From assembly GCA_947490615.1 (NCBI GenBank), contig CANLHK010000015.1, forward strand, positions 1-52,529: a stretch of 52,529 nt of DNA, read 5' to 3'. The position numbers were made by a program, and so were the translations under genes. Positions 1-52,529 of the stretch are shown piece after piece. Source of the stretch: Planctomycetaceae bacterium. Lineage in GTDB: Bacteria > Planctomycetota > Phycisphaerae > Phycisphaerales > SM1A02. Positions within the stretch are counted from its first letter, which is position 1, and the number at the start of each line of letters is the position of its first letter. The notes under the pieces were generated by a model that made no database searches, was not told the origin of the DNA, and was given only the letters and a program-made list of their open reading frames with translations.

Positions 1-621
1 GCGCGGGCGGATCGCGATCATTGCGCTGGTCACTTCCGGCGGCGGCCAGAAGCAGCCCGACGAAAGCACGGCGACTTGCTCGACCTCGGCGAACGCTTGC
101 ACGATGATCGTGAGCGGCCCGTACTCGCCGCCGCCGGCCGACGCGCGCAGTCGATCGCCGACCTCGCGCTGGATGGTGACGAACTGCCCTTGGCATTGCG
201 CGGTCGTCGCGCAAATCGCAATGACGGGACTCGCTGCTTGGTAAGGAAGATTGGCCACGAGTGTGAAGGGTCGACCAGCGAGTCGCGTGAGCGCTTCGGC
301 ATTGAGCGCGCGCTTCCCGTCAAGGCAATCACCTTCAATGAGCGTGAAGCGGGGATTGGCCGCAAAGTGTTCGCGCAGGTGCGCCGACAGATCGCGGTCG
401 AGTTCGATGGCGAGAAGTTCCGCACCGCGCGCGAGAATCTCCTCGCTCATCGTGCCAGTGCCAGGCCCAATCTCAACGACCAGTGAGTCCGCGCCGATGC
501 CGCTCGCGTCCACCAAGCGACGCAGCAGATTGTGATCAACGAGAAAGTTCTGTCCAAAGCGATGCTTCGGGGAGAGTCCGCGTGCCGTGAGAATCGCGCG
601 GATGTCCGTCAGGGTCTGCAT
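1..621 (-). CDS. rsmA: 16S rRNA adenine dimethyltransferase RsmA (partial, 3' end outside window)
   Basis: Reading the minus strand from the ATG at 621 gives an open frame of 207 codons running off the left edge. Family members are about 270 residues, so roughly three quarters is present. The N-terminus contains KHRFGQNFLVD, then the SAM-binding VVEIGPGTGTM loop, the acidic IELDRD strand and the catalytic NLPYQ motif (N-L-P-Y is diagnostic of the KsgA/Dim1 family). The enzyme dimethylates two adjacent adenines in helix 45 of 16S rRNA during small-subunit maturation. A TAGGCT hexamer at 631-636 ends 9 nt before the start, which suggests a leaderless or near-leaderless transcript. Confidence 0.95.
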   Translation of the reverse strand, partial: MQTLTDIRAILTARGLSPKHRFGQNFLVDHNLLRRLVDASGIGADSLVVEIGPGTGTMSEEILARGAELLAIELDRDLSAHLREHFAANPRFTLIEGDCLDGKRALNAEALTRLAGRPFTLVANLPYQAASPVIAICATTAQCQGQFVTIQREVGDRLRASAGGGEYGPLTIIVQAFAEVEQVAVLSSGCFWPPPEVTSAMIAIRPR

Positions 622-690
622 CGCTGCGAGAGCCTACGGGAAAGCACGCGGGAAAGTGCGGAGCGGTGGCGCAGTCACCGGTGCGCTGCG

Positions 691-2664
691 TTAGCTCCAT
701 GCGTTCAACAGCAACGCGAGGTCCGACGCATCGACGGCGCCACTGCCGTTGATGTCGCCCGTGCCCGATCCGCCCCAGTTGTTGAGGAGCAGCGCGAGAT
801 CGCTCGCGTTCACCAGACCATCGCTGTTGAGGTCCGCAGGATTGGCCGCCGAAAGCGCGATCACGGCGCTGTCCATCGCCACAGGTGCGCTCTTGCCCGT
901 GGCGGCCCACGCGTTGTAGGCGGTGAGGCCCGTGTCGTTGGTCGTGTTGGTGTCGCGCAGGAACTCGATGTACTCGCGCGAAGTCGTCTGGTAGTAGAGC
1001 GTCACCGTCGCGCTGACAGCGCCAGCGGGGATGTCAAAGAGCGTCTCGTCCCAGTGCTGACCGTCGGCGTAGCTGTAACCCACAGGTGCAGCGCCGATCG
1101 CTTGGTAGGCGGCGTTGGTGAAGCCGCGCGGTGGGATGCGATTGTCGGCGTAGAACTTGTTTGCTAACGCCAGATGGAAACTCGGCCCAGCGGGAAGTCC
1201 CGTGACCTTGGCGATGGCTTGGGTGATCCCTGCCTTCGCTTGGTAGACCTTGGTGTCCGCGGTCACGAGGCTCGCCGTGCTGCTGTCGTAGGCGCCGCGC
1301 TCGGCGATGACCTTGTTCGCGGCGTTCGTGAACTTCACATTGAGCCAGAGTCGACGACCTTCGGGATAGCCCGTCGGCAACTTGTGTCCGCTCTCGTTGG
1401 TCACGCGCACTTTGACGCTCGAACCCAACTGCGTGAGCGTCATGTCCGAGCCGTTTTGCAGCATCGAAATGACGCGCGCGCTGGCCTGGTCAATCGCGGG
1501 CTGCGTGAGTCCGATCGAGTCTGCATCGTCAGGCAGCATGCCGTTGCGCACGGCTTGCACGACCCAAGTGTTGGCGCCCGCGAAGGAATGTTGCGGCATG
1601 TCGGTGCGCTCGAACCATGGCTCGCCAAACTCATAGAAGCGACAACCGCCCGCGATGACCTTGGGCATGTGGCAGTCCTGGCAACTCGACACCACGCCGT
1701 CCGCGTCGTTGCCGCCGAAGCGATGATCCGCGTAGGCGACGCCGTTCACGAAGTCGCTGTTGGCCCACTCGCTGTAGGTGCGCTGCTCAGGAAACATCTC
1801 CTGCGGATTCTGGGTTGGATGCGGCGCGCCGAGCGCGTTGAGCGCGTACTCGCCCGTCTTGCCAGTCTTGGCGGTCTTGGAGAAGAGCGGATTCGAAACA
1901 TCGTGGCAGGTGCCGCAGAACTCACTCATGCGGTGAAACGGCGAAGTGATGAGCCGCGCTTCGAAGCCGTGGAGATTCTGTGGAACATCATCAAACGGTC
2001 CACGGCGCACCGACACGGGATCGACGACATAGCGCGCGTTGCCGTTGCCCGTGGGAAGTTGACCGCTGGCGACGAGCGCACTGATGATCGGTGTGTCGGG
2101 ATTCGCAGGATCGCCTGGATACGCGATGGCGCTGTTGGCGCCGAGTTGCGGATTCACCACGCGATGGCAGAAGTTGCAGTTCACGCCTTCGAGGTCTTCA
2201 CCGACGAGGTCCGCGGGATTGCCGTTGGTCGAATGTCCGCCGAGCCAGCCGCCAGGGGAGTGACAGCGAATGCAGGTCTCGCCGCCGATGTTCGCGTCTT
2301 GGTTGGCGATGCTGACGGCGGCGTGCCAGATGGGATCGCGTGCGGCTTGCGCCATCATCGTCGTGGCCCAAGTGTCGTAGGGAGCAACTTGGTCGCCGTA
2401 CCCCGAGTGGCAGTAGGTGCAACTCGTCGCAGTCTCCATCGGAGAGACAGCAGGATTGAGCGGATCAGGCTGCGTGCCGGGTTGCAGGAAGTCGGCACTC
2501 GTGGATGGCACCTTCACTTGTCCGCCGCCGCCGCGCGCGAGCACAGTCGCGACCGAACCAGTGGTGGCCAGCACTGCCAACGCCAAAAGCGTGCGGCGGG
2601 CGATGCGACCAGTGACAGGAAGCAGGCGACGAGTCGTGGTGGTGGGCATCGGTGTGAAACTCAT
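691..2664 (-). CDS. Secreted five-heme c-type cytochrome with C-terminal dockerin-like domain
   Basis: This 657-residue protein starts with a basic stretch and a hydrophobic segment (residues about 22-43), consistent with an export signal. Five CxxCH heme-attachment motifs lie near residues 82 (CTYCH), 131 (CIRCH), 163 (CNFCH), 250 (CGTCH) and 328 (CQDCH), so it should bind c-type haem outside the cytoplasm. Residues about 400-600 look beta-rich without haem motifs. The last 50 residues carry two dockerin/EF-hand-like repeats, DLNSDGLVNASD and DINGSGAVDASD, each followed by LALLLN-x-W. The start is ATG at 2664; a GTG lies immediately before it at 2667. Electron donor and acceptor cannot be told from sequence. 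A large opposite-strand frame over this gene is a shadow. Confidence 0.85.
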   Translation of the reverse strand: MSFTPMPTTTTRRLLPVTGRIARRTLLALAVLATTGSVATVLARGGGGQVKVPSTSADFLQPGTQPDPLNPAVSPMETATSCTYCHSGYGDQVAPYDTWATTMMAQAARDPIWHAAVSIANQDANIGGETCIRCHSPGGWLGGHSTNGNPADLVGEDLEGVNCNFCHRVVNPQLGANSAIAYPGDPANPDTPIISALVASGQLPTGNGNARYVVDPVSVRRGPFDDVPQNLHGFEARLITSPFHRMSEFCGTCHDVSNPLFSKTAKTGKTGEYALNALGAPHPTQNPQEMFPEQRTYSEWANSDFVNGVAYADHRFGGNDADGVVSSCQDCHMPKVIAGGCRFYEFGEPWFERTDMPQHSFAGANTWVVQAVRNGMLPDDADSIGLTQPAIDQASARVISMLQNGSDMTLTQLGSSVKVRVTNESGHKLPTGYPEGRRLWLNVKFTNAANKVIAERGAYDSSTASLVTADTKVYQAKAGITQAIAKVTGLPAGPSFHLALANKFYADNRIPPRGFTNAAYQAIGAAPVGYSYADGQHWDETLFDIPAGAVSATVTLYYQTTSREYIEFLRDTNTTNDTGLTAYNAWAATGKSAPVAMDSAVIALSAANPADLNSDGLVNASDLALLLNNWGGSGTGDINGSGAVDASDLALLLNAWS

Positions 2665-2959
2665 CACAATTCTCTTTCGCAGGAGAGGCGCGGGGCGGCG
2701 ACTCGCTTGCGACGCGGTTGTCCGGACCGAGGGACAGTCCGTCTGAGTCCGCAGGTTTGTAATCGGTCACTTCGGGCAGCAGGTTCGCGGGTCGGGGGCA
2801 ACCGTACCGAGATTCTCGAGGACTCGCGAGTTTGGGAGAGTAAGGACTCGAAGGCCGAGTCCGAAGGGGCTCGCAACTCTGCTCGAAAAGGTCTCGATGT
2901 AGAGACAGCGCCCTCTCGGGTTTGACGCGGTATCGGACGGCCTTGGTTACACTCGCGCC
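2665..2959. other. Intergenic region between divergent genes
   Basis: About 295 bp with no convincing gene. It holds a 7-bp inverted repeat GGACTCG/CGAGTCC (2844-2850 and 2856-2862, 5-nt loop), with a further direct copy of GGACTCG at 2820-2826, and a GGACAGTCC motif at 2732-2740. A TTGACG at 2922-2927 lies 20 nt from a TACACT hexamer at 2948-2953, which is longer than an ideal spacer. Confidence 0.5.
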
Positions 2960-3637
2960 ATGCCGAGGCCGTCGACTTTGCCGAGAATCACAGCCCTTTT
3001 AGCCGCGTTGACCTGCCTTGCGGGTTGCGCGGCCAGCGCAACAGGTCCCGCCTATGTGACCGTCGCGCGGGGGCGTTACGAAGCTGCGTTTGCAGCCGCT
3101 GCCCAAGCCGCTCGCAGCGAGGGATTGGTGCCCGAGATCGCTGATCGGCAATCGGGCACGATCGACACCGAGCCGCGCGCAGCAGGCTCAATCATGGAGC
3201 CGTGGACTTGGAGCGACCTCACCGAGGACGACCTCGCCGCAGGCACGCTCAGTGCCGAGCGTCGACGCGCGCACTTTGAATTCGTCCCCGTGGGCTTCAA
3301 GCCGATCGCGCCCGAAGGCTCCGCGCCGCTCGCGGGTCCTGTGTTGCCAGGTTCAGAGCGCGCGCGCGGCGCGGACCTTCCCTCCTCGACAGGCGAGTTG
3401 GAGCTGCGCGTGACCGTTTCGGTCGAGCGCAGGTTTCGTCCTGGCTACCAGAGTTCGCCGTACACCCGCGCGCTCGGTGGCTTCTCCCGTGATGCGATGG
3501 TGAACGACGCGGATGCGAAGCAAACTCCCGCGCCACGCGATCGCTCGACTTGGACACCCATCGCGCGTGATGAACGGTTGGAGCGCGTCTTGATCGCGCG
3601 CATTGCAGAACTCCTCACCCAATCCGTGGATCAATGA
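2960..3637 (+). CDS. Predicted lipoprotein of unknown function
   Basis: A 225-residue protein that I do not recognise. The N-terminus has a short basic region, a hydrophobic stretch and a lipobox LAGC with the modifiable Cys near residue 22, so it is probably a membrane-anchored lipoprotein. The mature part is soluble, mixed in composition and has no membrane segment. A TACACT hexamer (2948-2953) ends 6 nt before the ATG, suggesting a leaderless message. Its last 23 bases overlap the end of the convergent permease gene. Confidence 0.75.
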   Translation: MPRPSTLPRITALLAALTCLAGCAASATGPAYVTVARGRYEAAFAAAAQAARSEGLVPEIADRQSGTIDTEPRAAGSIMEPWTWSDLTEDDLAAGTLSAERRRAHFEFVPVGFKPIAPEGSAPLAGPVLPGSERARGADLPSSTGELELRVTVSVERRFRPGYQSSPYTRALGGFSRDAMVNDADAKQTPAPRDRSTWTPIARDERLERVLIARIAELLTQSVDQ

Positions 3638-4583
3638 AGCGGTAGAGCACATCGACCGCGAGATTGAAGACCACCATGAGCGTGGCGTAGACGAGCACGA
3701 CGCCCATCACCAGCGTGATGTCTTTTCCGAGCACGCCGTCGACGAAGTTCTGACCAATCCCAGGCACCGCAAAGACCTTCTCGACGACGAATGAACCAGT
3801 CAGCGCGACGGCCGTCGCGGGACCGAGATACGAGAGCACGGGAAGAAACGCGTTCTTGAGCGCGTGCTTGTAGGCGACTTTCCAGCGCGGAAGTCCCTTG
3901 GCGCGCGCCGTGCGAATGTGATCGGCGCCCATCTCTTCAATCATGCCGAAACGAATCAGGCGAGAGATGTAGGCCGCAAACGGAAGCGAGAGCGTGAGGG
4001 CGGGCAGCGCGATGTAGCGCAAGCCGCCCCATCCTCCAACGGGAAACGCTCCGAGCTTCACCGCAAACAGCATGAGAATCGCACTGCCGATCACGAAGCT
4101 CGGCAAACTGATGCCGATGATGGCTAAGACTTGCGTCAGCGCATCGAGCGGCGAACCAGGTCGCAGTCCTCCGACGACTCCCGCTGTGATGCCGATCAGG
4201 ACGGCGAGGATCATCGCGGAGAGTCCGAGCGTCATCGACACTGGCAAGCCTGTCGCGATGATTTCGTTCACACTCCAGTCGGGCTGCTTGAGCGATGGCC
4301 CGAGGTCAAACGGACGATCGTGCCAACCCAGCGCCCACGAGACGCCCGACGCTTTGCCGAGATAGTCAAAGTAGAACCCGACGGGATCGTCGAGCTTGTA
4401 CTGCTTCTTCATCGCCTCAACGATCTCGGCGGGAGGTCGGCGGCCTTCGGGATTTTCCAGCGGGTTTCCAGGCACGCTCCACGCAAGCATGAAGGTCAGC
4501 GTGTAGACCGCCATCACGATGAAGGGGAGCTGCAGCAAGCGCCGCGCGATGAGGCTCGCGACTGAGTTGGGCGCCGCATTCAT
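3615..4583 (-). CDS. Peptide/nickel-type ABC transporter permease (DppB/OppB family)
   Basis: A 322-residue inner-membrane protein with an N-terminal transmembrane helix followed by a short external region and about five more helices, as in the DppB/OppB family and of normal length. The cytoplasmic loop has an EAA-type coupling motif (IRTARAKGLPRWKVAYKHAL) that would contact an ATPase. It ends with the family-typical FIDPRIG. Its ATG overlaps the stop of the upstream substrate-binding protein gene by 4 bp (ATGA), so the two are translationally coupled. No second permease (DppC) or ATPase gene follows; the next gene is convergent and overlaps this one by 23 bp. The partners must be encoded elsewhere or be absent. 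Confidence 0.93.
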   Translation of the reverse strand: MNAAPNSVASLIARRLLQLPFIVMAVYTLTFMLAWSVPGNPLENPEGRRPPAEIVEAMKKQYKLDDPVGFYFDYLGKASGVSWALGWHDRPFDLGPSLKQPDWSVNEIIATGLPVSMTLGLSAMILAVLIGITAGVVGGLRPGSPLDALTQVLAIIGISLPSFVIGSAILMLFAVKLGAFPVGGWGGLRYIALPALTLSLPFAAYISRLIRFGMIEEMGADHIRTARAKGLPRWKVAYKHALKNAFLPVLSYLGPATAVALTGSFVVEKVFAVPGIGQNFVDGVLGKDITLVMGVVLVYATLMVVFNLAVDVLYRFIDPRIG

Positions 4584-6436
4584 GGCTTCACGCCTCGTCG
4601 TCTCAGCGCTGAGATGTCCTGCTCAAGCCGCGGATGCTCACCGATGCCGCGCAAACGCGACGGGTCGTACATGTAGACGGTTACATAGTTACACAGCGGA
4701 ATCAGCGGCATTTCTTCGGTGAAGAGCCAGCGTTCCACCTCGGCGAGTTTCGCGAGGCGCACGGTCGGATCGGTCTCTGCCCGCGCGGCATCGAGCCTCG
4801 CGTCATACGCGGCGTTGGAGTAGCCACGGTCGTTGTTGCCATCGCCCGTGCGTTGCAGTTCGAGCCAAGTCGTCGGATCGCCGTAGTCGCCGTACCAACC
4901 ACCGCGCGCGATCATGAAGTACCCCTTCTTGAGGTCTTCCTTGTAGAGCTTCGAATCTTTGCCGCGGCACTCCGCATCGACACGAAGTTCGCGCTTCCAC
5001 ATGTCGCGCATGGCCAGCGCGAGGTTCTGGTAGCGAGGGCTCGCCGTCGAATAGAGGATGTCGACCGTGGGAAAGCGCGCGCCCGACGCATCTTCGACGA
5101 TGCCATCGCCATCACGGTCGACAAAGCCAGCCGCGGCAAGTTCGTCGCGCGCGCGCGCGGTGTCGAAGCCCAAGCCCGTCACCACGGGATAGTCGGGAAT
5201 CGAGCCAGGCGGCACCAGCGTGCTCGCAACGCGCTCACCCAATCGCGTGACGCGCTCGATGAGCTCGTCCTTGTTCACGGCAAGCGCAAACGCGCGGCGC
5301 ACGCGCGCGTCATGAAACGGATTGGGCTTGCCGCCCGCGAGCGTGGGGCGACAGTTGAAGCTGAAGAAGTCGGTCCCGAAGGCGTCAAAGGCGCGGACAT
5401 CGCGGCGCTCACCAGGACCGGGCACAGGAAGTTGCGCGACGATTTCGTCGCTGAGTTCACCGCGCGCGAGTCCTGCGTTCATCTCTTCTGAGAAGCGCGC
5501 GAGGTAGGCCTTCCGTTGCGCGAGCATCTCCGTCTTGTATTCAGGCCCAAGATCGGTGAGCCAGTCGGCGGCACCCGACTGAAAGCTCAGCACGCCCGTG
5601 TTGGGGTTCTCAATCGTGCGGCACTCGACCGTCTTGGCCAACACACCTGCGCGATCCCAGTAATAGGGATTGGCCTCGAGACGCATGTCGCGCTTGTAGC
5701 GCCACACGGTTGGGACATAGGCACCGTTGGTGACGATCTTGCCTGGCTTGGTCCAGTCGTGACGCTGCACGATTCGAGCCGTTGTCGGATCGATGGTCAC
5801 GAACTGTTCGACGGTGGGTGGATGCACGGGCGCGAAGCAGGGGAATGCACAGAGATCAAGAAAATAGGCCAGCGGCACATCGAGATGCACGATGAGCGTG
5901 TGCGCATCGGGTGTTTCAATGCCCACGGTCGTGGCGAAGTCGCTCGCAGTGGTACGCCAGAGTTCCTGCGCGTCCTTGGGTCGCGTCACGAACTGCTTGA
6001 GCGCCTCTGTGCGACGGTCGTAAAAACCGCGCGCACCGCGGATCGAGAAGTAGAGCGCCGAGTAGTCGGCCGCGGTGTCGGGAAGAATCGCGCGTCGCCA
6101 CGCGTAGGTAAAGTCGCTGCTCGTCACGCTGTCGCCGTTACTCCAACGCGCATCGTGACGCAGGTGAAAGGTGTAGGTCTTCGCGTCAGGCGAAACTTCC
6201 CAACGCTCGGCAACGCCAGGAACGATGGCGCAGTCGCTCGCGCGAAGGTTCACCAGCGTTTCATAGATGACCCGCGCGCGGCGAAGCTCGTGTTGGTAGC
6301 TCATCCGCTGCGGATCAAGCGTGTAGCAATCGGAGCGCTCGATGAGTACGAGGTCGGCGGGCGGCAGGGGTGCGTCAAGCGAGATCGACGCCAAGAGCGC
6401 GAGGATCAACAGGAGCACTGGAGCGAGAACGCGCAC
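4580..6436 (-). CDS. ABC transporter substrate-binding protein, family 5 (OppA/DppA-like)
   Basis: A 618-residue extracytoplasmic solute-binding protein starting at GTG 6436. A hydrophobic N-terminal segment (residues about 3-20) could be an uncleaved anchor or signal; I see no lipobox. The family pattern is clear: YTLDPQRMSYQHELRRARV early on, a VAERWEVSPDAKTYTFHLR segment, and a late YGDYGDPTTWLE stretch. Family members bind oligopeptides or similar solutes for import. A DRDGDGIVEDASG insertion resembles a calcium-binding loop. It is coupled to the DppB-like permease by a 4-bp overlap. TATCCT at 6443-6448 ends 6 nt before the GTG, so it may have its own leaderless promoter. Confidence 0.92.
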   Translation of the reverse strand: MRVLAPVLLLILALLASISLDAPLPPADLVLIERSDCYTLDPQRMSYQHELRRARVIYETLVNLRASDCAIVPGVAERWEVSPDAKTYTFHLRHDARWSNGDSVTSSDFTYAWRRAILPDTAADYSALYFSIRGARGFYDRRTEALKQFVTRPKDAQELWRTTASDFATTVGIETPDAHTLIVHLDVPLAYFLDLCAFPCFAPVHPPTVEQFVTIDPTTARIVQRHDWTKPGKIVTNGAYVPTVWRYKRDMRLEANPYYWDRAGVLAKTVECRTIENPNTGVLSFQSGAADWLTDLGPEYKTEMLAQRKAYLARFSEEMNAGLARGELSDEIVAQLPVPGPGERRDVRAFDAFGTDFFSFNCRPTLAGGKPNPFHDARVRRAFALAVNKDELIERVTRLGERVASTLVPPGSIPDYPVVTGLGFDTARARDELAAAGFVDRDGDGIVEDASGARFPTVDILYSTASPRYQNLALAMRDMWKRELRVDAECRGKDSKLYKEDLKKGYFMIARGGWYGDYGDPTTWLELQRTGDGNNDRGYSNAAYDARLDAARAETDPTVRLAKLAEVERWLFTEEMPLIPLCNYVTVYMYDPSRLRGIGEHPRLEQDISALRRRGVKP

Positions 6437-6485
6437 CGACGGAGGATAGTCGGATCAGGAGAGCACGCGCTGCGTCGCGGCGCGG

Positions 6486-6537
6486 CTCAAGTTCGTCGCT
6501 CAAGCTCTTCGCTCAAGCTCGTCGCTCAAGCTCGTCG
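6486..6537. repeat. Tandem repeat, four copies of a 13-bp unit
   Basis: Four head-to-tail copies of CTCAAGCTCGTCG (units start at 6486, 6499, 6512 and 6525). Units 3 and 4 are identical, and units 1 and 2 differ by one base each. The array lies just after the stop of the upstream minus-strand gene and before the start of the OppA-like gene. Confidence 0.9.
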
Positions 6538-6538
6538 T

Positions 6539-7606
6539 TCACGCCTTGTACGGCGCAGCGGCGATGATGTCCGACCAGCGCTTGCTCTCGGCTTCAAACT
6601 TCGCCTTCTCCTTCGCCTCCCACGCTGGGGTCAGCACGCGCTGATCGGCGTCGGGCTTGGCGGAGGTGTAGGCGGCAGGGCGCTCGGCGCGATCGATGAG
6701 TCGCAAGAGCACTTCGCAGGAGTTCATCGTGCTGCCGTAACTCGCGGAGAGTCCCGCCGCCGCATGCGCGGAGGACCACTGTGTATTGGCAGCGCTCACG
6801 AGATCGGTGAGTGCCGCGGCGAGGGTCTTGGCGACCGCGGCGCGTTCCGTCTGCGGCATCTCGAGGAGGTCGTTGCGGACTCCAACAAGGACGCGTTGGA
6901 CGGCCTGAACGCGTGGATCAGCGGTGCTGCCCGAGCGGATCGACTTGGCAAGAAGCGCGATGGCGTCGATGAGGTTCTTTCGCACCGCGCGGGCGTTTTC
7001 GGCGGGCAAATCCTTGCGATGCGCTGCGGAGGCGATCGCTGCAAACTTCTGCTGAAGCGCGAGCACATCGGTCTCGCCCGTCGTCGCATCCTTGAGCTTG
7101 CGGGTGATCGTCTCGTAGTAGCCATTGCTGGCGTCGAGATCCTCAAAGGCGTCGGCAACAAGGCTCGCCGCGGCGATGCGCTTTCCCGCATCCGACTCGG
7201 AAGCGGGAACGGTGCGCTCGACGACAAGGTCGAGGCCTTCAGGGGTTCGCGTAAAGCGAAGCACTTGCATCGCGTGGATCGAGCGACGCAGATCGCGGCT
7301 CTTCACGGTTCCAGCGAGGTCTGCGATCAACGCTTGCGCGTAGGCCTTTCGGAAGGTTGGCGTGGCCGCGGGGTCGCGCGCGGCTGAGACCAGCGCCCAG
7401 CGCGACTCTTCGACTTCGGCGGCGACCGTGCTGTTCTTGATGGCGTCGGTGTGCTTGGAGAGGAACTCGCCAAGGGTGGCCTTCTGCGCCGCCGAGAGCG
7501 GGGTGGTGGCACTGACAATGGCCCGATCGAGCGACGATTGCGCCACCGCGGAGGTTCCGACACTGGCAGAGAGGAGGAGGGCGGCGAGCAGGATTCGCGG
7601 GATCAT
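6539..7606 (-). CDS. Secreted helical protein of unknown function
   Basis: A 355-residue protein with a good Sec signal peptide (hydrophobic LLAALLLSASVGTSAVAQ, cleavage likely after AVAQ). The mature protein is Ala/Glu/Lys/Arg-rich and predicted almost entirely helical, with no catalytic motif I recognise; a helical-repeat scaffold is possible. It is the first gene of a same-strand group with the OppA-like and DppB-like genes, separated from them by about 100 bp containing a 13-bp tandem repeat. A strong promoter with an overlapping palindrome lies about 135 bp upstream. Confidence 0.75.
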   Translation of the reverse strand: MIPRILLAALLLSASVGTSAVAQSSLDRAIVSATTPLSAAQKATLGEFLSKHTDAIKNSTVAAEVEESRWALVSAARDPAATPTFRKAYAQALIADLAGTVKSRDLRRSIHAMQVLRFTRTPEGLDLVVERTVPASESDAGKRIAAASLVADAFEDLDASNGYYETITRKLKDATTGETDVLALQQKFAAIASAAHRKDLPAENARAVRKNLIDAIALLAKSIRSGSTADPRVQAVQRVLVGVRNDLLEMPQTERAAVAKTLAAALTDLVSAANTQWSSAHAAAGLSASYGSTMNSCEVLLRLIDRAERPAAYTSAKPDADQRVLTPAWEAKEKAKFEAESKRWSDIIAAAPYKA

Positions 7607-8053
7607 GGCTGTTCTCGATCGGCGAAGCAGGCTGCTTCCCGGTTCAGGGGCATTGGTCAGGCGACCGTGGCGCGGTCACGCCGTCGCATCTAGGACGCCG
7701 ACGGCGCCGCGGATGCCCGAGCCAGTCGGGGACTGTCAGGGCGTTGGACGCTAATCCAACGAGGCCAGACTGTCAACGAACTGCCCGTTGCAGCGTGGCG
7801 TTGGGCTGTCCGCGCAGACGCCGTGGCTGTTGCGGTTGGCGGTCGAGATCACCGAGAACCGCAGGGTCCGCGCCGCAAATCTGCGGCAAGGTCTGCGGCA
7901 AGGTCTGCCCTGCGCACCTTCCCGCTCCCGCGCGCTCCAGACCGTCCCAATCGGCCTCAACTGCACTCAGGTCGTCCTTCCTACCGTCTCTGCCTCTTCC
8001 AACCCCGACTCGTGTTCGTCCGATGGGTCATACCGAGCCGATGAAGGAGCCTC
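7607..8053. other. Divergent intergenic region
   Basis: About 450 bp between a minus-strand gene starting at 7606 and a plus-strand gene at 8054. The frames in it look non-coding. It contains the minus-strand promoter and palindrome described separately, and a short direct repeat of CTGCGGCAAGGT units around 7880-7910. No clear promoter for the plus-strand gene was seen. Confidence 0.5.
7742..7776 (-). promoter_or_regulatory. Sigma-70-type promoter with overlapping palindromic operator
   Basis: On the minus strand a perfect TTGACA (plus 7771-7776) is followed by a 17-nt spacer and TAGCGT (plus 7748-7753). The inverted repeat CGTTGGA-N6-TCCAACG (7742-7748 and 7755-7761) is centred on the -10 element, so a bound dimer would block RNA polymerase. 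It would drive the gene starting at 7606 with a leader of about 135 nt. Confidence 0.65.
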
Positions 8054-10810
8054 ATGCCTGCGCTGCGCCTTGCACCGTTCTTTGCAGTTTCTTGCTCCTC
8101 CGCTCGCTTGTTCACTGGCTTGATGGCCGGCTTGCTGGCGGCGGCGCCCCTCCCCCTGTTCCCTGACTCTCTCGGCGACGCCCCCGTGGCGGTCTTGCCG
8201 ACGGTCGGGCAGGAAACGACGGTGGCCCCCGAGCCGACCGAGGCGATGCGCGCTCTAGTGCGCGATCGACTCGCGCGGAGTTTCGCGGGTCGCGCCCGCG
8301 TGGTCTTGCAGCGCGAATTGGTCTTCCTTGGCGTGCTGCGCAACTCGCAGTCGCTCCTCAAGATTGCCTTGGCGCTCGCGCCCGACAACCCGCATATCTG
8401 GCGTCTGGCCCTCGATCTCGCGGCGGTGTTGGAGGACGGGGATCCTGGTGCCGAAGCGTGGCTGACCGAAGCGCTGACCAATCTCTCGAGGCTCGAGCCT
8501 GAGGACGAGGTGCTGCGCTTGCGTCGCATTCTTGACACCGTCGACAAGCGCCAAACCGCGGAGGCGCGCGCGGCGGCATGCCAAGCGATGCTCACGCCTG
8601 CGGCGGTGGCCAAGCTTGGACCGCGCGTCGCAGCGCGCGTGGCGTTTGATCTTGCGATGCTCATGCGTCGCACCGGTGATGTCGCTGCGTTTGAACACAA
8701 TCTGCTGCTCGCACTCGACCTTGATCCGTTCTTTCCTGAGGCCGCCGAAGTCGCAGCGGGCTATTTTCGCATGAGTGCGCCCACCGTCGTCGACGAGGTT
8801 CGCGCGCTGCGCGGCGCGGCGTTGGCGAATCCCACGCATGGTTCGCTCGCGCTCGGGCTCGTACAACTCTGCATGGAGCAAGGCGCGTATCGCTCGGCGG
8901 CAAGCATGCTCGAAGTCGAGGTACGGCTGCGCGAGGCGCGTGGACCTGACGAAGACTACGACGGGCTTCTCTCGGACTTCGTTCTCGCGTTGTGGGGGAG
9001 CGACCGCACGGGTCTCGCGTTTGCTCACATGAAGAAGCGGCAGGAGCAACTCGATCAAGCGCTCCTGCGCGAAGTTGACGCGCAGGGCATGCTCATCACC
9101 ATGGAGGAGCGCGCCAACGCGCATCTCCCACCGACGCCGCCACTCTCCACCGCGGTGGCTGCGATGTCGAGTGCGACGCGCGATCTTGCGTTGGAAACCG
9201 CGGTTTCCAATGCCGCGTTCTCGTTCGACACGCTGATCGATCAAATCGCCAAGCGCAACGGGCCGCCCGCGTCGGCAGCAGAACTCGCGTTGCAATCGGC
9301 GTTCGTCCAATTGTGGCTTGGTGAGAACCTGCCTGTCGTCAAGAAGCCTGAGGCAACGCCCGAAAGCGTTGCGCCTTCCACTGCGTCGGCTGTGCCACCT
9401 ACTGCGGGTGTCTCAACGCCAGCGTCGCAAGATCCTCCAGCGCTCACGCTCGCGGACAAGTCGCTCTTGAAGGCGCGGGCGATGATCACGAAGGCCGCCG
9501 CGGTTGCTCCACTCTCCGATGGAGCGCGGGCCAAGTTTGATGGTTGGATCGCGCTGCGTGAGAAGAAAGCGGAAGTGGCCAAGGGACTCCTCGCGCCGCT
9601 GGCCGTCACGGACTTGACTGCGAAGCTCGGCCTCGCGCTCGCACACCAGGAGTTGGGTGAGACGAAGGACGCTGCGCGACTCCTCCTCGAGTTGGCGCGC
9701 GAGTCTCCCTCAACGGCGATCGGACTCTGGTCACGCGCGCGGCTCTACGCCATCCTTGGTGCGACGCCCGAAATCATGCCCAACGCTGCGGCCGTCGAAG
9801 CGGCCGCGGAAGTTCCTCCTGGATTCGTGAAGTTGGTGCGCGATGGCAGCGCATCGATGTTGTTGCGCGTCTCACCGCGGCAATTGGATGCGCGGCCCTG
9901 GGACCCGCTGCTCTTTGATATCGAACTCACTAACCGCAGCGCGTGGCCGTTGGCGGTTGGACCCGAAGGACCGATCAAGGACAGCACCACGATCACAGCG
10001 TCCCTGAATGTTCCGGGCGAAATGCCCCGGCCACCGCAGATTGTGATGGTCTCGATCGATCGCAGTTACCTCATCGAACCTGGCGAAACGCTGCGGGTTC
10101 CTGTCGATCTCTCCATCACCGACGCGAGCGCTGCACTGCGCGAGGATGCGTTGTCGGGAGCGTTCATCTCCTTGCACTCGATCATCAACTGGCGCACGAC
10201 CTCGGTGGGGTTCGAGCCGTCGCAACTGGGATTGGAAGTCGAAAGCCCCGTCGTCCATGTCAGCGGCGAGCGCGTCACGCGCGTCTGGGTGGAGCGTGCG
10301 CTCACGCAATTGCGTGACACCACGCAAGTGCCCGATCCTGAATACATCGCACTCCTCAGCGGCGCGTTGCTTCGTCACGGCGTGTCGCCCGCGATGGTGC
10401 CCGCGGACGCCGCGGAACTGCTCGTCGGTTCGGGCGCCACGCTCGCCGAGGCAGCCAAGCGTCTCTGGCCCGAGGCGCGCGCGTGGCTGGTTTTTGCGAC
10501 GCCAAAGGGCAAGCGCCTCGAAGGAGGCGACGAGGCGCAGGAACTGGTCAATGTCGCCGCGACGGGTGCCTCGGAAGAGGTCGCCGCCGTGCCCGAATTG
10601 GCGGCGCTCGATGCGGTGTTGAGCAGCGATGAGTCCCCGTTGGTGCGCATCGCTTGGATCGCGGCGCGCACGCGAAGACCTGAGGACGCCGTGCTCGTGG
10701 CCTCCATGGAATCGAAGGACCCCGCGGTGTTGGAGTTCGCACAGCAGTGCACCGCGTGGATGATCGAAGCGCGCGACGCTCGCGCCAAGCAACTCAATCT
10801 CAAGAAGTAG
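8054..10810 (+). CDS. Large secreted or membrane-anchored protein with TPR-like region, unknown function
   Basis: A 918-residue protein with an N-terminal hydrophobic segment (residues about 15-38) and a strong Shine-Dalgarno GAAGGAG 6 nt before the ATG. Residues about 95-350 are helical with TPR-like spacing (for example LALAPDNPHIWRLALDLAAV), followed by a Pro/Ser/Thr-rich linker around residues 430-470 and further helical repeats. A region near residues 600-740 looks beta-rich and Ig-like, followed by a helical C-terminus. TPR arrays mediate protein contacts, but no enzymatic motif is visible and I do not recognise the family. The next gene follows after 22 bp and may be co-transcribed. 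Confidence 0.75.
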   Translation: MPALRLAPFFAVSCSSARLFTGLMAGLLAAAPLPLFPDSLGDAPVAVLPTVGQETTVAPEPTEAMRALVRDRLARSFAGRARVVLQRELVFLGVLRNSQSLLKIALALAPDNPHIWRLALDLAAVLEDGDPGAEAWLTEALTNLSRLEPEDEVLRLRRILDTVDKRQTAEARAAACQAMLTPAAVAKLGPRVAARVAFDLAMLMRRTGDVAAFEHNLLLALDLDPFFPEAAEVAAGYFRMSAPTVVDEVRALRGAALANPTHGSLALGLVQLCMEQGAYRSAASMLEVEVRLREARGPDEDYDGLLSDFVLALWGSDRTGLAFAHMKKRQEQLDQALLREVDAQGMLITMEERANAHLPPTPPLSTAVAAMSSATRDLALETAVSNAAFSFDTLIDQIAKRNGPPASAAELALQSAFVQLWLGENLPVVKKPEATPESVAPSTASAVPPTAGVSTPASQDPPALTLADKSLLKARAMITKAAAVAPLSDGARAKFDGWIALREKKAEVAKGLLAPLAVTDLTAKLGLALAHQELGETKDAARLLLELARESPSTAIGLWSRARLYAILGATPEIMPNAAAVEAAAEVPPGFVKLVRDGSASMLLRVSPRQLDARPWDPLLFDIELTNRSAWPLAVGPEGPIKDSTTITASLNVPGEMPRPPQIVMVSIDRSYLIEPGETLRVPVDLSITDASAALREDALSGAFISLHSIINWRTTSVGFEPSQLGLEVESPVVHVSGERVTRVWVERALTQLRDTTQVPDPEYIALLSGALLRHGVSPAMVPADAAELLVGSGATLAEAAKRLWPEARAWLVFATPKGKRLEGGDEAQELVNVAATGASEEVAAVPELAALDAVLSSDESPLVRIAWIAARTRRPEDAVLVASMESKDPAVLEFAQQCTAWMIEARDARAKQLNLKK

Positions 10811-10832
10811 CGTTGGGCACTCGGAGCAGCCA

Positions 10833-11786
10833 TTGGCCAAGCAACGCGCTCCAGTTCCGTCCCCGCCAAGCTCGCTGCTCTCGCGTTTTAGGCTGTCGCT
10901 CTCCAATGGAAAGGGCATTGGAACAGGGAAGCTCTGGCTTCGGTTGGCGGGGCTCGCGTTTGGGCTCTTGTGTTTCGCGGGCGCGATCTACACCGCGATC
11001 CATGAGCGCACCGCCTTTGCCAGCGCACTCGACGCGCTGCGCGATCCGCCACCGATCGCCGTCCTCCTCGTGCTTGGTTCGATCGCCGTCGGCGTGGTGT
11101 TGACGGCGCTGCTCTTTCACATCCTCATGAAGCGCTTCGGGCGCGTGCCGTTCTGGGAGATGCAGGCACTCATCGCTGCGACGGCGTTTGCCAACTACCT
11201 GCCGCTGAAGCCAGGATTTGTCGGACGCGTGGCCTACCACCGACTTCGCCACGACATTCGCGCCGCGCACACGGTGCGCACGATCGTGGAAGCGATTGGT
11301 CTGAGCGGCACGGTTGCCTCGCTCTTTCTGTTCTCGCAATTCCTCTTTCGAACCATTGGCATCGAAGGCGAGTGGTCGCTGCTCGCGCCAGCGGTTCTTG
11401 CGATTGGTCTGCGCACGCCACGACTGCGCACACTCGCGCAAGCGTTGTTGGTGCGGCAAGTCGAGCTCGCGTTGTGGACGCTGCGCTATTGGGCGGTCTT
11501 TCAACTCGTCGGCGCGCCGATCGATCTCGATACCGCTATTGCGTTAGGCAGCATCAGCGTGATCGCCACACTGCTTCCCATCGTGTCCAACGGTCTGGGC
11601 ATTCGTGAGTGGGTCATCGGCTTGCTCGCACCGCTGATCTCCCACGAGGCGGTCTCAACGAGTCAGGCGATCTGCGCCGAACTCGTGCATCGTGTGGCCG
11701 AACTCGTGGTGATGACGCCCATCGGGATCGCCGCGATCGTCGTGCTGGTCCGTCACAACCGCGCCCGCGCGCTCGCCGAGCGCTGA
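10833..11786 (+). CDS. LPG-synthase-like integral membrane protein
   Basis: A 317-residue polytopic membrane protein with about seven to eight hydrophobic segments. ANYLPLKPGFVGRVAYHRLRHD, the interior helices and ISVIATLLPIVSNGLGIREW resemble the lysylphosphatidylglycerol synthase transmembrane (UPF0104/flippase-like) family. That family includes lipid flippases and glycolipid-associated proteins, but the soluble aminoacyl-transferase domain is absent here. The only start before the first membrane segment is TTG at 10833, preceded by GGAG; no in-frame ATG occurs until well inside the protein. It ends 12 bp from the convergent GH57 gene. The role is uncertain. Confidence 0.75.
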   Translation: MAKQRAPVPSPPSSLLSRFRLSLSNGKGIGTGKLWLRLAGLAFGLLCFAGAIYTAIHERTAFASALDALRDPPPIAVLLVLGSIAVGVVLTALLFHILMKRFGRVPFWEMQALIAATAFANYLPLKPGFVGRVAYHRLRHDIRAAHTVRTIVEAIGLSGTVASLFLFSQFLFRTIGIEGEWSLLAPAVLAIGLRTPRLRTLAQALLVRQVELALWTLRYWAVFQLVGAPIDLDTAIALGSISVIATLLPIVSNGLGIREWVIGLLAPLISHEAVSTSQAICAELVHRVAELVVMTPIGIAAIVVLVRHNRARALAER

Positions 11787-11798
11787 ACGACCATCGGG

Positions 11799-13043
11799 TC
11801 AGGAGACAGGGTCGGGCCGCGCGCGCGCATGGCTTCGAACTCCCGCGCGACTGCGCAGGTTGTCGAGCACATTCATGAAGTTGATGTACGCGTCGTACGG
11901 CGAGTCGTAGGGCGAGAAGTACTTGTGCACATCGCCGTCCGACCAGTACTTGGTGCACATGTAGTAGAGGTGATCGCTCGTGGTGAGCTTGCGCCAGTCT
12001 TCCAGAATGTACGGATCGCCCGCCGCGGCACGCGCCTTCACGGGAGCTTCGAGCGCGTAGAGCTCCTTCGCGGCGCCATCCTGGATCGGGTTGCCGAGCC
12101 ACGCCGACAAATCGCGCTCGCTGTCGGCCCACGAAATCGGCGTGGCCACGTCGTACTCACCCACGGGTTCGTAGCAGTCGAGCAATTGACTCGGTGTGAG
12201 GAAGTTGTTGTGCCCGTGGTTGGTGTCGTAGACGGCACCAGGAAGCGCGTCGAGGAATTCGAAGATTCCCGTGTCGGCCCACTGGTGCTCGCCGAAAGTC
12301 TCGTAGTCCATGAAGAGGTTGCAGCAGCAACCATCGCCATTGATCTGGTTGATCCACTGGGAAAACCGCTCGGCCGAAAGCGGCCACTCCTTCCAACCGC
12401 GGTTGGAGAAGCGGAAGGCGATGTCGTCGGAGAGGCGGTAGTTCTTCAGGAGGAGCTTGACGGGTCGTTCGGCTAGGTCGCCACTGCCTGGCGGTGTGTA
12501 GAGGTAGTTCGGCGAGCGGAATCCCAGCAGCCGATCGACGCCTTCGCAGAGGATCGCCTTGTGCTGTCCGCGTGCGGCGATGTGCTCGGCAAGGGCGTTG
12601 GAGTAGATGAGCTCGGTGTTGCGGAAGATGCGCGGCGTCACGCCAAACACCGCCTGCATCTTGCGGTTGTGGGCGTCGATCTGCGCATCGAACTCCGCGC
12701 GCGAGAAGAGGAACGAGAGCGAGTGATGGCTGGTCTCACCGATGAGTTCGCACGCGCCCGTGTCGACGAGCTCCTTCAGCGTGTCCACGACATCAGGCGC
12801 CCACAACTGCAATTGGTCGAGCGCGGTTCCCGTGATCGAGTAGGCGCAACGAAAGCGCTTGTCGTGCCGACGCACGAGGTCGAGCATCTTGCGCGTGGCA
12901 GGGCGATAGCACTTGTCCGCGACCTTGCGCATGATCCGCTCGTTCGCCTCGTTGTCGAAGTAGAACGGGTCGTTGGAAAACACCGAGTACCGACGGAGAC
13001 GCCACGGTTGGTGCAGCTCGAAGTAGAAACAGACGCTCGCCAT
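11799..13043 (-). CDS. Glycoside hydrolase family 57-like protein (alpha-amylase/glucanotransferase type)
   Basis: A 414-residue protein beginning MASVCFYFELHQPWRLRRYS. The early H-Q-P motif is typical of GH57, whose members cleave or transfer alpha-glucans. Further family features are the GTALDQLQLWAPDV region, FRNTELIYSN (where the nucleophile Glu is expected) and FMDYETFGEHQW near the likely second catalytic acid. The length is normal for the short intracellular members. The ATG at 13043 is chosen over an upstream in-frame ATG at 13076 because homology begins at once; TACGCT (13050-13055) ends 6 nt before it. Its place next to the sugar-nucleotide genes may be incidental, since planctomycetes often keep GH57 genes for glycogen metabolism. 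Confidence 0.88.
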   Translation of the reverse strand: MASVCFYFELHQPWRLRRYSVFSNDPFYFDNEANERIMRKVADKCYRPATRKMLDLVRRHDKRFRCAYSITGTALDQLQLWAPDVVDTLKELVDTGACELIGETSHHSLSFLFSRAEFDAQIDAHNRKMQAVFGVTPRIFRNTELIYSNALAEHIAARGQHKAILCEGVDRLLGFRSPNYLYTPPGSGDLAERPVKLLLKNYRLSDDIAFRFSNRGWKEWPLSAERFSQWINQINGDGCCCNLFMDYETFGEHQWADTGIFEFLDALPGAVYDTNHGHNNFLTPSQLLDCYEPVGEYDVATPISWADSERDLSAWLGNPIQDGAAKELYALEAPVKARAAAGDPYILEDWRKLTTSDHLYYMCTKYWSDGDVHKYFSPYDSPYDAYINFMNVLDNLRSRAGVRSHARARPDPVS

Positions 13044-13085
13044 CGTCGCAGCGTACCCGAGCCTTGCACCGTGCATGCCTTCGCG

Positions 13086-14105
13086 TCAGACGCGGTGATA
13101 CGACCGATACCACTCGACGAAGCGCGCCACACCCGTCTCGACCGTCGTCGATGGGCGATAGCCCGTGTCCTCGAGCAAGGCTTGCACATCGGCCATGGTG
13201 TCGGGCACATCGCCAGGTTGCAGTGGAAGCAGATTCAGCGTCGCGGTGCGCCCCGTGCAGCGCTCGATGGCCGCGATGTAGTCGAGCAACTCGACAGGTT
13301 GGGAGTTCCCGATGTTGTAGACCCGCCACGGCGCGCTCGAACTTCCTGGATCGGGCTCGGCAGGATCGAACGCTGGATTGGGCGCCGCAGGTCGATCGAG
13401 CGTGCGGAGAATCCCTTCGACGATGTCGTCGATGTAGGTGAAGTCGCGTCGATGCTTGCCGTGATTGAAGACATCAATCGGCAGACCCTGCAAGATGTTC
13501 TTGGTGAAGAGAAAGAGTGCCATGTCGGGGCGTCCCCACGGACCGTAGACCGTGAAGAAGCGCAGCCCCGTCGTGGGCAATCCGAAGAGGTGCGAGTAGG
13601 TGTGCGCGAAGAGTTCGTTGGCCTTCTTACTCGCGGCGTAGAGCGAGAGCGGATGATCCACGCTGTCGCGCACCGAGAAGGGGAGCTTGGTGTTGCCGCC
13701 GTAGACGGAGCTCGAACTGGCGTAGACCAAGTGCGCGCAACCGTGGTGACGGCAGCCCTCGAGGATGTTCTGGAAGCCCACGATGTTCGACTGCACATAC
13801 GCGTGGGGATTGGTGATCGAGTAGCGCACACCTGCTTGCGCGGCGAGGTGCACGACGCGGGCAAAGCGGTGCGTAGCAAAGAGCGCTTCCATCGGCGCGC
13901 GCTCCGCGACATCAAGTTTCACGAACGAGAAGTTGCTCTTGGGCAGCAGCTGCGCGAGCCGCGCCTCTTTGAGCGTCGGGTCGTAGTAGTTGTTGAGATC
14001 GTCGAGTCCGACGACGCGCTCGCCGCGATCAAGCAGACGATGGCAGACATGCGAGCCAATGAAGCCCGCGGCACCCGTGACAAGGACAGAGGATTCTTCA
14101 GACAT
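13086..14105 (-). CDS. NAD-dependent UDP-glucuronate 4-epimerase-like protein
   Basis: A 339-residue extended short-chain dehydrogenase. The N-terminus has the NAD-binding loop [12 protein letters not shown], followed by [16 protein letters not shown], which is characteristic of the UDP-glucuronate epimerases of capsule loci. The catalytic S-Y-K set is seen in [12 protein letters not shown] and YAASKKANE, and [17 protein letters not shown] is the usual substrate-pocket motif. The reaction would supply UDP-galacturonic acid. The start is ATG at 14105; the frame extends upstream but homology begins just after this ATG. TACGAT (14115-14120) ends 9 nt before it. The neighbouring genes fit production of a uronic-acid-containing glycan. 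Confidence 0.92.
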
Positions 14106-14130
14106 GCCCGCGCGATCGTATCCGAGCCGC

Positions 14131-15372
14131 TTAGCCTCGGGCAGGCGTGGGAGCGTGGACGGGAGCACGGGTAAGCGCGCGCGTCGCAGCGTGAATGACG
14201 CGATCAACCATGGCATCGCTCATCGACGAACCGCTCGGAAGGCAGAGGCCATCCTCAAAGAGCTTCTCACAGAAGGGCGCCGCGCTGCGATCGTGCGCAA
14301 AGAGCCGCGCGTGTTCGTAGAGCGGTTGGAGATGCATCGGCTTCCAAGTCGGTCGCGATTCGATGTGCTCGCGCCCAAGGGCGGCGATGAGTTCATCGCG
14401 GGTGCATCCAGCGTGCGCGGGATCGATCGTGAGCACCGTCAACCAATGCGTCGAGCGGCTCCACGATGGTTCGGGCATGAACTGCACGCCAGGGAGGCGT
14501 GAAAGCGCAGCGTGGTAGCGATCGAAGATGGCGCGACGACGGTTGACGCGTTCGTCGAGCGTGAGCAATTGCCCGCGTCCAACGCCCGCGCAGAGATTCG
14601 ACAGTCGGTAGTTGAAGCCCGCGACGGAGTGCTCGTAGTGCGGCGCCTGATCGCGCGCTTGCGTGGCGAGAAAGCGCGCGCGCTGTGCGTGGCGCGGATC
14701 CGACGAGACCAACATGCCACCACCCGAAGTGGTGATGATCTTGTTGCCGTTGAAGCTGAAGGCACCGATGCTTCCAAAGGTCCCGCAGGGCCGACCATCG
14801 ACCGTCGCGCCGAGTGCTTCGGCGGCGTCTTCAAGAATCGGCACGCCATGGTGGGCGCAGAGCGGCGCGATGGCGGCGTACTCGCAACCTTGCCCGTAGA
14901 GGTCGACGGTGATGCACGCACGCGGCGTGCGTCCTTCGCGCGCCAAGGCATCAAGTGCGCGCGCCAGTGCAGCCGAGGACATGTTCCAACTCTCAGGCTC
15001 GCTGTCGATGAAGACGGGCTCGGCGCCGATGAGACGAATCGGGTTCGCAGTCGCGACGAAGGTGAAACTCGAGCAGAGCACAGTGTCGCCAGGCATCACG
15101 CCAAGCAAGAGCAGTCCGAGATGGATCGCCGCCGTTCCTGAACTCGTCGCGCAGGCGTGCAGTCCACCGACCGTCTCTTCGTCGGTCGAGGCAGCCGTGG
15201 CGAGGCCACCTTGGAGGTAGGCGCACATCTCCGCTTCAAAGGCATCGACATTGGGCCCGAGCGGCGCAATCCAATTGGTGCGGAACGCGTCATCGACGAA
15301 TCGCTTCTCGTCACCAGTCAGGTGCGGTGGAGAAAGGAGGATTGGCGCGAGGTTGTCGTTGAAGTCGGACAT
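14131..15372 (-). CDS. DegT/DnrJ/EryC1/StrS-family sugar aminotransferase
   Basis: A 413-residue PLP enzyme of the sugar-nucleotide aminotransferase family. It shows [14 protein letters not shown] at the start of the fold, [13 protein letters not shown] for phosphate binding, [21 protein letters not shown] and [16 protein letters not shown], which holds the Schiff-base lysine. The family converts keto-sugar nucleotides to amino sugars using glutamate. The start is ATG at 15372 (MSDFNDN), because the upstream extension has no similarity. It follows the amidotransferase gene by about 94 bp and precedes the epimerase gene on the same strand. The exact sugar cannot be told from sequence. Confidence 0.92.
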
Positions 15373-15465
15373 GAGTGGAGAACCCTCGTAGGCAGCACAT
15401 CTATCGGTTGTTTCGCCTTCCCTGTCCATCGGGTCCCTGCCTGCGTTTCAAGTCGGGCGTGTACA

Positions 15466-17466
15466 TCAGTGCCCCCAACGATCGCGCCACGACTCAAACA
15501 TCAATAGGTTCCACGCTTCGTACCCGTTGGTGGAGGCGCGAGGATCGAGGGTGCGCGTCCAAATGGCGCGCACGGCCCCAGGGTCGAGGTAGCCCGCGGC
15601 GGCGATGCGTCGCTCGTCGAGGAGCGCCTCGGCCCACGGGCGAAGCGGTCCGCGCAGCCACTCGGTCAGCGGCACGCCAAAGCCCATCTTGGGGCGCTCA
15701 AACAGTTCGCGCGGCACGCGGCGCTCAAGCACCCTTCGCAGCGCCCACTTGCGCTCGCCGCCGCGGATCTTCATCGAGAGCGGCAATCGAAACGCGACCT
15801 CGGCAAGGTGATGATCGAGCATCGGTTCGCGCGCTTCGAGCCCAACGGACATGCTCGCGCGATCGACTTTGACCAAGAGATCATCGACGAGGTAACTCGC
15901 AAGGTCCGCCTGCATCATGCGCGTCTCAAGGTTGAGCTCCTCGACGAGTTCGGAAGGATCGGTGAGCGCCGTGAGCGGGATCGTGCCTCCGCCGAGCACG
16001 AGGCTTGCGGCGTCGGGAATCGTTGCGACCAGCGCGAGGTAGATGCTCCACGGATCGTTGCTGTGCAGCACCGCCGCGAGTTTGTGGGCGCGATCTCCCG
16101 CGCGATCCATACTCAAGCGGCTCGGCAGCGCGCGTGAGAGTACGCGCCCAATCGAGTTCACGGCGTGGCGCGGCGTCGCGCGCAAGAGCACCGCGATGGC
16201 CGCACGCGCCGCAGCTGGCAAATGGCGCGTGCGCGCTGCGATGGTCCGCGTCCAGCTGTAGCGGTAGTAGCCACCGAACAACTCGTCGCCGCCATCACCC
16301 GAGAGCGCGACGGTCACGCTCTTGCGCGCCAAGGCGCAGAGTAAGAGCGTCGGAAGTTGTGAGCTGTCCGCGAAGGGCTCATCCCAGATCTCAGCAAGTC
16401 GAGGAACCAGCGCGCGCGCATCGTTCCCTGTGGTGTAGAGCTCGGTGTGCTCGGTGCCGAGATGTTGAGCGATGGCCCGCGCAAAGGGCGCTTCGTCGTA
16501 GGCCGGCGTCTCAAAGCCGATGGTGAAGGTCTGAATCGGCCGCGTCGATTGCGCCTGCATCGCCGCGACCACGGCGCTTGAGTCGATGCCGCCCGAAAGA
16601 AACGCGCCCAGCGGCACATCGGCGATCTTGCGCGATCGCACGCTTCGCAGAAGCGCCGCATCGACCGCTTCGACGGCACCTGTGGTATCGCCCTCATCAA
16701 ACTGTTGCGCCTGCGCGCGCCGAACCAGATCGCGCGAGTGCCACCAACACCGCTCTTCCACGACGCGCCGAGTGAGATCGATGCGAAGCAATCGCCCAGA
16801 GCGAAGTTTGCGCACCTCAGGATGGATCGACAGCGGCCCTGGCACATAGCCGTGGCGCATGAACAGCGTGAGCGCACCACGATCGACCGAGAGCGACATC
16901 GACGGCATCGCGCGCAATGCCTTCAATTCGCTGGCAAATCCAAAGGCGCCGTGCTCGGGAAGTTCAAAGGTCACCGCAGGAACTGTCCGACCATGCGTCA
17001 GTCCAAAGTAGAGCGGCTTCACGCCGAAACGGTCGCGCACCAGCCAGAGCGCGCGCTCAAAGCGATCGAGCGCCGCGATGGCAAACATGCCGGTGAAGCG
17101 CGCGATCGCCGCTTCGACGCCCCACTGTTCGAAGGCAGCGAGCATCGTCTCGCTGTCCGATCGTCCGCGAAATGAAGTGTGACCGAGCGCCGACAACTCA
17201 GCACGCAACTCTTCGTGGTTGTAGATCTCGCCGTTGAAGGCGATCTCGAAGCGGCCGCTCGCCGAGCGCATCGGTTGGTGGCCTGCCGCAGAGAGATCCA
17301 AGATCGAGAGTCGGCGAAAGGCCAGTCCCGTGCGCGTCGGCGCATCGAACCACACGCCTTCGTCGTCAGGACCGCGATGCACGAGGCATCGTGCCATCGC
17401 CACCAACGCCGACGAGGGATCGCCGACGCAGGAGCCGAGGTCCACAAAGCCAGCGATACCGCACAT
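15466..17466 (-). CDS. asnB: Asparagine synthetase-like glutamine amidotransferase (copy 1)
   Basis: A 666-residue protein starting MCGIAGF, with Cys2 as the class II glutaminase nucleophile exposed after Met removal. The glutaminase domain (about 1-210) has HRGPDDEG, RLSILDLS and FNGEIYNHEEL. The synthetase domain follows, with the PP-loop pyrophosphatase motif SGGIDSSAV, FTIGFETPAYDE and SGDGGDELFGGYYRY, and is complete. The family makes asparagine, but in polysaccharide loci such proteins (WbpS type) are thought to amidate uronic acids. It sits among glycan genes next to a UDP-glucuronate epimerase gene, which favours that role. TACGCT (17473-17478) ends 6 nt before the ATG. A second copy lies at 21236-23104. 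Confidence 0.92.
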   Translation of the reverse strand: MCGIAGFVDLGSCVGDPSSALVAMARCLVHRGPDDEGVWFDAPTRTGLAFRRLSILDLSAAGHQPMRSASGRFEIAFNGEIYNHEELRAELSALGHTSFRGRSDSETMLAAFEQWGVEAAIARFTGMFAIAALDRFERALWLVRDRFGVKPLYFGLTHGRTVPAVTFELPEHGAFGFASELKALRAMPSMSLSVDRGALTLFMRHGYVPGPLSIHPEVRKLRSGRLLRIDLTRRVVEERCWWHSRDLVRRAQAQQFDEGDTTGAVEAVDAALLRSVRSRKIADVPLGAFLSGGIDSSAVVAAMQAQSTRPIQTFTIGFETPAYDEAPFARAIAQHLGTEHTELYTTGNDARALVPRLAEIWDEPFADSSQLPTLLLCALARKSVTVALSGDGGDELFGGYYRYSWTRTIAARTRHLPAAARAAIAVLLRATPRHAVNSIGRVLSRALPSRLSMDRAGDRAHKLAAVLHSNDPWSIYLALVATIPDAASLVLGGGTIPLTALTDPSELVEELNLETRMMQADLASYLVDDLLVKVDRASMSVGLEAREPMLDHHLAEVAFRLPLSMKIRGGERKWALRRVLERRVPRELFERPKMGFGVPLTEWLRGPLRPWAEALLDERRIAAAGYLDPGAVRAIWTRTLDPRASTNGYEAWNLLMFESWRDRWGH

Positions 17467-17478
17467 GGGCTGAGCGTA

Positions 17479-18813
17479 TCACACGCGCGTCGTTGCCCGC
17501 GGAACCGCGCACAGCGCGATGATCACCACAAGGTGCGCGTAGGCAATGTTCATGAGTTCGACGCACTCAGTCGTCGTCGTCATGAGGAAGTAACAGAACG
17601 AGGCGCATGCTCCCGCGACGACGACGCCTCCCTGTGCGGCGTTGCGCCAACCAGCGCGCAGGACAGTCATGAGCAGTGCGCCGAGCAATCCAATTCCCAC
17701 GAGGCCGGTTTCGGCAAGCGCGCGCACAAAGGTCGAGTGCGGGTGAATCTGCAGGACTTCCTCACGGCTGATGCCGCTCTCGCTGAGAAACACCGAGGTC
17801 TGCGGGTGCGCGGCCACAAAGTCGGTGAAGCTTCCAACGCCGCCGCCGATCCAAGGGTGCGTCAGCCACTGCTCGATCGCGAGCTTCCACCAGAACAAGC
17901 GCAAGTGGAGCGACGAGAAGCCGACTTCGCCGCGCAGTGCCGCAGCGGTTTCGCTTTGTGCTGAGGCGAGGTAGCGCAGCAGTCCCTCGCCAACCAGTGG
18001 AATGGCCAGCGCGCTCAACAGGAAGAGTGCCACGAATCCTGACGCGACCGTGCGCCACGAGGCATGACCCCATCGCACGAGCAGGAACGCCAACAACGCA
18101 AGAGCGGGAACCAGAGCCAAGACGGGTTGCCGCGACGCCGCGAGTGCCATGCCTGTCGCGCACAGCGCCAGAGTGAGCGTGGCGACGACGCGTCCCGCCA
18201 ACCGCTCCTTGGTCCACAACGCCAGCGTGAGCAAGATCGCGCTGCCCGCGTTCATCGCTGCGACCGCGGGAAGTGCGACGATTCCTGAGGGTCGCCACGA
18301 ATCGCCATCAGGAAGAGGCATCACGCCAAACTTCTGCGCAATCTGCACCGACGCATTGGTCGACGCTGAAGCGATGAGCGCCCACGCGATCGCTCTCGAG
18401 TATTCCAACATTGGAAAGAGCGACATCACGCCGAGTAACAGTCGCTGTCCACCAACGAGTCGTGCAGGATGTTCCGCCGTCGACCACGACGCCGAGAGTC
18501 CCATCCATCCCACCCACGCCAACGCAAGCCAGAAGGGTGGCCAGAGCAGGAGCGGCGTGAACAACGCAGGGTGCACCAGCGCGCGCGTGATGAAGACGCC
18601 GAGCAAGATCGCCGAGGAGACGCTGTTTGGTCCATGGTCGAGCGGCGCGAGAAACGCGAAGAGCAGTGCCGCCACGAGATGGATCGTGTGTCCATAGCGA
18701 TCGCGCGTTCGGATGTCGCGCAAAGTGGCGGCAAGATCAAAGGCCGCGGGAGGCGGCCAGGCGCGCGGGCTTGGAATGGTGCAGTTGAACCAAGGCCTGC
18801 AGGGGAGCTTCAT
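17479..18813 (-). CDS. O-antigen ligase/polymerase-like membrane protein
   Basis: A 444-residue polytopic protein with about ten hydrophobic helices. A large loop carries the Wzy_C/WaaL-type pattern around LRLFWWKLAIEQWLTHPWIGGGVGSF and ending IHPHSTFVRALAETGLVGIG; the H-x-x-F/Y-x-x-x-L-x-E-x-G-L string is typical of the O-antigen ligase superfamily. Such proteins join an undecaprenyl-linked glycan to lipid A core, or polymerise repeat units, in the periplasm. The ATG overlaps the stop of the upstream glycosyltransferase by 4 bp (ATGA), and asnB copy 1 starts 12 bp downstream. Ligase versus polymerase cannot be resolved from sequence. Confidence 0.87.
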   Translation of the reverse strand: MKLPCRPWFNCTIPSPRAWPPPAAFDLAATLRDIRTRDRYGHTIHLVAALLFAFLAPLDHGPNSVSSAILLGVFITRALVHPALFTPLLLWPPFWLALAWVGWMGLSASWSTAEHPARLVGGQRLLLGVMSLFPMLEYSRAIAWALIASASTNASVQIAQKFGVMPLPDGDSWRPSGIVALPAVAAMNAGSAILLTLALWTKERLAGRVVATLTLALCATGMALAASRQPVLALVPALALLAFLLVRWGHASWRTVASGFVALFLLSALAIPLVGEGLLRYLASAQSETAAALRGEVGFSSLHLRLFWWKLAIEQWLTHPWIGGGVGSFTDFVAAHPQTSVFLSESGISREEVLQIHPHSTFVRALAETGLVGIGLLGALLMTVLRAGWRNAAQGGVVVAGACASFCYFLMTTTTECVELMNIAYAHLVVIIALCAVPRATTRV

Positions 18814-19946
18814 GCGCCCAACGCCTCGGCGATGGTGGCATTCACCAGATGCACATCGAAGCGGCGCTCCGCCAACTCGCGTGACGCGGCTCCCATCTTC
18901 TCGCGCAGATGTTGGTCATCGGCAAACTTCATACAGGCCGCCGCGAGGGCGTCGGCGTCGCGCGCAGGAACCAGCGTGCCGTTCACGCCGCGCTCAACCG
19001 TTTCGCGGCAGCCTGGTGCATCGGTGGTGATGATGGCGCGGCCAGTGGCGAGAGCTTCAAGCGTGCTCTTGGGCGTTCCTTCGCGGTACGACGGCAGCAC
19101 GAAGACGCTGCACTGCGCGAGTTCCTCACGGACATCGTCCAGCCGCCCCGCGTACTCAATCGTTCCCTCCTGCACCCACGCATCGAGTTCTTCTTGGCGA
19201 ATGGCCGAGGGATTCTCGTCGATCCATCCCACGAGTCGAAAGCGACAGTCGCTGCGGTGTTCGCGGACAGCGCGCGCGGCCGCGGCGTATTCACGAACAC
19301 CTTTGTCGCCGAGAAGCCGCGCGACCATCAAGAATATGTGGTCCTTCGGAACCGCGACCTGCGGGAAGTGTGCGAGGTCGACGCCTGATCCTCCAACTTG
19401 CGCGACGGCGAGTCCGCGCACGAGCAGCTTGCGCTCCTCGAACTCGTAGCGATCGCTCTTGTTCTGGAAGAGCACCGTCGTGGAGTCGCGCATCGCTCGG
19501 CGATAGAGACGCACCGCGATCAGGCGCAGCAGTCGCGCCCGCATCGACTCGCCGATGAACGCGTAACCAAGCCCCGTGATGAGCGCCACGCGCTTGGGCA
19601 CACCAGCCGCACGCGCTGCGCGCATGGCGTGGAAGACGGGCTTTGGATTGGTTGCCAGCACGCCATCAGGTCTGAGGCGCTTGAACAATGCGCGGTAGTG
19701 CCAGCGGGTCCGCCACTCACTCAGCGGATTGAGACTGCTGCGGCGCAGCGGCGAGAAGACGCAGGTCGCGCCAAGCGCCTCAACTTCGCGTCGGACGGTG
19801 TCGCTGTCGCGCTCGATGGGGAACGGCGTCGAGACGATGACTTCATGTCCGCGTCCGACGAGATCGCGCACCAACGCGCCACGAAAGGCCACGACGCTGT
19901 CGCCAATACCGTTCACGATGACGAAGCGCTTGCCCGTGGACTCCAT
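18810..19946 (-). CDS. GT4-family glycosyltransferase (PglA/WbpT-like)
   Basis: A 378-residue cytoplasmic or peripheral glycosyltransferase. VLPSYREGTPKSTLEALATGRAIITTDAPG, here split as the E-x7-E donor-binding region, and LITGLGYAFIG earlier resemble PglA-like GalNAc transferases of oligosaccharide loci. It would add one sugar to a lipid-linked glycan. The start is ATG at 19946. A TACAGT -10 box (19954-19959) ends 7 nt before the start and is preceded, with a 17-nt spacer, by TTCACG, one of the clearest leaderless-type promoters in the window. It is coupled to the O-antigen-ligase-like gene by a 4-bp overlap. Confidence 0.9.
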   Translation of the reverse strand: MESTGKRFVIVNGIGDSVVAFRGALVRDLVGRGHEVIVSTPFPIERDSDTVRREVEALGATCVFSPLRRSSLNPLSEWRTRWHYRALFKRLRPDGVLATNPKPVFHAMRAARAAGVPKRVALITGLGYAFIGESMRARLLRLIAVRLYRRAMRDSTTVLFQNKSDRYEFEERKLLVRGLAVAQVGGSGVDLAHFPQVAVPKDHIFLMVARLLGDKGVREYAAAARAVREHRSDCRFRLVGWIDENPSAIRQEELDAWVQEGTIEYAGRLDDVREELAQCSVFVLPSYREGTPKSTLEALATGRAIITTDAPGCRETVERGVNGTLVPARDADALAAACMKFADDQHLREKMGAASRELAERRFDVHLVNATIAEALGA

Positions 19947-19953
19947 GCGGCGC

Positions 19954-19982
19954 ACTGTACGAATCCGATCGCGATCCGTGAA
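19954..19982 (-). promoter_or_regulatory. Candidate promoter for a leaderless transcript
   Basis: On the minus strand TTCACG, a 17-nt spacer and TACAGT are followed by 7 nt and the ATG at 19946, so transcription would begin at or next to the start codon. The -35 matches consensus at four of six positions. Confidence 0.5.
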
Positions 19983-19987
19983 CGCGT

Positions 19988-21187
19988 TCAGCGTGGGAGA
20001 GCGGTGGAGGCATCGGCGCTCAGGGCGAGCGACGGAACGCCCACGCGCCGACCCGACTCGCGTCGTTCATGCGCGATTTCGCGGTAAAGTTGGGCATAGC
20101 GCGCAGCGGTCTTCTCGATCGAGAAGTTCTGGCGAATCCGCTCGCGCGCGCCTTCACCAAGGAGCATGCGCGCGGTCGAACCCATCGCGGTGAGCCCGAG
20201 GATCTCTGCAGCAAGTCGTTGCGCGTCCCCACAGGGAATCACGCGGCCCGCGTCACCGATGACATCGGCGGTGTCGCCCGAATCAGTGCCGATGACGGGC
20301 AGTGCGCAGGCCATCGCCTCACCGACGGCGTTGGGGCATCCCTCGGTGGCGCTCGAAGAAACCAAGAGATCGAGTCCTGCCATGACTCGCTGCACATCGG
20401 GGCGTTCACCCAAGAGATGGAGTCGGCCCGCCAATGGCCCGCGCGCGGCAGACCGGCAACGCTCGTGGGTGTTCGTGCCGTGACCGACGCAGACAAAGCG
20501 AAGGCGCGGATCGTGCGCGGCGGCAATCTGCGCAGCGCGGAAGAAGTTCGGGTGGTCCTTGCTTGGATGGACGCGGGCGACGATGCCGACCGCGACCTCG
20601 TCGTCCTGGAGTCCGAGTTCGGCGCGAAACAGCGCGCGCGCCACTGGATCAGGGCGGAAGCTCTCGACCTCGAATCCGTTGTGGATGACCAGACTTCGGC
20701 GATTCAGGTATCCGATGCGCGCATGCTGCTCGCTGCTCACGCGTGAGTTGTTCACCAACGCATCCGCGTGGGGAGCCAACAGGCGACCCGAGCGGATGAC
20801 TGCCTGCGTGAGGTAGCGCTCCTTACTGATGTCGTAGAGCGATTGGCGAATGTTCCAGACGATGCCCGTCTTGCGCGGCAGCCATGGGCGCGCGAGGCTC
20901 GCCGCGACATTCGAGTGGTACATCCACGACTGGACGATGTCAGGTCGCGTTCCGCAGAGAATGGTGATGAGTCGGCGCAGCGCACGCGGACTCACTTCGC
21001 CGCGTCGCAGATCAAGGCTGACCACTTCAATGCCGAGATCACGCACGACCTCGATGAGCGCGCCGTCGTTCACCAGCGTGACGACGGTCGGCTCAAACTC
21101 GCTGCGATCCATCGCGCGCAAGAGTTTGATCAGCATCTGCTCCGCGCCGCCGACAGCCAGGGTGGTGATGAAGTGGGTGATGCGCAC
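19988..21187 (-). CDS. GT4-family glycosyltransferase
   Basis: A 399-residue protein beginning with the GT4 acceptor-site pattern HFITTLAVGGAEQMLIKLL. Later motifs are VGIVARVHPSKDHPNFF, LLGERPDVQRVMAGLD and SSATEGCPNAVGEAMACALP, with the conserved E-x7-E region. It would transfer a sugar from a nucleotide donor to the growing glycan. The start codon is GTG at 21187, with TAGGTT (21196-21201) ending 8 nt before it. It lies 41 bp upstream of the PglA-like gene on the same strand. A GGCGCG/CGCGCC hairpin (21204-21222) sits just upstream and might end transcription from asnB copy 2, but it has no T tract. Confidence 0.9.
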   Translation of the reverse strand: MRITHFITTLAVGGAEQMLIKLLRAMDRSEFEPTVVTLVNDGALIEVVRDLGIEVVSLDLRRGEVSPRALRRLITILCGTRPDIVQSWMYHSNVAASLARPWLPRKTGIVWNIRQSLYDISKERYLTQAVIRSGRLLAPHADALVNNSRVSSEQHARIGYLNRRSLVIHNGFEVESFRPDPVARALFRAELGLQDDEVAVGIVARVHPSKDHPNFFRAAQIAAAHDPRLRFVCVGHGTNTHERCRSAARGPLAGRLHLLGERPDVQRVMAGLDLLVSSSATEGCPNAVGEAMACALPVIGTDSGDTADVIGDAGRVIPCGDAQRLAAEILGLTAMGSTARMLLGEGARERIRQNFSIEKTAARYAQLYREIAHERRESGRRVGVPSLALSADASTALPR

Positions 21188-21235
21188 GGCGATCGAACCT
21201 AAGGGCGCGGAGCATACGCGCCGCCGCCACCCGAC

Positions 21236-23104
21236 TCAATGCGTCGCCGTGAGCAGTTCATGGTGGCTCGTGCGCCGTTCGCGCAGCCAGCGCTCCAAGA
21301 TCAGCATTGGCCATAACCGATAGATCGAGAAGTGCGCGGGATGGCGCTGCTCCTCAACAAACGCTGTCAACGCGTCGCCATCGAGGTGATCGCGCAAGAT
21401 CGCATCGCCACCAAGCGACTCTTCGGCAAGTCGCAACAGTGCGCCCTGCGACCAGCATTTGGCGGGAAGTCCAAACCCCATCTTGCGCCGCTCCATCCAC
21501 TGTTGCGGCAGATACTCCATCGCGACCTCTTTCAAGATCTGCTTGGTTCCTGCGGGCGGCTGCCACAAGAGTGCGTCAGGAAGCGTGGCGGCAAACGAAC
21601 CGAGATCACGATCGAGCAGCGGGCAGCGCACCTCGAGTGAGCACTGCATGCTCATGCGATCGACCTTCGCCAACACCGCACCAGGCATGTAGGTCGCGGC
21701 GTCGAGCGCGCGCATGCGCTGCAGCGGCGTGCGCGCACGATCGCCCAGCATCGCACGCCAACGAATGAGTTCATGCGCCGCGCGGGGAGGCAGGGGCGTG
21801 CCGAGGAGCTCCTCGACACGCTCAGGTTGGAACATCAACCAGCGTGGCGAGAGGTAGCGCTCGGCCACAGACGAGCTGCGTTGTCCGCGCAGCCGTGATT
21901 TCATGCGCGCTACGAAACCGCGCGCATCGGACGCGCCTTCGATCAAGGTGTCTTTGTAGCGACCGTAGCCGCCGAAGAGTTCATCGCCGCCATCACCCGA
22001 GAGCGCGACCGTCACAAACTGACGCGTGAAGCGCGAGAGCAGGAGCGTCGGCAGACACGACGAGTCGCCGTTGGGTTCGTCGAGGCGCGCCGCAATCTCA
22101 GGAAGCATGTCCATCGCGTCGGGCGACAGCACGGCGTCGTGGTGGTTGGTGCCAAGAAGCTGCGCGGTCTCGCGTGCAAAGAGATGCTCAGTCGCATCAG
22201 GATCATCAAAGCCAATGGAGAAGGTCTCGACCTTCTTGCCAAAGTCCTTTGCCATCACCGCGACCACGAGCGAGCTGTCGACGCCACCCGAGAGAAACGC
22301 ACCGAGCGGTACATCGCTCTCAAGCCGCTTCTCGACGGCGCGCTGGACAAGCTGGCGCAGTTGCGATTTCGCCTCTGCGGGCGTGAGATGCGACTCGATG
22401 GCCCGTCGGGGTTGAAACTCGAAACAGCGGCGTCGCTGCCAGGAGTCGTTGGCGAAGTCGATCGCGACGGCTTCGCCTGGATCGAGCTTCACGACATCCT
22501 CGTAGATGCAGAGTTCAGTCGGGATGTACTGCACCAAGAGGTAGGCCGCGATGGCGTCCCGGGCGATGCGTCGCTCAAAGAAGGGGAGCGCTTCGATCGC
22601 GCGCAATTCGCTGGCAAACGCGAGAAATCCGTCGCCCTCGGCGATGTAGAGCGGCTTCTTCCCGAAGGGGTCGCGCGCGAGGATCAGCGTGCGTTCGCGT
22701 TCGTTCCACGCTGCGAACGCGAACATCCCATCGAGCTGTTCAACCTTGGCGAGGTCGACCTCCTCGAACAGGTGGCAGAGGACTTCGGTGTCGCTGCGCG
22801 AGCGAAACGCGTGGCCCGCCGACTCGAGTGCGCTCCGCAGGTCGTGGTGGTTGTAGATCTCGCCGTTGAAGACGACTTGGACCGAGCCATCTTCGTTGCC
22901 CATCGGCTGTCGCGCTTCGGGGCGAAGGTCGATGATGGAAAGTCGACGATGCGCGAGTGCCACGCGTCCATCCTCGGAGACCCAGCTTGCGCCATCGTCA
23001 GGTCCGCGATGGATCATCGTGTCGCGCATCACCGTGACGAGGCGAAGCAATTCGTCGCGGCCAATGCCGCGGCCCGTGTCGATGATGCCTGCGATTCCAC
23101 ACAT
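21236..23104 (-). CDS. asnB: Asparagine synthetase-like glutamine amidotransferase (copy 2)
   Basis: A 622-residue protein starting MCGIAGIIDTGRG, with the Cys2 nucleophile. It keeps HRGPDDGA, RLSIIDLR, FNGEIYNHHDL, the PP-loop SGGVDSSLVVAVM, FSIGFDDPDATEH and SGDGGDELFGGYGRY. The frame is open for 519 bp upstream, but that extension overlaps the divergent methyltransferase gene and lacks similarity, and Cys2 must follow the initiator Met. Its 5' flank is a 13-bp tandem repeat abutting the start codon, which is unusual. It is a paralogue of the copy at 15466-17466, and both are equally complete. In this locus amidation of a uronic acid or amino sugar is as likely as asparagine synthesis. Confidence 0.92.
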   Translation of the reverse strand: MCGIAGIIDTGRGIGRDELLRLVTVMRDTMIHRGPDDGASWVSEDGRVALAHRRLSIIDLRPEARQPMGNEDGSVQVVFNGEIYNHHDLRSALESAGHAFRSRSDTEVLCHLFEEVDLAKVEQLDGMFAFAAWNERERTLILARDPFGKKPLYIAEGDGFLAFASELRAIEALPFFERRIARDAIAAYLLVQYIPTELCIYEDVVKLDPGEAVAIDFANDSWQRRRCFEFQPRRAIESHLTPAEAKSQLRQLVQRAVEKRLESDVPLGAFLSGGVDSSLVVAVMAKDFGKKVETFSIGFDDPDATEHLFARETAQLLGTNHHDAVLSPDAMDMLPEIAARLDEPNGDSSCLPTLLLSRFTRQFVTVALSGDGGDELFGGYGRYKDTLIEGASDARGFVARMKSRLRGQRSSSVAERYLSPRWLMFQPERVEELLGTPLPPRAAHELIRWRAMLGDRARTPLQRMRALDAATYMPGAVLAKVDRMSMQCSLEVRCPLLDRDLGSFAATLPDALLWQPPAGTKQILKEVAMEYLPQQWMERRKMGFGLPAKCWSQGALLRLAEESLGGDAILRDHLDGDALTAFVEEQRHPAHFSIYRLWPMLILERWLRERRTSHHELLTATH

Positions 23105-23143
23105 GCGTTGGCGTGATGCGTTGGCGTGATGCTTCGGCGTGAC
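23105..23143. repeat. Tandem repeat, three copies of a 13-bp unit abutting asnB copy 2
   Basis: Three units of GCGTTGGCGTGAT (23105, 23118 and 23131; the third has three changes). The array touches the minus-strand ATG of the gene starting at 23104, so it forms the immediate 5' flank where promoter or ribosome-binding elements should be. Confidence 0.9.
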
Positions 23144-23219
23144 GCGCGGCGAGAATAGCAGCGTTCCGATGGCAGTGCGGAAACGCGCGGCATGGTTGGA
23201 AATGCCGTAAACTCGGCTC

Positions 23220-24404
23220 ATGTCCGCCAGCAAGGGAATCACCGCGCCCAAGCACGATGCAGCCGTGAAGGGAACCGACGAATCGCTGCGCTTCGGCTTC
23301 GGACGCAACTGGTCGGACTTCATCGCCCAGCACTTCTCCGACGACCGCGTTGAGTCGAGTCGCGCGCATCTCCTGAAGGCGCTGCGCCTCAAAACTCTTG
23401 CGGAGCTTTCGTTTCTCGACATTGGTTGCGGCAGCGGACTGCACTCACTCGCGGCGCTGCGCGCGGGCGCGAATCGCGTGTACGGATTCGACTTCGACCC
23501 CGATTCGGTCGCGACCAGTATCAAGGTTCGCGACATGACGGTCGGCGCGACGGCGCCATGGACGGTCGAGCGCGGCTCGGTACTCGACGCAGCGTGTATG
23601 AAGCAGTTGGAGCCTGCGGACATCGTCTACTCCTGGGGCGTCCTGCATCACACGGGTGATCTCTGGACTGCGATGGACAACGCGATCATTCCTCGCAAGC
23701 CCGATGGCGTCGTCTACCTCGCGCTCTATTCGAGCGATCAGTATGTCGAGCCACCCGCCAACCACTGGGTTCGCATCAAGAAGAGCTACAACCAACGCGG
23801 CGCGCTGGGCAAGCGGATCATGGAGTGGAAGCACGCATCACGGCTCTTTGTCGGCGGATTGCGCTCAGGAGTGATGCCGTGGACGGTCATGCGCAACGCG
23901 GGTGTGCGCGGCATGAACTTCTGGACTGACATTCGCGATTGGCTCGGAGGTTGGCCGATTGAGTTCGCTTCTTATGTCGAGGTCGAGCAGTGGGCCGCAC
24001 GGCACGGCCTCACCATCGTCAACGCTGTGCTCGGTGAAGGCTGCACGGAGTATGTCCTCGCGGATCTGCAGCACCACCAAGTCTGGGCCGCAGAGGAGCG
24101 TCGTCGCCTCGCCGCGCGCAAGCCGTTGCCCGCGCCCTTTGAGAAGAACGCGGGGATCTCTTGGACGAGTTACATCCCCGCACAGATCGGTGCGTGTGAC
24201 GAAGCGTTGACTCCGCGCGGTTCACGCTTGATGCTCTATGACGGCGATCGCCCGTTCGGGCTCCCACACTTTCTGCACGCCCACATCGGTCGCTACGGAC
24301 AGGGACGCTTCGGTCACTGGCGTGATCATGTGATCTTCGCGACGCCCGATGGCAGCGACCCCAACGCCGACCCATCGCGCTACACCTATGTCGCGGACTA
24401 CTAG
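23220..24404 (+). CDS. Class I SAM-dependent methyltransferase
   Basis: A 394-residue protein. Motif I is LDIGCGSGLHSL, with the acidic residue closing strand 2 in VYGFDFDPDSV, and motif IV is IVYSWGVLHHTGD, all in a Rossmann methyltransferase domain at about residues 60-190. The C-terminal half (about 200-394) is a separate region without motifs I recognise; it may bind the acceptor glycan. It starts the plus-strand operon with wzm, wzt and a sulfotransferase-like gene, so methylation of the exported polysaccharide or its lipid carrier is a fair inference. TAAACT (23208-23213) ends 6 nt before the ATG. Confidence 0.88.
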   Translation: MSASKGITAPKHDAAVKGTDESLRFGFGRNWSDFIAQHFSDDRVESSRAHLLKALRLKTLAELSFLDIGCGSGLHSLAALRAGANRVYGFDFDPDSVATSIKVRDMTVGATAPWTVERGSVLDAACMKQLEPADIVYSWGVLHHTGDLWTAMDNAIIPRKPDGVVYLALYSSDQYVEPPANHWVRIKKSYNQRGALGKRIMEWKHASRLFVGGLRSGVMPWTVMRNAGVRGMNFWTDIRDWLGGWPIEFASYVEVEQWAARHGLTIVNAVLGEGCTEYVLADLQHHQVWAAEERRRLAARKPLPAPFEKNAGISWTSYIPAQIGACDEALTPRGSRLMLYDGDRPFGLPHFLHAHIGRYGQGRFGHWRDHVIFATPDGSDPNADPSRYTYVADY

Positions 24405-24417
24405 CAGCGCCTTACCG

Positions 24418-25230
24418 ATGCGCGCGACCACCGAACTCCTCCGATCGATCGTCTCGCGACACCGCGAGCTCGTCTTGGTCTTAGCGCGCCGCGAGATCCA
24501 TGAGCGATACGCGGGCACCGCGCTCGGTTCGGTGTGGGCAGTCCTCACACCATTGCTCACCATGGCGATCTATGTGGGTCTGTTTGGATTCGTTTTCCCA
24601 GCGCGTTTTGGTGCCGACGGGACTCCGTGGCTTGGCGCGGCGTTGATTCTTTCGGGGCTTGTCCCGTGGATTGCCGTCGCCGAGTGCGCGGTGCGCGCAC
24701 CATCGACCTTGCTCTCGCACCGCGCGTTGGTGCGGCAAGTGGTGTTTCCTGTTGAAGTGTTGCCCGCAAAGTCGACGCTCGCAGGGTTGGTGCCGCAGAT
24801 TGTGGGCACCGTGGTCGCGCTGCCGATCGCGCTGTGGACGGTGGGCCTGTCCCCGATGCTCTTGCTGCTTCCAGCACTTTGGTTGACGCAGCTCGCGCTG
24901 ATGTTTGGGTTGATGTTGCTGCTCTCGACGCTCGGAATCTGGTTGCGCGACTTGCGCGAGATCGTCGCGTTCTTAGCCAACATCGGACTCTACATCGCGC
25001 CGATTCTCTTACTTCCGCCCGTTCTCGAGGTCTTGCCGCGTGCAGCACTTTGGGCGATCGCAGCGAATCCCTTCAGTCACATGGTCTGGTGCTTCCATGA
25101 TGCGACGGTGCATCAGCGGTTCGCGCATCCGTGGTCGTGGCTGGTCTTCCCGTGCGTTGCTGCAGTCGTGCTCGTCGTCGGCGCGCGCTTGTTTGCTCGA
25201 CTCAAGCCTGCGATGGGGGAGGCGCTGTGA
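24418..25230 (+). CDS. wzm: Polysaccharide ABC transporter, permease subunit (Wzm-like)
   Basis: A 270-residue ABC-2-type permease with six predicted membrane helices. The cytoplasmic N-terminus carries LARREIHERYAGTALGSVWAVLTPL, characteristic of polysaccharide and teichoic acid exporters (Wzm, TagG, KpsM). It would export an undecaprenyl-linked glycan across the inner membrane with the ATPase encoded next. The start is uncertain: ATG at 24418 lies 14 bp after the previous stop, while an in-frame ATG at 24388 would overlap the previous gene. No good ribosome-binding site precedes either. The stop overlaps the wzt GTG by 4 bp. Confidence 0.9.
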   Translation: MRATTELLRSIVSRHRELVLVLARREIHERYAGTALGSVWAVLTPLLTMAIYVGLFGFVFPARFGADGTPWLGAALILSGLVPWIAVAECAVRAPSTLLSHRALVRQVVFPVEVLPAKSTLAGLVPQIVGTVVALPIALWTVGLSPMLLLLPALWLTQLALMFGLMLLLSTLGIWLRDLREIVAFLANIGLYIAPILLLPPVLEVLPRAALWAIAANPFSHMVWCFHDATVHQRFAHPWSWLVFPCVAAVVLVVGARLFARLKPAMGEAL

Positions 25231-26474
25231 GTACGCCGACTCCATCGTTGACCGTGCAAGGCGTCTCGAAGCAGTTTGAGATCTACGCCAATCCCGCGCA
25301 GATGCTTCTTGAGCTCATCGGCTTTGGCACGCGGCACGAGCGGTTTGCGGCGCTCACCGATGTCACCTTTGAAGTAGCGCGCGGCGAAGTTGTCGGCATC
25401 GTCGGACGCAACGGCGCGGGCAAATCAACGCTGTTGAAGATCGTCGCGGGCACGCTCGCAGCGGATTGCGGTTCTGTCGCCGTCGGAGGCCGCATTTCAG
25501 CGATCCTCGAACTCGGCACGGGGTTTCATCCCGAGTATTCGGGCCGTGAGAACATCATCATGGGCGGGCTCTGCCTCGGGATGACGCGTCGCGAGATTCT
25601 GGCCAAGCAAGAAGAGGTGGTCGCGTTCAGTGAGCTCGGTGAGTTCATCGATCGACCATTGCGGACCTATTCAAGCGGGATGCACGCACGACTCTGTTTC
25701 GCCACGGCGCTGGCGTGCGATCCAACGATTCTCATCGTCGATGAGGCGCTCTCGGTGGGCGATGTGCGCTTCCAACGCAAGTGTTTCGCGCACTTCGAGG
25801 CGCTGCGCGCGCGCGGCACCACCATCCTCTTGGTCTCGCATGACATGAACGCCGTGGCGCAGATTTGCGATCGAGCGATCTGGCTGGAGCGCGGAAAGGT
25901 CGTCGCGGTCGGCGGCGCGAAAGAGGTCGCCGAGCAGTATCTGCGCGCGATGCTCGCAGGCAGCCAGTCGCCGCTTGCGAGCGCGCAGCCGTCGCCGCTC
26001 GGCGGCGGTGTCGCGCCTGAGATGCGCTACGGCTCGGGTGCTGCAGTGATTGAGAGTGTTGAAGTGCTCGAAGAGTCCGGTAGCGGGGCTGCGTTGCTCC
26101 GTCCGCGGCAGCGCTACAAGCTTCGTGCTCGCGTGCGCGCGACGCAACCGCTTGACGATCTCCATGTCGGCTTCTCGATTCGCACGATTCGCGGTGTCGA
26201 AGTCTTCTCGATCAATCCGCGTCCACAGCGCGTCGCGCCTGTGGTGCTCGCGCCCGGCGAGTCGGTGGTGGCGGAGGTCCACTTCCTCAATCACCTCGCT
26301 CCTGGCGAGTACTTCCTCACCGTCGGAGCGTGGGGACTCGGCGAGGACGCGCACCACGATCGCCGCGTCGATGTGTTGCAACTGCAAGTCGTGGGTGAGA
26401 TCGGTGCGCTGCAGCAGTCGCTTGTCGATCTTGAGGCGGAGTACCGCTTCGTTGAGAAGGAAGTGGCGCGATGA
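25227..26474 (+). CDS. wzt: Polysaccharide ABC transporter, ATPase subunit with carbohydrate-binding tail (Wzt-like)
   Basis: A 415-residue protein. The ATPase domain (about 1-245) has Walker A GRNGAGKST, a Q-loop region, signature YSSGMHARL, Walker B TILIVDEAL and the switch His. The tail (about 265-415) has the beta-rich pattern of the Wzt C-terminal domain, which in several O-antigens binds the modified non-reducing end of the finished polymer before export. The start is GTG at 25227 (GTGA overlap with wzm), preceded by GGGGGAGG. A longer in-frame extension would run deep inside wzm and is rejected. A Wzt with this tail implies a terminally modified glycan, matching the methyltransferases nearby. 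Confidence 0.92.
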   Translation: MSTPTPSLTVQGVSKQFEIYANPAQMLLELIGFGTRHERFAALTDVTFEVARGEVVGIVGRNGAGKSTLLKIVAGTLAADCGSVAVGGRISAILELGTGFHPEYSGRENIIMGGLCLGMTRREILAKQEEVVAFSELGEFIDRPLRTYSSGMHARLCFATALACDPTILIVDEALSVGDVRFQRKCFAHFEALRARGTTILLVSHDMNAVAQICDRAIWLERGKVVAVGGAKEVAEQYLRAMLAGSQSPLASAQPSPLGGGVAPEMRYGSGAAVIESVEVLEESGSGAALLRPRQRYKLRARVRATQPLDDLHVGFSIRTIRGVEVFSINPRPQRVAPVVLAPGESVVAEVHFLNHLAPGEYFLTVGAWGLGEDAHHDRRVDVLQLQVVGEIGALQQSLVDLEAEYRFVEKEVAR

Positions 26475-27409
26475 GCGGCGTGGTCTTTCATGTCGGACTT
26501 CCCAAGACTGGCACGACGACGCTGCAGAAGGCAGTGTTTCCTGCGCTGTCAGGCGTCGCCTATGCGGGCAAGCGCATCCCCGGATACGGCTTCGCCACGC
26601 AGGAACTTGGCGCCGCGCTCTCGTCGGTGATCTCCGCCGACAGCGCGCTCGTTGATCCAGTTCCCGCGCTGCGCGAGGCGATCGAGCGACTGCGCGCTCC
26701 CTGCGGAGTCAGCACGCTCGTGGTGTCGACTGAGTCCTTGGCGCATCCTGCCGCGCGCGATCTTGGATTGGTTGCAGCGCGCTTAGCCGCAGCGGTTCCT
26801 GATGCGCGCATCCTGATCACGCTGCGCGCCCAGGAGTCGCTCGTGCTGAGTTGGTATCGCTCGCACGGACGCTTTGCGCAATACCTGTTCACCCACAAGA
26901 GTGAGTCGGAGCGCCTCGACGGTTCGCTGACGCAACGCGCGTGGTGGGATCTCGTCGCGCGTGAGCCGCGGGCGGGGCTCTTGGCGATGCTCGACTATGA
27001 CCGTCTGGTCGAGTGCTACACGCAACGCTTCGCGCGCGGCGTCACACTGCTGCCGCTCGAGCTCCTCTCGACGGATTCGAAGGAGTATGCAGCGCGACTC
27101 GCGGCCGTGCTCGAGGTTGCGCCCTCGGAGTGTGCGGCGCGCTTAACCAACGCCCATGAGAATCGCGGGCTCTCGGCGCGCGAGGTGTTTGCGGGTCGAC
27201 TGCTCGGGCGCTTCGGCGTCCGCGCGAACTTTCTCGAACACCGCGAGCGCGGCGCCGTTCGTCGTTGGCTTGCGGGAGGCCCTGCCGCCGACGCGGAGCT
27301 CGATCCAACGATTGCCGCGCGCGTGCGTGCGGAGTGCGCTGCGGGCAATGCGCGGCTTGCTGCGCGAAGCGGTCTCCCGTTGGCTGCGCTCGGTTACACC
27401 TGCGCGTGA
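26471..27409 (+). CDS. Sulfotransferase-like protein
   Basis: A 312-residue protein starting MSGVVFHVGLPKTGTTTLQ. The P-K-T-G-T-T-T loop at residues 9-17 is the 5'-phosphosulfate-binding loop of PAPS-dependent sulfotransferases; a later VVSTESLAHP stretch may be the 3'-phosphate-binding region. It would transfer sulfate to a hydroxyl group, perhaps on the polysaccharide. The ATG overlaps the wzt stop by 4 bp (ATGA), so it is coupled to export. It could instead be a degenerate P-loop protein with another substrate, since only the first motif is strong. No sulfate-activation genes are in the window. Confidence 0.75.
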   Translation: MSGVVFHVGLPKTGTTTLQKAVFPALSGVAYAGKRIPGYGFATQELGAALSSVISADSALVDPVPALREAIERLRAPCGVSTLVVSTESLAHPAARDLGLVAARLAAAVPDARILITLRAQESLVLSWYRSHGRFAQYLFTHKSESERLDGSLTQRAWWDLVAREPRAGLLAMLDYDRLVECYTQRFARGVTLLPLELLSTDSKEYAARLAAVLEVAPSECAARLTNAHENRGLSAREVFAGRLLGRFGVRANFLEHRERGAVRRWLAGGPAADAELDPTIAARVRAECAAGNARLAARSGLPLAALGYTCA

Positions 27410-27423
27410 TACTCTCGCGCCCT

Positions 27424-28437
27424 GTGCAGACTGTGAACCTCGTGAAATCCGTGACCACCACCGTGACCACCACCGTGCCCGCACTTCCACGCAATCCGCA
27501 CTTCGATGATGGTCGCGTGGTGTGGAGCGACGAGTTCGCGGGGCAGTACCAGCCCGTCGCCTACGACCAACAGTTTGATGACCAGTGGCGGCTCTTTCTT
27601 GAGCGCAAGACGGGCTTCTGCGATCACACGGGCGTTGAGACCAGCGACGAGTACATCGACGATCGCATCCTCGAACTCACGGGCGTGCGCGATGTTCTCT
27701 GGCGCAAGAAGTGGGGGAGCGTGTTGGCGCCGTTGCTTGCGCGACTCTCGGGTCGCCTTGCGCGACAGGAGCGACGCGGCGTGGGCGGTCGTCTTTGGCT
27801 CGAGCCGAAGTTTCCCGTCGACTTCTTTCAGAACAAGCGTTGCCTTGACGCTGGATGTGGCGCAGGTCGTTGGACCAAGACGCTCGCGTCTCTTGGCGCG
27901 CGCATGAAGTCGATCGATGTTTCCCGCCACGGTCTTGAGTCGACCAAGCGCTTCAACAACGATGTCGAGAAGTGCAGCATCTTCGAACTTCCCACGCGAG
28001 CCGAGTTTCAGCGCGCCTTCGACTTCACGCTCTGTTGGGGTGTCGTCATGTGCACCCACGATCCTCGCGCTGCGTTTGACGCTGTGGCTGCCACGGTGAA
28101 GCCTGGCGGCTCGCTCTACTTGATGGTCTACGCGCCGACCTACCACACTTCTCCTCAAGTGTTGGAGTGGCGCGCGCGTTACCACCGCGAGTGCAGAACC
28201 TTCGAAGAGAAGTTGCAGTTCGCCTACTCGGTGGCGGATCGCCCCGAGAACGCGATCAACTTGCTCGACATGCTGAACACCTTCTACAACTGGACGATTC
28301 CGCGCGCCGTCTGCGCCGAGTGGTTCCGAGTCAACGGCTTTGACGAAGTGGTACTGCTCAACCGAAACGAGCCCAATGCGTGCGGACTGCACATGCTCGG
28401 GCGACGCGCACCCGCGGCCGTGAGCACTCACGCATAG
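27424..28437 (+). CDS. Class I SAM-dependent methyltransferase
   Basis: A 337-residue protein with the SAM loop LDAGCGAGRWTKTL, preceded by about 135 residues with the pattern seen in methyltransferases of surface-glycan loci, and motif IV FDFTLCWGVVMCTHDP. No ATG starts the frame near the homology. GTG at 27424 is chosen, with GTG alternatives at 27433, 27442 and 27451; TACTCT at 27410-27415 ends 8 nt before 27424. Two copies of GTGACCACCACC follow and encode a short Thr/Val repeat. Its last 10 nt overlap the convergent glycosyltransferase gene. Methylation of a sugar hydroxyl is likely, but the acceptor is unknown. Confidence 0.85.
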   Translation: MQTVNLVKSVTTTVTTTVPALPRNPHFDDGRVVWSDEFAGQYQPVAYDQQFDDQWRLFLERKTGFCDHTGVETSDEYIDDRILELTGVRDVLWRKKWGSVLAPLLARLSGRLARQERRGVGGRLWLEPKFPVDFFQNKRCLDAGCGAGRWTKTLASLGARMKSIDVSRHGLESTKRFNNDVEKCSIFELPTRAEFQRAFDFTLCWGVVMCTHDPRAAFDAVAATVKPGGSLYLMVYAPTYHTSPQVLEWRARYHRECRTFEEKLQFAYSVADRPENAINLLDMLNTFYNWTIPRAVCAEWFRVNGFDEVVLLNRNEPNACGLHMLGRRAPAAVSTHA

Positions 28438-29855
28438 AGCGCGTGCGTCGAACGCACCACGGCGTCGAGCCCGAAGCGATCGGTCGCAAACGCGCGCGCC
28501 TCGGCGGAAAACTTCGCATGTAAGGAGTCGTCGCGCAGTAAGCGCACGAGACTGTCGGCCATCGCGCTGACGGCACCAATGGGATGGAGAAACCCCGTGG
28601 CGCCGTCGACAAAGGTCTCGGGTGCGCCGCCCGCATCGGTCGCCACCACAGGGCAACCGAGAAACTGCGCCTCAATCAGCACATTGGGGAGCCCCTCGAC
28701 GCGCGAGCAGAGAAGCGTCGCCTGCGCTGCTGCAAAGAGCGTCGCCACATCGCTGCGGCGTCCCAACAGTTGGAAGGACGCGCCGAGATCCTCCGTCGCC
28801 CGAGCGAGTTCTTCGCGCATCGGTCCATCACCAGCGATGACAAAGAGCGTGTCGGGAAGTTCGCGCAACACCCGACGCGCGATGTGCGCGAAGTGGTGCG
28901 GCATCTTCTCGTCGCCGATACGAAAGACTCCAACGACCAACCGTCGACCCGTGGCGCCGAGTTCCGTGCGCAGCCGAGCCACGCTGACTGCATCGGTCGC
29001 GGCGAACTGCGCAGGATCAAGCCCGTTGTGTACGACCTCGATGCGTGAGCTCTCCACGCCCATCCATTGCGCGTAGTCGAGCGCTCCCATCTTCGAGTTC
29101 GCAGCGATGCGCACGCGCAGACTCGTCGCGAGTGCTTGGTACCAAGGCAACATCCACGGGCGATGCCACGCGGGGAAGTGTGGTGGGGAAAGCGATCGCA
29201 GCGAGAGAATGACCCGCGGCGCGCCTGCCGCCAATCCCGCTATGCCGCCGACAATGTTGGTGTGGTCGAGCCACGCGTGCACGATGTCGGCATCGGCTGC
29301 GAGGATTTCACCCGCGCACTCCATCGCTTCGATGCCGAGTTCAGGTGGGATTGCCAGCAGTCGCGAGCGCAGCGCCGCGTCGGTGCGAACTCTGGTGAGC
29401 GCCGTGGAAGACGCCGCATCGCCCAGTGCGCGCACCGAAACGCCAGCAGCTTCGAGGACTGGTCGAAAGTGCGCGGCCTCACCGACAGAGGGACTGAAGG
29501 TGACGACGGAGTGTGTCGCAAGGCCGCGCGCGTGCGCTGCGGCAACATAGGTGGCCAATTGTCGCTCCGCACCACCAGCGGCGAGGCTTCCGATGATGTG
29601 GACGACGCGTGGCTTGGTCGGTGCGGGACGCGAGGAATCAGCGACTGCGGTGTCGATGTGCCTGATCGCTTCCATCGCGGGTCGTTCAACGCGCGCGGGA
29701 TACATCGTTCGGTCGTACGCCGCGACCGCTGCAGGTCCAGCAAACTTGGCAAGTCGATGACCGATGCCGCGCAAGGCGTGCGCTGCGGGAGAACGGTCCT
29801 GCACGATCGCTTCCGAGTACGGTGGAACGATCGCGCGTGTCGAATCAGCGCTCAT
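28428..29855 (-). CDS. GT4-family glycosyltransferase
   Basis: A 475-residue glycosyltransferase. After an N-terminal extension of about 80 residues, the GT4 acceptor motif appears as VVHIIGSLAAGGAERQL, then VLLSRVEGLPNVLIEAQFLG-like donor-binding sequence (CSRVEGLPNVLIEAQFLGCP) and VVATDAGGAPE. It is a close paralogue of the adjacent gene at 29852-31333, with the same extension and motif order. The ATG at 29855 overlaps the upstream stop by 4 bp (ATGA), so the two are coupled. Together they may add consecutive similar linkages. The 3' end overlaps the convergent methyltransferase gene by 10 nt. Confidence 0.9.
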   Translation of the reverse strand: MSADSTRAIVPPYSEAIVQDRSPAAHALRGIGHRLAKFAGPAAVAAYDRTMYPARVERPAMEAIRHIDTAVADSSRPAPTKPRVVHIIGSLAAGGAERQLATYVAAAHARGLATHSVVTFSPSVGEAAHFRPVLEAAGVSVRALGDAASSTALTRVRTDAALRSRLLAIPPELGIEAMECAGEILAADADIVHAWLDHTNIVGGIAGLAAGAPRVILSLRSLSPPHFPAWHRPWMLPWYQALATSLRVRIAANSKMGALDYAQWMGVESSRIEVVHNGLDPAQFAATDAVSVARLRTELGATGRRLVVGVFRIGDEKMPHHFAHIARRVLRELPDTLFVIAGDGPMREELARATEDLGASFQLLGRRSDVATLFAAAQATLLCSRVEGLPNVLIEAQFLGCPVVATDAGGAPETFVDGATGFLHPIGAVSAMADSLVRLLRDDSLHAKFSAEARAFATDRFGLDAVVRSTHALYA

Positions 29856-31333
29856 CGACGACCACCGTGGGCCGCGGGATAGCACGCCAGCGATTCGGCC
29901 ACCATGCGATCGAGCCCGAAGCGCTCCGCGACAAAGGCACGCGCACGCAGGGACATCCGTGCTCGCAGCGTGTCGTCGTTCAAGAGTTCGAGGGTGCGCT
30001 GCGCGAGGAGTGCGGTATCTCCAACGGGGCAGAGGTAACCGCTCGCGCCATCGTCCACGGCATCAACAGTTCCACCGCCACGCGTCGCGACGACAGGGCA
30101 ACCGAGTGCTTGCGCTTCAAGCAGCGCATTGGGCGTTCCCTCTTTGCGTGATGCGTGCACCACAACCTCGGCGATCGAGAGGAGCGCAGCGACATCGTTG
30201 CGACGACCGAGGAGTCGAAACCGCGTGGGATCAATCGACGCAGCATGCGCTTCGAGTGCCGCGCGCATCGGCCCATCACCCGCGACCAACACGCACGCGT
30301 CTTCACGCGCGCGCAAGATTTCCTTCGCGGCCTGTGCGAAGTCCATCGGCTCTTTCTCTTCAGCGATGCGAAACACCCCAAGGACGAGGCGTCGCCCGTC
30401 CAACCCAAGTTCGGCGCGCAGCGTGTGCAGCGCGCCCTCATCGGGGACTTGCATCGCGCGAGGATCGAATCCGTTGGGGATGATCGTGAAGCGATCACGG
30501 GAAACGCCCATCCATTGGGCGTAGTCCTCGGCGCCGACGCGAGAGTTGCCGATGAACCGCACGCGTGGCGATGTTGCGAGCCGTTGGTACCACGCGCGGA
30601 AGTAGGGCGCGTCGATCATGGGAAAGTTCGACGGGTTCACATTGCGCGTCGAGAGGACGATGTGCGGCACGCCTGCGAGAAGCGCCGCAATCGCACTCCA
30701 GATGTTGGCGTGGTCGAGCCATGCATGGACGACATCAGGTCGGAGCCGCAAGAACTCGCCTGTGAGTTCAGTCACCCACGGGCGGTAGCGCGGGTCGACT
30801 TGCGTCAAGCGCTTCTGGAGCGCGCGATCGTTGCGCAACGCTTGAATCGCCTGTGGATCGTGCGTTGCACCAGCCACTTCGACGGTCACGCCGCCTTCCA
30901 AGGCAAGCGGCAGGTAGTGCGCTGAGGCGCCAACCAGTGGATTGGTCAGCAGGATGCGCGCTTCAGCTTTTCCGCTGCGAACAGTTTCGCGCGCGAGGTA
31001 GACGAGTTGCCGCTCCGCACCGCCTGCGGCGAGCGATCCGATCACATGCACGACGCGGAGTTGTGCGCGCGGCGGGTTGGTGACGACAGGAATCGTGAAG
31101 AGTTCCTGCGCGAGGCCATCGTCGTCCTGCATGGCCGCCGTCGCCGTCCAAAAACGCTGGCGAAACTGCTGGAGAGTTTGGGCGCGAACACCGAGGACGC
31201 CGAGCGCGCGGGTCGAGCCGATCCATGCGGCACGGCCAAGAAGGTGCGGCGCGCGCTGCCACTTCATCGGCGAGAAGACCCTCGATCCGTGGGGCATGCG
31301 GAGCTTGTCAAGTTCGTCCGAGTAGCAACCCAT
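29852..31333 (-). CDS. GT4-family glycosyltransferase, paralogue of the adjacent downstream gene
   Basis: A 493-residue protein with VVHVIGSLAAGGAERQLVYL, HASRKEGTPNALLEAQALGC and VVATRGGGTVDAVDDG, the usual GT4 order. The N-terminal extension (about 110 residues) is Arg/Trp-rich and without recognised motifs. The start is uncertain: ATG at 31333 (MGCYS) is used because it clears the divergent methyltransferase gene at 31390, but ATGs at 31297 or 31267 are also possible. The 56 bp between the divergent starts must contain promoters for both. Tandem duplication explains its similarity to the next gene. Confidence 0.88.
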   Translation of the reverse strand: MGCYSDELDKLRMPHGSRVFSPMKWQRAPHLLGRAAWIGSTRALGVLGVRAQTLQQFRQRFWTATAAMQDDDGLAQELFTIPVVTNPPRAQLRVVHVIGSLAAGGAERQLVYLARETVRSGKAEARILLTNPLVGASAHYLPLALEGGVTVEVAGATHDPQAIQALRNDRALQKRLTQVDPRYRPWVTELTGEFLRLRPDVVHAWLDHANIWSAIAALLAGVPHIVLSTRNVNPSNFPMIDAPYFRAWYQRLATSPRVRFIGNSRVGAEDYAQWMGVSRDRFTIIPNGFDPRAMQVPDEGALHTLRAELGLDGRRLVLGVFRIAEEKEPMDFAQAAKEILRAREDACVLVAGDGPMRAALEAHAASIDPTRFRLLGRRNDVAALLSIAEVVVHASRKEGTPNALLEAQALGCPVVATRGGGTVDAVDDGASGYLCPVGDTALLAQRTLELLNDDTLRARMSLRARAFVAERFGLDRMVAESLACYPAAHGGRR

Positions 31334-31389
31334 GGAGGAGACCCGCGACGGACGAGTGGGTTTGTCCGCGCACGCTAGACTGAATCGCG

Positions 31390-32934
31390 ATGCTAGCAGG
31401 TCCCGCGCACAATCGCCGCATCGAAGAGGTGCTTGAGGCATTCGAGTCGCTTGGTTTCCCGCGTTCCGTCGTCACACAATGGTCAGTGCCCGCGCGTGAC
31501 GCGTGTGATCTCGCTGACGCACTTCCCGCGCAGCTCGGCGCGCGTGTCCTCGAGATCGGCACCTTTGTCGGAACCAGCGCGCTCTTCATGTTGCTGACGC
31601 GGCCTGACCTCGAAGTGCACACGGTTGATCCAAACTTTCCACTCGAGATCGAGTTTGACGCGATGCACTGCGGCTTCCGCAGCGCTGACCTCACGACGCG
31701 CACGCAAGAAGTCGCGGCGCGTGCTGCGGAACTTCTCGGTGTGCGAGCGCGGTTGCACCTGCACCAAGGTGGGTTCGCGACCGAAGCGACCTTCGCGGGA
31801 GAGAACGCGCGCGCCGTGGCCATCGGCGAAGCGGTCATCGCGCAGCATGGGCCGTTTGACGCGGTGTTTCTCGATGGACTGCACTTCGAAGAGGCGGTGC
31901 TCGCGGATCTTCGCCTTGCTGCGACCGCGGTGCGTGAGGGCGCGCCGATTCTGTTGCACGACACGATCGGCTACTGGGGATCGTGCGTGCGCCGCGCGGT
32001 GTGTCGCTTTCTTGAAGAGCGTCCCGCGTTCAGTTTCTCGCACGCTCCCTACGCAGACCTGTACCGCAGCATCGGGCGGCTCACGACACGGCCTGCAGAG
32101 AGTGACGCGGTCGCGCTGCGCGCCGAGCGTTCCTACGGCGCGGCATTGCCAAACTTCTACGAGTACACGGCGCGCGCGCTCACGGAGACCTTTGGACCGC
32201 TTGAAGCTCAGGCGCACGATGAGTTCTCTGCACCATTGGTCGCACGGCTCCACACCAAGGATGGTGGTGCGCGCTGCGCCGTCCTGCTCGGCACACTCGA
32301 CGAGCTGATGCCCGACGCCTCGCATGCGAAGCTCGTGGCCGTCGCCTCCTCAGCCGATGTCCTTGTGTTGGGATTGACGCCGCCTGGCGAGGCGCACGCT
32401 GCAGGAACTTGGTCGCGACCGTTGGCCGCGCGCGTGGCAGCGATCGAAGCGCTGGGCTTCGACGCGTTTGATGTCGTCGCGCCGTTTCTCGAACCGTTTT
32501 CATACGCACTCGGAAGTGGATGTGTCCTGCCGTGCAGCACCACCTTTCTCAGCACCACACTGGTGGCAGTGCGCCGAGGAACTCGCGCGTGGCAACAGTG
32601 TGCGTCGCGCGACCAAGTGCGAATCACCGACGCGCGTCGCTTGGAAGATGCTCGCACGCAACGCGTGCATGATCGCGCCATGCTCGGGCGATTTCGCGCC
32701 GACCTTGCGGCGTCGTCCGACAGTCTCGCCCAGTGTGACGCGCTGCTGCAGCGCACCAACGCTGATGCGACGGCGTTGCGTTCAGCGCTCGAACTCGCGC
32801 AGCGCGACGGTCCACTCTTGCGTGAACGCGAAGAGCAGTTGGCCAGCGTCTCTTCGCGGCTTCAACACATGCTGGACTGGCGTGTCCACCTCGGTCGCCA
32901 CCACTTCTGGCGGCGTCTTGGTGCACGACTCTGA
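31390..32934 (+). CDS. SAM-dependent methyltransferase with C-terminal coiled coil
   Basis: A 514-residue protein. Residues about 1-210 are a class I methyltransferase of the Methyltransf_24 type: LEIGTFVGTSALFML (motif I), VHTVDPNFPLE, then FDAVFLDGLHFEEAV and ILLHDTIGYWGS. Residues about 215-400 form a second alpha/beta region of unknown role. Residues about 410-500 have heptad-like hydrophobic spacing with many charged residues (RADLAASSDSLAQCDALLQ, LREREEQLASVSSRLQHML), a predicted coiled coil. TAGACT (31376-31381) ends 8 nt before the ATG. A methyltransferase joined to a coiled coil in a Wzm/Wzt locus recalls WbdD, which caps O-antigen and sets its length; that comparison is architectural, not based on sequence identity. 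Confidence 0.85.
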   Translation: MLAGPAHNRRIEEVLEAFESLGFPRSVVTQWSVPARDACDLADALPAQLGARVLEIGTFVGTSALFMLLTRPDLEVHTVDPNFPLEIEFDAMHCGFRSADLTTRTQEVAARAAELLGVRARLHLHQGGFATEATFAGENARAVAIGEAVIAQHGPFDAVFLDGLHFEEAVLADLRLAATAVREGAPILLHDTIGYWGSCVRRAVCRFLEERPAFSFSHAPYADLYRSIGRLTTRPAESDAVALRAERSYGAALPNFYEYTARALTETFGPLEAQAHDEFSAPLVARLHTKDGGARCAVLLGTLDELMPDASHAKLVAVASSADVLVLGLTPPGEAHAAGTWSRPLAARVAAIEALGFDAFDVVAPFLEPFSYALGSGCVLPCSTTFLSTTLVAVRRGTRAWQQCASRDQVRITDARRLEDARTQRVHDRAMLGRFRADLAASSDSLAQCDALLQRTNADATALRSALELAQRDGPLLREREEQLASVSSRLQHMLDWRVHLGRHHFWRRLGARL

Positions 32935-32947
32935 GTGATGACGAGAC

Positions 32948-34507
32948 TCAGGGAACGACGACCGACCACTGGGTGTGGGCGTTGCGGATGAATCCGCCGT
33001 TGGTCTTGCTGAGCCCGTTCATGATCCAGCCGTTCATGTCGCCGTTGGCGGTGTTGCGCCAGAGCAGATCCGACTTGCCATCGTTGTTCACATCGCGCAC
33101 CGCTTCGATGCGCCACGAGAGCGCAATGCCTTGGTGCATGACGCCACCCGACGCGCGCATGGTTCCATCCATGAGCCAGCCCGTCACGATGCCGAGCGTC
33201 TGGTGACGCCACACGATGTCGGCTTTGCCATCGCCCGAGAGGTCCGCAACGCCAGCGACCATCCAACTTGACGCCACGGCGCCCGCGACATTCGTGACGG
33301 CACTTTGCTCGAGGATCTGAAGGCCATCCATCAGCCACACGCTCATGACGCCGCTTGACGCGCGCCACAGAATGTCCTGCATGCCATCGCCGTTGAAGTC
33401 GGCGATCGCTTCGCAGACGCGACCGCTGGCGTTTCCGATCGTTCCCTCGCTCATGCGCACGAATCCCTGCATGAGCCAGCCAGTGACTTCGCCTGTGGAG
33501 CTGCTGCGAAAGAGCAGATCGCCGCAGCCGTCACCCGAAAGATCACCGATGCCAAGGCACTGGTTGCTTGCGGGGAGTCCGACGGAGAGCGGTGCTTCTT
33601 CGACAATCTCAACGCCGTCGGTGAACCACGCCTGCATGCGACCTTGTGCGTCGCGCCAGACGATGTCGGTCGAGGCGTTGCCGTCGAGATCACCGAGTCC
33701 TGCGACGGTGTAGCCGACGGGAACAGCATCAGGAAGCACCGCGCCGTACTTGCGGCCGAGTCCCTCCATCAACCACATGGCGACTTGGCGCGAAACAGGG
33801 TTGTAGAAGACGATGTCCGAGTTGCCGTCGTCATCGAGACGATCGACGACATACGGAGTGGCAGCGCCCGTGGGGTAACGCATGTCGCGCGCTTGCGAGG
33901 CAAAGGCGACTGCGCCATCGCGGGCGTAGCCGAGTGTCGCGTCGAAGTTGAGTTGGAGTCCCGCTTGGAAACTCTCTTCGGTTACGACGAACACGCCAAG
34001 CAGAACCTTGAGGTCGCTTCCCGCGGTGCCATAGCCATTGGTCGGCGGCATGTTGTACCAACCCGCTCCGTCGCCAATCGCGCTGGCGCTGGTGAACTTC
34101 GCGTCGACGAACGAGGGGTCTTCCAGCGTGCCATTGAACATGTCGCCTTGCTCAGCACCAATCGTGACATAGGTGTCGTAGCGCCACGCCTCTCCTGGCG
34201 GAAGAAAGCCCAGCGGGAGAAAGCTCGCGGGGATCTCATCGTCGACGCTGTCGGCCTGGAAGAACACGGGGACAGGCTCACTCACCACTGGATTGGAGAG
34301 CGACGCAGCGACATTGAAGACGGTGAGGATGCGATCGAGTGGATTGTCGAAGGTCGCGTAGACCTCGACCACGTGGTAGGTGTGCAACTCACCAGCAACG
34401 ACATACCGAGCGCTCCCAAAGCCCGTGAATTCAGCCACGGCGGTGGACGCGGGCAGGGCGATGAGCGAGAGCAACGAAAGCGCGGCGCGAGTACGAGTCG
34501 ACATCAT
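32948..34507 (-). CDS. Secreted protein with six VCBS/FG-GAP-type repeats (paralogue 1)
   Basis: A 519-residue protein with a Sec signal (hydrophobic LSLLSLIALPASTAVA). Residues about 25-235 form an unrecognised beta-rich domain starting FTGFGSARYVV. The rest is six repeats of about 48 residues with the pattern GDL-x-GDG-x-x-DI-x-WR-N-x6-W-x-M-x-G, ending WNGW-type GDMNGWIMNGLSKTNGGF. Asp-rich loops suggest calcium binding in a beta-propeller-like fold. The start is ATG at 34507; an ATG at 34504 follows directly, and the longer frame upstream lacks a signal. It is the last of four same-strand paralogues. There is no intrinsic terminator, and 13 bp separate it from the convergent methyltransferase gene. 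Confidence 0.85.
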   Translation of the reverse strand: MMSTRTRAALSLLSLIALPASTAVAEFTGFGSARYVVAGELHTYHVVEVYATFDNPLDRILTVFNVAASLSNPVVSEPVPVFFQADSVDDEIPASFLPLGFLPPGEAWRYDTYVTIGAEQGDMFNGTLEDPSFVDAKFTSASAIGDGAGWYNMPPTNGYGTAGSDLKVLLGVFVVTEESFQAGLQLNFDATLGYARDGAVAFASQARDMRYPTGAATPYVVDRLDDDGNSDIVFYNPVSRQVAMWLMEGLGRKYGAVLPDAVPVGYTVAGLGDLDGNASTDIVWRDAQGRMQAWFTDGVEIVEEAPLSVGLPASNQCLGIGDLSGDGCGDLLFRSSSTGEVTGWLMQGFVRMSEGTIGNASGRVCEAIADFNGDGMQDILWRASSGVMSVWLMDGLQILEQSAVTNVAGAVASSWMVAGVADLSGDGKADIVWRHQTLGIVTGWLMDGTMRASGGVMHQGIALSWRIEAVRDVNNDGKSDLLWRNTANGDMNGWIMNGLSKTNGGFIRNAHTQWSVVVP

Positions 34508-34684
34508 GATGGGCATCCAGCGCGCCAAGCGGACGCAAGGCGCGAGAATGGATCGGCCCATCGCGGAGGCCGTTTGATCGCGAGATCGCGGATGCCACTC
34601 AAATCGCGGGGTGGCAACGGGCGTTCGGGGTGTTTGATCTATGCGGGCGAGCCCGATAGCGCGACGCAGCAGCAACAGGAGCGC

Positions 34685-34726
34685 TGACGAAAACGAAACG
34701 GGCGTCGCCGTGTGGCGACGCCCGTT
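34685..34726 (-). terminator. Intrinsic terminator downstream of paralogue 2
   Basis: A 13-bp stem (34697-34709 with 34714-34726) around a GTGT loop (ACAC on the minus strand), followed on the minus strand by a T-rich TTTCGTTTTCG tail. Confidence 0.85.
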
Positions 34727-34754
34727 GGATGTGTCGTGCTGTTTCCGCGATCGC

Positions 34755-37472
34755 TTAGCGCGCCGCGACCTGGATCTTGCTCACCACTCCCGCGGTCGAG
34801 ACGATCTCGACTTCCCACTTCGGCGAGCCCGCTTGCTCGTCAAGTTCAACGGAGTGCGGCTGCGCGCCCGCGTTGGCCGCGAGCACCTGTGACACGGCGC
34901 TGGTCGCGGGAATCGTGACAAGGGTGTAGACGCTCAGCGCGTCGCTGTACTTGTCCAGTTGCACCGCTGTGGGTGTCCAGGAGGTGTTGCTGATGACCGC
35001 CAGCGTGCTCGCATTGACCGCGATGCGCACGAACTTGCTGTCACTCGCGCGCCACTGGAGCACCGCGACAAAGGTCGTGCCGCCTTCGAATTCGACTTCG
35101 GCTTCAAGGATCGGGAGGTTGCTCACGGCGAGTGCTGCGTTGATCGCGGAGTTGAAGGCGCTTCCCGAAGAGGTTTCGTTGCCACCGCCGCCGTTGCCGC
35201 CATTGCCACCGCTGCTGCCACCGCCGCCACCCGAACTGTTGTCGTCGTAGTCGTCGTCGTTCGAGTCATCGCGGTTGTCATCGTTGCCGTTGCCATCGCG
35301 ACCGTGGTCATCGTTGTAGTCGTCGTCGTTGAGCATCGACCAACCGAAGGCGACATTCTTGATGAACGAGCCGCTGGTCTTGATCAGGCCAGTCATGAGC
35401 CAGCCATTGACATCGCCGTTGGTCATGTTGCGCCAGAGGATGTCGTCGGTGCCGTCAGCGTTGAGATCGCCAGCGGATTCGATGCGCCAGTTCAGGCCGA
35501 TTCCTGCGTGCATCGATCCACTGGATTCCATCGCTGCACCAGCCATGATCCAGCCCGAGACAGCGCCCGAAGTGACATGACGCCAGACGATGTCGTCGTC
35601 GCCGTCGCCATCGAGATCCGCCATCGCTGCGATGCGCCACGCTGGGAGCACAGCGGCCGCATTGGCGATCGCGGTGTCGGTGACGAGCGCAAGGCCGTTC
35701 ATCATCCATGCGCGCATCTGGCCAGCGTCGGTGCGCCAGAGAATGTCTGAGCGTCCGTCGCCATCGAGATCACCGAGGCCTGCGAAGGTGAGTCCGATCG
35801 AGTTGCCGATCGCTCCACCCGTGGTCTTGGTGCCGCCGCTCATGAGCCAGCCGTTGATCTGACCTGTGAGGGTGTTGCGCAGAAGGACATCGGCCTTGCC
35901 ATCGCCTGAGATGTCTCCGAGCGCGAGGTACTGCCACTCGGCCGCGACACCGTTGGAGATCGCGCGGTCTTCGAGCACGCTCAAGCCACTGAGGCGCCAG
36001 AGGCGGAAGACGCCCGTGGTCTTGTGACGGAAGAGCACTGCACTGCGGCCATCGCCGTAGAAGTCGCCCGCGCCGTCGTACTCGTAGCTGGTCCCGACCG
36101 AGCCAGGCATGATGCCGCCCGACTCACGGACGAGTCCATTCATGCTCCACGCTGCGATGTTTCCCGATCCAGGACTGAACCACAGCACATCGCTGCGACT
36201 GTTGTCGTCGATGCTGGTGTGGCTGTAGTCGAGTTTGTAGTGGTAGCCAGCGCCGCGATTGGCGGCGTTGTTGTTCGTCGTCGGCGCGCCAAGCATGACG
36301 CGCTCACCAGCGAGCGCGATCGCGCTGCCGAAACCGCCGAGTGTGGAACCCGTCGTCGCCGCGAGTTTCGCACCTTCTTGCCAAGTTCCAGTGCTGAGAC
36401 GGCGGAAGACGCGAGCGCTGCCCGCATCCGAGACGCCACGCACAGAACTGAGTGGCGCACCAATGGCCACGCGGTCGTCGGCTGCAGCCAGTGCAGCGCC
36501 AAACGCGTCCCCAACAGCGCCGTCACTCGCATTGAGTCGTGCCGCGAAGGGCCAACTCGTATCCGTCGCGCGCTGATAGACAAACGCAGCACCCGAGTCG
36601 ACGCTCGCGTTCAACGCGTGCGGTGCTCCGACAAACGCCCAATCACCCGCAAGGGTGCTCGAGAGCGCCACCGAAGTTCCAAAGCCAAGTGCTCCCGCTT
36701 CGCCCGAACCAAAGGCGACCGCTTGCGGCCAGGATCCACCCGTGTTCCGGAAGAGGTACGCCGATCCTGCGCCTGCTTGGCGCGCAGGTGCGCCGATCAA
36801 CGCACGCGACGAACGAGTCGCCACGGCCGCGCCGAATCGATCGCCAGCGCTTCCACCAGCGGCGGTGAGCTTTGCCTGTTCGCTCCAGGTGTCGGCTGAG
36901 GTGTTTCGAAACACATACGCAGCACCACGATTCGCGGCGCCGATGCCGTCCGCGCCAGGAGCGCCGACGACGACGGTGTCACCCTTCATGGAAATCGCAG
37001 CGCCAAACTCGTCACCAGCAACACCGTCACTGGCGGTGAGCTTCGCGACCTGCGTCCAACTCGCGCCAACCTTGCGAAAGACATAGGCGGCGCCTTGATC
37101 GGCGCTGCTCGTTCCACTTGCGGCGGGAGCACCGACGACAACGAGGCTGCCATCGAGCGAGACTCCGCTGCCGAAGCCATCGCTTGCAGCGGCGTCGCCC
37201 GCACTCAGCGTCGCAACGATCGCCCAGGTGTTTCCTGAGCCGCGTTCGAAGAGGGTGACCGCGCCCGCGCCCGACTGCGCGCTCGGCGCACCGAAGGCAG
37301 CGAGGCCGCTGTCAGAGGCCACCGCAGAGCCGAACAACTGGCTTGAGGCGGTCGAGGTTGGTAAGAGGAGAAGGCGCTCGTTGCGCGTTACGGTTTCTTG
37401 TCGCGCAAACACCGGGGCTGCGACAAGAAGAGACAGGACAACTGCACGACTCAAGTGATTCTGGTTGTTCAT
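34755..37472 (-). CDS. Secreted double-propeller protein: seven FG-GAP repeats, six VCBS-type repeats and a PepSY-like tail (paralogue 2)
   Basis: A 905-residue protein with a signal peptide ending near PVFARQ and a strong GAAGGAG before the ATG. Residues about 30-410 carry seven integrin-type FG-GAP repeats (LFGSAV, GFGSGV, EFGAAI, RFGAAV, GFGTSV, AFGAAL, GFGSAI), consistent with a seven-bladed propeller. Residues about 420-710 are the six-repeat cassette shared with its neighbours. An Asp/Asn-rich linker and a Gly-rich linker (about 715-770) follow, then a C-terminal domain with PepSY-like pattern (VLAANAGAQPHSVELDEQAG, KWEVEIVS). Calcium-dependent adhesion or matrix binding is plausible but unproven. 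Confidence 0.87.
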   Translation of the reverse strand: MNNQNHLSRAVVLSLLVAAPVFARQETVTRNERLLLLPTSTASSQLFGSAVASDSGLAAFGAPSAQSGAGAVTLFERGSGNTWAIVATLSAGDAAASDGFGSGVSLDGSLVVVGAPAASGTSSADQGAAYVFRKVGASWTQVAKLTASDGVAGDEFGAAISMKGDTVVVGAPGADGIGAANRGAAYVFRNTSADTWSEQAKLTAAGGSAGDRFGAAVATRSSRALIGAPARQAGAGSAYLFRNTGGSWPQAVAFGSGEAGALGFGTSVALSSTLAGDWAFVGAPHALNASVDSGAAFVYQRATDTSWPFAARLNASDGAVGDAFGAALAAADDRVAIGAPLSSVRGVSDAGSARVFRRLSTGTWQEGAKLAATTGSTLGGFGSAIALAGERVMLGAPTTNNNAANRGAGYHYKLDYSHTSIDDNSRSDVLWFSPGSGNIAAWSMNGLVRESGGIMPGSVGTSYEYDGAGDFYGDGRSAVLFRHKTTGVFRLWRLSGLSVLEDRAISNGVAAEWQYLALGDISGDGKADVLLRNTLTGQINGWLMSGGTKTTGGAIGNSIGLTFAGLGDLDGDGRSDILWRTDAGQMRAWMMNGLALVTDTAIANAAAVLPAWRIAAMADLDGDGDDDIVWRHVTSGAVSGWIMAGAAMESSGSMHAGIGLNWRIESAGDLNADGTDDILWRNMTNGDVNGWLMTGLIKTSGSFIKNVAFGWSMLNDDDYNDDHGRDGNGNDDNRDDSNDDDYDDNSSGGGGGSSGGNGGNGGGGNETSSGSAFNSAINAALAVSNLPILEAEVEFEGGTTFVAVLQWRASDSKFVRIAVNASTLAVISNTSWTPTAVQLDKYSDALSVYTLVTIPATSAVSQVLAANAGAQPHSVELDEQAGSPKWEVEIVSTAGVVSKIQVAAR

Positions 37473-37565
37473 GGGGGCTCCTTCAGAGCGAGTTCAGGCC
37501 ACGTGACCAAGAACTCCGTCGGGGCAAAGGAGCATCGAGGTCGACTCTGGATACCACCATGCTCG

Positions 37566-37604
37566 AAAAAAAACGACGCGCCGCATGTTCATGGGGCGCG
37601 TCGT
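37566..37604 (-). terminator. Intrinsic terminator downstream of paralogue 3
   Basis: A 10-bp stem ACGACGCGCC/GGCGCGTCGT (37573-37582 with 37595-37604) and a 12-nt loop, followed on the minus strand by a run of eight T (37566-37573). It is the strongest terminator in the window. Confidence 0.92.
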
Positions 37605-37656
37605 GTAAATCGTGCGATTGACTGCAGTTATGCGTTCCAGTCTCCGGAGGAATCGG

Positions 37657-40092
37657 TCAGGGATTGGCGATGCGCCAGTCCAGCGTCGCGCTGCGAACAA
37701 AGGCCCCTGAGCGCTTCACGAGGCCGTTCATCAGCCACGCGTTCACATCGCCCGAGGCATTGTTGCGCCAAACCAGATCCGACATGCTGTCGCCGTCGAG
37801 GTCGACCAGCGCGGCCATCGTGTAGCCAAGCCCAACCGAGCTCGTAATCGTCGCTCCCGAAAGCTTCGTGAGGCCATCCATGAGCCAGCCGTTGAGCTGC
37901 CCCGTCGTGGTGTTGCGCCAGAGCAGATCCGCCTTGCCATCGCCGTTCATGTCTGCCATCCCCGATGGCGCCCAGTCACTGAACACGGGGCCAGCGCCCG
38001 TGACATCGGCCTGCGTTTGGATGGTCAGTCCATTCATGAGCCAGCCGCTCACCACATTGGTCGTGTTGCGCCAGAGGAGATCGGCATCACCATCAGCGTC
38101 AAGGTCGGCAGAGCCGAGGTAGGTCAGTCCCGTCGTCGGCCCAATCTCACCGCTGTCGAGTTTGATCAGCCCATGCATGAGCCAGCCGAAGACCTTGCCC
38201 GTCGTGGCGCTCTTCCAGAGGATGTCGTCGTTGCCATCGCCATCGAGGTCAACCACGCCAAGCATGCGGTATTCGGAGGGGACGACGCCCGTGATGTCGC
38301 CGCTCTCGGCGACGGCCGTTCCCGTGAGCAGCAGGGCGCGCACGGCACCAGTCGTGAGATTGCGCATCACGATGTCCGAGCGACCATCACCGTCGAGATC
38401 GCCGATTCCACCAAAGTCGTAGCCCGCGGTCAGTCCTTCAGCGAGGTAGCCACCCGCGGTGCGCGTCAGGCCATCCATGAACCACACGGCAAACTGCCGC
38501 GAGCCGGGATTGATCCACACGATGTCGCCCTTGCGGTCGCCATCAAGGTCGCCAATCGGCGCGAGTTGGCAAGTGTCAGGAATGCCGTCGCCGTTGATGT
38601 CCGCGATGTCGCCGTCGGCGAGTTCGCAGGAGTCAGGAATCTCGTTGCCGTTGCAGTCGGCCGAGTCGTCGTAGTACTGGAAGGTCACCTTCGCGGCCGA
38701 AGTTGGGCACTCCACACTCGAGACCAGCGTGCTGGCGGTGAGTTCAAAGGTCGCGCTGCCGTTGTCGAGCATCGCGTTGAAGAGCGCCGAGGGGATGAAC
38801 ATCGTCGACTTCTGGAAACTCGCGGGGCAGTTCACGCCGCCTTGCAGGAAGACATAGTCGATCACCTGACCATTGAAGGTCAGCGTGAGATACTCGCCGG
38901 GCGAACCGATGTCGGCCTTGACCTCGACTTCGACCGTGACATCACCGACGGCGTCGGGGAGATCCGTGCCCGTCACGGTCACGGTGCTCGCGGACGAGAA
39001 CGGCGCAACCGTCGAGCTCTCCTCGATGACGGTGCCCACTTCGCAGGTGTCGATGCGATTGTCAGAGTTGCAGTCGAGTGCGGGATCGACCGCGATCTGC
39101 ACGGTGTCGGGTTCATCGTTGCGATCGCAGTCGAGCGCGAACATCTGACCCGCGAAATTCAGGCCGATTTGGAAGTCCGCAAAGAGCGACGCGGCTGGCG
39201 TAGCTGGCGGAGTATCAAGGTCATTCGAAGTGTTGCCCCACAGGACGGTCTCACCATCGGAACGACGCGCGCCGAGCGTGTAGCCATGCGCGCGCAGCGA
39301 GGAATAGACCTCGGCACCCGCGAGCGGCGGGACAACCTGCTGCAAGAGCGAGTTGTCACCGACAACTTGCACGGTGCCATCGGACATCAGGAACGCCGTG
39401 GTGTTCCAGCCGCACTTGATGTTGATCACGAACTCCGCGCCCACGGGAGTCGGCTGCGTGAGCTCGCCCTCGGTGTTGTCGCCCCACAGAAACACCGTCG
39501 AGTCGCCCCGCAGTGCTGCGGCATGGTCAAGCCCGCCCGCGAAGTCTTCCGCGCGCCCACCGAGAACGGGGATCGTGGTCTGGCCCGCGGCGTTGTCACC
39601 CCACGCCAAGAGATCACCGTTGATGTCGCGCGCGATCGTGAAGTTCGCGCCGCAAGTGACAGCGTCGTAGGGCAGGATGTGGACAGGCACATCACACTGA
39701 CCAAAGGTGTTCGAGCCAACGCAGACGATGACGCCGCCACTGCGCACGAGCGCCGTGTGGTCTGAACCCGCTGCAACCGAGAGGTAGCGCAACGCTCCTG
39801 CGAGCGGCGGCACCGTCGCTTGGCCTGAGGTGTTCAGGCCCCAACCGCGCACCGTGAGGCCTGGTGCGACAATCGCCACGCCATGGTTGTCGCCGAGCGC
39901 AAACGCGCTGAAGAACTCGGTGTAGGCCGGATCGAGTCCGTCCTCTGCGCTCGAGGTGCTGAGGCCCCAACCGAGGATCGGCGAAATGTTGTCGGCCGAG
40001 GCCGAGGCTGATGCAGCGCCAGCCAGAAGTGCGGCCAAGGCCACACGCACCGAGGCGGGCTGGTTCGGGCGGAGATTCGGTTGATTCGTCAT
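37657..40092 (-). CDS. Secreted protein with RCC1-like and six VCBS-type repeats (paralogue 3)
   Basis: An 811-residue protein with signal sequence (VALAALLAGAASASASA). Residues about 40-340 contain RCC1-like repeats (GWGLNTSGQATVPPLAG, GSNTFGQCDVP, WGDNAAGQTTIPVLG, WGDNTEGELTQP), consistent with a propeller. Cysteine-containing DCNSDNRIDTCE and DCNGNEIPDSCE motifs flank a beta-rich domain of about 140 residues; this motif style is common in planctomycete secreted proteins. The last 290 residues are the six-repeat cassette. The start is ATG at 40092, because the upstream frame has no signal sequence. It has its own terminator, so it is probably monocistronic. Confidence 0.87.
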   Translation of the reverse strand: MTNQPNLRPNQPASVRVALAALLAGAASASASADNISPILGWGLSTSSAEDGLDPAYTEFFSAFALGDNHGVAIVAPGLTVRGWGLNTSGQATVPPLAGALRYLSVAAGSDHTALVRSGGVIVCVGSNTFGQCDVPVHILPYDAVTCGANFTIARDINGDLLAWGDNAAGQTTIPVLGGRAEDFAGGLDHAAALRGDSTVFLWGDNTEGELTQPTPVGAEFVINIKCGWNTTAFLMSDGTVQVVGDNSLLQQVVPPLAGAEVYSSLRAHGYTLGARRSDGETVLWGNTSNDLDTPPATPAASLFADFQIGLNFAGQMFALDCDRNDEPDTVQIAVDPALDCNSDNRIDTCEVGTVIEESSTVAPFSSASTVTVTGTDLPDAVGDVTVEVEVKADIGSPGEYLTLTFNGQVIDYVFLQGGVNCPASFQKSTMFIPSALFNAMLDNGSATFELTASTLVSSVECPTSAAKVTFQYYDDSADCNGNEIPDSCELADGDIADINGDGIPDTCQLAPIGDLDGDRKGDIVWINPGSRQFAVWFMDGLTRTAGGYLAEGLTAGYDFGGIGDLDGDGRSDIVMRNLTTGAVRALLLTGTAVAESGDITGVVPSEYRMLGVVDLDGDGNDDILWKSATTGKVFGWLMHGLIKLDSGEIGPTTGLTYLGSADLDADGDADLLWRNTTNVVSGWLMNGLTIQTQADVTGAGPVFSDWAPSGMADMNGDGKADLLWRNTTTGQLNGWLMDGLTKLSGATITSSVGLGYTMAALVDLDGDSMSDLVWRNNASGDVNAWLMNGLVKRSGAFVRSATLDWRIANP

Positions 40093-40230
40093 GTTGATTT
40101 CCAGTGCCGTGCGCGAGTGCGCAGGGTTTCTGTATCGGCCCGACCCCGAGGTTTGCCACACCCGGACAGGGGGTGGACGCTGATTTCGCGCGGTCGGTTC
40201 AGATTGGGGTCCGCAGCCGTAGCGAATCGG

Positions 40231-40271
40231 CAAAAACAAAGCCGCCCTTCGTCGCGGAGACGAAGGGCGGC
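40231..40271 (-). terminator. Intrinsic terminator downstream of paralogue 4
   Basis: A 13-bp stem GCCGCCCTTCGTC/GACGAAGGGCGGC (40241-40253 with 40259-40271) and a 5-nt loop, followed on the minus strand by TTTGTTTTTG. Confidence 0.9.
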
Positions 40272-40300
40272 ATGGGTCTAGAAGAGTCTGTTGAGGTCGG

Positions 40301-41842
40301 TCAGCGGATGTTGGTCCAGGAGGTCGCTGCGGAGCGGATGAACCCGCCCGAGTCCTTGAGGAGGCCGTTCATCAGCCAGCCGTTGACATCACCGTTGGCA
40401 TTGTTGCGCCAGAGGAGGTCACGCTTGCCGTCTCCGTTGAGATCGGGGGTCGCGATGATCTTCCAGCCTGCGCCGACGGTCGTCGAGATGTAGCCGCCGG
40501 TGCGACGGTTCAGGCCGTCCATCAGCCAGCCCGAGACGAGTCCGAGTGCTTCATGGTGCCAGACCACATCGGCGCGGCCGTCTGCGTCGAGATCTCCGAC
40601 GCCAGCGACCTTCCAGCCGTTGCCTGGAGCGCAGGCGTTGCCGATGGGGCTCTGCGTAGCGATCGCCAAACCGTCCATCTGCCAGCCGTAGACCGCGGTG
40701 CCCGCGCCCTGCCAGAGGAGGTCGTCCTTACCGTCGGCGTTGAAGTCGCCGACGCCGAGGAACTTGAGTCCGCTCGACGCTCCGATGGAGCCGCCCGCGA
40801 GCTTGACCAGTCCGTCCATGAGCCAACCGCGGACTTCGCCCGTGGAGCTGTTGCGGAGGATGCAGTCGGCGCGACGATCACCATTGAGGTCGCCGAGCGC
40901 GATGATGTCCCATGCTGCCTCGACATTGCCAGAGATGTAACCCTGCTGCGCAACGCTGAGATTGTTCATGACCCACGCCACGAAGCGGCCGGTGGACGCT
41001 TCGCGCCAGACGAGGTCCGAGCGGCGATCGGCATTGAGGTCGCCGGTTCCGCGCGGAGAAAGTCCACTCGGATCGAGCGAGGTGTAGCCGCCCGCGACGC
41101 GGACGAGTCCGTCCATCGTCCACAGGGTCGACTTCGCGGCGCCAGAGTTGAACCACGCCACATCCGACTTGCCGTCGAGGTTGAAGTCGTCGCGCACGAA
41201 CGAGGCAGCCGCTGCCTGCGGCGCGTCGTACTGCACATGGTCGATGTTGATTGGGATGATCGAGGAGATGGCGATCGTGTCGACGCCGATGGCGTTCTCG
41301 AGACCGATGAACACATCATCGGTGGTGACATTCGCCTCGCTGTAGATGTCGAAGACCATCGCTTCGGTCGTCGAATCCGAGTAGTACACGGTGACGGTCA
41401 CCGGAGCAGGAACGCCCATTCCAGAGGAGTCCGTCACGACGAAACCGACGCGCGTTGGTGCGCCGCCGAGGTCCGCCGCCGAGAAGGAAACTGACACGAA
41501 GCCTGGATTGAACGGGTCCAAGGTGCCGAGCATCAAGCTCTTGCCCTGGGCGCCGTTTCCGTCCACCGACGCATCATCAGCATCGACAGAGTTTCCAGCA
41601 ACGACGGCGGTCGGACCCGTGAGCGTCATGCCGATGGGCGTGAGGCCTTCGAAGTCATCGACCAGCAGCGTGGCGTTGGGGAAGGTGCTATCCGGCAGAG
41701 CGCCGTAGCCAATCACTTCAGTCCAAATGGCCCCGCCGGCGCCGCCAGCGAGGGCGGCAGATGCCGCGAGTGAGCACGCAAGGCCTGCAGCAGCAAGGCC
41801 GGCGTGACGAACAGCGTTCGCACTGAGATTCCAAGTTTTCAT
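40301..41842 (-). CDS. Secreted protein with six VCBS-type repeats (paralogue 4)
   Basis: A 513-residue protein with a signal peptide (hydrophobic LAAAGLACSLAASAALAGG) and a Shine-Dalgarno AGAGGAG before the ATG at 41842. Residues about 35-225 are a beta-sandwich-like domain (LLVDDFEGLTPIG through TTDDVFIGLENAIGVDTIAI), similar in style to jelly-roll domains of planctomycete surface proteins. The remainder is the six-repeat cassette ending DLLWRNNANGDVNGWLMNGL. It is first of the four-gene array in the direction of transcription, 302 bp downstream of a sigma-54 activator gene. Confidence 0.86.
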   Translation of the reverse strand: MKTWNLSANAVRHAGLAAAGLACSLAASAALAGGAGGAIWTEVIGYGALPDSTFPNATLLVDDFEGLTPIGMTLTGPTAVVAGNSVDADDASVDGNGAQGKSLMLGTLDPFNPGFVSVSFSAADLGGAPTRVGFVVTDSSGMGVPAPVTVTVYYSDSTTEAMVFDIYSEANVTTDDVFIGLENAIGVDTIAISSIIPINIDHVQYDAPQAAAASFVRDDFNLDGKSDVAWFNSGAAKSTLWTMDGLVRVAGGYTSLDPSGLSPRGTGDLNADRRSDLVWREASTGRFVAWVMNNLSVAQQGYISGNVEAAWDIIALGDLNGDRRADCILRNSSTGEVRGWLMDGLVKLAGGSIGASSGLKFLGVGDFNADGKDDLLWQGAGTAVYGWQMDGLAIATQSPIGNACAPGNGWKVAGVGDLDADGRADVVWHHEALGLVSGWLMDGLNRRTGGYISTTVGAGWKIIATPDLNGDGKRDLLWRNNANGDVNGWLMNGLLKDSGGFIRSAATSWTNIR

Positions 41843-42144
41843 CTGTGTACTCCTCTTCCAAGACCCGGATTTCAAGCCTGCACTCCCTCCGCGGAGAACA
41901 GGCCACGACAGTCCGTTGCTGTTGGCGACGCTGTTGGCGTGCGCGCTGAGCAACGCGAAGTCTTCCTTGACCTCGACACAGGAGTTCCCTCTGTCGTGAT
42001 GCTAAGCGAAGCCGTTGTGGCTCGCTCGGAAGATCTCGCAATTCGAGTGTGGCACCGATGATGCGACTGTCCATCCTGCGGGGGCGAATTGCAGTATCTG
42101 GGGTGTTCGGACAGTCGGACTAAACCCTACAGATCCACCTTCGG
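41843..42144. other. Intergenic region upstream of the VCBS array
   Basis: About 300 bp with no gene. It has an 8-bp inverted repeat GACTGTCC (42065-42072) and GGACAGTC (42109-42116), with a further GACAGTCC at 41907-41914. A TGGCAC-N5-ATGC string on the plus strand near 42050 resembles a sigma-54 site but points the wrong way and lacks the TTGC. No confident promoter was identified. Confidence 0.45.
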
Positions 42145-43689
42145 TCAGCCGACTTCGCCCACAGCATGCAGTCCAAGATCGCGCATCTTCCGATAAAGCG
42201 TGGTGCGGTTGATGCCGAGACTCGCCGCGGCGCGCGATCGGTTCCAGCCGTGCTGAGCGAGCGCCGCCAAGAGCGCCGCGCGCTCTGGATCGCGCATTGC
42301 GTCCGAGAGCGTCTTCACAGACTTGTCGTCTGGAGTGAGCGGCGCTCGCGAGATCGGAATCGGCGCCGCATCGTCGGTGCGGGTTGGGGCGTTGGCGGTC
42401 ACGCTTGGGGTTCCCGTCGCAGTCCGCTTCTCCGCCGACACGACGCGCTCAGGAAGATGGCGTGCATCGATGTAGGCATCGTCACACACGATTGTCGCGC
42501 GTTCTATGGCGTTCTCGAGTTCGCGCACATTGCCGGGCCACGGGTAGCGACGCATCGCGGCGATCGCAGCGTGGGTGAAGCCAAGGATGGTGCGCCCGAG
42601 TTCAGCGGTTTTTTCCGCTAGAAAGTGGCTCGCCAAGGCCATGGTGTCGTCAGGACGCTCACGCAACGGCGGCAACTCGATGGGCAGAACATGCACGCGA
42701 TAGAAGAGGTCTTGACGAAATCGACCCTCTTCGACCAACCGCTCGAGCGGCTGGTTCGACGCGACAATCACGCGCACATCGACTTCAATCGTCGCGTCGC
42801 TGCCGACAGCTTCGAACTTGCGCTCTTGAAGAACTCGCAGCAATTTGAGCTGCATCGTGGGCGAGGCCGAGTTGATCTCGTCGAGGAAGAGCGTGCCGCC
42901 ATCCGCCGCGAGAAAGCGGCCCTTCTTGTCGGCGATGGCGCCCGTAAACGCGCCCTTGATATGTCCAAAGAGCTCGCTCTCCAATAGTGTTTCAGGGATC
43001 GAGCCGCACGCGAGTTCGACAAAAGGCATCGACGCTCGTGGTCCTGCGCGGTGAATCGCGCGCGCCAAGAGGCTCTTGCCCGTTCCCGACTCTCCGTGAA
43101 TGAGCACGGTTGAGCGCACGCGGCTCGCTGCGCGCGCCAACTCCAAGGCTCGCGCCAGCATCGGGTCGCTGCCGACCATCGCGTCGAGTCCGCCACCAGG
43201 GGCGTGAGCGGCATGTGGAGTTGCGCTTGCTTCGAGTACGGCGCGGTTGGTCGCGCGCGCGACGGCTTGCGCGAGTTCGGTGCCGCCAAAGGGTTTCATG
43301 AGCACATCCGCCGCGCCCGCGCGGATCCATTCGATGGCTCGAGAGGCTGTAATGTCGGTACCGCTGGCGATCACGCTCGCGCGTGGAGTGGCGGCGCGGA
43401 CTGACCTGAGGAGGTCACTGAAATCGCGGTCGCGTCCACCAAGATCGGCCACGAGGACCCCGCCGTCAGCGCTTCGCAGCGCCACCATCGCCTCGGAGAC
43501 CGTGGCGACGATCTCGCAGGGGTAGCCCAACGCGCCAAGCGAGCTGCGAACGGCTGCCGCGGCATACGGATCGGGATCCAACACGAAAACGCGCACCGAC
43601 TCGTCGGCCGCGGGGGTGTTGGCGTGGGGAAACCGTTCGCTGGCCAAAGGTGGGACTCCCAAGTTCTGCCGCTTCCATCGGTTCGACAC
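42145..43689 (-). CDS. Sigma-54-dependent response regulator (NtrC family)
   Basis: A 514-residue three-domain protein. The receiver domain (about 32-145) has the phosphoacceptor Asp near residue 82 in VLVADLGG and the conserved Lys in MKPFGG. The AAA+ domain has Walker A GESGTGKS, the sigma-54-contacting GAFTGA loop (GHIKGAFTGAIAD), Walker B TLFLDEI and a sensor-region RFRQDLFYRV. The C-terminus has a Fis-type helix-turn-helix (WNRSRAAASLGINRTTLYRKM). It would activate sigma-54 promoters when phosphorylated. The intact GAFTGA argues for true sigma-54 dependence. No sensor kinase gene is adjacent, so it is an orphan regulator here. The start is GTG at 43689. Confidence 0.93.
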   Translation of the reverse strand: MSNRWKRQNLGVPPLASERFPHANTPAADESVRVFVLDPDPYAAAAVRSSLGALGYPCEIVATVSEAMVALRSADGGVLVADLGGRDRDFSDLLRSVRAATPRASVIASGTDITASRAIEWIRAGAADVLMKPFGGTELAQAVARATNRAVLEASATPHAAHAPGGGLDAMVGSDPMLARALELARAASRVRSTVLIHGESGTGKSLLARAIHRAGPRASMPFVELACGSIPETLLESELFGHIKGAFTGAIADKKGRFLAADGGTLFLDEINSASPTMQLKLLRVLQERKFEAVGSDATIEVDVRVIVASNQPLERLVEEGRFRQDLFYRVHVLPIELPPLRERPDDTMALASHFLAEKTAELGRTILGFTHAAIAAMRRYPWPGNVRELENAIERATIVCDDAYIDARHLPERVVSAEKRTATGTPSVTANAPTRTDDAAPIPISRAPLTPDDKSVKTLSDAMRDPERAALLAALAQHGWNRSRAAASLGINRTTLYRKMRDLGLHAVGEVG

Positions 43690-43986
43690 GGTGGCCTAGC
43701 AAGTGCTGACTGCGCTGTGCAGCGTAGAAATGGTTATGAAGACGGACGCAGGCCACCCAACCCGCACAGTCTGCCGAGACGGAGCTTCACAAGGTCGCAG
43801 AGAGTTGCACGAATTCACGCGGAGTAGCCGTCATACTCCCGCGCGTGCGCCGTTGGGCGCGTCCCGTTCCGACCGAGCGGTGCCACGCTGGGTGCGAAGC
43901 GCAGCCAGCAGTTCGACAAGGTGCTTGGATGCGCAGCGAACGCCGCGACGCAAGAGCACCGCCAGTGCGCGATCAGGAATCCGATC
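43690..43986. other. Divergent intergenic region
   Basis: About 297 bp without a convincing gene. It contains a 6-bp inverted repeat GGAGTA/TACTCC (43821-43826 and 43834-43839). I could not find a convincing promoter or a -24/-12 sigma-54 site. Confidence 0.4.
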
Positions 43987-45804
43987 ATGTTGACTCACTA
44001 CACCGCCGTCACTCTCCGCTCCGCACTGCTGGCAGCTGCAACGCTGCTTGCGAGCGAGTCGATCGTTCTCGCTCAAGCCGAGCCGCCAGCGGGGCAACAA
44101 GAGGGTGGTCAGCAGCGCGGCGGTGGCCAGCGTGGTGGTGGTCAACGCGGCGGTGGCGGTGGTGCGGGCGGTGCGATGGGCCGCATGTTCGGCGGCGGCG
44201 GCGGTCAGCGCGGAGGCATGGGAGGCATGGGCCGCGGCATGCAGGATCTTCGCGAAGTGCTCGAAGCAGACTTCCAGCGCCGCGATGTTCCGATCTTCGT
44301 GCGCCAACTGAGCCTCACCGAAGACCAGAGCGTCGTCCTTGAGAACCTCTTCGTCGATTATGAATCGACCTACCAGCCCGAGAGCGAAGCGATCACCGCA
44401 TCGATGACCGAGATCGGTCGCAACATGATGCAGTCCTTCATGACTCCCGAGCGTCAGACGCAGATGCGCGACACCTGGGACAAGATGCAGAAGGAGATGG
44501 AGGCCGCCGAGGCCGCCAATGGCGCGATGGACGAGGACGCGCGTCGCGCGTTCTTCCGCGAGCGCATGCAGAAGGCCACCGAAGCGTTTGCCCAGCAGAC
44601 CAAGGACTCGGGTCTCGACGCTGAGGTGAAGGCCGCGATGGGCGCGCTCCTTGAGAAGATCGAGGCGTGGACCACGCGAAAGGCGCTGCTGCGCACCAAT
44701 TTCACCGAAGGACTCAAGGCGGTCCTCGACGACGACCAACTCACCCAATGGCCTGCCTTCGAGCGTTTCCTCGTGCGCGAGAAGACGCTGCCGCGCGGAC
44801 GAATCTCGGGCGAGAACGTGAACCTCTTCTTCGTCGTCGACGAGCTCCGCATGCCGCCCGCGGAGTTCGCCAAGGTCGAGCCGATCTTCAACGACTACGA
44901 GACTCGTCTTGATTCCGCGCTGCGCGCGCGCAACACTTATCTCGAAGAGTCGATGCCGCGCGTCTTCAAGGCGATGCAGAGCGCGGATCCAAGCGACGCC
45001 ACGCGTATCTTCAAGCGTCAGGTCGAACTGCGTGCGAGTGTGCGCGATGTGAACGAAGAGTTCCGCAAGACGATGATCGCCGCACTCGGCGAGTCGACTT
45101 GGGCGAAGTCCCTCGATGCCGCGATCCACGAGAGCGGTTGGGATCGCATCTTCCGTCCGACGGGAACCGCGAGCATGTTCGAAGCCGCTCTCAAGATCGA
45201 GGGGCTCGATCCCGCGGTCTTGCAGGCGGTGACCGATCTCTACACTTCGTATCGAGTCGAGCTCACGCCTGTCAACGAGCGCCTGAAGAACCTCTCGCGC
45301 ACCGAGGAGCCTGAGCAGATCGTGCGTGAAGGCGAGCGCTTCGTCTCCATGATCAGCCAAGGCATCGCTGGCATGGCCCGCAACATGGGTGGAGGCGCCG
45401 ACCAGCAGCGCGAAGACCCGATGCGCAAGGCATTCGACGAGCGCTCCGAGCTTGGCACGCGCTACGAGGAGCGCCTCAAGGCACTCTTGACCCCCGAGCA
45501 ATTCGAGAAGTTGCCGCGCGGCCGTGGTGGTCGAGGCAACGGTGGCAACGGCGGGCAACGCGGTCAGGGCGGTCAGGGTGGGAACTTTGATCCCCAAGCC
45601 CTGATCGATCGTCTGCCCGAAGAGCAGCGCAAGCAATTCCTCGATGCGGTCGACAAGAACAAGAACGGCACCATCGACGAGGACGAGCGTGACGGCGTGC
45701 GTGAGTACATGCGTCAGCAGTTCGGTGGCATGCGCGGTGGACAAGGTGGTGGACAGGGCGGGCGTCAAGGTGGTCGCGGCGGCGCCGCGGGCAACGAAGT
45801 CTGA
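43987..45804 (+). CDS. Secreted Gly/Arg/Gln-rich protein with LTxxQ-like helical region and EF-hand
   Basis: A 605-residue protein with a signal peptide (hydrophobic SALLAAATLLASESIVLAQA). Residues about 30-85 and the last 40 are Gly/Arg/Gln-rich (RGGG and GGQ repeats), probably disordered. Between them are helical segments with similar cores (VVLENLFVDYESTY, KVEPIFNDYETRLD, QAVTDLYTSYRVEL), bounded by LTEDQ and LTPEQFEKLP motifs like those of LTxxQ periplasmic proteins. A canonical EF-hand loop DKNKNGTIDEDE lies near residue 555. The ATG at 43987 is chosen because the signal starts there. A strong terminator follows the stop. Function is unknown; a metal- or stress-linked periplasmic role is a guess. 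Confidence 0.82.
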   Translation: MLTHYTAVTLRSALLAAATLLASESIVLAQAEPPAGQQEGGQQRGGGQRGGGQRGGGGGAGGAMGRMFGGGGGQRGGMGGMGRGMQDLREVLEADFQRRDVPIFVRQLSLTEDQSVVLENLFVDYESTYQPESEAITASMTEIGRNMMQSFMTPERQTQMRDTWDKMQKEMEAAEAANGAMDEDARRAFFRERMQKATEAFAQQTKDSGLDAEVKAAMGALLEKIEAWTTRKALLRTNFTEGLKAVLDDDQLTQWPAFERFLVREKTLPRGRISGENVNLFFVVDELRMPPAEFAKVEPIFNDYETRLDSALRARNTYLEESMPRVFKAMQSADPSDATRIFKRQVELRASVRDVNEEFRKTMIAALGESTWAKSLDAAIHESGWDRIFRPTGTASMFEAALKIEGLDPAVLQAVTDLYTSYRVELTPVNERLKNLSRTEEPEQIVREGERFVSMISQGIAGMARNMGGGADQQREDPMRKAFDERSELGTRYEERLKALLTPEQFEKLPRGRGGRGNGGNGGQRGQGGQGGNFDPQALIDRLPEEQRKQFLDAVDKNKNGTIDEDERDGVREYMRQQFGGMRGGQGGGQGGRQGGRGGAAGNEV

Positions 45805-45829
45805 GCCCTCCAACTCCATGAATCGACTC

Positions 45830-45865
45830 ACGGCGCGCGCGGATTCCGCGCGCGCCGTTGTTTTT
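45830..45865 (+). terminator. Intrinsic terminator
   Basis: A 13-bp stem ACGGCGCGCGCGG/CCGCGCGCGCCGT (45830-45842 with 45846-45858) and a 3-nt loop, followed by TGTTTTT. It lies 25 bp after the preceding stop and 22 bp before the cysE ATG. Confidence 0.92.
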
Positions 45866-45887
45866 GCAGCCCGTTATCCTGCAGCCA

Positions 45888-46727
45888 ATGAACGCAGCAA
45901 TGCAGGACGCGCGCCTTCAGCATCTCGCGAGCCTCGCCGCCACGCGCGCGGGTGTCGCGCCTCCGAGTGAGCAAACGCTGGTCGCCACGCTTGACGCGCT
46001 GCGGCTGCTGGTCTTTCCTCAATTGCGTGGCGATCGGATCTCTGGTGATGCCGCTGCGCGGCAGGTGGCGGAAGGATTCTCTGTCCTCATTGGCCAGGCG
46101 TTCGCGGCGTGCGGTCAAGCCGACGATGGGCAGGCGGCCGACGCGTTCTTCTCGAGGATTCAAGGCATTTCCGCGCGCTTGGGTGCCGACATCAAGTCCG
46201 CGTACGACGGCGATCCCGCGGCGCGCAACGAGCTTGAGGTCGTGGTGTGCTATCCAGGCATTCGCGCCCTCGCGGTGCATCGCTTCGCTCACGAACTCGA
46301 CGCGCTGGGAGTTCCACTCCTGCCGCGAATGATGTCGGAACACGCGCACCGCGAGACGGGCATCGACATTCATCCACGCGCGACCATCGGCGACGCGCTC
46401 TTCATCGATCACGGGACCGGCGTCGTCGTTGGTGAGACCGCCACCATTGGCAACCGCTGTCGTCTCTACCAAGGTGTGACGCTCGGCGCACGCAGTTTCG
46501 ACCGTGAGCCCGATGGCGCGATGCGCCGCGGCTACAAGCGTCATCCAACGCTTGAGGATGATGTCGTGGTGTACGCCGCGGCGACGATTCTTGGCGGCGA
46601 CACCGTGATCGGAAAAGGTTCGGTCGTCGCGGGCGGAGTCTTCCTCACCAAGAGCGTGCCGCCTGGACATGTCGTCACCGGAACCAAGGTCGAACTGCGC
46701 ATGATTTCCATGGGTGGGACGATCTAG
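45888..46727 (+). CDS. cysE: Serine O-acetyltransferase (CysE/EpsC-like)
   Basis: A 279-residue protein. The N-terminal helical region (about 1-150) precedes a left-handed beta-helix with GIDIHPRATIG, FIDHGTGVVVGETATIGN and LYQGVTLGA, the standard serine acetyltransferase signature, in which the catalytic His lies in the IDHGTG motif. The enzyme makes O-acetylserine for cysteine synthesis. The start is ATG at 45888, because upstream codons would lie inside the terminator; TATCCT (45875-45880) ends 7 nt before it. The transporter gene starts 1 bp after its stop. No O-acetylserine sulfhydrylase gene is in the window. Confidence 0.94.
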   Translation: MNAAMQDARLQHLASLAATRAGVAPPSEQTLVATLDALRLLVFPQLRGDRISGDAAARQVAEGFSVLIGQAFAACGQADDGQAADAFFSRIQGISARLGADIKSAYDGDPAARNELEVVVCYPGIRALAVHRFAHELDALGVPLLPRMMSEHAHRETGIDIHPRATIGDALFIDHGTGVVVGETATIGNRCRLYQGVTLGARSFDREPDGAMRRGYKRHPTLEDDVVVYAAATILGGDTVIGKGSVVAGGVFLTKSVPPGHVVTGTKVELRMISMGGTI

Positions 46728-46728
46728 C

Positions 46729-48012
46729 GTGGCATGGGCGCGCGACCGCTTGGTGCTCTCGATCGGCGTCTTCGGCTTCGCGAGTGGGCTTCCCAATGTG
46801 CTGTTGAACGACACACTCTCGGCGTGGCTGTCGAGCGTTGGATTCAAGCCTGGGCAGATCGGTCTGCTCGCGCTGCTCACGCTGCCCTACGGGCTCAAAC
46901 TGCTTTGGGCACCGTTGCTGGACATCTATCCCGCGCCGTTTTTTCGACGGCTCGGACTTCGCCGAAGTTGGATCGCATTCTTTTGCACGCTGCTCTTTCT
47001 TGGATTCCTCGTGCTCGCGTGGGCAGGACCGAGTTCGGCGGCTGCTTCGACGGCGGCCGTGGCCATCGTCGGACTCGTGATCGCGGTGCTTTCCGCGTCG
47101 CTCGACGCCTCAGTCGACGCGCATCGCACCGACAGCGCCGTCGGAGAAGAGGGTCCTGCGGCGAGCGCGTTTGTGCTGGGATATCGCGTCGCCTTCGTGG
47201 TCATTGGCGCCGCATTACTCATGCTGCACTCCAAGATCGCGCTGATGTTCGGACCCGAGGGCGACCCCGCCGCGAAGGCACTCGCTTGGCGCGTGGCAAT
47301 CGCGGGCGGCGGGGGCGCGATGCTCTTCGGCGTGGCGGCAGCGTTCCTCGCGCCAGCGCAGCCGACGCGCGTTTCCACGGAGTCGTTGCAGACCTCGCTG
47401 GTGGCTCCGTTTTGGAGTTTCGAACGGCGCATGGGATCCCGACTGCTGGTGGTCCTGTTCGTAGCGCTGTTCTTTCGGCTTCCCGATCTCTTAGGCAATC
47501 GCATGACGATGCCGTTCCTGCTGCAAGAGCTCTCGTTTGATCTCGCGGAGGTCGGCGCGATCCGCCAGGGACTCGGATTTGCCATGACGATCGTGGGCGC
47601 GCTCGTCGGAGGAGTGTGCGTGAAGCGGTGGGGTTTGTTCCGCGCGCTCATCGTGTTCGGCGTGCTGCAAGTGGCTTCCAACGCGGGCTACCTCGTACTT
47701 GTCCTCACTGGGAAATCGCTGCCCGCGTTCGCGGCGGTGGTGCTCATCGAGAATCTCTGCAACGGACTCGTGAGCGCTGCCTTTGTCGCGTACTTCATGA
47801 CGCTGTGTGAGCCGAAGTTTGCCGCGGCGCAGTACGCGATTCTCTCGGGGCTCATGTACCTCGCGAGTGCCATCGTCGGTGCGGCGAGCGGTGAGCTCGT
47901 CGAGCAACTTGGATACGCGGGGTTCTTTATCTTTTCCATCATTGTGGGTCTGCCGCCACTCCTCGCGCTTCCGTGGGCGATGCCGGAATCTCGCCCTGAA
48001 TCGCCGGCCTGA
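46729..48012 (+). CDS. MFS transporter, AmpG-like
   Basis: A 427-residue membrane protein with about twelve hydrophobic segments. [23 protein letters not shown] followed by [15 protein letters not shown] strongly resembles the AmpG family, which imports muropeptides for cell-wall recycling. The start is GTG at 46729, 1 bp after the cysE stop; an in-frame ATG at 46714 inside cysE is the alternative. Tight coupling to cysE is conserved context only as seen here. AmpG-type assignment is by the N-terminal motif; some family members carry other substrates. Confidence 0.85.
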
Positions 48013-48032
48013 GCGGAGGTGGTCGACGGCTC

Positions 48033-48038
48033 TATACT
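48033..48038 (+). promoter_or_regulatory. Candidate -10 element for aconitase gene
   Basis: TATACT lies 30 nt before the acnA ATG. No convincing -35 was found at the usual spacing. Confidence 0.4.
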
Positions 48039-48068
48039 CGGCGCTTCGCCAGTACAGGACCCGCGACC

Positions 48069-50765
<2,697 letters not shown>

Positions 50766-50905
50766 CCCGTGGGAGGCGGCGTTCGAAGCTCGAACCAGTC
50801 CGCGACGCATTGATGCCGCGAGACGTGAGTGTGGGAATTAGGCGGCTGTTCCCTCGAAGCGGAGCATGCGCAGTACTGTCGTTGGGTGAGCACAAGGAGG
50901 AAAAG

Positions 50906-51790
50906 ATGCAAAATCACCCAACGCCTGCGAGCGGCAGCGGAGAGTCGCGGGGTCTGGCGAAGGCCATGCGCCAAGTCCAACAGCTCGCGCGAGCAGCGCG
51001 CACCCAAACACGCCAACGCCGTCACGCGTCTTCACTGCGGTGGCTCGAAGATTCGGTCTTTGGCTATCGCATGCCGTGCCCATTCGCGCTCATTGAGGCT
51101 GCGGACTGGTCTCGTGACTCCCTCGACGCATTCTGTTGTCGCTGCGGCGCAACGCGCAGCCCCTTTGAATCGTGCGATGGAGGATGCGGCGAGTGCAGAG
51201 GCTCAAAAATGTCGGTCGGTCGGCTCACCCACCACGGGACAATTCGACTCGGTCGCTATGCGCCGCCGCTCTCACAATGGGTGCCAGCCGTCAAGCAACG
51301 CCTCTGGAAATCGATGGGAATCACGCTCGGACGCGAACTTGGCGAGCAGGTCGCAGAGGCAGTTGCGGCGGAGCGGATCCCACCACCGGAAGTGGTGGTG
51401 TCGATTCCAATTCACTGGACGCGACGGCTCCTTCGAGGCATCGATCACTCGGCGATGCTCGCCGAGGAGATTGCGCGCATCGTCGGCGTTTCGCGCAGCA
51501 CACCATTGAAAGCGACGATCGCGCTGCGGCAAACGGGCTCGTCGCGTGATGCGCGTGTGGGAAACTCCGACCGCTTCCTTCCGACGCGGGCCGCCGCAGA
51601 AATCAGCGGCAAGCACGTCCTGCTCGTAGACGATGTGCGCACGACAGGAAGTACATCGCGCGCTGCCGCGCGAGCGCTGCTGGCCTGCGGGGCTCGATCG
51701 ATGACCTTGGCCGTCTGCGCCGTCGTCGATCCGCCGCGCCGGAACTCGATCCACGCCTCCGAGCCGCTCCGAAATGTGGGTAAGTTCTGA
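50906..51790 (+). CDS. ComF-family phosphoribosyltransferase-like protein
   Basis: A 294-residue protein with a strong Shine-Dalgarno (AAGGAGG, 5 nt before the ATG), which decides the start over earlier in-frame codons. Residues about 70-95 have two Cys pairs (CCRCG and CDGGCGECRG), a likely zinc ribbon. The C-terminal phosphoribosyltransferase domain has LLVDDVRTTGSTS, the PRPP-binding acidic loop. ComF family members act in DNA uptake in some bacteria, but their reaction is unknown and most are not in competent organisms. No other competence gene is nearby. The rRNA promoter region follows after about 180 bp. Confidence 0.88.
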   Translation: MQNHPTPASGSGESRGLAKAMRQVQQLARAARTQTRQRRHASSLRWLEDSVFGYRMPCPFALIEAADWSRDSLDAFCCRCGATRSPFESCDGGCGECRGSKMSVGRLTHHGTIRLGRYAPPLSQWVPAVKQRLWKSMGITLGRELGEQVAEAVAAERIPPPEVVVSIPIHWTRRLLRGIDHSAMLAEEIARIVGVSRSTPLKATIALRQTGSSRDARVGNSDRFLPTRAAAEISGKHVLLVDDVRTTGSTSRAAARALLACGARSMTLAVCAVVDPPRRNSIHASEPLRNVGKF

Positions 51791-51974
51791 ACCAGATCGC
51801 ATATCGTCCGAGAATTTGGTATGACTACGCTATCTGTGCGCGGTTTGCCGACCCATCGGCTCTAATAACCGACTTCCTCGGACTCGTGTCAGGCTGGTTG
51901 GCAGGTTCTCGGGCGCGTGGCGGAACGCTCCTGAAAACCAAGCAGAATCACCGACGCGGAGCCGTCCGAGGGGG
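51791..51974. other. Intergenic region before the rRNA promoter
   Basis: I saw no gene, terminator or clear second promoter. A modest A-rich stretch near 51930-51950 could act as an upstream promoter element. Confidence 0.4.
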
Positions 51975-52002
51975 TTGACACCGCTTTGGCTTTCGCTAAG
52001 AT
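51975..52002 (+). promoter_or_regulatory. rRNA operon promoter
   Basis: A perfect TTGACA (51975-51980), a 16-nt spacer and TAAGAT (51997-52002), followed by the GC-rich discriminator CCCCGACC, the type linked to stringent control of rRNA promoters. A start near 52009 gives a leader of about 375 nt before 16S. Confidence 0.85.
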
Positions 52003-52032
52003 CCCCGACCCGTGACTGATTTGGTCGCGGGT

Positions 52033-52062
52033 CACGGCGCGAGCCGTGCCTTTCTTTGACAA
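52033..52062 (+). promoter_or_regulatory. boxB-boxA-like antitermination signal in the rRNA leader
   Basis: A 6-bp hairpin CACGGC/GCCGTG closed by a GCGA (GNRA) tetraloop (52033-52048) is followed 1 nt later by CTTTCTTTGACAA (52050-52062), close to the bacterial boxA consensus TGCTCTTTAACAA. This boxB-then-boxA order is that of rrn leaders, where NusA/NusB/NusE bind nascent RNA. Confidence 0.65.
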
Positions 52063-52261
52063 GTCAGCAGTTGGAATGCCGCGAGGATGTTTCGCGCAGG
52101 ATGTTGGTCACGGCCAGCATCCCAAGCGCAATTCCCCGCCACTAAGTGGCGGTCGATGAACATCCTTCGTGATGCCAAAGACAATGATCAATTCCAAGAT
52201 CTCTGTCAGATGAGACGCGACGCAAGTTGTGTTCTCACTGGTAGTGATGTTCATCAAAGAC

Positions 52262-52352
52262 GGTGGATTTGCCGTCCACCACTCTCAGTATGGAACTGAG
52301 AGACGACCGGCCGACACGCCCACAGGGTCGTGTCGGTTTGGCCGGGCAAACC
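52262..52352 (+). other. Structured rRNA leader, stem-loops before 16S
   Basis: Four inverted repeats: GGTGGA/TCCACC (52262-52267, 52275-52280), CTCTCAG/CTGAGAG (52282-52288, 52296-52302), CCGACACG/CGTGTCGG (52311-52318, 52329-52336) and GGTTTG/CAAACC (52335-52340, 52347-52352). The last two share 2 nt, so they are alternatives. The region 52063-52261 shows no other feature or gene. Confidence 0.6.
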
Positions 52353-52384
52353 TTCAACGGTACGCAGCGCAAGCTGCTATAAAC

Positions 52385-52529
52385 TTATTGAAGAGTTTGA
52401 TCCTGGCTCAGATTGAACGCTGGCGGCATGGCTAAAACATGCAAGTCGAACGCGTGTAGCAATACACGAGTGGCGAAAGGGCGAGGAATAGATTCCTACG
52501 TACCCCGGAGTCAGGGATAACCATCGGAA
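52385..52529 (+). rRNA. rrs: 16S ribosomal RNA (5' end only)
   Basis: The universal 5' sequence TTGAAGAGTTTGATCCTGGC is present at 52388, followed by the conserved GATTGAACGCTGGCGGCATG and CATGCAAGTCGAACG. The mature 5' end should lie near 52385 by alignment with the E. coli end. Only about 145 nt lie inside the window, too little for secure classification. Confidence 0.97.

Follow-up and report, generated by a model that had tools for sequence, protein, structure and literature searches.

The propellers of the VCBS superfamily (PF13517) share sequence motifs that are listed in the parts of Pereira and Lupas (2021; PMC8023676) on these propellers: DxDxDG in loop AB, G and W in loop CD, and GW in loop DA′. 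In the same parts, the prokaryotic core members have signal sequences and accessory domains, and the PVL-type fungal lectins have seven blades. VCBS-like propellers are typically linked to carbohydrate recognition and also to protein contacts, and propellers are often regenerated from single blades, according to the portion of PMC9218822 used here. In UmbA4 of Streptomyces coelicolor (9oee) the C-terminal propeller has six blades, and its canonical pockets contain teichuronic acid, a cell-wall polysaccharide (PMC13274773, in part). Bacterial integrin-type FG-GAP propellers also carry metal loops (PMC3192720, in part). No planctomycete family of the kind reported below is described in the parts of PMC8023676 on VCBS propellers, nor in the title or abstract opening of any paper among the matches listed from the open-licence planctomycete literature on FG-GAP, RCC1 and VCBS repeats.

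The window analyzed here is a 52,529-nucleotide stretch of DNA from a Planctomycetaceae bacterium. On the minus strand between positions 32948 and 41842 it holds four adjacent genes, A to D, each encoding an N-terminal head and one six-repeat cassette. The strand and coordinates bear out the four consecutive genes of the original prediction, and the six repeats per gene are confirmed in A–D. The features are:

40301..41842, minus strand: gene A, 513 amino acids; N-terminus resembling a signal peptide (by eye), then a head of about 180 residues, then the cassette up to the C-terminus
40304..41206, minus strand: cassette of A, six repeats, amino acids 213–513
40241..40271, minus strand: terminator-like hairpin directly 3′ of A; 13 pairs, 10 of them G-C, with a T-rich tail
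37657..40092, minus strand: gene B, start ATG at 40092 in a frame open from TTG 40239; RCC1-repeat head, then the cassette
37660..38568, minus strand: cassette of B, six repeats
34755..37472, minus strand: gene C, 905 amino acids; FG-GAP_2-type repeats, then the cassette, then a tail
35331..36233, minus strand: cassette of C, six repeats, amino acids 414–714, in an internal position
34755..35330, minus strand: tail of C; linker rich in D/N and Gly, and a weak PepSY-like end
34697..34726, minus strand: terminator-like hairpin directly 3′ of C; 13 pairs, 10 of them G-C
32948..34504, minus strand: gene D, start ATG at 34504 in a frame open from TTG 34675; beta-rich head, then the cassette
32951..33859, minus strand: cassette of D, six repeats

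The N-termini of the four proteins resemble signal peptides as judged by eye, in keeping with the claim that they are secreted, and the proteins are probably exported. Scans with Pfam and NCBIfam identified no anchor in them; the surface location of the original prediction is putative. Terminator-like sites on both strands of the region numbered 12, against 5.9 by chance, and a promoter scan of the region returned one site, which is the chance level. The locus of the gene cluster is conserved among relatives. Glycosyltransferase and methyltransferase genes neighbour the cluster in part of the genomes, with glycosyltransferases adjoining it in some relatives and not in all.

The cassette search gave 80 matches at E 1e-20. 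Three weak ones from one genome (G045) were left out, and removal of 11 proteins with partial or rearranged matches from the remaining 77 left 66 cassettes from 17 genomes. Open frames with at least five unknown residues were also omitted, by which the C-type gene of genome G031 was lost.

By its sequence, the cassette is a VCBS/FG-GAP (PF13517) propeller. The Pfam profile FG-GAP_3 (PF13517) scored above its cut-off in all four proteins (46.1 to 70.2 bits vs 26.9; E 2.4e-17 for protein A as a whole), as did FG-GAP (PF01839). The cassette had been taken as a class apart from FG-GAP propellers, a distinction that falls away because it is itself of FG-GAP type. The cassettes also carry DxDxDG in loop AB, G and W in loop CD and an aromatic residue in loop DA′, so that both Pfam family and motifs are those of the VCBS superfamily (PMC8023676, parts on VCBS propellers). 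The loop DA′ aromatic is mostly missing after repeat 3 and variable after repeat 1; among the 66 cassettes it is W in 53 at repeat 2, 62 at repeat 4, 47 at repeat 5 and 63 at repeat 6. At 22 of the 24 metal-loop sites Asp, Asn or Glu occurs in 55–66 of 66 cassettes, the remaining two sites having it in 46 and 38. When families A–D were compared (E left out), only 31 columns had the same residue at 75% or more in each family, and 2 further columns differed. All 31 are framework or metal-loop positions except the W that ends repeats 4 and 6, so one common ligand is not indicated.

Other searches with these proteins gave weaker matches. TcdB_toxin_midN (PF12256), the Tc toxin B part and itself a VCBS-type propeller, reached 30.6 bits in B and 29.9 bits in D against a whole-protein cut-off of 24.8, in each case by summing short pieces. 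We rejected a Tc toxin component B propeller since no single stretch passes and the best ones span roughly 20 of the profile's 181 positions, at a metal loop; we take the match to reflect metal-loop similarity only. NCBIfam gave sub-threshold matches only, all in the cassettes. A search of PDB sequences with the cassette yielded only insignificant matches, nearly all to integrins, the best being short stretches of integrin alpha chains around the metal loops (E 0.02).

AlphaFold2 models of A and D have four strands per repeat (24 strands in A; 23 and a two-residue strand in D), with pLDDT mostly above 90 in the cassette of A and 80–98 by blocks of ten in that of D. In both models repeat 1 has no first strand of its own, and its place is taken by a short strand from the W-x-x segment at the C-terminus, so the predicted ring is most likely held shut by velcro closure of the usual kind, judging from the list of strands. 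The idea that the six repeats form one six-bladed unit is thus supported by the predicted strands for A and D, and by a top structural match that is a solved six-bladed propeller. This is Streptomyces UmbA4 (9oee_A; Z 30.1 and 30.4, rmsd 2.6), aligned over 304 residues, part of which may be non-propeller since the alignments begin at residues 182 and 58, inside the heads. The runner-up structures had Z 16.4 and 16.5. UmbA4 resembles the cassettes at the level of fold only (Z of about 30), in its six blades, its metal-loop repeats and its C-terminal placement, shared by the cassettes of three of the four window proteins. By contrast, identity to the models is 15–19% and sequence search misses UmbA4, which was absent from sequence-profile searches at E up to 1 and 5 and from the best 50 Foldseek matches and was found only by a second-look alignment. 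A Streptomyces plasmid VCBS protein, tried as a route to UmbA4, matched a secreted esterase instead. PVL-type lectins (2bwr, 4up4, 5mb4), which are single-domain fungal proteins, aligned to the models with Z about 15–16 and rmsd about 4. They share the superfamily and the loop aromatics with the cassettes and differ in blade number. Integrin-type propellers resemble these proteins in their metal loops and in the head of C, where seven FG-GAP-type repeats are seen by eye, but the cassette blades are six and of PF13517 type.

The repeats of the four window cassettes match position by position. For 18 of 24 repeats the best match was at the same position of another protein and for 2 (A2 and C2) it lay within the same protein, and every repeat 4 of A–D had another repeat 4 as its top match; repeat 4 is therefore not nearer to the other repeats of its own protein. 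Mean repeat identity was 42% at the same position, 34% within a protein and 33% otherwise, none of 20,000 label permutations reached the observed register score, and pairwise identity of the four cassettes was 38–45%. Over the 66 cassettes from 17 genomes, the register was kept for 313 of 395 repeats (one short segment of 396 was dropped), and it also held when family E and copies from other contigs were added. These data support the idea, already put forward in the original prediction, that the cassettes arose by duplication of the whole cassette.

The blade-matched similarity could instead come from gene conversion between neighbouring paralogues, for which the tandem arrangement of the genes speaks. 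We regard this as highly improbable and rejected it. Cassettes clustered in the tree by head family across species and not by genome, with 6 changes of head label (minimum 4; shuffled mean 39.3). Same-genome cassettes grouping apart from their orthologues were not seen, and the register extends to family E and to copies on other contigs. The tree of 66 cassettes also contains no supported head swap, with A, D and E split at weak forks. It supports the view that heads and cassettes are old partners that would have been passed on together, and a single origin of each head–cassette pair is supported for B and C. Ongoing shuffling of heads was rejected on the same co-inheritance, in which A, D and E sit at weak forks.

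The heads themselves are unrelated, as had been proposed: no blastp match at E 1e-4 crossed family boundaries among 66 heads. The head of B matched RCC1_2 (E 2.7e-28) and has two DCN...C stretches, and the head of C matched FG-GAP_2 (E 2.9e-63), with six stretches of the seven seen by eye passing the scan. The heads of A and D had no Pfam match at E 0.1, and the propeller fills the structural match lists of both models. The proposed search for the cassette on other heads brought out a fifth head family, E (8 loci; a sub-threshold DUF7453 match in one of two heads scanned), and a sub-group bearing heads like that of D elsewhere in three genomes. The cassette is C-terminal in four of the five head families. 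It ends genes A, B and D as claimed, but not C, where about 190 residues follow; each of the 11 C-type proteins in the set of 66 has a tail of 176–200 residues. The PepSY match in the tail of C scored 15.9 bits, and those of two relatives 23.6 and 20.7, all below the 24-bit cut-off.

We compared the conservation of heads and cassettes in 11 genomes for families A–D, leaving out two D-like copies elsewhere and setting pairs with fewer than 120 aligned head residues to be excluded. Mean identities (head/cassette) were 0.49/0.53 for A, 0.51/0.50 for B, 0.63/0.57 for C and 0.59/0.56 for D. Only the C-terminal 230 (A, D) or 500 (B, C) head residues entered the comparison, as local alignments, a procedure that gives an advantage to the better part of a head. 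The cassette has no consistent lead in conservation over the heads, and between species the two are about equally conserved; a more constant cassette holds for A only. The earlier picture of a constant C-terminal unit combined with variable heads is therefore not upheld, given this conservation, the co-inheritance and the internal cassette of C.

We think it fairly probable that A–D are paralogues from an old family of six-bladed propellers with metal loops and unrelated heads, probably secreted and possibly able to bind glycans. In this model the cassette as a whole would form one full VCBS-superfamily beta-propeller of six blades, with a blade's four strands coming from each repeat, and the DxDxDG loop that links strands A and B would hold a metal ion such as calcium, as the motif suggests. 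An ancestral propeller gene may have been duplicated whole, presumably at this locus, and its copies would have been joined to N-terminal domains unrelated to one another prior to the diversification of the genus, the head–propeller pairs being inherited as units thereafter. The propeller would most likely be a multivalent glycan-binding module, since loop aromatics are kept as in the sugar pockets of PVL and tachylectin-2 and the nearest fold relative binds teichuronic acid; the heads may each contribute a further activity specific to the protein. A set of secreted lectins spread across the genus and encoded as old paralogues at one locus, with diverged pocket loops for several glycans and heads doing different tasks on them, would parallel the lectin diversification of umbrella particles except that the variable part lies at the opposite end, but this is doubtful. 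UmbA proteins join a trypsin-like N-terminal domain to varying C-terminal lectins (PMC13274773, in part) whereas one propeller type is joined to varying heads here, and Pfam at E 0.1 listed no trypsin family in the four proteins.

Two other roles for the propeller were considered. It could be a retention or docking module that fixes the heads either to a partner protein or to the envelope of the producing cell, a constant anchor with the heads doing the work. The same propeller on five unrelated heads, mostly at the C-terminus, would fit this, as would the W at the end of repeats 4 and 6 that families A–D have in common, and the glycosyltransferase and methyltransferase neighbours would suit binding of a self-made polysaccharide. 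We nevertheless consider it somewhat unlikely, since an anchor of this kind sits poorly with a cassette that is internal in C and is conserved to about the same degree as the heads, no loop column besides those two W is common at 75% to all of A–D, and glycosyltransferases do not adjoin the cluster in every relative. It is slightly less likely that the propeller has a protein ligand or a structural role alone, and that the family works in cell–cell contact or in building a matrix as integrin-type propellers do. VCBS-like propellers do join protein–protein interactions (PMC9218822, in part) and integrin alpha chains head the weak PDB matches, but those matches are insignificant and confined to the metal loops, the pocket aromatics are kept, and the top structural match is a lectin.

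As compared with regeneration from single blades, the cassette family took another course, in which a finished six-blade ring would have been copied whole with its blade register kept and joined to five unrelated heads. It also offers, at a conserved locus, candidates for glycan binding among the proteins of uncultured planctomycetes. Beyond this there is nothing unusual about the family, which is of a known general kind and brings no new mechanism. It differs from the VCBS superfamily at large in having six blades with position-specific signatures over five head families.

Six blades were counted in 60 of the 66 proteins and four or five in the other six. Repeat lengths at positions 1 to 5 were 49–50, 49–50, 48, 51–52 and 50, the sixth varying with the chosen cut. 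Repeat 4 was predicted to have a shortened turn followed by a longer loop, and in A–D the turn is one residue shorter and the loop after it 2–3 residues longer; among the 66 cassettes the short turn occurs in 59 and the long loop (at least 30 residues) in 61. The short turn is not restricted to repeat 4, however, being found in repeat 2 of D in the window and, among the 66, in repeat 2 in 6, repeat 5 in 9 and repeat 6 in 5. Repeat 3 has a signature that the original prediction did not include: it mostly ends without the terminal aromatic, and the stretch before the next repeat is two residues shorter in 63 of 66 cassettes and three residues shorter in the other 3.

Four tandem genes on the minus strand of the window, designated A to D, each encode an N-terminal head and a cassette of six VCBS/FG-GAP (PF13517) repeats, and the coordinates originally predicted for them were correct. 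These genes and those adjoining them are:

42145-43689, sigma-54-dependent response regulator, directly upstream of A
40301-41842, minus strand, gene A, first in transcription order
37657-40092 from its ATG, minus strand, gene B, second in transcription order
34755-37472, minus strand, gene C, third in transcription order
32948-34504 from its ATG, minus strand, gene D, fourth in transcription order
28428-32934, two glycosyltransferases and a methyltransferase gene, adjoining D

Judged by eye, all four proteins have a signal-peptide-like N-terminus. A Pfam scan identified RCC1 repeats in the head of B, FG-GAP_2 repeats in the head of C, and FG-GAP_3 and FG-GAP matches within the cassette of all four proteins; the heads of A and D had no Pfam match at E 0.1. 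The cassette was predicted to end each protein, which holds for A, B, and D but not for C, where approximately 190 residues follow it. A tail of 176-200 residues was found in 11 of 11 C-type proteins among 66 proteins with an essentially complete cassette, drawn from relatives and the window. Strong terminator-like hairpins lie directly 3' of A and of C, so A-D may not form a single transcript.

To compare length and identity, repeats were cut at the metal loop (DxDxDG). Repeat length was equal at each position across the four proteins except for A1 (49 versus 50), D2 (49 versus 50), D4 (52 versus 51), and the last repeat, whose length varies with where the C-terminus was cut. Mean identity was 42% between repeats at the same position of different proteins, 34% within one protein, and 33% otherwise. 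Of the 24 repeats, 18 matched best with the same position of another protein, two (A2 and C2) with a repeat of their own protein, and four (B1, B2, B5, and D2) with a different position of another protein. No label permutation out of 20,000 reached the observed same-position score. Similarity between the four proteins is lowest for repeats 1 and 2 (33%). Thus, the position-matched repeats of the original prediction are real and that observation is sound at its core.

In the source genome, strong cassette matches occur at these four places only (E 2.4e-147 or better), the next being at 5.8e-7; six weaker cassette-profile matches lie elsewhere in it (L005-L010; E 5.8e-7 to 3.9e-4). Matches at E 1e-20 were found in 21 of 61 searched genomes, the source genome included: all 15 other genus members, 3 of the 21 that belong to the same family but another genus, and 2 of the 24 from the same order but another family. 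A scan of genome contigs yielded 20 loci: 17 in records titled as planctomycetes or as uncultured bacteria, and three with weaker matches in records titled Burkholderiales or Acetobacteraceae. Forty regions and the window gave 77 matching proteins, and the 66 with an essentially complete cassette come from 17 genomes, all of the genus except G031, which belongs to another. We regard the family as a new and clearly bounded addition to the VCBS propellers. A protein from a Burkholderiales-titled record (L027:6010-9195) has many FG-GAP_3 repeats and a match to the hydrazine synthase alpha middle domain (PF18582; E 6e-11, above cut-off). Two loci titled Candidatus Kuenenia stuttgartiensis (L014, L016) bear the cluster or an E-type gene; near relatives are titled Planctomycetota/Planctomycetaceae bacterium, and the record titles seem inconsistent.

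The heads of the 66 proteins fall into five families (A 16, B 13, C 11, D 18, E 8), among which we found no cross-family head match at E 1e-4. A profile search of the source genome found only A-D and no family E. In family E (L072-L079) the open frame before the cassette is 544-628 residues, 886 in one; one of two members scanned had a sub-threshold DUF7453 match and nothing else was seen. A D-like head also occurs on an extra cassette protein elsewhere in three genomes (L085, L086, L087), and these cassettes form a long separate branch in the tree described below.

The wider register test covered the 395 repeats of the 66 cassettes. For 313 of 395, the most similar repeat in any other head family occupied the same position, the rate being lowest for repeat 2 (40 of 66). 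A same-position repeat from another family was closer than any repeat of the same protein in 385 of 395; since other families offer more sequences, the comparison of means, which favored the same position in 367 of 395, is fairer. Repeat 4 has a short turn in 59 of 66 cassettes and is followed by a long loop (at least 30 residues) in 61, and short spacing (26 residues) follows repeat 3 in 63. Short turns are not confined to repeat 4: 6 of the 18 D-type cassettes have one in repeat 2, and among all 66, 9 have one in repeat 5 and 5 in repeat 6.

A maximum-likelihood tree of the 66 cassettes was scored by head-label changes. It required 6 changes, compared with a possible minimum of 4 and a shuffled-label mean of 39.3. 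A well supported branch separates family B from all other cassettes, and another does so for family C. Families A (4 changes), D (2), and E (2) are split at weak deep forks, some long-branched, so the tree gives their single origins no support; none of its starred branches speaks against them.

The locus of the cluster is conserved among relatives. The order A-B-C-D occurs in five genomes including the source genome, in G008 across two contigs. In four others (G001, G002, G006, G015) A-C-D lie together and the RCC1-headed gene is inverted, a few genes off, adjoining an MFS gene. In G012 the RCC1-headed gene adjoins the MFS transporter gene on a separate contig. The sigma-54 regulator gene, a possible regulator of the cluster, is beside A in 13 of 14 relatives with sequence past A, the exception being G031, and other window neighbors also recur. 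The glycosyltransferase and methyltransferase neighbors of D are present in some relatives and replaced in others.

Mean head/cassette identities were 0.49/0.53 for A, 0.51/0.50 for B, 0.63/0.57 for C, and 0.59/0.56 for D, and cassette identity exceeded head identity in 42 of 55, 14 of 45, 11 of 55, and 7 of 45 pairs, respectively; head values come from local alignments of head parts and are possibly flattered by this. Heads and cassettes thus evolve at a similar rate. Together, the tree and the conserved locus indicate that the head-cassette pairs are old, and neither the tree nor the locus comparison contained a supported case of present-day head exchange. The original prediction invoked whole-cassette duplication and a constant cassette combined with variable heads. 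Duplication stands, and the A-D cassettes are a clean example of whole-propeller duplication; the modular part of that interpretation holds only in part. "Constant cassette, variable heads" fits the paralogues of one genome but not the evolution of heads and cassettes.

AlphaFold2 models were made for D (33-row alignment) and A (29 rows). By blocks of ten residues, pLDDT was 80-98 in the D cassette, and it was 81-96 in the A cassette, most being above 90 in both; signal regions and parts of the heads scored poorly. The A cassette has 24 strands and the D cassette 23 plus a last one of two residues. In both models repeat 1 lacks a strand before the metal loop and a short strand lies at the extreme C-terminus, which suggests a six-repeat ring closed by a velcro arrangement. 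The best VIA-align match for both was Streptomyces coelicolor UmbA4 (9oee_A; Z 30.1 and 30.4; rmsd 2.6 over 304 residues, some possibly outside the propeller because the alignment starts inside the heads), followed by PVL-type lectins for D (16.4) and ROS1 for A (16.5). The best 50 Foldseek rows were generic propellers with modest scores, UmbA4 not among them. As described in the relevant passages of PMC13274773, the UmbA4 C-terminal domain is a six-bladed propeller with teichuronic acid in the usual propeller-lectin sugar pockets, and changing Trp668, Tyr551, or Asn633 weakens the toxin particle.

The VCBS motifs named in the corresponding part of PMC8023676, which ties the loop DA' aromatic to the tachylectin-2 and PVL sugar pockets, are present in the cassettes. 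Across the 66, W predominates as this aromatic in repeats 2, 4, 5, and 6, with Y or F frequent in repeats 2 and 5 of family B; the aromatic is mostly missing after repeat 3 and variable after repeat 1. Across families A-D, 31 columns reach 75% in every family with one residue common to all four; they are the terminal W of repeats 4 and 6 plus positions of the metal loop and the core. Two further columns reach 75% with a residue that differs between families, and every remaining column drops below 75% in one or more families. This pattern is equally expected from drift alone; pockets that share an aromatic base while the rest of their loops drifts would fit it better than one fixed ligand. Alongside the family, register, co-inheritance, and predicted blades, all established by computation, we envisage that the A-D proteins are exported and that the cassette ring closes, binds metal, and may bind glycan through its pocket loops, with each head adding a putative second activity.
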